Below, one piece after another: positions 1 to 41,916 of a stretch of DNA of 41,916 nt. The position numbers and the translations under genes are program-made. Within the stretch, counting starts at the first letter, position 1. Each line of letters starts with the position of its first letter. Origin of the DNA: Desulfobacterales bacterium (GTDB lineage: Bacteria; Desulfobacterota; Desulfobacteria; Desulfobacterales; JAHEIW01); NCBI GenBank assembly GCA_030066985.1, contig JASJAN010000047.1, positions 1 through 41,916 on the forward strand, given 5' to 3'. The notes under the pieces were generated by a model, which did no database searches, was not told where the DNA came from, and saw nothing but the letters and a program-made list of their open reading frames with translations.

Positions 1-402
1 GGAATTAATGCCCGGGTGGTCAGTTACGAATGGGGAACCTATCTGAAGCGGCAGCGCGAGCAGCCGGAAGATATGGATCTGTTTCAGCTGGGCTGGACCG
101 GCGACAACGGTGACCCGGACAACTTTCTGGCAGTTCTCTTCGATGGCATGGCATCCTCATCCATCAGAACCCAGTGGCACAGCAAAGAATACCACGATCT
201 GATGACCCAGGGTAAACAAACCATCGATCAGAACAAGCGCGCCGAGATCTATAAAACAGCTCTGAAGCTCATCTATGAGCAAGTGCCGGTGATCAGTGTC
301 GCGCACTCGACGGTCATCACGCCGGTCAGAAATGAAGTCATGGATTTCAAACAACATCCAACCAATTCACAACGGTTTAAAAATGTTTGGCTAGATAAAT
401 AA
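1..402 (+). CDS. Dipeptide/oligopeptide ABC transporter substrate-binding protein, C-terminal part
   Basis: This is the last 133 codons of a periplasmic solute-binding protein of the SBP_bac_5 (DppA/OppA) family. The open frame runs in from the left edge of the window, so the start is missing. The visible residues GINARVVSYEWGTYLKR and GWTGDNGDPDNF are typical of the C-terminal lobe of this family, where an aspartate/asparagine-rich loop lines the peptide site. It ends with the usual surface segment and a TAA stop. A hairpin with a T-tract follows, and then the permease genes of the same system, so it is the binding protein that delivers substrate to the importer encoded at 567-4708. Ligand specificity cannot be read from this fragment. 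Confidence 0.93.
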   Translation, partial: GINARVVSYEWGTYLKRQREQPEDMDLFQLGWTGDNGDPDNFLAVLFDGMASSSIRTQWHSKEYHDLMTQGKQTIDQNKRAEIYKTALKLIYEQVPVISVAHSTVITPVRNEVMDFKQHPTNSQRFKNVWLDK

Positions 403-422
403 GCTTAATGGTCAGGCAAACT

Positions 423-460
423 AAAAAAGGGGAAAGCGGGACATCCGCTTTCCCTTTTTT
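423..460 (+). terminator. Rho-independent terminator-like hairpin after the binding-protein gene
   Basis: An A-rich and G-rich arm (423-439) pairs with CCGCTTTCCC plus a T6 run (445-460) around a short loop, with one bulged G. It starts 21 nt after the stop codon of the binding-protein gene and about 100 nt before the permease gene. In this position it probably gives partial termination, so that the binding protein is made in excess over the membrane subunits. Confidence 0.8.
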
Positions 461-566
461 GTTTACACCCGGTCTTATTTGATATAGACATTTAAAGCTT
501 AGCTTGAGTTCTTAAAAATATATAGCACCCGCTAATAATTACAAAAAATCGTAATCAAATTCCTCA

Positions 567-1571
567 ATGATCGCTTACATCATTAGAAGAATTTTTATCT
601 TGATCCCCACCCTGCTGGGCGTATCTATCCTGGTGTTTCTGATGCTGCACCTCACCCCGGGTGATCCCGCTGAACTGCTGATGGGTGAACGGGCCTCGGA
701 AGAAGCGCTGCGGGAAATCCGGGAGCACCTTGGGCTGGATAAACCGCTGTATGAGCAATACGGACTGTTTCTCAAACAATTGATGCAGGGCGACTTAGGA
801 GAGACCATCTGGACACGCCAGAAGGTCTGGATCGAGGTTAAAGAGCGCTTTCCGGCCACCATCGAGCTTTCCATCGTGGCATTGCTGATCAGTTGCTTTG
901 CCGGCATGATCCTCGGCATTATATCCGCCACCAAACAATACTCCATATTTGATTATCTGAGCATGTTCGGGGCACTAGTGGGCGTCAGTATGCCCATCTT
1001 CTGGCTGGGGCTCGTTTTTATGCTCATATTTGCCCTCAACCTTGGATGGCTGCCCATGTCCGGCCGCTTGAGTGTCGGTGTAGAGCTTGAAACCATCACC
1101 AACCTCTACATCCTGGACGCTATCTTAACGCGCAACTGGGCCGCGCTGCGGGATGCGCTCTGGCATATCATTATGCCCGCCGTCACTCTAAGCACGATCC
1201 CAACGGCCATCGTTGCCCGCATGACCCGCTCTTCGATGCTGGAGGTGCTGCGCCAGGATTACATCAAAACCGCTAAGGCCAAGGGTCTTTCACAATTTTT
1301 TGTTATTTTCAAACACGCTTTGCGCAATGCGCTGATTCCGGTGGTCACCACCATCGGTCTTCAATTTGGCGTGCTGTTGGGCGGGGCCATTTTGACGGAA
1401 ACCATCTTTGCCTGGCCCGGTGTGGGCAAATGGATGTTTGATGCCGTAATTAAACGTGACTATATGGTCATCCGCAGCGGCACCCTGTTTATCGCCACCA
1501 TATTCGTTTTGATCAATCTGTGCGTGGATGTGTTGTATGCGATTATTAATCCTCGCATCAGTGTAAAATAG
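567..1571 (+). CDS. dppB: Dipeptide/oligopeptide ABC transporter permease DppB
   Basis: Inner-membrane permease of 334 residues, the normal length for DppB/OppB. The N-terminus MIAYIIRRIFILIPTLLGVS is the first membrane helix, followed by the periplasmic segment with LTPGDPAELLMGERA and GLDKPLYEQY that is diagnostic of the DppB branch. The cytoplasmic EAA loop that docks on the ATPases is visible as KTAKAKGLSQFFVIFKHALRNAL near residues 230-255. Five further hydrophobic segments follow. The ATG has no convincing Shine-Dalgarno sequence in front of it. It pairs with the DppC homologue downstream to form the transmembrane channel. A 148-bp palindrome starts at the last base of its stop codon. 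Confidence 0.95.
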   Translation: MIAYIIRRIFILIPTLLGVSILVFLMLHLTPGDPAELLMGERASEEALREIREHLGLDKPLYEQYGLFLKQLMQGDLGETIWTRQKVWIEVKERFPATIELSIVALLISCFAGMILGIISATKQYSIFDYLSMFGALVGVSMPIFWLGLVFMLIFALNLGWLPMSGRLSVGVELETITNLYILDAILTRNWAALRDALWHIIMPAVTLSTIPTAIVARMTRSSMLEVLRQDYIKTAKAKGLSQFFVIFKHALRNALIPVVTTIGLQFGVLLGGAILTETIFAWPGVGKWMFDAVIKRDYMVIRSGTLFIATIFVLINLCVDVLYAIINPRISVK

Positions 1572-1718
1572 AAGTGATTTTAAAACCCCATCTAATGTCC
1601 GATAGCTGCGTTGCCCCGCGAATTGAAATACGCATCCACCAGAATGTGTGGTAGACTCCGCATTCAATTCGCGCGACGTCTTGCTCTCGAACATGATCTG
1701 AGGTTTTAAAATCACTTC
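1571..1718. repeat. 148-bp palindromic element, family A, copy 1
   Basis: Perfect 17-bp terminal arms (1571-1587 and 1702-1718; the left arm begins GAAGTGATTTTAAAACC) enclose a core that is also largely self-complementary, for example CGCGAATTGAA against TTCAATTCGCG. The reverse complement of the core (GAGAGCAAGACG, GAATGCGGAGT, AACGCAGCTATCGGAC) resembles the core at 7947-8035 (GATAGCAAGGCG, AAAGCGGAGCG, AACGCTGCTATCGGGC). The two therefore look like members of one family in opposite orientation. It has no coding capacity and lies between dppB and dppC. Confidence 0.85.
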
Positions 1719-1825
1719 AATAAATTAAAACTCACAATTTGGAGTTAAGTCGCCCAGAGGCGAACTTCAAAATATTAAAGATTAAGCGATTAAAAGAACA
1801 TTCAAAGATTCAGCACTTTATTTAA

Positions 1826-2718
1826 ATGGCCAAGGACAAACCCAAAAAAAACCCGGAAGACCGGCATCCGTTTTTTGATCAGATCAGCCAGCTGTGGCGT
1901 AACAAAACCGCCGTGCTGGGTTTGATCATCATCGCCATATTTATTATCAGTGCCCTTTTAGCCCCATACATAAGCCCACACGATCCAATTGAAACATCCC
2001 TTTACGATCAGCTCAAACCACCGGTGTGGCATGCGACCGGCACATGGAAAAATATCCTGGGCACCGATGATCTGGGCCGGGACATCCTTTCGCGTCTGAT
2101 CTACGGTGCACGGGTTTCATTGCTCGTAGCGGTGATCAGTGTGGGTTTGGCTTTTTTCTGTGGGACCCTGTTGGGCTGCGTTTCCGGCTATTACAAAGGT
2201 TGGCGCGACAACTTTATCATGCGGTTAATGGATATTATTCTGGCCTTTCCCTATATTCTGCTGGCCATCGTTGTGGTGGCCTATTTAGGACCCAGCCTGC
2301 AAAACGCCATGATTGCCATCGCCATCACGTATATACCGCGTTTTGCGCGTATCGTGCGCGGCAGCGTTCTTGAAGAATGTGAGAAAGACTATGTCAGTGC
2401 TGCGCGCGCCATCGGCGCCAATGATTTTCGCATTATTTTTATTGCCATTTTGCCCAACTGCCTCGGCCCGCTGATCGTGCAGACCACGCTGGGGTTTGCC
2501 TCGGCCATTCTGGATATGGCGGCCTTGAGTTTCCTGGGGTTGGGCGCCCAGCCGCCCACACCGGAGTGGGGTGCCATGATTGCCAAGAGCCGCGCGCTGA
2601 TTTTGCGGGCCTCGTGGGTGATGACCTTTCCGGGGCTGGCCATTCTTTTTGCGGTGCTGGGCTTCAATCTGTTGGGTGACGGACTAAGAGATGCACTAGA
2701 CCCGAGATTAAGGGATTG

Positions 2719-2719
<1 letters not shown>
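1826..2719 (+). CDS. dppC: Dipeptide/oligopeptide ABC transporter permease DppC
   Basis: Second inner-membrane permease, 297 residues. A hydrophilic N-terminal tail of about 30 residues precedes the first helix (TAVLGLIIIAIFIISALLAP). Then comes the DppC/OppC hallmark region with HDPIE and LGTDDLGRDILSRLIYGARVSL, four or five more helices, and the EAA loop around VSAARAIGANDFRIIF. The C-terminus ends NLLGDGLRDALDPRLRD as in most DppC proteins. Its stop codon overlaps the start of the first ATPase gene by one base (TGATG). It forms the channel with DppB. The upstream gap is lengthened by the family A palindrome, and no strong ribosome binding site is seen. Confidence 0.95.
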
Positions 2720-3700
<981 letters not shown>

Positions 3701-3708
<8 letters not shown>

Positions 3709-4708
3709 CATCCTGCTGGAAGCCCGAAATATCGTAAAACATTTCTCCATCAAAGGCGGTGTGTTTTTAAAGGAAATCGCTTCGGTCAAGGCAGTCGAAG
3801 ACGTGAGTTTGACCATTGAAGAGGGTGAAACCGTTGGACTGGTGGGCGAATCCGGTTGCGGTAAGACCACTTTTGGCCGAGCGATTTTACGACTGGAGGA
3901 ACCGACATCGGGTGATATTTTTTTCGAGGGCCAGAGTATCCTCAACTATGACAAGAAAAAAATGCAGGCCCTACGCGAAAAAATGCAGATCATTTTTCAA
4001 GACCCGTTTTCTTCTCTCAATCCCCGCAAAACCGTATCCCACATCATCGGTGAGCCGCTGCTGGTTCACGGCCTGCGCAGCCGTAAGAAACGCGACGAAC
4101 GAGTGCTGGAGCTGTTAAGAGTGGTGGGGTTACGCAAAGAGCACATGCGCCGCTACCCGCACCAATTCTCAGGTGGGCAGCGGCAAAGAATCGGTGTGGC
4201 CAGAGCGCTGGCCTTAAATCCCAAGCTGATTGTCTGTGATGAGGCCGTTTCCGCCCTGGATGTCTCCATCCAGGCTCAGGTGATTAATCTACTCAAGGAC
4301 CTGCAGGATGAGTTCGGTCTGACCTATCTGTTCATATCCCATGATTTAAGTGTAGTGGAGCATGTCAGTGATCGCGTGGCGGTGATGTACCTGGGCAAAA
4401 TCGTAGAGTTTGCGCCCAGCAAAACCCTTTACAAGACACCGCTTCACCCTTATACCCAGGCACTTTTATCGGCGGTTCCCATTCCGGATCCCGCTCAAAA
4501 AAGTAACGAGCGAATCATTCTAAAAGGCGACGTCCCCAGCCCCATTGATCCCCCGCCAGGCTGCAGCTTTCACCCGCGCTGTCTTTTTTCAAAAGATATT
4601 TGCAGTAAAAGAGAACCGGAGTTCAGGGAAGTTCGAAATAAGCACTTTGTTGCCTGTTTCTATGCCGGTCAGCTTATATTGAATGCACCAGATGCCTCTT
4701 TTGGATAG
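3701..4708 (+). CDS. dppF: Dipeptide/oligopeptide ABC transporter ATPase DppF
   Basis: Second ABC ATPase of the importer, 335 residues. Walker [15 protein letters not shown], signature [15 protein letters not shown] and Walker [13 protein letters not shown] are all intact. The C-terminal oligo_HPY tail carries cysteines in [13 protein letters not shown] and ACFYA. The insertion after strand 1 ([16 protein letters not shown]) is typical of the DppF/OppF branch rather than DppD. It is the last gene of the plus-strand operon and converges with the deacylase gene at 4736. The last residues (NAPDASFG) extend slightly past the usual end of the family. Confidence 0.94.
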
Positions 4709-4725
4709 GCAAAGGCACTTTTTTT
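4693..4725 (+). terminator. Possible terminator overlapping the end of dppF
   Basis: TGCC(TC)TTT at 4693-4700 can pair with AAAGGCA at 4711-4717 with a two-base bulge, and a T7 run (4719-4725) follows. The stop codon of dppF lies in the loop. The stem is short, so this is a weak call. It sits where the plus-strand operon meets the opposing minus-strand gene. Confidence 0.35.
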
Positions 4726-4735
4726 ACCAATAGCT

Positions 4736-5653
4736 TCAGGCGAATCGATTTATCTTACACAAAAAACCCGCATCCACATCTGTCGATTTTACCACCCGGG
4801 AAGGCACTACAATATAACACTCCTGCGGCGCAATGTGTTCCCCATTGTCGTCTTTGGCGAACACTTGACCTTTAGTCAGTTTGGTTCCGGTGGCGACATC
4901 GGCGATGAGGAATTTAAAATTGAGGCCGGGGTTAATGGCGCTGATGCTTTCATACTGCTCAATGGTTTGCAGGTTTTTCTGAGGGGCTCCAGTTGAAACA
5001 GGCAGCAATTGGTAGTGTGCCAGTATGGCCTGCATGTGATTCTGTGCAGTATGCACGCCGTCAGCTGATAGGTGGTTGCCGCATTCAACAATTAACCCGC
5101 AGATGTGACGCTGGCCGGCTGCGCCGATCAACGCGCCCGGCATATGCGCAGCATGATAGGCAAAATGCAGCGGGATGTCACTGATGCGAAGCGCTAATTT
5201 CAGACTGTCGGTGCTGTCTTTCTCATAAACACAGAGTTTAAAGTCACCGATACTGACCGAATGCAGATCCAGCAGCGCTGAAATCCGGTTGTTTTGATCC
5301 AGGTATGCGATGATCTCAGCGGCCCGCCGGCCTTCGATGGTCGTGCTGTCCGTCTCGCTAAAACTGCGGTTCAGATCCCAGTCGATGTAACGCCGGTCAT
5401 GCTCGAAGGCATGTGGGTTTCCCAACAGAAGGCTGACCTTACCACTCTGCAATTTGATCTCACCATTTTGCACCTGCCGATGAAATGCCACCATAGCATT
5501 GACCCCCCCCGGCTCATTGCCGTGGGTGGCGCCAACAACAACGACATGCGCCCCCTTTTTTTCTGCGGTCACTTCAATACAGTAAGGCAGCTTACAATTA
5601 TTTTTCTTTTTAAAATACGCTAGTATTTCTTCTTTTGATTCATTCGTATTCAT
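4736..5653 (-). CDS. Succinylglutamate desuccinylase/aspartoacylase family zinc hydrolase (M14-like)
   Basis: Cytoplasmic protein of 305 residues of the AstE/AspA family, zinc enzymes that remove an acyl group from an N-acyl amino acid. The zinc ligands are visible as His44 and Glu47 (GATHGNEPGG) and His131 (LLDLHSVS). Arg96 in DLNRS binds the carboxylate of the substrate in this family, and Glu190 in LIVECGNH is the general base. A C-terminal beta-rich part (about 215-305) matches the accessory domain of the family. It lies 26 nt downstream of the serine hydrolase gene and is probably cotranscribed with it. It sits between two peptide importers, suggesting that imported N-acyl amino acids or modified peptides are its substrates. 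The exact acyl group is unknown. Confidence 0.85.
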   Translation of the reverse strand: MNTNESKEEILAYFKKKNNCKLPYCIEVTAEKKGAHVVVVGATHGNEPGGVNAMVAFHRQVQNGEIKLQSGKVSLLLGNPHAFEHDRRYIDWDLNRSFSETDSTTIEGRRAAEIIAYLDQNNRISALLDLHSVSIGDFKLCVYEKDSTDSLKLALRISDIPLHFAYHAAHMPGALIGAAGQRHICGLIVECGNHLSADGVHTAQNHMQAILAHYQLLPVSTGAPQKNLQTIEQYESISAINPGLNFKFLIADVATGTKLTKGQVFAKDDNGEHIAPQECYIVVPSRVVKSTDVDAGFLCKINRFA

Positions 5654-5679
5654 ATTGACCGACTGGCTTTAATTGATGC

Positions 5680-7329
5680 CTAAGGGTTTTTGAATTTTAA
5701 AGATGTTACCATACCGGCCAGATACTGCGTCGGCATACTCGAACGGCCAACAACAGAAATACCGATAAACCTATCATCCATATAGGCACCGACAGCCACA
5801 GTCAGCATGTCAAAGGAACGGTAGCGCCAGGTGATTTCGCCATAATTGGCCGGGGTGCCGTCCGACAGGGTGATGAGCTCCTGTTTGCGAATGACAGGAT
5901 CTTTGACCTGTGGATTTTTCTGATACAGTTTCAGGAGAAACGTTCCGGTATCTTTCAACGCCAGTCCCTGGGGAATATCGCCCACGGCGACACTAAAAAT
6001 GGGGATGCCTCGAGGCGCTTTTTTTCGAAAAATCTGCCCGGGCTGCATGTCATGGTCGGTAATCGTCAGTGCGGGATCATATTCAACCGAAAAACCATAG
6101 GTCTTGTTCACATATAGTCCGAGTTGCTGACCCGAATGGGCATGGCCGGTTTTTTCTCTGATGTTCGCACGATCCCCGGGGCTGGTTTCTTGCCAGAGTG
6201 TGATGAGGTCATTCAGGGCTTTTTGCTGTTCGATATTTTCCGGCAACGGCTTGTCAGACTTCCCCGCTGGAATAATGTTAGAGCGCAGCAAGACTGAAGG
6301 GGTTAAAATGTCTTTTAGATCTAAACCGCTGGTGAAGACCGCTACGACATTCTTATGGGGCACCACAAAAATAAACTGGCCCATATAACCCATGGCCGTG
6401 TAGGCGCCGGCGCCTAGTGTCCACCACTGATAGCCATAATCCATGAGCCCCTTTGTGGAAATATGCTTGCGCGTAGAATCCTTTATCCAGCGCGAGGATA
6501 TAATCTGTTTGTCCTCCCACAACCCATTTTTTAGATAAAGATAGCCGAATTTGGCCATGTCTCCGGGGCGGAGATGCAGTTCGCTGTATCCGGCGGTTAT
6601 TCCCTGTGGGTTAGATGGCCACATAAAGTTGGACATGCCCAGCGGTCCAAAAAGGTGTTTTTCGGCAAAGGCCAGTGAATTCATACCGGTCTTTTGCTGC
6701 AAAATAGCTGAGAGCAGAAATGTAGCGCCATTGCAGTAATTAAATTGCGTGCCCGGTTTTTCAGCCATGGGCAAATCGATCATAAACTGCACCCAGTCAG
6801 GGCTGCGCTTCATTTCTTCCAGCCCGCGCCAGTGATAACGCCAATTATCGCGGCATTCGAGACCGGAGCTCATTGTCAGCAGGTGCTCAAGCGTCATGGC
6901 TTTCTTATCATCATCTAAATGCTTAGCAACACGATCCGGGAAAAAATCCAGTACCGGCTGATCCACCCTACCGATGTAGCCTTTGTCGATCGCAATGCCG
7001 ATCAATGCCGATGTGACGCTTTTAGAACATGAGAATAACGGATGGAAATCATCCGCGTCGCGCGGATAACTGTAAGCATCCAGCACAATATACCCGTTGC
7101 GAATCACCAGAACACTGTCGATCTTGATATCGTTTTGCCAGATGGCCTCCATCATATCCAGCAACAGCGCCGAGTCCATTCCCTGGCTTTCGGGAGTGGC
7201 AGTTTTCCATCCCTTTGTCGGCCAGTAATCCGGCTTATCCTGCCCTGCCCCGCCACAACTCCATAACACTGCAGAGGCAAGTATGAGAACAAAAAATGAC
7301 AGGACTTTTTTTATTATGTTTCGGTCCAT
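5680..7329 (-). CDS. Lipoprotein serine hydrolase (beta-lactamase/PBP class C family) with extra C-terminal domain
   Basis: 549 residues. The N-terminus is a lipoprotein signal with the lipobox LWSC (Cys25), so the enzyme is exported and lipid-anchored. The beta-lactamase class C / D-aminopeptidase fold is shown by the nucleophile motif S100-C-S-K103 and the tyrosine motif Y198-C-N200, followed by LSAILQQKTGM and GLMDYGYQWW. The third box (normally HTG/KTG) is not clear; YMGQFIF lies in that place. Residues from about 400 to 549 form an extra domain (GLYVNKTYGFSVEYDP onwards) that resembles PsbP/Mog1-type folds, by impression only. Likely an esterase, amidase or peptidase acting outside the inner membrane. 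It precedes the deacylase gene and follows a peptide importer set. Confidence 0.85.
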   Translation of the reverse strand: MDRNIIKKVLSFFVLILASAVLWSCGGAGQDKPDYWPTKGWKTATPESQGMDSALLLDMMEAIWQNDIKIDSVLVIRNGYIVLDAYSYPRDADDFHPLFSCSKSVTSALIGIAIDKGYIGRVDQPVLDFFPDRVAKHLDDDKKAMTLEHLLTMSSGLECRDNWRYHWRGLEEMKRSPDWVQFMIDLPMAEKPGTQFNYCNGATFLLSAILQQKTGMNSLAFAEKHLFGPLGMSNFMWPSNPQGITAGYSELHLRPGDMAKFGYLYLKNGLWEDKQIISSRWIKDSTRKHISTKGLMDYGYQWWTLGAGAYTAMGYMGQFIFVVPHKNVVAVFTSGLDLKDILTPSVLLRSNIIPAGKSDKPLPENIEQQKALNDLITLWQETSPGDRANIREKTGHAHSGQQLGLYVNKTYGFSVEYDPALTITDHDMQPGQIFRKKAPRGIPIFSVAVGDIPQGLALKDTGTFLLKLYQKNPQVKDPVIRKQELITLSDGTPANYGEITWRYRSFDMLTVAVGAYMDDRFIGISVVGRSSMPTQYLAGMVTSLKFKNP

Positions 7330-7389
7330 TTTTCTAAACCTAATCGCTCTGATTTTGCTCGCAGGTTAAAACGGTGATGATAAAAACCA

Positions 7390-7954
7390 AAACTGCTTTG
7401 TAAAGGGTTAGATTTTGTATGAGAGTAAGGCGCAGGTCGCTTCAAAAGTGAAGGATTCAAAAACTCATATATTAGAATATGTTTGTTCAGTCCCCGAGTA
7501 TATTTTGATCACAATTATTGAGTAATCTTACTTTTTAAATAAAGTAAATTGCTTTAACAGCGCTTAGATTTTGCTTGTAGGGTTTTGATACATTTTTAAA
7601 ACCTAAACTGCTTTGTAAAGGGTTAGATTTTGTTTGAGAGTCCCGCCATCCGGCGGGATTTCACATCTGATCTTGATACATTAAGGTGTTCAACAAGCGT
7701 GAATTTATAGAACCTATCTCAAAATTGTAGATTACGTCTCCCGCTTAAAAGCGAAATTTCACGCCTAATCTTAAAGAATCAAAAAGTTCAACAAAGCGCG
7801 GCGAAAACTGATTTAAACACAGAGAATCCAGAAACTCATAAACAAGAATACGCTTGTTCAGCCCCCCGAATTATTTTTGATCATAACTATCGCTTAATCC
7901 AATTTTTCTATAAAAAGTAAATTGCTTTAACAGTGCTTAGATTTTGTTTGATAG
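7390..7954. repeat. Four direct copies of a 36-nt unit in a gene-free gap
   Basis: The gap 7330-8061 contains no credible gene. It carries four direct copies of a 36-nt unit at 7390-7425, 7546-7581, 7605-7640 and 7919-7954. All begin AAAYTGCTTT and share TTAGATTTTG followed by a GAG/TAG end. Copies 1 and 3 (AAACTGCTTTGTAAAGGGTT) are nearly identical to each other, as are copies 2 and 4 (AAATTGCTTTAACAG). Copies 2 and 4 are also preceded by about 90 nt of shared sequence (AAACTCAT, TTGTTCAG, TTTTGATCA). Spacing is irregular (156, 59 and 314 nt between starts), which excludes a CRISPR array. Confidence 0.85.
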
Positions 7955-8062
7955 CAAGGCGTGAATTACTGAGAAAGCGGAGCGTACACGCAGTACGTGA
8001 GCATTTCGAGGTGATTCACAACGCTGCTATCGGGCAAAAGATGAGCGCTGTTAAGGCAATTT
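7919..8062. repeat. 144-bp palindromic element, family A, copy 2
   Basis: The left arm (7919-7954) is the fourth copy of the 36-nt unit. The right arm (8027-8062) is a fifth, inverted copy whose reverse complement begins AAATTGCCTTAACAGCGCTC. The inner core (GGCGTGAATTACT against GTGATTCACAACGC, then AAAGCGGAGCGTAC against GTACGTGAGCATTTC) continues the stem to an apex near 7990. The element ends at the first base of the dppC stop codon on the minus strand. The core resembles the element at 1571-1718. Confidence 0.82.
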
Positions 8063-8949
8063 TAGGCTTTGCGCTGAATTTTGGGGTTAAGCTCCTCCCT
8101 CAGCCAATCCGCAAACAAATTAATCCCAACCACCAGCAGAATCAGCGCCGCGCCCGGAAAAACAATCATCCACCACATACCGGCATAGATATAGTTTTTA
8201 CCGATGGAAATCATCATCCCCAGCGACGGCTCGGTTAGCGGAACCCCAACGCCCAAAAAGCTCAGGGTGGCTTCGAGCATAATCACCACAGCCAGATCGA
8301 TGGCCAAAACCACAAAGATCGGCGGAATGGCATTGGGCAGCAGATGACGCAGCAGAAGTCTGAAATCACCGGCGCCGGTGGACTTGGCGGCCATAATATA
8401 GGCATTTTGTTTGACCTCCAGCACACTGCCGCGCATGGTACGCGCATAGCGCACCCAGCCGGCAATACAAATGGCCAAAATAACGATCAGCTTGCTGCCG
8501 CCGCCGGCAATTCCTAAAAATAAAAAGGCCAGCAGGGTGGTTGAAAAGGAAAACAAGGTGTCGGCCAGGCGCATGGTGATGGCATCGATCCAGCCGCCAT
8601 AGTATCCGGCTAAAAGTCCGATGAGTACACCGAAGGTCCCGGCGATCAACACAACACTGAAGCCCACGATCAAAGACGTTCGGCAGCCGTAGATGATGGT
8701 GCTCAAAATGCCGCGCCCTTGATCATCGGTTCCCAGCAAAAACGGCGCTGTGCCCTCTTCCATCCAGATCGGCGGTGTTAAAAAATGTTCCAGCGTCAAC
8801 TTTTCAAGATCATAGGGGTTTTGGGGTGTAATCCAAGGCGCCAGCAATGCCGCCAAAATAAATAGCGCCAGGATAACACTGCCGATGATTGCAGAGGGAT
8901 CCTGCAGGTAACTGTAAAGCATTCTGGATTTGATGCGCCGCTTACTCAT
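8062..8949 (-). CDS. dppC: Second dipeptide/oligopeptide ABC transporter permease DppC
   Basis: Inner-membrane permease of 295 residues from the ATG at 8949. The start MSKRRIKSRM is preferred over an upstream in-frame ATG because it overlaps the end of dppB by 8 nt, with GAAG a short distance upstream. The DppC hallmark LLGTDDQGRGILSTIIYGCR follows helix 1, and the EAA loop is AAKSTGAGDFRLLLRHLLPNA. The end NLFADWLREELNPKIQRKA is typical. It pairs with the DppB at 8942-9907. It is clearly paralogous to, not a copy of, the plus-strand DppC. Confidence 0.94.
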   Translation of the reverse strand: MSKRRIKSRMLYSYLQDPSAIIGSVILALFILAALLAPWITPQNPYDLEKLTLEHFLTPPIWMEEGTAPFLLGTDDQGRGILSTIIYGCRTSLIVGFSVVLIAGTFGVLIGLLAGYYGGWIDAITMRLADTLFSFSTTLLAFLFLGIAGGGSKLIVILAICIAGWVRYARTMRGSVLEVKQNAYIMAAKSTGAGDFRLLLRHLLPNAIPPIFVVLAIDLAVVIMLEATLSFLGVGVPLTEPSLGMMISIGKNYIYAGMWWMIVFPGAALILLVVGINLFADWLREELNPKIQRKA

Positions 8950-9907
8950 AACGGATCTTCGGATTGATAACGGCATATAAAATATCGACGAGAATGTTCA
9001 TCGTGATAATGATCACTGCCGCCAGCATAATATAGGTCACAATCACCGGTTGATCGGTTTCGTAAATGGATGTCAGCAATAAATTGCCCATGCCCGGCCA
9101 CTGGAAGATCGTTTCGGTCACAATCGAAAACGCGATCAACTCACCAAATTGCAGGCCGGTGATGGTCACCACCGGAATCAGGGCGTTGCGCAGGGCATGT
9201 TTGAAAATTACTTTTCTGGGTGGCAGGCCCTTGGCCCAGGCGGTTTTGACATATTCTTCGGTCAACACTTCGCGCATGCCGGCCCGGGTCAGCCGCAATA
9301 TCACCGCCAACTGGTACATGGCCAGTGTCAACGCCGGCAGGATCAGGTGCTTGATGCCATCGAAGGTCAACAAGCCGGTGCGCCAGAAACCCACCTTAAC
9401 GGTTTCACCGCGCCCAAAAGGGGGCAAAATCCCCAGGTAAACGGCAAAACCCATAATAAGCAGAATACCCATTAGAAAAGTTGGAACGGAAATCCCGCCT
9501 AATGATCCGGCCATGATCAGCCGGTTTCGCAATATGTATGGCTTCAGGGCGACGACAACACCCAGCGCAACGCCGAGTCCAAAAGCCATAATGACGGCCG
9601 TAACGGCCAGCTCGAAGGTAGCCGGAAAGCGCTCCAGGATGAGCCCCAAGGCCGGCACCCGGGTAACATAGGATATGCCAAAATTGCCCTGGACGGCATT
9701 AGCCAGCCAGCGAAAGTACTGAACATGCATGGGCTTATCCAGACCCAGGCTGCGCCGCACTTCCTCAGCTTGCTCAAAGGTGGCATATCGTCCCGCCAAG
9801 GTCACCACCGGGTCACCCATGTAGCGAAAAATAACAAAACACAGGAGAGACGCCACCAGCAAAACGATAATACCCTGAATCAGTCTGCGTGCAATATAAG
9901 TGGCCAT
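8942..9907 (-). CDS. dppB: Second dipeptide/oligopeptide ABC transporter permease DppB
   Basis: Inner-membrane permease of 321 residues. Helix 1 (ARRLIQGIIVLLVASLLCFV) is followed by RYMGDPVVTLAGRYATFEQA and GLDKPMHVQY. The EAA loop is KTAWAKGLPPRKVIFKHALRN. No Shine-Dalgarno sequence is visible before the ATG at 9907: the upstream bases on the coding strand are CCTCCC, the wrong polarity. The region just upstream holds a GC-rich hairpin, so expression may depend on read-through from the binding-protein gene. It forms the channel with the overlapping DppC. Confidence 0.94.
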   Translation of the reverse strand: MATYIARRLIQGIIVLLVASLLCFVIFRYMGDPVVTLAGRYATFEQAEEVRRSLGLDKPMHVQYFRWLANAVQGNFGISYVTRVPALGLILERFPATFELAVTAVIMAFGLGVALGVVVALKPYILRNRLIMAGSLGGISVPTFLMGILLIMGFAVYLGILPPFGRGETVKVGFWRTGLLTFDGIKHLILPALTLAMYQLAVILRLTRAGMREVLTEEYVKTAWAKGLPPRKVIFKHALRNALIPVVTITGLQFGELIAFSIVTETIFQWPGMGNLLLTSIYETDQPVIVTYIMLAAVIIITMNILVDILYAVINPKIRYE

Positions 9908-9920
9908 AATAACGGGAGGG

Positions 9921-9946
9921 TCGGGGCCGGAATCATCCGGCCCCGA
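9921..9946 (-). promoter_or_regulatory. GC-rich stem-loop between binding-protein and permease genes
   Basis: TCGGGGCCGG (9921-9930) and CCGGCCCCGA (9937-9946) form a perfect 10-bp stem with a 6-nt loop. It lies 18 nt after the stop of the binding-protein gene and 13 nt before the dppB start. No T-tract follows on the coding strand, so it is more likely an RNA-stabilising or partially attenuating structure than a full terminator. Confidence 0.7.
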
Positions 9947-9964
9947 TACCTGTTTGTCGTTAGA

Positions 9965-11497
9965 TTATTTTGAGATTTCCTTGTACACCATCCAGCGGTC
10001 CGGGCGCGGTTGAAATTTGATGCCGGCGCCTTTTTTTATGGCATATAGATCTTCCTGATAGTGCAGCGGAATCCAGGCAATCTTATCGACCATGGCCATC
10101 TTGTTAAGCTTCTGCAAAACCTTGCCGCGTTCTTGCGGATCGACAATATCGGCTGTGGATTGCAGCAATTTATCAATATCAGGATCGCTGAAGGCCGCGC
10201 CGTTGAAGCGCCCATGTCCGGATTTTTCGTCGCGGGTGTGGGCCAGCTTAAAATAGGTGCGCCCCATGTCAAAGGTGCCGTCAAACCAGCCGATCAGGTA
10301 AAAATCCAGCACCCCATCGGTCACTTCCGGAAAAAAGATGGATTTGGGTTTGACATCCAGCTGCACTTTAATGCCGACTTTGGCCAGATATTTGGCCACG
10401 GCCTCGGCTATTTTTTCATCCTGGACATAACGGTCATTGGGGCCGGAAAGCTTAATCTCAAAGCCCTTTTCATAGCCGGCCTCTTTTAGCAGCTTTTTGG
10501 CTTCGGCCGGATCGTATTTGAGCCGCTGAATATTGCCGTTATAGCCGATGGTGGGCGGATCCACAATCTGAGCCGCCGGTGCGGCGTGGCCGCGCATCAC
10601 CTTTGCGATGATCTCATCTTCATTGATGGCCATGTACATGGCTTTGCGCACCCGGATATCAGCGGTCGGGCTGCCCGGCTTGTTGTTCAATGCCAGGAAA
10701 ATCGACCGGCGGGCGGGCCGGTTGACCACATCCAGCTTAGGACTATTTTTAATTTTATCGAACAGCTCCACCGGAACACCGGACATCAGGTCCACCTGCC
10801 CGGCTGCCAATGCTGCAAAACGGGTGGAAGATTCTTTGATGGGTCGGACTTCCACTTTCTGGATCGGCGGCGCACCTTCCCAGTAATCCGCATTGGCTTC
10901 CAGTCGCACATAGGAGCCTTTGACCCATTCCACCAGTTTATAGGCGCCGGTGCCAATGGGTTTAACCATCACATCACCCGGATCACGGGATTCGGTGGAC
11001 TCTTTATCCATGATAAAGATTTGGTGCATATTATTGGCAAACCAGGGAATCGGTTCTTTGGTTTTGATGATCACAGTGTAATCATCCGGCGTTTCCACGG
11101 CTGCAATCGATTTGCCGGTATTGATGAATTCGGAAACTTCCAGATTGCTCAGGCGTTCGAAGGAAAATTTGACATCGGCAGCCGTAAAGGCATTGCCGTT
11201 GTGAAATTTTACGCCTTTGCGCAGATAAAATTTCCAGGACAATTGATCCAGCCGCTCCCAGCGTTCGGCCAGCGCCGGTGCCAGGGTCCCATCCGGACCC
11301 TTGCGCTGCAAAAGGCCGTCAAAAAAGTTGGCCATGTACTGCAGGCCTGCATCCGAATCATCCCCGTGCGGGTTCATCATCCGGGGCGGGACATCCAGGG
11401 CCACGCTAATAGATGAGGCCGCCAGCACGGAACCACTCGCCCCGAATACCATCACTGCAACGGCGATGGCGATTAGAAAATAACATGTTTTTTTCAT
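9965..11497 (-). CDS. Second dipeptide/oligopeptide ABC transporter substrate-binding protein
   Basis: Periplasmic SBP_bac_5 family protein of 510 residues, normal length. A classical Sec signal peptide (MKKTCYFLIAIAVAVMVFGA, cleavage likely after VLA near residue 26) leads into the mature domain. Family landmarks are LAERWERLDQLSWKFYLRKG, FHNGNAFTAADVKFSFERL near residues 95-115, GTGAYKLVEW, and the late GWFDGTFDMGRTYF segment. A strong ribosome binding site (GGAGGAAC) precedes the ATG. It has no lipobox, so it is probably soluble in the periplasm. It feeds the DppBC/DppDF proteins encoded on the same strand. The ligand is unknown. Confidence 0.95.
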   Translation of the reverse strand: MKKTCYFLIAIAVAVMVFGASGSVLAASSISVALDVPPRMMNPHGDDSDAGLQYMANFFDGLLQRKGPDGTLAPALAERWERLDQLSWKFYLRKGVKFHNGNAFTAADVKFSFERLSNLEVSEFINTGKSIAAVETPDDYTVIIKTKEPIPWFANNMHQIFIMDKESTESRDPGDVMVKPIGTGAYKLVEWVKGSYVRLEANADYWEGAPPIQKVEVRPIKESSTRFAALAAGQVDLMSGVPVELFDKIKNSPKLDVVNRPARRSIFLALNNKPGSPTADIRVRKAMYMAINEDEIIAKVMRGHAAPAAQIVDPPTIGYNGNIQRLKYDPAEAKKLLKEAGYEKGFEIKLSGPNDRYVQDEKIAEAVAKYLAKVGIKVQLDVKPKSIFFPEVTDGVLDFYLIGWFDGTFDMGRTYFKLAHTRDEKSGHGRFNGAAFSDPDIDKLLQSTADIVDPQERGKVLQKLNKMAMVDKIAWIPLHYQEDLYAIKKGAGIKFQPRPDRWMVYKEISK

Positions 11498-11684
11498 TGA
11501 TGTTCCTCCTTTCCAATTAAATTACACGTCGTTTATGTGTCTCCCGGCAGTCCGTCAAAGCTTGCGTTTTTACGGTACCCCCCATTAACCGGGAAGCCAT
11601 TTCCTTCACCCAATGCTGCATTGCTCCAATGATCTAGTATGAAGATCTTCAAGCAAAAATTAATTTGGAACGCTCTTTTTAGAT

Positions 11685-12647
11685 TTAATATAAATAACAG
11701 GCAACTTGATGATTGTCGCCAATATCCTTTAAAACCGGCGTTTCCTTATCACAGACGTCCATGCGATGGGGACACCGGGGATGAAATGCGCAACCCGACG
11801 GTGGATTGATCGGGCTGGGCACATCGCCTTTTAAAACCATGCGTTCTTTTTTTACCCTGGGATCTGCCACCGGTATGGCCGACAGCAGGGCCTGAGTGTA
11901 GGGATGTTTGGGATCGGTATATACGTTGTTATAGGCAGCCATCTCCGCAATCTTGCCCAGATACATCACCGCAATCCGGTCACAAATATGTTCGACCACC
12001 GCCAGGTCATGGGCAATGATAATATAAGAAAGATGAAATTCTTTCTGAAGATCAATCAGCAGATTGATAATCTGGGCCTGGATGGAAACATCCAGCGCGG
12101 AAACCGGTTCATCGCCGATGATTACCTGGGGGTTGAGGGCCAACGCCCGGGCAATACCAATACGTTGCCGCTGGCCGCCGGAAAATTCATGAGGATAACG
12201 CCGCCCCTGCTCGGGCCGCAGACCGACTTTCTCCAGCAAATAGGCAATTCGATCCTTTCTTTCGGCTCCCGGATACACATTGTGGATTTCCATGGGATCC
12301 CGGAGAATATGATTGACGGTCATGCGGGGATTCAGCGAAGAATAAGGGTCCTGGAAGATCATCTGAATTTGTCTTTTAAGCGTTCTAAGTTCTGATGTAT
12401 TCAGGGTGGTGATGTCTGTTTCCCCGAAGTGGACAGTGCCGGCAGTGGGTTCGATCAATCGTATGACCGCCAGACCGGTGGTGGTCTTGCCGCAACCGCT
12501 CTCTCCAACAATGCCGAGCGTTTCGCCTTTTCCAAGGGTAAAGGAAACGCCGTCAACCGCATAAACATAGCCTGCCGTGCGCGAAAGCAGGCCTTTTTTT
12601 ATCGGAAAATGGACTTCCAAATTTTCAATTGACAGCAGTGTTTCCAA
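11685..12647 (-). CDS. dppF: Second dipeptide/oligopeptide ABC transporter ATPase DppF
   Basis: ABC ATPase of 320 residues. Walker [15 protein letters not shown], signature [15 protein letters not shown], Walker B VIIGDEPVSALD and a C-terminal oligo_HPY tail with cysteines in PSGCAFHPRCP, DVC and ACYLY. The insertion IKKGLLSRTAGYVYAV marks it as the DppF branch. The start appears to be TTG at 12645-12647, with AAAAAGG about 9 nt upstream; no ATG precedes the conserved beginning METLLSIENLEV. The gap of 200 nt from DppD is filled by a family B palindrome. A 187-nt gap with no recognised feature separates it from the binding-protein gene. Confidence 0.94.
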   Translation of the reverse strand: METLLSIENLEVHFPIKKGLLSRTAGYVYAVDGVSFTLGKGETLGIVGESGCGKTTTGLAVIRLIEPTAGTVHFGETDITTLNTSELRTLKRQIQMIFQDPYSSLNPRMTVNHILRDPMEIHNVYPGAERKDRIAYLLEKVGLRPEQGRRYPHEFSGGQRQRIGIARALALNPQVIIGDEPVSALDVSIQAQIINLLIDLQKEFHLSYIIIAHDLAVVEHICDRIAVMYLGKIAEMAAYNNVYTDPKHPYTQALLSAIPVADPRVKKERMVLKGDVPSPINPPSGCAFHPRCPHRMDVCDKETPVLKDIGDNHQVACYLY

Positions 12648-12674
12648 TCGATTATGCCTTTTTTAATAAAACAT

Positions 12675-12831
12675 GGTTATGCAGAAGGATCAAGTGGGGC
12701 ACCAAAACCACGAAGGGCACGAAGGACACGAAAGGATAAAAGTAAATTAATGTGTTTTCCCTTTGTGATCTTCGTGTTCTTCGTGGTGTAAATCATATCA
12801 GTTATGTCCTCCTGGAGCTTCCCGGATAACC
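12675..12831. repeat. 157-bp palindromic element, family B, copy 1
   Basis: Terminal GGTTAT (12675-12680) and ATAACC (12826-12831) enclose a strong inner palindrome (12707-12786) built of CACGAAG-type words: CCACGAAGGGCACGAAGGAC on the left and TCTTCGTGTTCTTCGTGGT on the right. The four bases ACAT flank both ends, a possible target duplication that could be chance. It is very similar in sequence and length to 25993-26150. It lies between dppD and dppF on the minus strand. Confidence 0.88.
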
Positions 12832-12847
12832 ACATAAAAAAACCAGT

Positions 12848-13831
12848 TTAGTACAGAAAGCATCTCACCCAATGTCCATCGCCCAAATCCGTCATCTGGG
12901 GCGAATTTTGGTTACACATCTCCATCGCATGCGGGCAGCGTGGTGAAAAATGACAGCCCGATGACAAGTCATACAGGCTGGGCACAATACCCGCTATTTC
13001 CTGAAGCCGCTGGCGGCCATGCTGTGACCGCTGTCCCAGTTTTGGAATCGACTGCAGCAATCCCTGGGTATAGGGGTGTTTGGGATCTTCAAAAATAGCA
13101 ATGGCCTTGGCTTCTTCCACCACCTTGCCGGCATACATCACAATCACCCGTTGAGCGATCTCGGCAATCACGCCCAGGTCATGGGTAATCATCATGACCG
13201 CAGTTTCGTAATCTTCTCTGAGCTGCAGCATCAGGTCAAGAATCTGGGCCTGAATGGTGACATCCAAAGCGGTGGTGGGCTCATCGGCGATCAGAATTTC
13301 AGGATTGCAGGCCAGCGCCATGGCAATCATGGCGCGCTGGCGCATCCCGCCGGAAAGCTGGTGCGGATACTCGTGCACCCTTTTTTCCGGAGCGGGAATC
13401 TGAACCTTTTTAAGCATCTCAATCGAGTTGTCCCAGCTATCGCTTTTGGATTGCTTTTCATGCAGGATGAACATTTCAGATATCTGATCACCGATGGTGT
13501 AAACCGGATTCAAAGAGGTCATTGGTTCCTGGAATATCATGGCAATGCGTTTGCCACGAATCGTTCGCATCTGCTCCATGGTCAGCTGAACGATATCGGT
13601 GTCATCAAATAGTATTTGGCCTTGAACGATTTTGCCGGGCGGTTCGGGGATCAGGCGCATAATGGATTGAGCCGTGACGCTTTTGCCGCAGCCGGATTCT
13701 CCGACAATGCCAAGCACCTCGCCTTTATCAACATGAAAGCTGACATCGTCGACGGCTTTGGCAACGCCCTCAAATGTAGAAAAGTGGGTTTTGAGATCTT
13801 TGACTTCAAGAAGGTGAGAGGGTTCGCTCAT
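12848..13831 (-). CDS. dppD: Second dipeptide/oligopeptide ABC transporter ATPase DppD
   Basis: ABC ATPase of 327 residues and first gene of the minus-strand importer set. Walker [15 protein letters not shown], signature [15 protein letters not shown], Walker [13 protein letters not shown]. The C-terminal oligo_HPY extension has cysteines in [15 protein letters not shown] and RCFLY. The ATG has AAGGAAA a few bases upstream. The order D-F-A-B-C differs from the A-B-C-D-F order of the plus-strand importer, so the two systems are separate acquisitions or old paralogues rather than a recent inverted duplication. Confidence 0.94.
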
Positions 13832-14218
13832 GTTTCCTTTCGAAAATGGCGTTTAATCAAAACTGAACAAAAAGGATAAGAGCCGCAAAGAGCGCTAAGT
13901 GAGTTTAACCAGGCGATTTAACTTAATTAGCACTACATCAATACCCCTGAGAGTCGCTGTGTGTCAATAAAAATAAGCCAAAAAACCGGTCGTATTCGGC
14001 CTTCAAATAGTTATCCATCTGAATAGATCTATGGATATCTTTTCAGAGCTTTCAGCCCCTAAATTTATAAGGAATATTCTAGCGCGTAGGGATAGGTCGA
14101 GGTGAAATGTTCTTGAAGGTTTGCCGGTTGGCCCGTTGCCCGTTTAGCCCGAAAAACGAAAGGAATTGCGATTTGTATAATCAAACCGGTCGATGGGGCT
14201 GACGGGCTCAACCTCCTA
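13832..14218. other. Intergenic region upstream of the second dipeptide importer
   Basis: Gene-free stretch of 387 nt. It should contain the promoter for the minus-strand importer and the 3' end of the YihY transcript, but I cannot place a convincing promoter. At 14123-14151 there is a short tandem run of a 7-nt word (GCCGGTT, GCCCGTT, GCCCGTT, then GCCCG). An ORF of 84 codons at 14065-14319 overlaps the YihY gene in another frame and looks spurious. Confidence 0.5.
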
Positions 14219-15556
14219 CTATATTTCTTTGAGGAGCTTATTGGCCGGTGACTCCGCCATGGATTGGCTAAAGTCCTGTAAAGCTTGCGATAGCGCTTGG
14301 TATCCCTCGGTTTGGGCAACGGGGATATCTTCGATCCCTTGATGATCCAGCGCTTGCAGGACAGATTGAATGGTCAGTTGATTAATGTCGCGGGCTGGTT
14401 GATACGCAAATTCCTTGTCCGTTTTGGTCTTGATCTCTGAAACCAGTCCGCTTTCAACCAGTTCAGATAAAATACGATGCACCAGGCGAATGGGCATTTG
14501 CAGCTTATCCGAAATTTGTGAATCGGTGAGTGGTTTATCGCCATTTTGAAACTTATTGATCAACAAATGGACAACTTGCAAGGTCAACAGCTTCCTGAAG
14601 CCCGGGCTGACCTTGAGACTGTCCGGCTCAAATTCATAGGTATCCACATTCTGGCTGGCAAAAGACAGTTCCGCACCGAAAAGAACAATCCACCAGCTGA
14701 TCTGAAGCCATATTAAAAAAAGGGGCAAGGCCGCAAGGCTGCCGTAAATGGCGTTAATTTGCGCAGCACTGATTTGAAAGGTGATATAAGCCCACTGGGC
14801 AATTTGATAGAGTGTCCCGGCAACCACCCCGCCTAACAAACCGGCCTTCAAAGAAACCTTGGTATTGGGCATGATGATATAAAGAATCGTAAACAGGATC
14901 CAGATTAAGATATATGGCATGGATTCGAAAAGAAAATAGATAAACGGATTCAGAACATCCAGATAGGCAACTTTCTGTGTGATTTGGGATACCTGGGCCT
15001 TGATAAAAACGGTTATCGAACCGCTCATCAATATGAAAATCGGTGCAATTAGCATAATGGCCAGATAATCGCTGAATTTCCTGATCCAGCTGCGGCTTTC
15101 TTTTATTTGCCAGATGTCGTTAAAGGCCCTTTCAATATGCCCGAGGACCTTGAGAACAGCCCAAAAAAGTACCAGCAGGCCAACACCTGCAATCAGGCCG
15201 CCCTGGGTCTGTTGCAGCAGAGAATTGGCAAAATTGATGATTTGGTTTAAAACATCTTCCTGCCCGGGAAACCGCTGGAAAAGTTCCCTTTCCAACCGCC
15301 TTTCAAAACCAAAACCTTTGGCAATGCCGAAAAATACAGCCACGATGGGTACAATCGAAAGCAGGGTAAAGAACGTTAGTGAAGAGGCCCGCAGCAAGCA
15401 GCGGTCATCATTGTACCCCCGAAGCGTGAGTATGATGACGCGCAGCTGCCTGAGTAGAAATGATTTGCCAAACGGCAGCTCTTCCAGCCGGATTCGCCAG
15501 ATATCCGTGCGCACAAAACGGATGCATTTGGTAATAATTTCGACAATCTTTTGCAT
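14219..15556 (-). CDS. YihY/BrkB-family integral membrane protein with C-terminal winged-helix-like domain
   Basis: 445 residues. The YihY/virulence factor BrkB family (once mis-named ribonuclease BN) is recognisable from the N-terminal LRASSLTFFTLLSIVPIVAVFFGIAKGFG segment and about six hydrophobic helices up to residue 300, ending LIWLQISWWIVLFGAELSFA. The last 130 residues are soluble. Residues about 335-385 (PLTDSQISDKLQMPIRLVHR, then ILSELVESGLVSEI) read like a winged-helix DNA-binding or protein-interaction fold, a common C-terminal addition in longer members. The biochemical role of the family is not settled. It lies 20 nt after the small CMD-family gene and is probably the last gene of the acyl-CoA module transcript, although functionally unrelated. 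Confidence 0.88.
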   Translation of the reverse strand: MQKIVEIITKCIRFVRTDIWRIRLEELPFGKSFLLRQLRVIILTLRGYNDDRCLLRASSLTFFTLLSIVPIVAVFFGIAKGFGFERRLERELFQRFPGQEDVLNQIINFANSLLQQTQGGLIAGVGLLVLFWAVLKVLGHIERAFNDIWQIKESRSWIRKFSDYLAIMLIAPIFILMSGSITVFIKAQVSQITQKVAYLDVLNPFIYFLFESMPYILIWILFTILYIIMPNTKVSLKAGLLGGVVAGTLYQIAQWAYITFQISAAQINAIYGSLAALPLFLIWLQISWWIVLFGAELSFASQNVDTYEFEPDSLKVSPGFRKLLTLQVVHLLINKFQNGDKPLTDSQISDKLQMPIRLVHRILSELVESGLVSEIKTKTDKEFAYQPARDINQLTIQSVLQALDHQGIEDIPVAQTEGYQALSQALQDFSQSMAESPANKLLKEI

Positions 15557-15576
15557 GTAAATGGGCTCCAGCTGTT

Positions 15577-15888
15577 TTACAATTTGATGCTTTTTAATAC
15601 TGCATAGGACTTCATAAAAGTCGGAAAGCCGGCTGTGGGGATCAGCAACAGCAACGCGTGCTTGATGTCTTCTTCACTGACTCCGGCTGCTGCGGCTCTG
15701 TGAATGTGGGTTTCAAGAGCGCGCTTGTGATTACCGGTAGCGGATATGGCAATTTTAATCAGCCAGCGAGTTTTTTCCGACAAGGGTCCGCCCTTTTGAT
15801 GAACGGCTTCTCCTAAGGCTGCGTGTTTCTCATGTATCTCGGGAAATTCCTTTTTAAACTCACTAAAGATTTTATGAACATCTTTCAT
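15577..15888 (-). CDS. Carboxymuconolactone decarboxylase (CMD)/AhpD-fold small protein lacking the CxxC pair
   Basis: 103 residues from the ATG at 15888, chosen because AGGGTG lies 6 nt upstream; a GTG three codons earlier is too close to any ribosome binding site. The all-helical CMD fold is seen in KHAALGEAVHQKGGPLSEKT, RWLIKIAISATGNHKRALET, HIHRAAAAGVSEEDIKHALL. In AhpD-type proteins the helix before the conserved His carries CxxC. Here the corresponding positions are His and Ala, so it is not an alkylhydroperoxidase. It is closer to the PcaC-like half of the family, but a decarboxylase role is unproven. It sits between the SDR and YihY genes. Confidence 0.8.
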   Translation of the reverse strand: MKDVHKIFSEFKKEFPEIHEKHAALGEAVHQKGGPLSEKTRWLIKIAISATGNHKRALETHIHRAAAAGVSEEDIKHALLLLIPTAGFPTFMKSYAVLKSIKL

Positions 15889-16014
15889 GATATTCACCCT
15901 GGTGTATGTTTCTTTCTCATGAGAAAATTGACATAGTGTAGATACAAGACAAAAGAATTCTAATCATTTTTGGTGAATTTTTCAAAGGATAATTCGGTTG
16001 GCATCAATTTGAGG

Positions 16015-16779
16015 TCAAGTGCCGATAACAATTCCACCATCAACCCGAAGGGTTTCGCCGGTAATAAAGCCGGCTTCATCAGAAGCTAAAAAGAGATAGG
16101 CATTGGCAATGTCACGTGGTTTACCCAGACGCCCCAGCGGCGTCCGCGCTTCCATTCCCTCAATGATTTTAGGCGGCATGGAGGTCAAAATGTCGGTGGC
16201 GGTAAAACCGGGAGCCACGGCGTTGACGCGGATGTTGTAGCGACCCAGCTCACGGGCCCAGACTTTGGTCATGCCGATCACACCGGCTTTGGTGGCAACA
16301 TAATTTGTCTGGCCTAAATTGCCGTCGATACCCACAACCGAGGTTGCATTCAAAATCACACCGCTACTTTGCCGAATCATGACTGACGCTGCCGCCTGGG
16401 TACAATTAAATACACCTTTGAGGTTGATGGCAATCACCAGGTCAAAATCGGCCTCGGCCATCTGTTTAACCAATTGACCGTCTTTTATCTTTACCAGCAG
16501 ACTGTCGCGTACAATACCGGCATTGTTCACCAGCACATCGATGCGGTCGAATTTGTTTTCGACCGTGTTTACCCAATCACTGACAGATGATTTGTCGGTA
16601 ACATCCACCCGGTAAAATTCAGCATCATGACCGATATCTTTAACAGCCGCCACTCCTGCGTTCTGATCAACATCACATATGGCGACATGAGCGCCCTCTT
16701 CTGCAAAGCGCTCGGCGGTAGCCTTTCCGATCCCGGCAGCACCGCCGGTGATCAGGCAAACTTTTTCCTTTAAACGCAT
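16015..16779 (-). CDS. FabG-like short-chain dehydrogenase/reductase (3-oxoacyl reductase or 3-hydroxyacyl-CoA dehydrogenase type)
   Basis: 254 residues from MRLKEKVCLITGG. The ATG at 16779 is preferred over the ATG at 16863 because GAGGAGG lies directly upstream of it, and the upstream codons run into a hairpin. The SDR motifs are complete: cofactor loop TGGAAGIGKA (11-20), Asp in CDVD (36) favouring NAD, NNAG (85-88), Asn119, and catalytic Ser147, Tyr160 and Lys164 in YVATK. It ends with FITGETLRVDGGIVIGT as in FabG proteins. Next to thiolase and DUF35 genes it probably acts on a 3-hydroxyacyl/3-oxoacyl-CoA intermediate rather than in fatty acid synthesis. Confidence 0.9.
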   Translation of the reverse strand: MRLKEKVCLITGGAAGIGKATAERFAEEGAHVAICDVDQNAGVAAVKDIGHDAEFYRVDVTDKSSVSDWVNTVENKFDRIDVLVNNAGIVRDSLLVKIKDGQLVKQMAEADFDLVIAINLKGVFNCTQAAASVMIRQSSGVILNATSVVGIDGNLGQTNYVATKAGVIGMTKVWARELGRYNIRVNAVAPGFTATDILTSMPPKIIEGMEARTPLGRLGKPRDIANAYLFLASDEAGFITGETLRVDGGIVIGT

Positions 16780-16854
16780 GGGCTCCTCCTCAATTTTAAA
16801 CATGAAGTAATGAGCGGTCGGGTCATTTTGCGGCCCACTCCTGATATCAGCGGT

Positions 16855-16893
16855 AAGAATCATCAGTCCGCCTTAGGCGGACTGATGATTCTT
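16855..16893. promoter_or_regulatory. Perfect 18-bp stem-loop upstream of the SDR gene
   Basis: AAGAATCATCAGTCCGCC (16855-16872) and its exact reverse complement (16876-16893) are separated by three bases. It lies 40 nt after the DUF35 gene stop and 75 nt before the SDR start on the coding strand. There is no T-tract on either side. It may protect or process the transcript between the two genes, or be a small palindromic repeat. Confidence 0.75.
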
Positions 16894-16933
16894 GCAGCGA
16901 CCCAATAAAAAAATCTCCCTGACCATTCAAATG

Positions 16934-17350
16934 CTACAACGGCTCAAACGCCAGAAAAGTCTCCTTTTTTCCATCCACTTCCGTATGCAAGTATTTTACT
17001 TTAAGCGGCATCCCGACTTTGATATTTTCCGGTTTGTTGGGATCCAATCCTTCGATGCGTGCATCCACCCGCCCGCCTTCTTCCAGTTCGACAACACCGG
17101 AAATATAAGGATTTTTGCGGTTGTAACCCTGCGCAATCATAAAAGGCGGTGCAATGGTGATGCAGGTAAAGGCAGCCAGGCGCCCCTTGCCGTTCATCTC
17201 TACCCATTCCATATCCGAGCTAAAGCATTTGACACAGATGGAACGTGGCGGCACATAGCACCCATCACATTCAATGCATCGGGACCCCATCAGCTTTTCT
17301 TCTTTCAGGCATTGCTCATAGGTAATATCGCTAAAAAGTTTTTCCTCCAT
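16934..17350 (-). CDS. DUF35 zinc-ribbon/OB-fold acyl-CoA-associated protein
   Basis: 138 residues. A rubredoxin-like zinc ribbon with four cysteines (CIECDGCYVPPRSICVKC, residues about 24-41, of which two CxxC pairs can bind zinc) is followed by an OB-fold domain (GRLAAFTCITIAPPF, YISGVVELEEGGRVDARIEG). Proteins of this type form complexes with SCP2-type thiolases or act as acyl-CoA-binding partners, for example BbsA with BbsB in benzylsuccinate degradation. The thiolase gene lies immediately upstream. A clear AAGGAG ribosome binding site precedes the ATG. Likely function: subunit of that thiolase. Confidence 0.88.
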   Translation of the reverse strand: MEEKLFSDITYEQCLKEEKLMGSRCIECDGCYVPPRSICVKCFSSDMEWVEMNGKGRLAAFTCITIAPPFMIAQGYNRKNPYISGVVELEEGGRVDARIEGLDPNKPENIKVGMPLKVKYLHTEVDGKKETFLAFEPL

Positions 17351-17368
17351 TGATGGTCTCCTTTTATC

Positions 17369-17485
17369 AAAGGTTCAGCGTTCGGGGTTCAGGGTTTTCG
17401 AGGGTCCGTTTCAAGGTTCAAAGATTTGGTCTCCGGCGGAATCACTGAACCTCTGAACCCTTGAACCTTGAACCCTTGAACCTTT
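17369..17485. repeat. Palindrome built of short GAACC repeats, family D
   Basis: Left side AAAGGTTCA, GGGGTTCAGGG and CAAGGTTCAAAG (17369-17422); right side TGAACCTCTGAACCC, TTGAACCTTGAACCC, TTGAACCTTT (17447-17485). The 7-8 nt word CTTGAACC recurs in tandem on the right and in inverted form on the left, so the segment can fold on itself in several registers. It fills nearly the whole gap between the thiolase and DUF35 genes and reaches into the thiolase stop codon. Confidence 0.8.
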
Positions 17486-18749
17486 ATCTTCTTTCGAGAA
17501 TCGTAAACGTGCATGTGCCGCCGGTACCGCCTAGATTATGCGCGCCGCCAATCCGCAAATCACTGATGGGCACCTGGCGCTCACCGGCCTGGCCCCGCAG
17601 CTGCGTCCAGACTTCATAAAGCTGAGAAATCCCGGTAGCGCCCACTGGATGGCCCTTGCACTTAAGACCGCCGGATGTGTTGATGGGTTTTGGTCCGTCC
17701 AGACGCGTTGCCCCCTCAGCAATCGCCTTGTAGCCCTCGCCGGGTTTAAAAAAACCCAGGTCCTCGACGTGCACCAGCTCAGCAACCGAAAAACAATCGT
17801 GTACTTCGGAAAATTGGATGTCATCCGGTGTCAGACCAGACATTCCGTAGGCCTCCTGAGCCGCATAGCGCGTGGCTTCAAAATAAGTCAGATCTTCACT
17901 GGCATGAAACCCTCTTCCGCTGCCCTGCCCCAATCCTGCCACTATAATTGGATCGTCGGTAAAGGTTTTGGCGATTTCTTCGGCCACCAGCAACATGCAG
18001 CTGGCCCCATCACTGATCGGGCAACAGTCAAAAAGATGCATGGGCCAGGCAACCACCGGGTTGGCGCGCGGATCAGCCAGAAAATCCTTTTCGGTCTGCC
18101 AGTCCGGTGCGGTTCCCTCCTTTTTAATGAGACTTTCCTTTTTTTTGTTCATCAGATCCGCGATGGTGACGGGAAACTGGGCTTTGGGGTTCAAGGGTGC
18201 ATTGTTATGACTCTTGATCGTGATATTCATCAGGTGTTCACGATCAGCGCCGTATCTGGCAAAATAGGCTGTGGCCACAGCACCAAAAACGCCGGGAAAG
18301 GTAAAACCCGCCCGACCTTCGTAGGGCACCGTCGCCAGCGCCAGTCCCTCGGCCACTTCTTCGGTGGTGCGTTTGGACATCTCTTCCACGCCACCAACCA
18401 GCACAATATCATAAAAACCGGAAGCAATGGCAAAGACACCCTCTCTAAAGGCCAGTGCGCTGGAGGCACAGGCGCCTTCGGTTCGGGTCGCTGGCTTGGG
18501 CGCAATACCCACCAGGTCAGAGATAATCGGCCCCCAGTGAGACTGGTGCATAAAATAGTCATTGCTAAAATTTCCCAGATAAAGCGCATCGATGTCTTTG
18601 GGATCAAAACCCTTTTCCACCGAAACGATCATTTCCCGGAATGCATCGGCAAACAGATCCTTGGAATCTTTATCCCTGAACATACCGAATTTGGACATCC
18701 CGGCCCCGACGATGGCCACACCGCGACCGAGTTTTCTGCGTTTTTGCAT
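17484..18749 (-). CDS. SCP2/acetyl-CoA acetyltransferase-type thiolase
   Basis: 421 residues from the ATG at 18749, which has GGAGGAGCT directly upstream; an ATG 12 codons earlier lies before that ribosome binding site and is rejected. Nucleophilic Cys94 is in RTEGACASSALA, His318 in VHDCFSVAEL, and the CxGHP motif with His367 in GGLKCKGHPVGATG. The lack of the canonical second Cys region of degradative thiolases and the presence of HDCF place it in the SCP2-thiolase group, which works with a DUF35 partner, here the next gene. It probably cleaves or condenses a 3-oxoacyl-CoA. The neighbouring ligase and SDR fit a beta-oxidation-like route. Confidence 0.92.
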   Translation of the reverse strand: MQKRRKLGRGVAIVGAGMSKFGMFRDKDSKDLFADAFREMIVSVEKGFDPKDIDALYLGNFSNDYFMHQSHWGPIISDLVGIAPKPATRTEGACASSALAFREGVFAIASGFYDIVLVGGVEEMSKRTTEEVAEGLALATVPYEGRAGFTFPGVFGAVATAYFARYGADREHLMNITIKSHNNAPLNPKAQFPVTIADLMNKKKESLIKKEGTAPDWQTEKDFLADPRANPVVAWPMHLFDCCPISDGASCMLLVAEEIAKTFTDDPIIVAGLGQGSGRGFHASEDLTYFEATRYAAQEAYGMSGLTPDDIQFSEVHDCFSVAELVHVEDLGFFKPGEGYKAIAEGATRLDGPKPINTSGGLKCKGHPVGATGISQLYEVWTQLRGQAGERQVPISDLRIGGAHNLGGTGGTCTFTILERR

Positions 18750-18801
18750 AGCTCCTCCGCAAACATAGGGTTTCAGTTTAGGCAATGGCAGCCCATTGGG
18801 G

Positions 18802-19989
18802 TTATTCCACTAAAAATTTTGAGATGGCATCAGATGCCTGTGTAATGTCGAATATGCCACCCAAATGGCCAAACTGACTTTTGAGCTCAAACAGAGAAAC
18901 CACCTTGCCGGCTTTTTTGAACATCTCGGCATGATGTCTGAGTTGCGGTAGGGTAAACAAAAGATCCGTATCCGCCCCAATCATCAGTATTTTGGCCTGT
19001 ATGCTTTTTAGCGCTTCTTCGTAGGAGTTGAATCCTTGTCCAATATCAAAAAGAGAATTGGCCTTGTTCAGATAGAGCATTGAATTGGCATCCGCCGTGA
19101 ACGTTCTGCCTTGAGCTCTTTTTTGAAGTGCTGCTGCGGCCAGAAATGCGTTATCGAATGCGGCGGCCGGATTTTTTTGCGGGTCAGCCCATTTTCGATC
19201 AAAACGCTGATCCGCCCAGTCAGACCACAGGGCACTTAGGGTGATCACCATCAGCGAATAGGCCATGCCCTCTTTGGGTTCTTCTTTACCGTAATAGTCC
19301 CCGTTGTTCCATTTGGGATCCATCCGGATGGGATCTCCCCATAATTTAAGCCAGGACAATAACCAGCCATGAAGCTTTGGCGTTGCAATAACCGGAATAA
19401 TACGGTCGACAAAATCAGGATAGGCCACTGCCCATTCATAGGACTGGATGCCCCCCATAGACGCCCCTGAAACAGCCTGTAATTTCTTAACGCCCATAGA
19501 CTGCAGCAGCTTGTATTGAAGGTTTACAAAATCACGAATCGTTACGATTGGAAATGTCATCCCGTAGGGTTTACCGGTGGCCGGATTAATGGAGGCCGGC
19601 CCGGTGGTAATGACCTTTGGATTTTTGGGGTGCATATTGCACAGTGTATCGGAACTGACGATGAAATACCTATTGGTATCAAACGGCAAACCCGGACCGA
19701 TTATTTTATCCCAGTAGCCGGGGGCCTTGTCTGTGGCTGCATATTTTCCAGCGGCATGCGAGTTGCCCGAATAAAAATGGCAAATCAAGATCACATTGTC
19801 TTTTGTAGGGGATAATGTCCCGTAAGTCTCATAGCCGATTTTGACATTAGAAATCTTTTTACCGCTCACCAAGGTAAACTCATCCAGCGCAAAGGTTTTT
19901 TTCTCGACAATTGCATCTAATCCCCAGCCGATTGTACTGATGCTCAATACAAAAATCACAATGACGGCGCTCAACCATTTTCTATTCAT
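18802..19989 (-). CDS. Exported homoserine O-acetyltransferase (MetX)-like alpha/beta hydrolase
   Basis: 395 residues. The N-terminus (MNRKWLSAVIVIFVLSISTI, cleavage near GWGLDA) is a Sec signal peptide or membrane anchor, unlike cytoplasmic MetX. The alpha/beta hydrolase core has the nucleophile elbow GASMGG (Ser177), a catalytic acid in GADTDLLF (Asp342) and His375 in QFGHLGG. The MetX-type segments YETYGTLSPTKDNVILICH and FDTNRYFIVSSDTLC are present. Because of the export signal it is probably an acyl hydrolase or acyltransferase of the envelope, not a methionine biosynthesis enzyme. A strong GGAGG ribosome binding site precedes the ATG. It is followed after 52 nt by the thiolase gene. Confidence 0.82.
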   Translation of the reverse strand: MNRKWLSAVIVIFVLSISTIGWGLDAIVEKKTFALDEFTLVSGKKISNVKIGYETYGTLSPTKDNVILICHFYSGNSHAAGKYAATDKAPGYWDKIIGPGLPFDTNRYFIVSSDTLCNMHPKNPKVITTGPASINPATGKPYGMTFPIVTIRDFVNLQYKLLQSMGVKKLQAVSGASMGGIQSYEWAVAYPDFVDRIIPVIATPKLHGWLLSWLKLWGDPIRMDPKWNNGDYYGKEEPKEGMAYSLMVITLSALWSDWADQRFDRKWADPQKNPAAAFDNAFLAAAALQKRAQGRTFTADANSMLYLNKANSLFDIGQGFNSYEEALKSIQAKILMIGADTDLLFTLPQLRHHAEMFKKAGKVVSLFELKSQFGHLGGIFDITQASDAISKFLVE

Positions 19990-20231
19990 TTTGGTTGCCT
20001 CCTTTGCTATTGTGTTACACCTCGATCCGTCAGAGGTTCAAATCCAGATGAACCGGCACCTTAAACCGCCATCAACAAACGGTTTCATCACCATAGGTAG
20101 CAGCGGTATTTTCGAAAACAGCAAGAATTGCACTTTATCCTGGTTGTTCAAATCGGTTGTGTTTGCGGGTCGATGCAGTAACATCCGGATAGATCATCGC
20201 GGTGATTTGCCGATAGCATGTGCTTTGTGAT

Positions 20232-21776
20232 TTACGACGATTCTTTCTTGGCTTGATTCTGGCCATACGTATCCCGCATGACGCGTTTAAGCGTTTTACC
20301 GGCGACATTGCGCGGAAACTCCTCCATGATCGCAACATCATGAACCCGCTGGAACTTGGCGGCCACCCGTGCGTTGATCCATTCCCGCAGCGCGTCAGCG
20401 GTAATGCTACCCGGGTTGCGCAAAATAACGGCGGCCAGCGGGGTTTCACCCCATTTTTCATGGGGGATACCCAAAACGGCAACCTCCTGAACTTCCGGGT
20501 GCTGGGCCACTATTTCTTCAATGTCGCGCGGGTACACATTAACGCCTCCGGAAATGATCATATCCTTCATGCGGTCCACCAGATACAGGAAACCATCTTC
20601 ATCGACATAGCCCAGGTCTCCCGAATGCAACCAACCGTCAACAATAGCAGCTTCCGTCAGATCCGGGCGTTTATAATAGCCCGGCATGAGAATGGGGCCT
20701 TTGCCGCAGATTTCACCGACTTCGCCAACCGGTGCTTCATTGCCGTTGGCATCCAAAATTTTCATTTCAAAAAAAGGTGGCGGCACGCCCACCGACTCCG
20801 GCTTGGCGGCATAGTCTTCTTTATCCAGCACGGTAACAAAGCCCTCGGTCAAACCATAGAGTTCATAGAATCTGCCGGGAAGCCTTTTATTAAGTTCGTC
20901 CTTGTGTTCTTTGAGCAAGGGCGCACCGAGGGACAGAATCATTTCAAGGGACTCCAGGGCTTTAGATGAAAAATTGGGCGCATCAAGTATGGCGATGATC
21001 TGGGCGGGCACCAGCATGACGTGAGTGACCTTTTCGCGCTCGATGGTATCGATATAGCTGACGGGGTCAAACTGGCTCAGCAAAATATAAGTAGCGCCAA
21101 CATACATGGTGGGCATCAGATCAACAAAAGCGCCGTTGAAGACGATGGCGCCTGCATGCATGGTAACGCTTTCCGGTGTCATGCGATAGGAGGCGGCAAA
21201 CGTCGCGCCGTACCAACTCCGAACGTAATGGGTGTGCACAATCCCCTTGGGCAAACCGGTGGTCCCGCTGCTGTACATGATATTAAAGGGATCGCCATCA
21301 TTGATAACAATACCTTGCGGTTCTTTATCACTGGCAGCTGCTTTTAAATCGTCATAGCTGCGGTACCCTTTTTGACCTGAATAATCGGTGAGGACATATC
21401 GATCAGCCGGTATGGCCTGCAGCTCCGGTTTGATTGAATCGATTTTAGCGACAAATTCGGAATTGGTAATCAGCACAACGGTGTCGGAGTCATTCAAAAG
21501 GGTTTTCATGGCCGGTTCGAGCAGCAGCGTACTGGATGGCACCACAACTGCGCCCAGTTTTGCCACAGCCCAGTAAACTTCGAGCAGCTCCAAACAATTG
21601 GGCAAAATGGTGGCTACCTTATCCCCTTTTTGGATACCCAGATCGGTTAAGGCGTTGGCCAATCGATTGATCTGTTGATTGAATTCAAACCAGGTCAGCC
21701 GATTATCTTCAAATACGACGGCAAGATGGTCGGGGCGATATTTGGCATGACGTGAAAATAGGGATCCAATATTCAT
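20232..21776 (-). CDS. AMP-forming acyl-CoA ligase (class I adenylate-forming)
   Basis: 514 residues. The ATP-phosphate loop is YSSGTTGLPKGIVHTH near residue 170, the adenine-binding motif YGLTEG near 300, the hinge region GWLHSGDLGYVDEDGF near 390, and the catalytic lysine of the C-terminal domain is in NVAGKTLKR near 495. It activates a carboxylic acid with ATP and CoA. The architecture is that of medium/long-chain fatty acid or aromatic acid ligases; the acid cannot be inferred from motifs. It is the first gene of the minus-strand acyl-CoA module (240 nt before the MetX-like gene). The start has GAGG a few bases upstream. Confidence 0.9.
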   Translation of the reverse strand: MNIGSLFSRHAKYRPDHLAVVFEDNRLTWFEFNQQINRLANALTDLGIQKGDKVATILPNCLELLEVYWAVAKLGAVVVPSSTLLLEPAMKTLLNDSDTVVLITNSEFVAKIDSIKPELQAIPADRYVLTDYSGQKGYRSYDDLKAAASDKEPQGIVINDGDPFNIMYSSGTTGLPKGIVHTHYVRSWYGATFAASYRMTPESVTMHAGAIVFNGAFVDLMPTMYVGATYILLSQFDPVSYIDTIEREKVTHVMLVPAQIIAILDAPNFSSKALESLEMILSLGAPLLKEHKDELNKRLPGRFYELYGLTEGFVTVLDKEDYAAKPESVGVPPPFFEMKILDANGNEAPVGEVGEICGKGPILMPGYYKRPDLTEAAIVDGWLHSGDLGYVDEDGFLYLVDRMKDMIISGGVNVYPRDIEEIVAQHPEVQEVAVLGIPHEKWGETPLAAVILRNPGSITADALREWINARVAAKFQRVHDVAIMEEFPRNVAGKTLKRVMRDTYGQNQAKKESS

Positions 21777-22302
21777 GGCAGCCTCGCTTTTAATGGATGG
21801 GTTGTGGGGAAAAGTCAGATATCCGATTCATCTATGCAATTAAAGCCAATAGCGAAATCTATGCCAGATAATTAAGACTTACAGATTGTTATCACAGATG
21901 GTCTTGTATGCCAAGATCAGATATTTGATGTATATAATCAGTTGCTTATACTTAACCATCAACCGGTGTCACAGTGAAATGACAAAAGAAAGGGTAAGAT
22001 ATGCGTATCAAATAGAAGACATGTAGCCAGTTTGAAACGACGGCTCAAAGAGAAGGTGCTGTAGAGTTTAAAAGATCCATGTTTAGACATGCAGTTGGCT
22101 GTAATCAGACATCAATAAGTCCTGCGCAATACAATCGATACATTGAAAACAGACTTTTGACAATTTCAATAAAGTTGCATTGGCAAAACCCACCGGCACG
22201 CCTTGGCGTCTAATGCCTGCCGATAGAAACGAAAGGCAACCGTGTATAGCGATATATCACGCATTGTACCAATTTTGATACAAATTCTGCGTTAAGGGGG
22301 GA
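21777..22302. other. Gene-free region between acyl-CoA ligase and universal stress protein genes
   Basis: 526 nt without a believable gene on either strand; AT-rich with scattered stops. It must hold the promoter of the minus-strand ligase gene. Near the right end there is a small nested hairpin (ACGCC/GGCGT, about 22198-22209) and the dyad at 22264-22283. No tRNA or long repeat was seen. Confidence 0.5.
22264..22283. promoter_or_regulatory. Dyad TTGTA-N10-TACAA, possible regulator site
   Basis: TTGTACCAATTTTGATACAA has symmetrical ends (TTGTA/TACAA) and contains TTGATACA, the same word that forms the inverted repeat in front of the sigma54 regulator gene at 39758-39793. It lies 20 nt beyond the uspA stop and about 490 nt upstream of the ligase start on the minus strand. 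Whether it is bound by that regulator is only a suggestion. Confidence 0.35.
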
Positions 22303-22827
22303 TTAATCAGCCTCGGGTATCCGCACCAGCATGACCGGTATTTGACTACGCCGCAATACGCGACGCGTGGTACTGCCCAAAACCGCCTCGCCGAATTTGC
22401 CCCGATCATGATAGCCCATCACAATCAGATCGCATTTTTTATCAGTGCTGACGGCCAGTATTTCATCGACGACATTGCCGCGGGCCACAATGGTCTCATC
22501 GGTCATAATCTCACACTCATCATGATCTTTTTGTACGGCCGCACAAAATTCTTCCAGGGCAGCCTTGATCATCGCGCCTTCTCTGCGTTTGCCAATGAGA
22601 ATCTGTTTGGCTTCTTGCTCATGGGCTTCCTGAAGCTCCTGCCACTGTTTGTCACCCAAAAACGACTTGATATGCACATCTGAAGAATGCGACACCTCTT
22701 CCATGACATGTAAAACTGTAATCGCCCCACTGTAGCGATCCGCCAAGCTGACCGCATAATCAAAGGCCTTACGCATGTTCGGAGAAAGATTGGTGGTAAA
22801 TAAGATTTTTTTTATTTCAGGAACCAT
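22303..22827 (-). CDS. Universal stress protein (UspA family)
   Basis: 174 residues, one Usp domain. Beta-strand 1 and the nucleotide loop are IKKILFTTNLSPNMRKAFDY. The ATP-binding signature G-x2-G-x9-G-S near the C-terminus is GYHDRGKFGEAVLGSTTRR, so it is probably of the ATP-binding type. A strong GGAGG ribosome binding site precedes the ATG. It is a paralogue of the Usp at 31609-32109, with which it shares the MxPEIxKILxTT beginning and a similar insertion after strand 2. The two genes flank the lactate oxidation cluster. This one is divergent from lutA. Confidence 0.93.
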   Translation of the reverse strand: MVPEIKKILFTTNLSPNMRKAFDYAVSLADRYSGAITVLHVMEEVSHSSDVHIKSFLGDKQWQELQEAHEQEAKQILIGKRREGAMIKAALEEFCAAVQKDHDECEIMTDETIVARGNVVDEILAVSTDKKCDLIVMGYHDRGKFGEAVLGSTTRRVLRRSQIPVMLVRIPEAD

Positions 22828-23153
22828 TATGATCCTCCTTTCCGTTGGGCAATGGTCTTACCTATGTGGCAAAAACTTGCAACTCTCATACCATTTCATG
22901 ATCCAAAGGCGGTATCCAATGATTTTCAACGGTACCCTATTTCTGAATACCACTCGCATAAACTTTAAGTTGATTCTGATCCCACTCTCTTGTAAGAAAA
23001 TCGATACGCATAAACGCTCCATCAAGACCGGATTCAGGCGATTTACGACCGCTTTGATTGATATCATATTTGCAGAATACCAAAATCGGAAATAGATTAT
23101 ACACTGATATAATTTTTAATCGTTAAAACAACAATGTCAACTGGGGAACAGTG
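22828..23153. other. Divergent intergenic region between uspA-like gene and lutA
   Basis: 326 nt that should carry promoters for both directions. For lutA a possible sigma70 pair is TTGCAG (23070-23075) with TAGATT 17 nt later (23093-23098), and TATAAT occurs at 23108-23113. Neither is strong. TGGCAAAAACTTGCA at 22867-22881 looks like a sigma54 site but the GG to GC spacing is 9, not 10. Small ORFs here look accidental. Confidence 0.4.
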
Positions 23154-23906
23154 ATGTCTCAAAACGTCGAAAAACCTGATAAAGTGTATTACTTCGGTAC
23201 CTGTCTGATGGATACGATTTTTCCCGATGCGGGTCTGGCGGGGATCAAATTAATCCAGCGCGAAGGCGTCCAGGTCATTTTTCCACGCGAGCAGAGCTGT
23301 TGCGGGCAGCCCGCCTATAATTCCGGTTTTCCCAAAGAAGCCAAAAGGGTCGCCCTGCAACAAGTGCGGTTGTTTAGTGAAGATTATCCGATCGTGGTCC
23401 CCTCAGGGTCCTGCGCCGGGATGATGAAACATCATTATCCGCTGTTGTTTGAGGGCGATGGGCATCTGCAAAGAGTTCAAGCCTTTTCACAGCGAATTGT
23501 CGAACTTTCTGAATTTTTGGTGCGCACGCTCAAGGTTCAACTGGCGGATATCGGGCAGCCGATCAAAGTTACCTGGCATTCATCCTGCCACGCTCTCAGA
23601 GAGATGCACATCATCGAATATTCAAAATCACTGATCTGTCAGTTGCAAAATGTTGAGTTGGTTGAACTGCAAAACGAGCATGAGTGTTGCGGTTTCGGTG
23701 GTACTTTTGCCGTTAAACAGCCCAAAATATCAGGCGCCATGGTCGTTGATAAAGTGGCCGATATTCGCCAGACCGGTGCCGAACGGTTAGTGGCTGGAGA
23801 TTGCGGCTGCTTGATGAATATCAGCGGCGCAATGGATTATCAGAAGGTCCCTATTCAAAGCCAACACCTGGCCGAATTTATCTGGGAGAGAACCCATGTC
23901 AAATGA
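23154..23906 (+). CDS. lutA: LutA-type (Fe-S)-binding protein, lactate utilisation
   Basis: 250 residues from the ATG at 23154 (a GTG just before it is possible); GGGGAA lies 6 nt upstream. Two CCG domains, each with the cysteine pair that binds a 4Fe-4S cluster in this family: Cys49-Cys50 in CCGQPAYNSG and Cys178-Cys179 in CCGFGGTF, with partner cysteines in YYFGTCLMD, SGSCAGM and SSCHALREM. LutA works with LutB and LutC to oxidise L-lactate to pyruvate in bacteria that use this iron-sulfur route. Its stop overlaps the start of lutB by 11 nt, giving tight coupling. Confidence 0.92.
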   Translation: MSQNVEKPDKVYYFGTCLMDTIFPDAGLAGIKLIQREGVQVIFPREQSCCGQPAYNSGFPKEAKRVALQQVRLFSEDYPIVVPSGSCAGMMKHHYPLLFEGDGHLQRVQAFSQRIVELSEFLVRTLKVQLADIGQPIKVTWHSSCHALREMHIIEYSKSLICQLQNVELVELQNEHECCGFGGTFAVKQPKISGAMVVDKVADIRQTGAERLVAGDCGCLMNISGAMDYQKVPIQSQHLAEFIWERTHVK

Positions 23907-25323
23907 AACTGGACCTAATTTTCAGCAAAACGCTTCTCAGGCCCTGGATGATAAACAGCTACGCGAAAATTTCAAGTTTGCCATGAAAAATTTTATTCAA
24001 AAGCGCAAACTAATTTTTTCAGATGAAAGCCAAACCGAACAATTGCGGCAGATCGGAAACACCATCAAACGACGCGCCTTAAGCCAATTACCGCAATTGC
24101 TCGAACAGCTTGAGGAAAATTGCACCCGCAACGGTATCAAGGTGTATTGGGCAGAAACCACCTCGGAAGCCAATCATCAGGTGTTGCACATCATGAAGGC
24201 ACACCAGGCCACCCGTCTGGTAAAAGGCAAGTCCATGGTCTCTGAAGAAATGGGATTGAACGAATTTTTACAGGCGCATCAAATCGAGGTGGTTGAAACG
24301 GATCTGGGTGAATTCATCATCCAATTGAACGATGAGAAGCCCTCGCATATTATCGTGCCTGCGATCCATAAAAATAAGCAACAGATTGCCGACATTTTTC
24401 ACCAAAAACTGGCCGATACACCCTACACCGAAGACGTCGAGGAACTCAATGCCATTGCCCGCCAAAACCTGCGCCAGAAATTTTTTGAGGCCCAGGTGGG
24501 CTTGAGCGGCGTTAATTTCGCGGTGGCGGAAACCGGCACCCTTTGTCTGGTGGAAAACGAAGGCAACGGCCGCATGAGCACCACCGTACCGCCGGTTCAT
24601 ATTGCCGTGATGGGGTTGGAAAAGGTGGTTGAGAAATTAGCTGATATTCCACCGATGCTGCGCCTGCTGACCGGCTCGGCCACCGGCCAGTTGATCACCA
24701 CGTATGTGAACATGATTACATCGGCGCGCAAGCCCGGAGAAAAAGACGGACCTAAAGAGGTCCATCTCATCATTTTGGATAGTGGCCGCTCGGCAGTCTT
24801 ATCCGATCCGCAACTGCGCCAAACACTGCAATGTATTCGCTGCGGCACCTGTTTAAATCACTGCCCCGTATATACCCGCATCGGTGGGCACGCCTATGGA
24901 TTTGTTTATCCCGGGCCCATCGGCAAAATATTAAACCCCCAAATCGAAGGCCTAAAAAAAGCGGGCGAACTGGCAACCGCATCCAGCCTATGCGAGGCCT
25001 GCGCTGAGGTCTGCCCGGTTAAAATCCCCATTCCGCAATTGCTGCGCCGGCTTCGAAATGAAAGCTATACCGATGATTCTTTAGCAACAGTCAAGGATGG
25101 GGGTTACAAAAAAAACCTGATCGAAACCTTGGGCTGGAAGGGCTGGGAATTGATGAACACCCACCCGCACATAAATGCCATCGGAAACAAAATAATGCGC
25201 CGTTTGGGTGCCAAAATACCCAAAATCGGGCCTTTAAAGCAGTGGACGCGTTATCGTTCTGCACCCAAATTTGCTCCTAAAAGCCTGCGTCAGCTTGTTG
25301 ATGAGGAAGGAATCCAAAAATGA
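23896..25323 (+). CDS. lutB: LutB-type iron-sulfur protein, lactate utilisation
   Basis: 475 residues. The N-terminal LUD (DUF162-like) domain contains RLVKGKSMVSEEMGLNEFL and FAVAETGTLCLVENEGNGR (about residues 215-235). A ferredoxin-like 2x4Fe-4S region follows: CIRCGTCLNHCPVY from Cys313 and CEACAEVCPVKIPIP from Cys366. A C-terminal LutB-specific tail ends the protein. Proteins of this type carry electrons in the LutABC complex. Its start lies inside lutA and its stop shares bases with the start of lutC (ATGA), so the three genes form one translational unit. Confidence 0.94.
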   Translation: MSNETGPNFQQNASQALDDKQLRENFKFAMKNFIQKRKLIFSDESQTEQLRQIGNTIKRRALSQLPQLLEQLEENCTRNGIKVYWAETTSEANHQVLHIMKAHQATRLVKGKSMVSEEMGLNEFLQAHQIEVVETDLGEFIIQLNDEKPSHIIVPAIHKNKQQIADIFHQKLADTPYTEDVEELNAIARQNLRQKFFEAQVGLSGVNFAVAETGTLCLVENEGNGRMSTTVPPVHIAVMGLEKVVEKLADIPPMLRLLTGSATGQLITTYVNMITSARKPGEKDGPKEVHLIILDSGRSAVLSDPQLRQTLQCIRCGTCLNHCPVYTRIGGHAYGFVYPGPIGKILNPQIEGLKKAGELATASSLCEACAEVCPVKIPIPQLLRRLRNESYTDDSLATVKDGGYKKNLIETLGWKGWELMNTHPHINAIGNKIMRRLGAKIPKIGPLKQWTRYRSAPKFAPKSLRQLVDEEGIQK

Positions 25324-25988
25324 ATGATGCCGCTCGTGATCAAATCCTGAAACGGCTGCATGCGGCCACCAAAGGGCAACCCGTGGATATCCCTGAGGCG
25401 GCTGATCTGCCGGTGGAACCACTCGAAACGCCTCAAAAAATTGATAAGCTTAAAGCATTAATGGAAGCTGTCCGCACCGAGGTGCATGTTGTTGAGGGCT
25501 CAGATTGGACAACACCCTTAAAACAAATCCTAAAAGAGCGGAATCTCAAAACGTTACTCTACGCTCCGGGCACACCCGTAGGCGACCAGCTGCAGGAGGC
25601 ATGGACAAATGATGCCAACATATTGCCCGCACTGGTCACTTATGATGGTTCGATTGAAGATTTTAAGGAACAGCTTTTTGGTATCGATGCGGCCGTCACC
25701 TCGACGATCGGCGGCATTGCCGAAACCGGTGTCCTGATTCTGTGGCCCGATGAAAAAGAACCGCGCCTGATGTCTCTGGTGCCGCCGATTCACATTGCCA
25801 TATTGCAGGCCGATAAAATTCACACCACTTTTGCCGAAGCCATGCAGGCGGGCGACTGGGTCTCAAAAATGCCGACCAATGTGGTGTTGATATCCGGCCC
25901 CTCGAAAACAGCAGACATCGAGCTAACTTTAGCCTTTGGTGTGCATGGGCCCAAGGAGCTAGTCGTCATTATCATCAAAAACGAATAA
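25320..25988 (+). CDS. lutC: LutC-type LUD-domain protein, lactate utilisation
   Basis: 222 residues, one LUD (YkgG/DUF162) domain. The typical segment is GGIAETGVLILWPDEKEPRL (about residues 135-155) followed by MSLVPPIHIAIL. The C-terminal KTADIELTLAFGVHGPKEL is the family signature. The ATG overlaps the lutB stop (ATGA). It has no cysteines of its own for clusters and is thought to assist LutAB. A palindromic element starts 5 nt after its stop. Confidence 0.92.
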   Translation: MNDAARDQILKRLHAATKGQPVDIPEAADLPVEPLETPQKIDKLKALMEAVRTEVHVVEGSDWTTPLKQILKERNLKTLLYAPGTPVGDQLQEAWTNDANILPALVTYDGSIEDFKEQLFGIDAAVTSTIGGIAETGVLILWPDEKEPRLMSLVPPIHIAILQADKIHTTFAEAMQAGDWVSKMPTNVVLISGPSKTADIELTLAFGVHGPKELVVIIIKNE

Positions 25989-25992
25989 ATTC

Positions 25993-26150
25993 GGTTATGC
26001 AGGAATCTAAAGTGCGGCATACAGAACCACGAAGAGCACGAAGGACACGGAAGAATAAAAGAAAAATTTCGTGTTTTTCCTTTGTGATCTTCGTGTTCTT
26101 CGTGGTGAAAATAATACCAGATATATCCAACTGTGGTTTCCCGGGTAACC
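25993..26150. repeat. 158-bp palindromic element, family B, copy 2
   Basis: Terminal GGTTA (25993-25997) and TAACC (26146-26150) enclose the same inner palindrome as 12675-12831, with CCACGAAGAGCACGAAGGAC on the left and TCTTCGTGTTCTTCGTGGT on the right, and the same words near the ends (GGTTATGCAG on the left, TTCCCGG on the right). It separates lutC from the FAD/Fe-S dehydrogenase gene and ends 16 nt before that gene's ATG. Confidence 0.88.
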
Positions 26151-26166
26151 GCTTAATTTATTATCT

Positions 26167-28992
26167 ATGCTAACTGACAATTACCGCCAATTTTACACTG
26201 ATCTGCGCGCCTTTATTCCCGACCGGCGGCTGTTCACCGATCCACTGCGCACGCTGACCTACGGCACAGACGCCAGTTTTTACCGCCTGATACCCAAAAT
26301 TGTTATCAAAGCCAATAGCGAGGCTGAAGTATCCCGTATTCTGCACACGGCTGATCAACACGGCATTCCGTTGACCTTTCGGGCTGCCGGCACCAGTCTT
26401 TCGGGTCAGGCGGTCACCGATTCTGTTTTAGTGCTCTGCGGCGGCAACTGGAACAGCTATGAGATCCTGGACAACGGCAGGCGCATCCGTCTGCAGCCCG
26501 GTGTCATCGGGGGGCACGCCAATCGCTATTTGGCGCCTTTCAGCCGCAAAATCGGCCCCGATCCAGCATCGATCAATTCCGCTATGATCGGCGGCATTGC
26601 CGCCAACAACGCCAGTGGCATGTGCTGCGGTGTGGCCCAGAACAGCTACCAAACCATTCACAGCATGCGGATTCTGTTTCATGATGGAACACTGCTGGAT
26701 ACGGCTGATGAAAAAAGCCGCGCCAATTTCAAACAAAAGCATCCGGCGCTGATAGACAGCATCTTACAACTGGCTGAGAAAGCACGCAGCAATGCCGCGC
26801 TAGCAGACCGCATCCGCCAAAAGTTTAAAATTAAAAACACCACCGGCTACAGCCTAAATTCGCTGGTTGATTTTAATGACCCTTTTGACATCATGTTGCA
26901 TCTGATGATTGGATCCGAAGGCAGCTTGGGATTTATATCCGAAGTCACCTACGATACGGTTGTCGAGCACCCCAATAAGGCCAGTGCCTTAATGATTTTT
27001 CCGGATATTGCCAATGCCTGCAGTGCCGCCGCCATACTAAAGGAAGGCCCGGTGGATGCCGCCGAGATCATGGATCGGGCCGCATTGCGATCGATCCAGG
27101 ACAAAGCGGGCATGCCGGCGTATATCAAGTCTTTCTCAGCGGAAACCACTGCCTTATTGGTGGAAACACGGGCGCACGCAAACGATGAATTGCAGCACAA
27201 CATCGAAACCGTCAAGCGTTCGTTGGCAGAACTTCCCACCGAGCGTCCAATTGAATTTACCGATAAGGTCTCTGAATACACCCAGCTGTGGAATATACGC
27301 AAGGGCCTGTTTCCGGCTGTGGGGGCGGTGCGGGAAATCGGGACCAGTGTGATTATCGAAGATGTCGCCTTTCCGATTGACCGCCTCGCCGATGCCACCT
27401 TAGAGCTACAGGACCTGATGGCCGCATACCATTATGATGAAGCCATCATTTTCGGTCATGCCCGCGAAGGCAACCTGCATTTTGTATTTACCCAGGATTT
27501 TGCTACTCAAAAAGAAGTGGATCGCTATTATCGTTTTATGGACGATGTTTGCCGCATGGTGGTTGAAAAATATGACGGTTCACTGAAAGCGGAGCACGGT
27601 ACCGGTCGCAATATGGCACCCTACGTCGAAATGGAATGGGGAGCCGAGGCTTACGGGTTAATGCAACAAATCAAAAACATCTTTGATCCCAAAAATCTGT
27701 TGAATCCCGGTGTGATCATCAACACCAACCCCAATGTGCATGTGGAGAATCTGAAACCGCTGCCACCCACCAATCCCATCGTCGATCGCTGCACAGAATG
27801 CGGTTTCTGTGAGGCGTATTGCCCATCGCGGGATCTGACGCTCACCCCGCGGCAACGCATTGTGGCCCAACGAGAAATCTCACGTCTCAACACGACCCGG
27901 GAAAATCCGCAGCGATTGGATCAGTTTTTAAAAAGCTATGATTATCTGGGAGAACAAACCTGCGCGGCGGATGGCATGTGCTCGGTGGGCTGCCCCATCG
28001 ATATCAATACCGGCGAACACACCAAAGAGCTTCGCCACAGCCAGCAGGGACCCACGGCGCATCGCGCAGCAGCATTGATGGCCCGTCATTTCGGGACGGT
28101 TGCCACTGCAGTCCGTCTGGGTCTCAAAATGGTGGATCACGCCCATCATCTACTGGGTACCCGCAGCCTGGAACGCATCACTTCAGGATTGCAGAAGCTG
28201 AGCAACGGCTGGATGCCAGGCTGGAATCCTTATGTGCCCGGCGCTGCCGGAAAAATCCAGTCGTCCAACCCTCAAACCAATGGCTTGCCCCAGGTGGTTT
28301 ACTTTCCAAGCTGTGTCAGTCGAACGATGGGCACCGCCCGTGGAGATCCGGATCAGGAATCGCTGCCATCGGTCACAATGCGATTGCTGAAAAAGGCCGG
28401 TTACGCAATGGTTTTTCCGTCGAACATGCAGCGACTTTGCTGTGGCACGCCGTTTGAAAGCAAAGGGTTTAAGGAGCAGGCGGACATCAAATTAAAAGAA
28501 CTGGAAAACGCCTTGCTGCAGGTATCTGATGACGGACGCATTCCGGTCTTGTGTGATACCAGCCCCTGTCTGTATCGCATGCGCCAGTGTATGGACCCGC
28601 GTATCAAACTTTATGAGCCTTCAGAATTTATTTATGATTTTCTGATGGAGCGTCTGACGTTTACCCCCTTAGATACCACCGTTGCCCTGCATCATACGTG
28701 CAGCAACATGAAAATGGCCTTAGAGCATAAACTGCTGGCCGTTGCGCAGGCTTGTGCTCGCGATGTTGTTGTGCCCGACCTGGTGGGCTGTTGCGGCTTT
28801 GCGGGCGACCGCGGATTTACTCATCCAGAGTTAAATCAATCCGCCCTGCAGGAATTAAAAGCGGCCGTCAATGATCAATGTGCCGCAGGATATTCGACCA
28901 GTCGCACATGTGAAATCGGCTTATCCCAGCACAGCGGATTGTATTATAAGTCGATTGTATATCTGGTGGATCAGTGCACCAGTGCTATCTAA
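26167..28992 (+). CDS. FAD-linked oxidase fused to Fe-S/CCG domains (D-lactate dehydrogenase type)
   Basis: 941 residues. The order is: FAD-binding PCMH-type domain (about 35-180, RAAGTSLSGQA and MIGGIAANNASGMCCG), FAD-linked oxidase C-terminal domain (about 265-515, FGHAREGNLHFVF, EHGTGRN, FDPKNLLNPG), two cluster motifs (Cys542 in CTECGFCEAYCPS and Cys599 in CAADGMCSVGCPI), and a C-terminal pair of CCG motifs (Cys758-759 and Cys875-876). This matches large FAD/4Fe-4S D-lactate or D-2-hydroxyacid dehydrogenases of the YdiJ/Dld-II type. It probably passes electrons from the hydroxyacid to a quinone or other carrier. No Shine-Dalgarno sequence precedes the ATG; the family B palindrome ends 16 nt upstream. 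Confidence 0.92.
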   Translation: MLTDNYRQFYTDLRAFIPDRRLFTDPLRTLTYGTDASFYRLIPKIVIKANSEAEVSRILHTADQHGIPLTFRAAGTSLSGQAVTDSVLVLCGGNWNSYEILDNGRRIRLQPGVIGGHANRYLAPFSRKIGPDPASINSAMIGGIAANNASGMCCGVAQNSYQTIHSMRILFHDGTLLDTADEKSRANFKQKHPALIDSILQLAEKARSNAALADRIRQKFKIKNTTGYSLNSLVDFNDPFDIMLHLMIGSEGSLGFISEVTYDTVVEHPNKASALMIFPDIANACSAAAILKEGPVDAAEIMDRAALRSIQDKAGMPAYIKSFSAETTALLVETRAHANDELQHNIETVKRSLAELPTERPIEFTDKVSEYTQLWNIRKGLFPAVGAVREIGTSVIIEDVAFPIDRLADATLELQDLMAAYHYDEAIIFGHAREGNLHFVFTQDFATQKEVDRYYRFMDDVCRMVVEKYDGSLKAEHGTGRNMAPYVEMEWGAEAYGLMQQIKNIFDPKNLLNPGVIINTNPNVHVENLKPLPPTNPIVDRCTECGFCEAYCPSRDLTLTPRQRIVAQREISRLNTTRENPQRLDQFLKSYDYLGEQTCAADGMCSVGCPIDINTGEHTKELRHSQQGPTAHRAAALMARHFGTVATAVRLGLKMVDHAHHLLGTRSLERITSGLQKLSNGWMPGWNPYVPGAAGKIQSSNPQTNGLPQVVYFPSCVSRTMGTARGDPDQESLPSVTMRLLKKAGYAMVFPSNMQRLCCGTPFESKGFKEQADIKLKELENALLQVSDDGRIPVLCDTSPCLYRMRQCMDPRIKLYEPSEFIYDFLMERLTFTPLDTTVALHHTCSNMKMALEHKLLAVAQACARDVVVPDLVGCCGFAGDRGFTHPELNQSALQELKAAVNDQCAAGYSTSRTCEIGLSQHSGLYYKSIVYLVDQCTSAI

Positions 28993-29037
28993 TAACTGAA
29001 TTTTCGTGCAAAGTTTAGATATTTCGGAGAAATCACC

Positions 29038-30423
29038 ATGGAAGAATTCAACGCCGATCAAATTGCGGCATTGGCTAAAATTGTGTCTGCCGACCGTTTT
29101 TCAAACGGTCAGTCCAACCGCGAACTGCATTTGCATGATATATCCGCCCATCGCGGTCGTCTGCCGGCGGGTATCATTTGGCCGATAACCACGGCAGAAG
29201 TGTCCGATATCCTTGCCTGGGCTTATGATCAGAATGTGCCGGTTACGCCCTGGGGTGCAGGAACCAGCACAGAGGGCAACCCTGTACCGATCCATGGAGG
29301 ACTGGTTATTGACATGACCCAAATGAATAAAGTGCTGGACATTCGCCCCCAGGATTTACAAGTCGATGTTCAACCGGGCGTTTTGCGCAAAGAGCTCAAC
29401 CGAATGGTCGGAGAGCAGGGGTTGTTTTTCCCTCCCGACCCGGGGGCCGATGCCACTATCGGTGGTATGATCGCCAACAATGCCTCGGGCGTTCAAACCG
29501 TCAAATACGGCGCCACCAAAGACTACGTCATGAAACTCACGGTGGTGCTGCCCGACGGCAGCATTATCCACACGGGTTGCAAAGCCCATAAATCTTCTTC
29601 TGGTTATGACTTATCCCGCCTGTTCGTGGGGTCTGAAGGCACCCTGGGGGTTGTAACCGAAGCAACCTTGCGGCTGACCGGCATCCCCAGCCATCATCTT
29701 GCGGCCACCATAACTTTTGGCAAACTGAATGAAGCCTCTCGAGCGGTGGCGGCCATGATCGGTTCTGGATTGGAACCCGCCGCGCTGGAACTACTCCCAC
29801 CCCAGCTGATCAATTTAATGAATCGTGAAAAGAATCTTGGGCTTCCGGAGGCGCCATCGCTGTTTTGTGAATTTCATGGCATCAGTGCAGCCACCCTGCA
29901 GGAAACCGCTGATCTGGCCAAAGAATTGTGCGAGGACTGTGGGGCCACGGGATTTCAGTTTGGCGTCGAGGCCAATGAACGGGCGCGGCTCTGGCGCGCC
30001 CGCCACGAAGCCTGGGAAACCATTCACCGCGCCCACCCGGGCAAAGAAACCCTGATTGTGGATGCCGCCGTGCCCATCTCACAATACCCGGAAATGATTG
30101 TCTTCTCTCAGAAACTGGTTGATGATCACCAGGTTTCCGGTTATGTCTTTGGTCACGCCGGCGATGGAAATTTGCATGTGGTCCTGGTGGGTGATCCGGA
30201 TAACGATAAAGAGTGGTCACTGCTGGAAGAGATCAATGCCCAAATCGTCACCCGCGCGGTGCAACTGGGCGGCACCTGCACCGGCGAGCACGGCATTGGC
30301 ATCGGCAAGCGCAAGTTCATGCAGCTCGAGCATGGTGACAGCTATCAACTCATGCGCCGGATCAAGGATCTGATCGATCCCAAAGGGTTGCTGAATCCGG
30401 GGAAGATCTTTATGGAGCCTTAA
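29038..30423 (+). CDS. GlcD-like FAD-binding 2-hydroxyacid dehydrogenase
   Basis: 461 residues. The FAD-binding PCMH domain (about 40-215) has PWGAGTSTEGNPVPIHGG and GGMIANNASGVQTVKYGAT. The C-terminal FAD-oxidase domain has FGHAGDGNLHVVL, TGEHGIGIGKRKFM and IDPKGLLNPGKIF. It belongs with GlcD of glycolate oxidase and the cytochrome-type D-lactate dehydrogenases. No GlcE or GlcF gene is adjacent, so it may use the Fe-S partner next door or act alone. GGAG lies about 10 nt before the ATG. It starts 45 nt after the large FAD/Fe-S dehydrogenase gene. Confidence 0.92.
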   Translation: MEEFNADQIAALAKIVSADRFSNGQSNRELHLHDISAHRGRLPAGIIWPITTAEVSDILAWAYDQNVPVTPWGAGTSTEGNPVPIHGGLVIDMTQMNKVLDIRPQDLQVDVQPGVLRKELNRMVGEQGLFFPPDPGADATIGGMIANNASGVQTVKYGATKDYVMKLTVVLPDGSIIHTGCKAHKSSSGYDLSRLFVGSEGTLGVVTEATLRLTGIPSHHLAATITFGKLNEASRAVAAMIGSGLEPAALELLPPQLINLMNREKNLGLPEAPSLFCEFHGISAATLQETADLAKELCEDCGATGFQFGVEANERARLWRARHEAWETIHRAHPGKETLIVDAAVPISQYPEMIVFSQKLVDDHQVSGYVFGHAGDGNLHVVLVGDPDNDKEWSLLEEINAQIVTRAVQLGGTCTGEHGIGIGKRKFMQLEHGDSYQLMRRIKDLIDPKGLLNPGKIFMEP

Positions 30424-30618
30424 ACGGCCAAGGCTAAAGTGAGCTTAGTCAAAGATATTTCACTAGCAGGTAAAATGAAACAGGCATAAGGCGCAAGGGT
30501 AGGACTTCGAATCTGAATCGCTTTTAGCGTGTGCCGTGTGCCAGCCGCAAATAGTTATCGTGTGTGTTTAAACCTACTAAAGGCAAATATTTGGAATAAC
30601 AATCAACGGAGGTAATTT

Positions 30619-31494
30619 ATGAAAATAGGATTTATCGGACTGGGAACCATGGGAGTGGGCATGTCGCTTAATCTTCTCAAAGCCGGTCATGAAGTCAGCG
30701 TTCACAACCGTACCCGGGAAAAGGAAGAACATGTTGCCAAACAAGGGGCTCAGCGAGCCGAATCTCCCCGGGAAGCCGCCGAAGGTGCTGAGGTGATCGT
30801 CACGATGGTCAGTGATACCCCCGATGTGGAACAAGTGGTTCTGGGGGATGAAGGGATCATCCATGGCGCCCCGCAAGGCGCAATCGTGATCGATATGTCC
30901 ACCATCAGCCCGACTGCCACTCGTCAGATGGCGGAGGCACTGGGCACAAAAGGGATCAAAATGCTGGATGCCCCGGTTTCCGGTGGGCCGGAAGGGGCCA
31001 ACAACGGCACTTTGGCCATAATGGTGGGTGGCGATTCGGATGCTTTTGAAAAAGCCTTACCCATTTTGGAAATCATGGGCAAAACCGTCACGCATGTGGG
31101 GCCCATCGGTGCCGGGCAAATAACCAAAGCCATTAATCAAATTATGATTGCCGGCACTTATTTGTCGGTTGCCGAAGGATTAACCCTGGGCATGAAAGCC
31201 GGGCTGGATATGGAAAAAGTGATTGCGGCTATCAGTGGCGGTGCAGCCAGCTCGTGGGTTTTACACAACCGGGGTATCAATGTGGTCAAAAACGAGTACC
31301 CGCTGGGCTTCCGCGTCAAACTGCACCACAAAGATCTGGGAATCGCACTGCAAACAGCGCGGGAATTGGAAGTAACACTTCCAGCCACCGCCCTGGTCGA
31401 ACAAATCGAAAATGGTCTGATTGCCAGCGGCCACGCGGACGACGATGTATCTGCTATCGGTCGTGCAATTCGAAAGCAATCCGGACTGGAATAA
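30619..31494 (+). CDS. 2-hydroxy-3-oxopropionate reductase/3-hydroxyisobutyrate dehydrogenase family protein
   Basis: 291 residues. The dinucleotide loop is GFIGLGTMGVGM (4-15), and Asn30-Arg31-Thr32 at the end of strand 2 favours NADP(H). The substrate motif DAPVSGGPEGANNGTL surrounds Ser121-Gly-Gly, and catalytic Lys170 lies in GAGQITKAINQ. These are the features of GarR/GlxR and MmsB-type beta-hydroxyacid dehydrogenases. Beside a GlcD-like oxidase, reduction of tartronate semialdehyde is attractive, but no glyoxylate carboligase is in the window and 3-hydroxyisobutyrate is equally possible. A strong GGAGG ribosome binding site precedes the ATG. The 195-nt gap before it shows no recognised feature. 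Confidence 0.9.
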   Translation: MKIGFIGLGTMGVGMSLNLLKAGHEVSVHNRTREKEEHVAKQGAQRAESPREAAEGAEVIVTMVSDTPDVEQVVLGDEGIIHGAPQGAIVIDMSTISPTATRQMAEALGTKGIKMLDAPVSGGPEGANNGTLAIMVGGDSDAFEKALPILEIMGKTVTHVGPIGAGQITKAINQIMIAGTYLSVAEGLTLGMKAGLDMEKVIAAISGGAASSWVLHNRGINVVKNEYPLGFRVKLHHKDLGIALQTARELEVTLPATALVEQIENGLIASGHADDDVSAIGRAIRKQSGLE

Positions 31495-31608
31495 GCCTTA
31501 TGGGTGATCCGTTATCAGTGAACTGAATTTGAAATGGCTGTAATTCGAACTTATGATTGACATTGGTTTTTGATGTACTCGTGATCGCAGTGCCCTACAG
31601 GAGAAGCA

Positions 31609-32109
31609 ATGATACCAGAAATAAATAAAATTTTATACACTACCGATCTTTCTGAAAATGCACGCTATGCCTTCAGCTATGCCGCTAGCCTGGCCAACCG
31701 ATATGATGCCGGTATCACCATCCTGCATGTTTTAGAGGATATTTCGCCCACCACCGATAATTTGGTAGTCGGCATTATCGGTCAGGAAAAGTGGGAGGAG
31801 CTCCGGGGCAACAATGAGAAAGAGGTGTTGACTAATCTCAAAAAGCGACTGACATCGTTTTGCGAAAATGTGCAGGCCGAGCTGCCCTCATGCCCGTTTA
31901 TTACAGACAAAATTAAGGTCACCATTGGCAAGCCGGTGGAAGAAATATTGCAAGAGGTTGAAAATAATGAATATGATATGGTCGTAATGGGCGCTCATGG
32001 CCACAGTTTTCTGGCCGATGCCGTCATGGGCAGTGTTTCGCGCCGGGTGGTCAGGCGCTGCAAGAAGCCGGTCCTGGTCGTCCGATTACCGGAAAATGGC
32101 GAGGACTAA
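31609..32109 (+). CDS. Universal stress protein (UspA family)
   Basis: 166 residues, one Usp domain. It begins MIPEINKILYTTDLSENARY and ends with the nucleotide-binding motif GAHGHSFLADAVMGSVSRR. AGGAGAAG lies just before the ATG. It is a paralogue of the protein at 22303-22827. It closes the lactate/hydroxyacid oxidation cluster on the plus strand and converges with the acyl-CoA ligase gene. Confidence 0.93.
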   Translation: MIPEINKILYTTDLSENARYAFSYAASLANRYDAGITILHVLEDISPTTDNLVVGIIGQEKWEELRGNNEKEVLTNLKKRLTSFCENVQAELPSCPFITDKIKVTIGKPVEEILQEVENNEYDMVVMGAHGHSFLADAVMGSVSRRVVRRCKKPVLVVRLPENGED

Positions 32110-32134
32110 TTTTTTGCAATAATGTTTCGCTTGA

Positions 32135-32269
32135 GTTGGGACACTGATTTACACAGATTATCACAGATAAAAAACAATATGTGATTTTCCACCTGAATTG
32201 AAAGCGTGTTGATTTCCTTATTATCTGTGAACATCTGCGTGTATCTGTGTCCTATTTTATATTCCCAAC
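32135..32269. repeat. 135-bp palindromic element, family C
   Basis: Terminal GTTGGGA (32135-32141) and TCCCAAC (32263-32269) enclose arms of CACAGAT words: GACACTGATTTACACAGAT and TATCACAGATAA on the left, TTATCTGTGAACATCTGC and GTATCTGTGTCC on the right. It lies between two convergent genes and ends 2 nt before the stop of the ligase gene. It could act as a two-way transcription barrier. Confidence 0.85.
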
Positions 32270-32271
32270 GT

Positions 32272-33909
32272 CTACCGCTTCGCTTTTCTTTTGACCTCCA
32301 AGGCCTTTAAATCCTTGCGCATAATTTTGCCGGTGGCGGTCATCGGCAGCTCATCGACAAATTCTATCTCCCGCGGGTACTCATGGGCTGCCAAACGAAC
32401 CTTAACAAAGTCTTTAATACCGGCGGCGAGATCATCATCGGCAGCAACTTCGGGCTTGAGAACAATAAAGGCTTTGACAATCTCGGTGCGCACCTCATCC
32501 GGGCTGCCAACAACGGCGACCATCCCCACATCCGGATGCTTCATTATACAGTCTTCGATCTCAGCCGGACCAATGCGATATCCCGCACTGGTGATCACAT
32601 CGTCCTTGCGGCCCACAAACCAAAAATATCCTGCTTCGTCCTGTTTGGCCAAATCCCCCGTCAGGCACCAATCCCCCACAAATTTATCCGCCGTGGCCTG
32701 CGGATTTTTCCAGTATTCTAGAAACATAACCGGATCGGGTCGGCGAACAGCCACCTCACCGGCCTCGCCAGGCGGTACCGGCCGGCCTTCACCATCCACC
32801 ACCGCCAAAGTGTGCCCCGGAACGGCCCTGCCCATCGAACCGGGCAGATTTTGCATGATGGCCGCGCAGTTGCCTACGATCAAATTGGCTTCGGTTTGGC
32901 CGTAAAATTCATTGATGGTCAAATCGAAAACCTCGCGGCCCCATTCCAGCAGCTCTTCGCCCAATGTTTCGCCCCCGCTGCCGATACTGCGCATATTTAA
33001 GGTATATTGATTACGCGGGTTTTTGACCTGGCGCATCAGCTTCAGCGCCGTGGGGGGCATGAAAGCGTTGCGGATGTTGTATTTGGCAATCAGATGAAAG
33101 GCTTCTTCCGGGTCGAATTTTTTAGCACGGTGCGCCAGCACGGGGATGCCATGGTGCCAGCTGGGAAAGAGCACATCGATCAACCCGCCAATCCAGGCCC
33201 AATCCGCCGGGGTCCAGAAAAAATCGTTTTCCTGCGGGAAAAAATTGTGCGGAAACTCCACTCCCGGTAAATGGCCCAACAGCACCCGGTGCGCATGCAA
33301 GGCCCCTTTGGGCGGGCCGGTCGTGCCCGATGTATAAATGATTAAGGCCGGATCATCGGCCCGGGTTTTAACCGGCGTAAAATCGGTGGATCCTTTTTCA
33401 ATTAGTTTTGCGAAATCCTGCACCTGATCCTGTTTTTCACCGCGGGTGACGATGATCACCTCCAGATCCGGCAACTGGTCCCGAATCTCTATAATCTTGG
33501 GCAGGTTGGCACTGTCGGTGACAACGCCTTTGGCTGCGCTGTTGGCCAGACGATAGGCCAGGGCATCGGTGCCGAACAGGGTGAACATGGGGATGGCAAC
33601 AGCGCCGATTTTGTAGGCGGCAATATGGCTGATGGCCGTTTCCGGGCATTGGGGCAGCAGGATGCCGAAGCGATCTCCCTGCTTTATACCGCTGACCAGC
33701 AGACCATTTGCCAGCTGGTTGGATAGACGCTTTAAATCGGCAAACGTATATTTTTCAACCTGGCCGTTTTCATTTTCATAAACCAGTGCCAGACGGTTGC
33801 GCTGGTCGGCCCAGCGATCACAAATGTCCACACCGATATTGTAATACTCGGGAATTTCCCAACGGAAAGTATCAAATACGTCAGCATAAGTTTTGCCGGG
33901 CTTTAACAC
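32272..33909 (-). CDS. AMP-forming acyl-CoA synthetase (medium-chain/acetyl-CoA synthetase-like)
   Basis: 545 residues from a GTG at 33907-33909, chosen because AGGAG lies 8 nt upstream and homologous sequence begins at KPGKTYADVFDTFRW; the longer frame from 33981 would overlap the preceding gene. Motifs are IIYTSGTTGPPKGALHAH, FYGQTEANLIV, CLTGDLAKQDEAGYFWFVGR and the catalytic lysine in TATGKIMRKDLK. The sequence PEYYNIGVDICDRWA and the domain spacing resemble AcsM/medium-chain or aryl-CoA synthetases. It follows the LivK-like gene at a distance of 78 nt, so the ligand bound by that protein, or by the TRAP system, may be the acid it activates. Confidence 0.9.
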   Translation of the reverse strand: MLKPGKTYADVFDTFRWEIPEYYNIGVDICDRWADQRNRLALVYENENGQVEKYTFADLKRLSNQLANGLLVSGIKQGDRFGILLPQCPETAISHIAAYKIGAVAIPMFTLFGTDALAYRLANSAAKGVVTDSANLPKIIEIRDQLPDLEVIIVTRGEKQDQVQDFAKLIEKGSTDFTPVKTRADDPALIIYTSGTTGPPKGALHAHRVLLGHLPGVEFPHNFFPQENDFFWTPADWAWIGGLIDVLFPSWHHGIPVLAHRAKKFDPEEAFHLIAKYNIRNAFMPPTALKLMRQVKNPRNQYTLNMRSIGSGGETLGEELLEWGREVFDLTINEFYGQTEANLIVGNCAAIMQNLPGSMGRAVPGHTLAVVDGEGRPVPPGEAGEVAVRRPDPVMFLEYWKNPQATADKFVGDWCLTGDLAKQDEAGYFWFVGRKDDVITSAGYRIGPAEIEDCIMKHPDVGMVAVVGSPDEVRTEIVKAFIVLKPEVAADDDLAAGIKDFVKVRLAAHEYPREIEFVDELPMTATGKIMRKDLKALEVKRKAKR

Positions 33910-33987
33910 GGTGATTTCTCCTATTGCGACCTGAATAAGAAAAGACCACGTCGTGAATAACGCAGCCATTTCGAAAGACACGGATTT

Positions 33988-35226
33988 TTACTGTTTTCTA
34001 GCAGCCTTTATTTCGGCCTCGGGTCGCCAGTTTTCGGGTGCTTTTAGTTCCAGCAGCTCGTGATAGATGGGGAAGGGATAGTTAGGATCATCGGCCACCC
34101 GCCCGAAGTAAGTTGAACAGCTTAACTGATTGTCAATCTTGCGGAAAAAAAGCTTTCCGCGGGTGGTATCAATGGTCATTCCCTTCATGGCATCTTTGAC
34201 CTTTTCGATATCGATGCTGCCTGCTTTATCAACACCCTGTTTGAGGGCATGAACGCCGTCATAGGCCATCACTACCCAATCGCTGGGATAGGTGCCAAAC
34301 TTGGCCTTATAGGTATCCACCAATTTGGCCATCATAGGGATATCCAGGTGGGCGAAAAATGGCGCCCGGGTTCTACCATATTGGTCTCTGCGAATGCTTC
34401 TGGCTTGCGATTTCAATTCGGTCAGGCTAATTAGACCACCCGGATATTCGACTTGCTTGAATAATCGATAGTCTCTAGCATCTCTCATCCAGAAGGCATT
34501 GTCCGTCCCGGCAATGGATCCAAGGACAAAATCAGGCTTTTGGGCCAGAATATCAACTATAAAGGAATTAAACCGTGACTGACCCAGTCTTGGCCAGTAA
34601 GTGCTGACCAATTCTAGATTTGGTGCGATCTGTCTTAAAAGATCGACCTGCACCTCTTGACTGGAACGGCCCCAGGCATAGTCGGAAGCAACGGTCACAA
34701 ACTTTTTCCAATTATTCTTTTTGGCCAAATTGGCAACGCCGACAACAACTGCCTTTGACAACATATATGTATTGGGGACAACCGAATAGGTATAGGGGCT
34801 GGGGTCAATTTTGGTGATATTTTCAGAGTTACTGATCGTTGCAATGTGCAACACTCTGTTTTTACGGCATATGGGTTTGATGGCCAATGCCGTCGCACTG
34901 GAATAGGTTGCGATAATCGTTTGAACCTTATCGGTTTGAATCAGATTTTCGACCACCTGTCTGGCGACGTCCGGTTTGGTCTGGGTATCTCTGATAAAAA
35001 GTCTAATCCGATGCGCTCCCAGAAGTCCGCCCAATGCATTGATCTCATTGACGGCGATTTCGATGCCTTCTACTGCCTCCTTTGAATAAGGAGCGCCGGT
35101 TCCGGAAAGGCCCAGAGCAACGCCGAGATGGAAAGCTTCGCCGGCAAAAGCGCTGTTGCAGAGCATAACGCCCGGCAAGATGATTAACAAAATGGCAGTT
35201 ATTGCGATGGAAGATTTGGTTTTCAT
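33988..35226 (-). CDS. LivK-like periplasmic binding protein of branched-chain amino acid ABC type (orphan)
   Basis: 412 residues from the ATG at 35226, which has GAGGAGG 6 nt upstream; the ATG five codons earlier lies inside that ribosome binding site. Signal peptide about residues 1-28 (IAITAILLIILPGVMLCNSA, then FAG). The mature protein is a Peripla_BP_6 (type I) fold: LGVALGLSGTGAPYSKEA, IAVNEINALGGLLG and IRLFIRDTQTKPDVARQVVE. No LivHMGF genes are near, so the channel is encoded elsewhere or the protein is a sensor. This family binds branched-chain amino acids, amides and often aromatic acids. It lies between TRAP and acyl-CoA ligase genes. Confidence 0.9.
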   Translation of the reverse strand: MKTKSSIAITAILLIILPGVMLCNSAFAGEAFHLGVALGLSGTGAPYSKEAVEGIEIAVNEINALGGLLGAHRIRLFIRDTQTKPDVARQVVENLIQTDKVQTIIATYSSATALAIKPICRKNRVLHIATISNSENITKIDPSPYTYSVVPNTYMLSKAVVVGVANLAKKNNWKKFVTVASDYAWGRSSQEVQVDLLRQIAPNLELVSTYWPRLGQSRFNSFIVDILAQKPDFVLGSIAGTDNAFWMRDARDYRLFKQVEYPGGLISLTELKSQARSIRRDQYGRTRAPFFAHLDIPMMAKLVDTYKAKFGTYPSDWVVMAYDGVHALKQGVDKAGSIDIEKVKDAMKGMTIDTTRGKLFFRKIDNQLSCSTYFGRVADDPNYPFPIYHELLELKAPENWRPEAEIKAARKQ

Positions 35227-35325
35227 GAGGCGCCTCCTCATCTAAGGTCACGTTGTGAGCAGTGTGCTCTTAAATAATGGTCGGCGACCTTTGGTCTCCC
35301 GGGTATGACTGGGCTGTATTATGGT

Positions 35326-36711
35326 TTAGCCGTAAGCCAAAGCCGGCAGCCAGATGACCAGCTGCGGCCAGATAGCGATGATCACCAGTCCGATCAGCTG
35401 CAGAATGATAAAAGGCACCACGCCTTTATAAATATCGACAAGTTCCACTTCAGGCGGCGCAACACCTTTTAGATAGAAAAGGGCAAATCCAACAGGAGGC
35501 GTTAAAAATGAGGTTTGCAAACTTACGGCAATCAGGACCACAAACCAGACCAGTTCCGGATTATCCACGACGCCGTGCCCCTCGATCTGAAACCCGAGGC
35601 CAGAGACAACCGGTGCAATCAAGGGTAAAACGATTAACGTGATTTCAATCCAATCCAGAAAAAAACCGAGCAGAAATACGGCCCCCAGAATAACCGCCAT
35701 GATGCCATATGGTCCCAGCGGGATTCCGGTGAGAATTCTTTCGATGAATTCATCCCCCCCGAGACTGCGCAGCACGAGGGCAAAACAGGTCGCCCCCAGA
35801 AAAATAGCAAAAATATAGGCGGTGGTGTTAAAGCAGGCCTTCATGACTTCGACAATGACCTTGAAATTAAGCCGCTTGTTCATGGCCGCCAAGATGGTGG
35901 CGCCCAGGGCGCCGACGCCGCTGGCTTCAGTGGGGGTAGTGATGCCGGCAAATATAGAGCCCAGCACGGCAATAATCAATCCCGCAGGCGGCAAAATACT
36001 TTTGAGAACATCCCAGAGCATGCGCCAGGCGATGGGCTGCCGATTGGGGTCCAACGGCGCTGCCTTGGGATTCAGCAAGCTAAAGATCAAAATATAGGCA
36101 ATATACAAGGACCCTAAAATGACACCGGGTACAACCGCACCCATAAACAAATCGCCCACAGACAACCCCAGCTGATCGGCCATAATGACCAGCATAATAC
36201 TGGGCGGTATCAAAATACCCAGAGTGCCGGAGCCGGCGATGGTCCCCAGTGCCAGCGTTTTGGAATAGCCTTGCTTCATCATGGCCGGCAAAGACAACAG
36301 CCCCAAAAGCACCACCGAAGCCCCGATAATACCGGTCGAAGCCGCCAGGATGATGCCGATGGTCGTAACGGTGACGGCCAACCCGCCGCGCACTTTACCA
36401 AAGAGACTCTGCATGGACTTCATCATGCTTTCGGCGATGCCGGAACGATCGAGCATCAGACCCATAAAGATAAACATGGGCAGGGCCACCAGGACCCAGT
36501 TATCCATGAATTTGAAAATCCGGTTAATCACCATGCCCAGGGTCAGGTAATCCAGACCTGTCAGGGTGCCAAAATACTGATCGGCAACCCAGCCCACCAG
36601 GGTAAATATCATGGCCACGCCCCCCAACACCCAGGCAACCGGAAAGCCGGTGAACAGGAGGCTGACAAAGGTCAGAAACATGGCGATTACGAGATAATCG
36701 TTAAATTCCAT
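35326..36711 (-). CDS. dctM: TRAP transporter large permease (DctM family)
   Basis: 461 residues with about 12 hydrophobic helices. Family landmarks are LLFTGFPVAWVLGGVAMIF, VALPMFIFMGLMLDRSGIAE, GTLGILIPPSIMLVIMADQL, and FLLGFFLDWIEITLIVLPL near residue 350. It is the sodium- or proton-coupled channel subunit of a tripartite transporter. The gene starts 3 nt after the small-subunit stop. The large size and the TakP-like binding protein put it in the group that moves 2-oxoacids, hydroxyacids and related carboxylates. Confidence 0.94.
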   Translation of the reverse strand: MEFNDYLVIAMFLTFVSLLFTGFPVAWVLGGVAMIFTLVGWVADQYFGTLTGLDYLTLGMVINRIFKFMDNWVLVALPMFIFMGLMLDRSGIAESMMKSMQSLFGKVRGGLAVTVTTIGIILAASTGIIGASVVLLGLLSLPAMMKQGYSKTLALGTIAGSGTLGILIPPSIMLVIMADQLGLSVGDLFMGAVVPGVILGSLYIAYILIFSLLNPKAAPLDPNRQPIAWRMLWDVLKSILPPAGLIIAVLGSIFAGITTPTEASGVGALGATILAAMNKRLNFKVIVEVMKACFNTTAYIFAIFLGATCFALVLRSLGGDEFIERILTGIPLGPYGIMAVILGAVFLLGFFLDWIEITLIVLPLIAPVVSGLGFQIEGHGVVDNPELVWFVVLIAVSLQTSFLTPPVGFALFYLKGVAPPEVELVDIYKGVVPFIILQLIGLVIIAIWPQLVIWLPALAYG

Positions 36712-36714
36712 GGT

Positions 36715-37242
36715 TTAGGTTCTCCTCAGAGAAAGAAAGGTGCGCACGGCTCTTGAAATGGTGGCGACTCCCAGCAGGAAGAAGGTGATGGGGATAATCC
36801 CTTTGATCGCCCAGCGCCAGGGCAGCCCCATGGGAGCATCAGAGCGTTCATTGACCCGCCAGGATTCCCAGACAAAATCCAGGCTCTGATGGAAGATGAT
36901 AATGATAAAGGGCAACAACAGAACGACGGTACCAAACAGATCCCAGCGGTATCTCCATTTCTGGGAAAGACGCGCATGGATGATGTCCACCCGGATATGG
37001 GAATCCATCATCTGGGCATAAGAAGCCCCGAACATGATCCCTAACGCATATAGATGCCACTGCAATTCTTCCAGTATAACCAGGCCACGGCCGAAGCCAT
37101 AGCGCAAAATGACCTGCAGAATAATGACAAGAACTAGAATGCCGTTGGTCCACATGACCACGTGTCCGATGGAACGAATGAATTTATCCAGGGCATCACA
37201 AAATTTGCTGGGGGCCATATCCTGTTGGGTTTCTGCGCTCAT
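36715..37242 (-). CDS. dctQ: TRAP transporter small permease (DctQ family)
   Basis: 175 residues with four predicted helices (VVMWTNGILVLVIILQVILR, ELQWHLYALGIMFGASYAQM, LFGTVVLLLPFIIIIFHQSL, and a final one near FFLLGVATISRAV). The motif EELQWHLYALG and the HIRVD segment after helix 2 are typical of DctQ. It links the binding protein and DctM. AGGGAG lies about 6 nt before the ATG. Confidence 0.92.
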   Translation of the reverse strand: MSAETQQDMAPSKFCDALDKFIRSIGHVVMWTNGILVLVIILQVILRYGFGRGLVILEELQWHLYALGIMFGASYAQMMDSHIRVDIIHARLSQKWRYRWDLFGTVVLLLPFIIIIFHQSLDFVWESWRVNERSDAPMGLPWRWAIKGIIPITFFLLGVATISRAVRTFLSLRRT

Positions 37243-37303
37243 GCCAATCTCCCTATAGGGCGGGAACGATTAATCGGGTTAAGGTTATTCGTAACGAATA
37301 TTT

Positions 37304-37350
37304 CCCAAAGGTGCAGGAGATCGTTATCGGGTCCCCCGCAACGCTTTGGG
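37304..37350 (-). promoter_or_regulatory. Stem-loop between dctP and dctQ
   Basis: CCCAAAG (37304-37310) pairs with CTTTGGG (37344-37350), with some additional G/C pairing inside. It lies 24 nt after the dctP stop in the 132-nt gap before dctQ. No T-tract. It is the third binding-protein to permease junction in the window with such a structure. Confidence 0.45.
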
Positions 37351-37374
37351 ATGACATATTCAATTAAAGATAAA

Positions 37375-38526
37375 TTATTGTTTCGGCGGTTTGGGACGCG
37401 GCAAAAATCCATAGGATTGCCACAGGGCATAATCCTTACGGAAGGCTGAAAAATCATCCCAGACCTTTTTGAAAAACGGGTCTTTGGCGGATTGCTCGGC
37501 GGCAACTTCTTCCCAGGCCTGTTTGAAGGTCGCCAGCATTTCATCGGACCAGTACATGTTGGTCACACCGTTATTTTCGACGTTTTCCTTCATCGCCTGC
37601 CATTGAATGGCTTCGGTGTAGGCAAAGGCATCCGCCGTGGCGGCCTTGCACATCATTTCAATAACCGCACGCTGGTGATCCGTCATGCCGTTCCAGGCAT
37701 CTTTATTGATCAGCAGCTCAAAAGTTGTGGCCTGCTGATGCCAGCCGGGAAAATAATTATATTTGGCAATCTTTTGAAAGCCCAGCAGTTTATCGATGGC
37801 GGGCATCGAAAATTCAGTGGCTTCGATCGCTTTTTTCTCCAGAGCCGGAAAAATTTCGCCACCCGGAATCAAACTGACCGAAGCGCCCAGTTTCTGCATG
37901 GCCTGGCCGCCCAGCCCAAAAAAGCGCATCTTCAGGCCTTTGAGATCATCCGGTGAATTAATGGGCTTGGTAAACCAGCCTGAGGTCTCAGGTGCGATGA
38001 TGCCGCACAGCAGGACTTTAACATTGTAGCCGTGGCTGTCGTACATCTCCTGCCACAGTTTCATACCGTTGCCATAATACAGCCAGGCCAAAAATTCGCC
38101 GGTTTCGGGGCCAAAGGGGATGGCTGTAAAAATCGGCGAAGCCGGTATCTTGCCGGCCCAGTAACCTGAAACGCTGTACCCGCCATTGATTTTACCTTCG
38201 GATACCGCATCCAGGATTTCAAACGGCGCTACCAGTTTGCCCGGTTCGTAGACCTTCATTGCAATCGTACCGGCACTGGCGAGTTCAATTCGGTCTGCAA
38301 CCCATTTGATGGTTGAACCCAAACCCGGAAGACTGGTGGCAAAGCAGATCGGAACCTTTATCAAAACTTTCTTTGCCTCAGGAGCTTTGGGCTCCTCCGC
38401 CGGAGCTGCTGCCGCAGCAGGCTTTTTTTCTTCTTCCTGTTTTGCACAGCTTAAAAACAATCCAGACAGCACAAAACTGGCGGCAAGAAGAAGGATTAAC
38501 GTTTTCATAAAAGCGTTTTTCTTCAT
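37375..38526 (-). CDS. dctP: TRAP transporter substrate-binding lipoprotein (DctP/TakP-like)
   Basis: 383 residues from the ATG at 38526 (AAGGAG upstream); an in-frame ATG ten codons earlier lies before the ribosome binding site. The signal ends in the lipobox LFLSC (Cys27), followed by a linker rich in Lys, Glu, Ala and Pro (residues 30-55), so the protein is tethered to a membrane. The core has MRFFGLGGQAMQKLG, SLIPGGEIFPALEKKAIEAT and YNYFPGWHQQATTFELLIN, the pattern of the TakP (2-oxoacid-binding) branch. The TakP segment that usually reads WVGPW is FSMPA here, so a ligand-contacting tryptophan is missing and the substrate may differ. Confidence 0.92.
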   Translation of the reverse strand: MKKNAFMKTLILLLAASFVLSGLFLSCAKQEEEKKPAAAAAPAEEPKAPEAKKVLIKVPICFATSLPGLGSTIKWVADRIELASAGTIAMKVYEPGKLVAPFEILDAVSEGKINGGYSVSGYWAGKIPASPIFTAIPFGPETGEFLAWLYYGNGMKLWQEMYDSHGYNVKVLLCGIIAPETSGWFTKPINSPDDLKGLKMRFFGLGGQAMQKLGASVSLIPGGEIFPALEKKAIEATEFSMPAIDKLLGFQKIAKYNYFPGWHQQATTFELLINKDAWNGMTDHQRAVIEMMCKAATADAFAYTEAIQWQAMKENVENNGVTNMYWSDEMLATFKQAWEEVAAEQSAKDPFFKKVWDDFSAFRKDYALWQSYGFLPRPKPPKQ

Positions 38527-38698
38527 CACGATTCTCCTTTTTTGAAATGTCAACATTAGAAAATAATCACCTGCACAACGTAGCGCTAACTATCGATAAC
38601 CACCCCCTTTTTGTCAAGGAATAAAATATGAGTTCAAATGATCGGCCTGATTTTAACAATAAACCGTTTAGAATTTAGTGAATTGCGCTATGAGATCC

Positions 38699-39556
38699 CT
38701 ATTCGATTTTTTTTTGGGCATACGTACGCACCATTCCCCCATCGAATAAAAGGTCGCCGCCGATAAGATATTTGGCAAAGCGGGAAAATCCAAAAATAAA
38801 AAGGTTTGCCACCTCGATGGGTGACATCATTTCCTTGATACGGGAGTAACCCATCATGACTTCTCGCACAACCTCTTCGGGCGTAATGCCGCGTTGTTCA
38901 GCCTGGGCAGGGATTTGATTTAATGTCAGAGCAGTTTTAACAAACCCGGTACTGACGGTGAAGGAACGAATTCTGCCCTCGCCTTCGGCCGCAATTGACT
39001 GGGTCAAGGCGCGCAGTCCGAACTTGGTAATGTTGTAAACCGGTTTATTGAGGGTGCTAATGTGGGCATGCACGGATGCCATGTTGCCGATAGCGCCAAC
39101 CCCGTCACTGCTTTTTTTGATGTGCGGCAAAGTTAGCTTGGATAGATAAAACGGTGCCCGCAACATCAATCTTTGCATGTAATCATATTTTTCCATCGGA
39201 AAATCGTCGACCGAATCAATGTGCTGAATACCGGCAATATTGGCCACAAATTTAATGCTGCCAAGTTTGGCGGCTTCAGCGACCGCATGCTCGATATCCG
39301 CATCTTGGCATAAATCAGTCTTTACAAAAATCATCTGGCCGCCCATATCCCGGGCCATTTTTTGCGTTTTTTTCCCCTCCTTTTCATTAAAATCCAAACC
39401 GACAGTCATCAAATTGTTGGCAGCGGCGGCGATGGCTGTCGCCCTGCCGATACCGGTTCCTGACCCGGTAACGATACAAACGTTGTGGGTATTGAAATTA
39501 TCATCTTCGAGAATCAATATGTCTTCACGCTTGATCTCGGGCTCTCGGATGTCCAT
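38699..39556 (-). CDS. 3-hydroxybutyrate dehydrogenase-like short-chain dehydrogenase
   Basis: 285 residues. A 24-residue N-terminal extension precedes the SDR core (VCIVTGSGTGIGRAT, residues 26-40; Asp55 suggests NAD). Catalytic Ser161, Tyr174 and Lys178 (in VYNITK) are present. LNQIPAQAEQRGITPEEVV matches the substrate-lid region of BdhA (D-3-hydroxybutyrate dehydrogenases). The catalytic Asn of classical SDRs appears to be replaced: the aligned position is Met131 in RLMLRAPF. The activity may therefore differ from BdhA. GGGAGG precedes the ATG, and a sigma54-type promoter lies about 58 nt upstream. It is the first gene before the TRAP operon, separated from it by 172 nt. Confidence 0.83.
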   Translation of the reverse strand: MDIREPEIKREDILILEDDNFNTHNVCIVTGSGTGIGRATAIAAAANNLMTVGLDFNEKEGKKTQKMARDMGGQMIFVKTDLCQDADIEHAVAEAAKLGSIKFVANIAGIQHIDSVDDFPMEKYDYMQRLMLRAPFYLSKLTLPHIKKSSDGVGAIGNMASVHAHISTLNKPVYNITKFGLRALTQSIAAEGEGRIRSFTVSTGFVKTALTLNQIPAQAEQRGITPEEVVREVMMGYSRIKEMMSPIEVANLFIFGFSRFAKYLIGGDLLFDGGMVRTYAQKKIE

Positions 39557-39613
39557 AGGGGTCCTCCCTTAAAGAAGCTCAGATTCGATTGCACGGTGGG
39601 TTAGAATTAAATC

Positions 39614-39630
39614 TGCAAATTCTGGACCAA
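39614..39630 (-). promoter_or_regulatory. Sigma54 (-24/-12) promoter for the BdhA-like gene
   Basis: On the minus strand the sequence reads TTGGTCCAGAATTTGCA, with GG and GC separated by exactly 10 bases, a -12 box TTTGCA and a -24 box TTGG. Transcription would start near 39603 and give a leader of about 46 nt before the ATG at 39556. The divergent neighbouring gene encodes a sigma54 activator, which strengthens the call. Confidence 0.65.
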
Positions 39631-39722
39631 ACGTTTTAGTGAAATCTTACCGGTGCCGATAGCGGCAATACTGCTCTAGTGCCCACTATATGGCTGTTTT
39701 ATACTTTGGATGCATTTTTTTC

Positions 39723-39751
39723 TCGACAATTTCAGCGGTTGTTTGTATAGG
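39723..39751 (+). promoter_or_regulatory. Sigma70-like promoter for the sigma54 regulator gene
   Basis: TCGACA (39723-39728) and TATAGG (39746-39751) are 17 nt apart. Transcription would start near 39758, exactly where the TGTATCAAT repeat begins, so a protein bound there could block it. Predicted from consensus matching only. Confidence 0.4.
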
Positions 39752-39757
39752 CTGATA

Positions 39758-39793
39758 TGTATCAATCTATATACATGTTGCCATATTGATACA
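39758..39793. promoter_or_regulatory. Inverted repeat, candidate enhancer/operator for the sigma54 regulator
   Basis: TGTATCAAT (39758-39766) and ATTGATACA (39785-39793) are perfect 9-bp inverted copies 18 nt apart. A second overlapping dyad TGTAT/ATACA occupies 39758-39775. The pair lies about 155-190 nt upstream of the predicted sigma54 start site of the BdhA-like gene, a normal enhancer distance, and overlaps the predicted start and leader of the regulator's own gene. Confidence 0.6.
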
Positions 39794-39806
39794 GAAGGGG
39801 GATTCG

Positions 39807-41267
39807 ATGAAAACCGGCTCAAAAATAAGTCGGGCATCCAAAAACGGTATCCCGTTAGAGTTGCAAGCAGATCCTGATGGGTCTGTGGTACTTAAAGATC
39901 AATTGGAAGCCTATCAACTGGTCTTTGAAAGCATTTATAACGGCGTCATGGTCACCGACGCTGAAGGGATCATTACCCATTTTAACAAACCTTACGGTCA
40001 GTTTTTGGGGCTTGATCCAGCGAATCAGATTGGCAAGCACTGCACCGAAGTGGTTGAAAATACACGCATGCACATCGTGGCCAAGACCGGAAAGGCCGAG
40101 ATCAACCAAACCCAGCGGATCAAGGGGCAAAGCATGGTCGTTCAGCGGATTCCGATCAAAAAAGACGGTCAAGTGATTGCGGTTTTCGGACAGGTCATGT
40201 TCAAAGATGTCAAAGATGTCACCAATCTGGCCAATCGACTTTCATTGCTGGAATCTAAAGTCAAACACTATGAAGAGGAACTGATCAATCTGAGATCCAC
40301 CCGCTATACCTTTGACAGCATTGTGGGCAGCAGCCGGGTCATCCGCGAGTTGAAGAAGGAAGCCCTGAAAGCGTCGGTCAATCAATTTCCGGTGTTGATT
40401 ACCGGTGACAGCGGTACCGGCAAGGAGCTTTTCGCCCAGGCCATCCATCACGCCAGCCCGCGTAAACTATACCCTTTTGTGCGGATCAACTGCTCGGCCA
40501 TACCCAAAGATCTGCTGGAATCCGAGTTGTTCGGCTATGAAAAAGGTGCTTTTACCGGTGCCAAATCCGAGGGCAAACCTGGTAAATTTGAGATCGCCAA
40601 CCAGGGTACAGTTTTTTTAGATGAAATCGGAGACCTGCCGCTGGTGATGCAGCCAAAGCTTTTACGGGTGGTAGAAGAAAAGGAGTTTGAACGCGTCGGG
40701 GGCACGAAGATCATCCGCTCAGACTTTCGCGTCATCGCGGCCACCAACCAAGACCTTGAAGACATGCTTGCCGATGAGCGCTTTCGAAAGGATCTGTTCT
40801 ACCGGCTAAATGTCATACCTTTGCATATCCCGCCGCTGCGGGAGCGCAAAAGCGATATCGTGCCGCTGGCCCAGCACTTTTTAAAGCAAATGGCCAAAGA
40901 GGCGAATCTTTCAGAAATTTCACTGGACAATGATGCTGCCGCAGCATTGAAAAAATACACCTGGCCCGGAAATGTCCGTGAATTGTTAAACGTTTTGGAA
41001 AGAGCCCTGTCTTCAATTGAAGGCGACATCATTCATTTGGGCGACCTGCCTTTTTATGTGAGCCGCATGCAGAAAAAGCTTCCCGAGCAGAATCAGTCTA
41101 CAATGGACATCAAAGGGGTGCAGGCGCGAGCGGAAAGAGATGCCATTCAATATGCCTTAAAGGAAACCCGCCATAATAAAGCGCAGGCAGCCAAACTCCT
41201 GGGGATTCATCGCACGCTTTTGTATAAAAAAATGAAAAAATACAATATTGCGCTCAAACCCGAATAA
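39807..41267 (+). CDS. PAS-AAA+-Fis sigma54-dependent transcriptional activator
   Basis: 486 residues from the ATG at 39807, which has GAAGGGGG upstream; a TTG seven codons earlier is inside the inverted repeat. Order: PAS domain (about 33-135), short coiled-coil (140-165), AAA+ domain (about 170-400) with Walker A GDSGTGKE (200-207), the sigma54-contacting loop GAFTGA (247-252), Walker B VFLDEIGD (269-276) and FRKDLFYRLNV, then a Fis-type helix-turn-helix (about 445-480, HNKAQAAKLLGIHRTLLYKK). The PAS domain probably senses a small acid or acyl compound. It is divergent from the BdhA-TRAP-ligase genes, which it most likely controls, and convergent with the CoA-transferase gene. Confidence 0.95.
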   Translation: MKTGSKISRASKNGIPLELQADPDGSVVLKDQLEAYQLVFESIYNGVMVTDAEGIITHFNKPYGQFLGLDPANQIGKHCTEVVENTRMHIVAKTGKAEINQTQRIKGQSMVVQRIPIKKDGQVIAVFGQVMFKDVKDVTNLANRLSLLESKVKHYEEELINLRSTRYTFDSIVGSSRVIRELKKEALKASVNQFPVLITGDSGTGKELFAQAIHHASPRKLYPFVRINCSAIPKDLLESELFGYEKGAFTGAKSEGKPGKFEIANQGTVFLDEIGDLPLVMQPKLLRVVEEKEFERVGGTKIIRSDFRVIAATNQDLEDMLADERFRKDLFYRLNVIPLHIPPLRERKSDIVPLAQHFLKQMAKEANLSEISLDNDAAAALKKYTWPGNVRELLNVLERALSSIEGDIIHLGDLPFYVSRMQKKLPEQNQSTMDIKGVQARAERDAIQYALKETRHNKAQAAKLLGIHRTLLYKKMKKYNIALKPE

Positions 41268-41303
41268 CCAACTTAAACCTGTAGAGCAATTGATACAGAT
41301 CGT

Positions 41304-41916
41304 CTAGGCTTTCTTTAACGCCTGCTGGGCCTCCTGACTGCTTTCATAAATATGAGGGGCCACATCCCGCTTTTGCAAGGCGTCGCCGAGTTTCATCCGC
41401 AAAAAGGTACTGGTGGTATAGCGTGTCACCCCGGAGTAATAGTGATCCACCAGATGCTTAACCATGTCGGTATATTCATCCACGATATCCGGTAAAATGG
41501 TAAAATTGTCGTAATTGACAATGGTGTAGACCTTTTTTCCCAAAGGTGCCACAATCCGCTCTACTGCCTCTTTGACCGCCTGTACATCCTGTGATGATTG
41601 AATCGCATAACCTTCAAAGTTGACAAAAAACAGATTTTCAGCTGGATCGTAGGTCAACCGCTCTTCTAATGTCAGGGATAGAAGATCCGCTTTGAGATCC
41701 ATGGGCACAGAACGGAAGATGCGGTTATCCATCAAGCGCGGTTGCGCCTTAATGATGGGTTCAAAATCCATCTGGGCCAGAATGTCTTTTGCCAGATCCA
41801 CCCCGGGAGCGATTTCGATCAGCGTCATGCCTTGATCAGTTAGGGCAAATACGCAGCGCTCGGTAATGTAAAGCACGGGTTGCTTTTTTTCGAGGGCATA
41901 TCTGCCGCTGAAGGTA
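41304..41916 (-). CDS. Propionate/acetate CoA-transferase-type enzyme, C-terminal part
   Basis: The last 204 codons of a gene that continues beyond the right edge. TFSGRYALEKKQPVLYITER followed by TDQGMTLIEIAPGVDLAKD, then ILAQMDFEPII and LMDNRIF, is the end of the beta domain of YdiF/PCT-type family I CoA-transferases. An extra C-terminal domain (LTLEERLTYDPAENLFFVNF to HIYESSQEAQQALKKA, about 130 residues) is found in the long form of these proteins. The catalytic Glu is outside the window. Such enzymes exchange CoA between acetate and another short-chain acid. It converges with the sigma54 regulator gene at a distance of 36 nt. Confidence 0.9.
   Translation of the reverse strand, partial: TFSGRYALEKKQPVLYITERCVFALTDQGMTLIEIAPGVDLAKDILAQMDFEPIIKAQPRLMDNRIFRSVPMDLKADLLSLTLEERLTYDPAENLFFVNFEGYAIQSSQDVQAVKEAVERIVAPLGKKVYTIVNYDNFTILPDIVDEYTDMVKHLVDHYYSGVTRYTTSTFLRMKLGDALQKRDVAPHIYESSQEAQQALKKA

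Follow-up and report, generated by a model that had tools for sequence, protein, structure and literature searches.

Among regulators with a Fis-type HTH, TyrR has an 18-bp dyad as its site, the TyrR box TGTAAA-N6-TTTACA; TyrR is not known to be a sigma54 activator in E. coli. Among the systems closest to the locus described here are the one-component enhancer-binding proteins (EBPs) of Desulfovibrio vulgaris, whose genes, according to the parts of Kazakov et al. (2015, PMC4641369) considered here, diverge from sigma54 promoters that carry a UAS. In the same parts, the TGT and ACA half sites of the motif groups are separated by 9, 11 or 12 bp, and most regulons comprise one to four operons (PMC4641369). 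Due to the range of the motif search stated there, -650 to +50 of translation starts (PMC4641369), sites past a regulator's stop codon fell outside that scan. For an operator at the end of a regulator gene, a precedent is given by LacI, which, in the portions of the two papers used here, halts transcription of its own gene at lac O3, resulting in a truncated, SsrA-tagged product (PMC3711431), and whose mRNA undergoes trans-translation (PMC3985003).

The present locus resembles the D. vulgaris EBPs of PMC4641369, as far as they are presented in the parts considered, in its divergent regulator gene, its sigma54 promoter with a UAS and its TGT-N12-ACA sites. Such EBP sites and divergent control regions are already known from the used portions of PMC4641369 and PMC6615313, and the enhancer part of our findings is textbook. 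The locus differs from these EBPs in abutting operator pairs, which the parts considered of PMC4641369 do not describe (the word "tandem" does not occur). Compared to PrdR of the Clostridiales sigma54 regulons, at least in the portion of PMC6615313 considered, the regulator scores below the PrdR cut-off and its targets differ; operators past the stop codon of the regulator gene (D-sites), as seen here, are not mentioned there for PrdR or the Clostridiales regulons. Like LacI at lac O3, where binding serves self-repression (PMC3711431, same portion), the regulator has a predicted operator where its own gene ends; the position of this site, together with an encoded tmRNA, is compatible with autoregulation of the roadblock kind. 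Unlike the regulator, LacI is not an EBP, and O3 lies within the lac control region, whereas the D-site shows no link to a sigma54 promoter downstream. No title or abstract on sigma54 regulons, roadblock or operator autoregulation, or stop-codon operators reports a D-type site for such a regulator, in a search that covered subscription papers only in small part.

The window, i.e., the whole stretch of DNA analysed, comprises 41,916 nt of a Desulfobacterales genome. Its relevant genes are the following.

39807-41267, plus strand: PAS-AAA+-Fis sigma54 activator of 486 aa with GAFTGA motif (Pfam PF00158, PF02954, PF00989)
38699-39556, minus strand: short-chain dehydrogenase (SDR), first gene of the divergent operon (PF13561, PF00106)
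35326-38556, minus strand: TRAP transporter DctP (37375-38556), DctQ (36715-37242) and DctM (35326-36711) (PF03480, PF04290, PF06808)
32272-35241, minus strand: periplasmic binding protein (33988-35241) and acyl-CoA synthetase (32272-33981) (PF13458, PF00501)

With its AAA+ sigma54-interaction domain (PF00158, 1.4e-68) the regulator qualifies as an enhancer-binding protein; the Fis-type HTH (PF02954) and the N-terminal sensor domain (PF00989) both exceed their cut-offs. GAFTGA is present in 80 of 81 regulator proteins, including that of the window, and sigma54 (RpoN) is encoded in the genome (PF04552, 207.8 bits). The top NCBIfam match of the regulator, PrdR (NF041552), reaches 462.4 bits and stays below its cut-off of 795. 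Divergent from the regulator gene, the order is dehydrogenase, DctP, DctQ, DctM, periplasmic binding protein and acyl-CoA synthetase. The name BdhA, which the original prediction had given to the dehydrogenase, is not retained: the protein scores 179.6 bits against a cut-off of 258 for the curated 3-hydroxybutyrate dehydrogenase, and 176.3 and 142.8 bits against cut-offs of 307.05 and 340 for two further NCBIfam 3-hydroxybutyrate dehydrogenases. A dehydrogenase match of at least 60% identity occurs divergent from, and at most 700 nt away from, the regulator gene in 32 of 81 loci; several of the remaining loci carry lower-identity TRAP or ligase genes in divergent position. Elsewhere in the window, positions 23151-30423 hold cysteine-rich CCG, LutB/LUD-domain and FAD-linked oxidase genes, which suggests hydroxyacid (lactate or glycolate-like) oxidation beside the regulated operons.

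Loci of relatives were the best 80 of 198 from one contig scan, weaker relatives lying outside this sample; besides, six genomes of the family were searched, the window's own among them. After removal of copies, operators were counted in 80 loci (79 from the scan and L085); L001, L082, L083 and L084, which duplicate the window or L002/L003, were excluded. L053 was left out of the 36-mer counts due to a regulator truncated by the contig end, and L028 out of the D-site counts because its contig ends. Promoter and spacing counts refer to 62 loci with an operator pair above 15 bits (61 orthologs and the window), whereas the operator count of 62 out of 80 refers to orthologs with a pair above 10 bits. 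Start codons were picked by a simple Shine-Dalgarno score. Sites, conservation, facing sigma54 promoters and spacing are shown by comparing these loci, which are not independent and include near copies, e.g., L031, L040, and L041.

Regulator and dehydrogenase genes are separated by a divergent gap of 250 nt (39557-39806), provided that the regulator starts at the ATG at 39807. The gap contains the following elements.

39614-39629, minus strand: sigma54 promoter TGGTCCAGAATTTGCA (-24/-12), oriented toward the SDR-TRAP operon, with a start expected near 39603 (conserved facing site)
39723-39751, plus strand: sigma70-like promoter TCGACA-N17-TATAGG of the regulator gene (-35 at 39723-39728, -10 at 39746-39751), start expected at about 39758 (four-locus alignment)
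39758-39775, plus strand: operator A, 18-bp dyad TGTATCAATCTATATACA, putative enhancer and probable autorepressor half (0 mismatches to TGTAKC-N6-KMTACA)
39776-39793, plus strand: operator B, the weaker 18-bp dyad TGTTGCCATATTGATACA, which abuts operator A and completes the 36-mer (15.7 bits, 18-mer profile)

The original prediction had placed in this gap an inverted repeat, TGTATCAAT-N18-ATTGATACA, which it took as possibly both enhancer and autorepressor site, and its coordinates for repeat, gap and promoter elements hold on recheck. At 39758-39793 the repeat occurs as the sole copy in the window (none in 100 shuffles) and is unique within 3 mismatches across the 5.07-Mb genome. While its presence and position stand, a single 9-N18-9 site does not: two abutting 18-bp dyads are the preferred description because the most conserved columns include inner ones, TACATGT. 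The dyads are arranged head to tail, each reading about TGTAKC-N6-KMTACA, with the junction TACATGT among the strongest parts, and the arms originally described correspond to the left half of dyad 1 and the right half of dyad 2. In the consensus of 62 sites, TGT and ACA half sites are 12 bp apart, which assigns them to the TGT-N12-ACA class. The TyrR box has the same half-site spacing, but its inner bases differ.

A 36-column profile was seeded with 31 sites resembling the window's repeat and then refined. The window's pair scores 44.8 bits on it; on the 18-mer profile its dyads are unequal (A 21.3 versus B 15.7 bits), as are the set means of 19.2 bits for dyad 1, from which that profile was built, and 7.9 bits for dyad 2. 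A pair above 10 bits was found in 62 of 80 orthologous loci, compared to a maximum of 13.0 bits in 800 simulated regions, 99% of which remained below 5.5. Because the 36-mer profile had been refined on the same loci, a test held out by tree folds was run, in which 56 of 80 loci, but none of 800 shuffles, contained a pair above 16 bits.

The pair is missing from 18 of the 80 loci, several of which keep one 18-mer. No 18-mer above 9 bits was detected around the regulator start in L013, L015, L016, L019, L022, L050, and L081. These seven loci have the recognition-helix stretch GIHRTLLYKK, and targets of their regulators may be located elsewhere. For paralogous activators with other recognition helices, an 18-mer above 13 bits occurs in 1 of 26 loci (L087). 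The site thus follows the orthologs and is all but lacking from the paralog loci, an indirect indication that the adjacent PAS-AAA+-Fis activator may bind the pair. Deviating arrangements were observed in L074, L077, L079, and L080, with one operator upstream, two past the stop codon (22 bp start to start) and no abutting pair, and in L059 and L064, where the arrangement is inverted: the sigma54 site is followed, 315-355 nt upstream, by the pair, while one operator alone is situated by the start codon.

Taken alone, the sigma54 site of the window is unremarkable: it is off consensus at 2 of 11 positions, and the window contains 191 sites that match as loosely or more loosely (at most 3 mismatches), compared to an expectation of 226. 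Weight is placed on it because it is conserved in relatives, not due to its own match. A sigma54 site facing away from the regulator within 300 nt beyond the pair is present in 46 of 62 loci, compared to opposite-strand sites in 2 of 62 and a shuffle expectation of 1.6 for facing sites; under a strict criterion the counts are 27 of 62 facing, 0 on the opposite strand and 0.4 by chance. In 16 of the 62 loci with a pair the facing site is absent. The comparison of orthologous gaps put forward with the original prediction thus finds both the repeat (62/80 loci) and the facing -24/-12 element (46/62) conserved.

In these 46 loci, pair and -12 G are separated by 104 to 242 nt (142 in the window), and 35 of them fall into clusters at 110-115, 131-135, 142-146, and 155-159 nt, with 11 outside. 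The best period of the spacing is 10.9 (Rayleigh R 0.55), which a jittered null reached in 0 of 5000 runs; the null gave 0.0004 once like pairs were removed and 0.028 on 29 unique distances. For 15 tree-independent pairs, p was 0.036 at a period of 10.9, 0.010 at 11.1 and 0.76 at 10.5. Helical phasing with a period of approximately 11 nt, which an enhancer should show, is therefore likely, though not proven. The set represents a clean natural experiment, in which the enhancer-promoter spacing of one activator family has changed many times, apparently by single helical turns. An IHF site between sigma54 promoter and pair was rejected, since its consensus occurs in 1 of 61 loci versus 0.45 expected and none stands out. 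Conserved pair, conserved facing promoter and apparently phased spacing agree with the original assignment and support a function of the pair as enhancer of the divergent sigma54 operon.

With good, if not complete, confidence we consider the pair to be bound by the adjacent activator and to serve both as enhancer for two operons and as autorepressor site, with the D-site involved in autoregulation. From the sequence comparisons we infer that this regulator binds the sites, that it activates and represses, and what the third site does. The PAS-AAA+-Fis activator would occupy the two abutting 18-bp operators and, after its PAS domain has sensed a signal, would reach sigma54-RNA polymerase about 142 bp away through DNA looping. 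In this way the operon of dehydrogenase, TRAP, binding protein and acyl-CoA synthetase genes would be switched on, and a further acyl-CoA synthetase operon would be activated from a second pair. As the pair would cover the sigma70 start site of the regulator gene, its occupancy would repress the regulator, and the third operator, past the stop codon, would act in autoregulation as roadblock or loop partner.

This third operator was omitted from the original description of the locus.

41280-41297, plus strand: operator D TGTAGAGCAATTGATACA, located in the 36-nt convergent gap, 12 nt beyond the stop codon of the regulator gene (18.3 bits)

Exact TGTAKC-N6-KMTACA 18-mers occur only twice in the 5.07-Mb genome, and these two, A and D, flank the regulator gene. 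Near the stop codon, a D-site above 9 bits was found in 40 of 80 orthologous loci (41 of 81 with the window included), but in only 12 of 2739 control windows taken from these loci; above 14 bits the numbers are 38 loci and 7 control windows. Both pair and D-site are present in L026, the complete chromosome of Desulfosarcina widdelii strain PP31. The 40 D-sites have a mean score of 19.6 bits, matching dyad 1 (19.2) although the profile was built from dyad 1 alone. They are positioned at -27 to +55 relative to the stop codon, and 13 of 40 begin exactly 2 nt before it, with TAG within the site. On the tree, the trait requires 17 changes compared to 27.4 with shuffled labels.

Several functions of the D-site were tried and rejected. 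Among 38 loci with D, 7 have a sigma54-like site at -300 to +700 of the stop codon, compared to 10 among 38 lacking D (counted without shuffle control, with varying places and strands), which speaks against a UAS of a sigma54 promoter. An operator of the next gene is not indicated either, as the direction of the neighbour is unrelated to D (next ORF, defined by length only, plus in 20 and minus in 18 loci with D, 23 and 15 without). For an intrinsic terminator, no stable fold was obtained in the window (z 1.32). Finally, operators flanking the gene are not a general habit of sigma54 activators, judged from words shared before and after the gene in 26 paralog loci, where only L087 was marginal (15/18 versus 11-14 in its shuffles). 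D appears to belong to the regulator gene and not to any sigma54 promoter, and this terminal operator is conserved although it has no sigma54 promoter to act on. We regard autoregulation, as roadblock or loop partner, as the most likely role of D; a shield against convergent transcription is a further possibility.

RNA polymerase stalls some 16 nt short of an obstacle. Assuming this distance, 32 of 40 D-sites, which begin at +17 or less, would stop the polymerase before the stop codon is complete, whereas the 8 at +18 or beyond would let it be transcribed. It is conceivable, at somewhat less than even chance, that the bound regulator stops transcription of its own gene right at the stop codon or a little ahead of it and that the nonstop mRNA is cleared by tmRNA. 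The positions from -27 to +55 with TAG inside 13 sites, scores as high as those of operator A, the tmRNA encoded in the genome and the lack of clear phasing over 34 pair-to-D distances are in agreement with such a roadblock, as is the lacI precedent in the portions used of PMC3711431 and PMC3985003; on the other hand, a gene's end is also the nearest place at which coding constraint no longer applies.

Alternatively, an activator oligomer may bridge D and the upstream pair, so that the looped regulator gene would be subject to stronger autorepression or the enhancer to higher occupancy. Two strong sites about 1.5 kb apart, presumably for one oligomeric protein, would suit such a bridge, which we nevertheless hold to be somewhat unlikely. 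Helical phasing of the 34 pair-to-D distances is not clear (R 0.08-0.24 at periods 10.0-11.5), although loops of 1.5 kb need none. D is more common where the start codon directly adjoins an operator (15 of 17 loci versus 23 of 50 others, p 0.004 uncorrected), but the association is weaker at other cut-offs (p 0.036, 0.028, 0.114) and not significant on the tree (4.5 pairs versus 0.5, median p 0.22), and this link was rejected.

It is tempting to speculate, although unlikely to hold as a whole, that the activator family, a widespread one, brackets its own gene, the start-side pair acting as enhancer outward and as repressor inward and the strong single site at the stop codon halting polymerase to yield nonstop messages. 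If true, this would be a LacI-style self-limitation in an enhancer-binding protein.

Returning to the pair as an autorepressor site, the -10 element TATAGG of the sigma70-like promoter ends 6 nt ahead of the pair, for which reason the start is expected at about the first base of the pair. The promoter was not listed by the promoter scan, which requires T at position 6 of the -10 element. L002, L003, and L085 retain the -35 and part of the -10 element though most of the gap has diverged. A -35-like TNGACA within 70 nt before the pair was observed in 34 of 62 loci versus 3.75 expected, with preferred places at -34/-35 (12 loci; -35 in the window) and -21 (9 loci), the latter of which would place the -10 element inside the operator. 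Whole sigma70-like promoters (at least 9/12) upstream of the pair are modestly enriched, with 18 of 62 loci versus 11% of shuffles; a looser scan, in which the -10 element was free to overlap the operator by 12 nt, yielded 33 of 62 loci versus 15% of shuffles.

Of 67 scored loci, 17 have only 9-13 nt, and 45 at most 40 nt, between the end of the last operator and the start codon. The distance spans 9-302 nt, and in L004, L007, L018, L027, and L080 the nearest operator is located at least 147 nt from the start codon, so that overlap with promoter and ribosome-binding site is common, not universal. These five loci, as well as a sigma54 promoter distance that is apparently phased while the distance to the regulator start varies, would fit a pair that is solely an enhancer and whose closeness to the regulator promoter is a by-product of the short divergent gap, without autorepression. 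Considering the 45 of 67 close operators, the two preferred places of TNGACA before the pair, and a D-site without evident enhancer explanation, we regard this as distinctly unlikely. The pair, which starts at the predicted sigma70 start and often lies near the start codon, is probably an autorepressor site of the regulator, in line with the original proposal. It is highly improbable that the repeat represents an RNA hairpin in the regulator's leader, since, despite perfect 9-bp arms beside the ribosome-binding site and an L002 leader that folds better than most shuffles (z -1.99, 6/200), the window's leader folds no better than shuffles (z 0.43), and such a hairpin would account neither for the internal dyads nor for the D-site and the single 18-mers found elsewhere.

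As for targets beyond the divergent operon, a second set of elements is located in the window.

22265-22282, minus strand: single 18-mer operator between the Usp gene and the second pair (18.9 bits; identical 18-mer in L158 and L159)
22004-22039, minus strand: second operator pair, before the second acyl-CoA synthetase operon (34.0 bits; maximum in 20 shuffled windows 16.1)
21851-21866, minus strand: sigma54-like site TGGCATAGATTTCGCT, assigned to the second target and separated from the pair by 151 nt (similar site and spacing in L158 and L159)
20232-21776, minus strand: second acyl-CoA synthetase, predicted second target (PF00501)

The pair at 22004-22039 is predicted to mark this acyl-CoA synthetase operon as the second sigma54 target. 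Pair, promoter (gaps 150 and 142) and the upstream single 18-mer are kept in two congeneric genomes, G005 and G003. An ortholog of the second acyl-CoA synthetase gene is located directly after the dehydrogenase (SDR) gene in G001, and likewise, by eye, in G002; due to this neighbourhood, the gene appears to belong to one regulon in either arrangement. The unnamed regulator hence gains a predicted target set of TRAP uptake, dehydrogenase and two acyl-CoA synthetases. The single operator at 22265-22282 is situated 20 nt past the stop codon of the universal stress protein gene, compared to approximately 21 nt in L159 and 107 nt in L158.

A genome-wide regulon derived from 18-mer matches was rejected: exact searches in three relatives yielded 10 matches versus 8 for the reversed pattern, and at one mismatch the own genome contains 85 versus 94. 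Because matches are no more frequent than those of the reversed pattern, single sites are distinguished only by position and conservation. In L164 of G002 (3850-4000), an operator pair lies 42 nt before the dehydrogenase start in a stretch with runs of N nearby and no sigma54 site at 2 or fewer deviations. The best regulator match in this genome is 39% identical, and the stretch is possibly a control region remaining after loss of the regulator.
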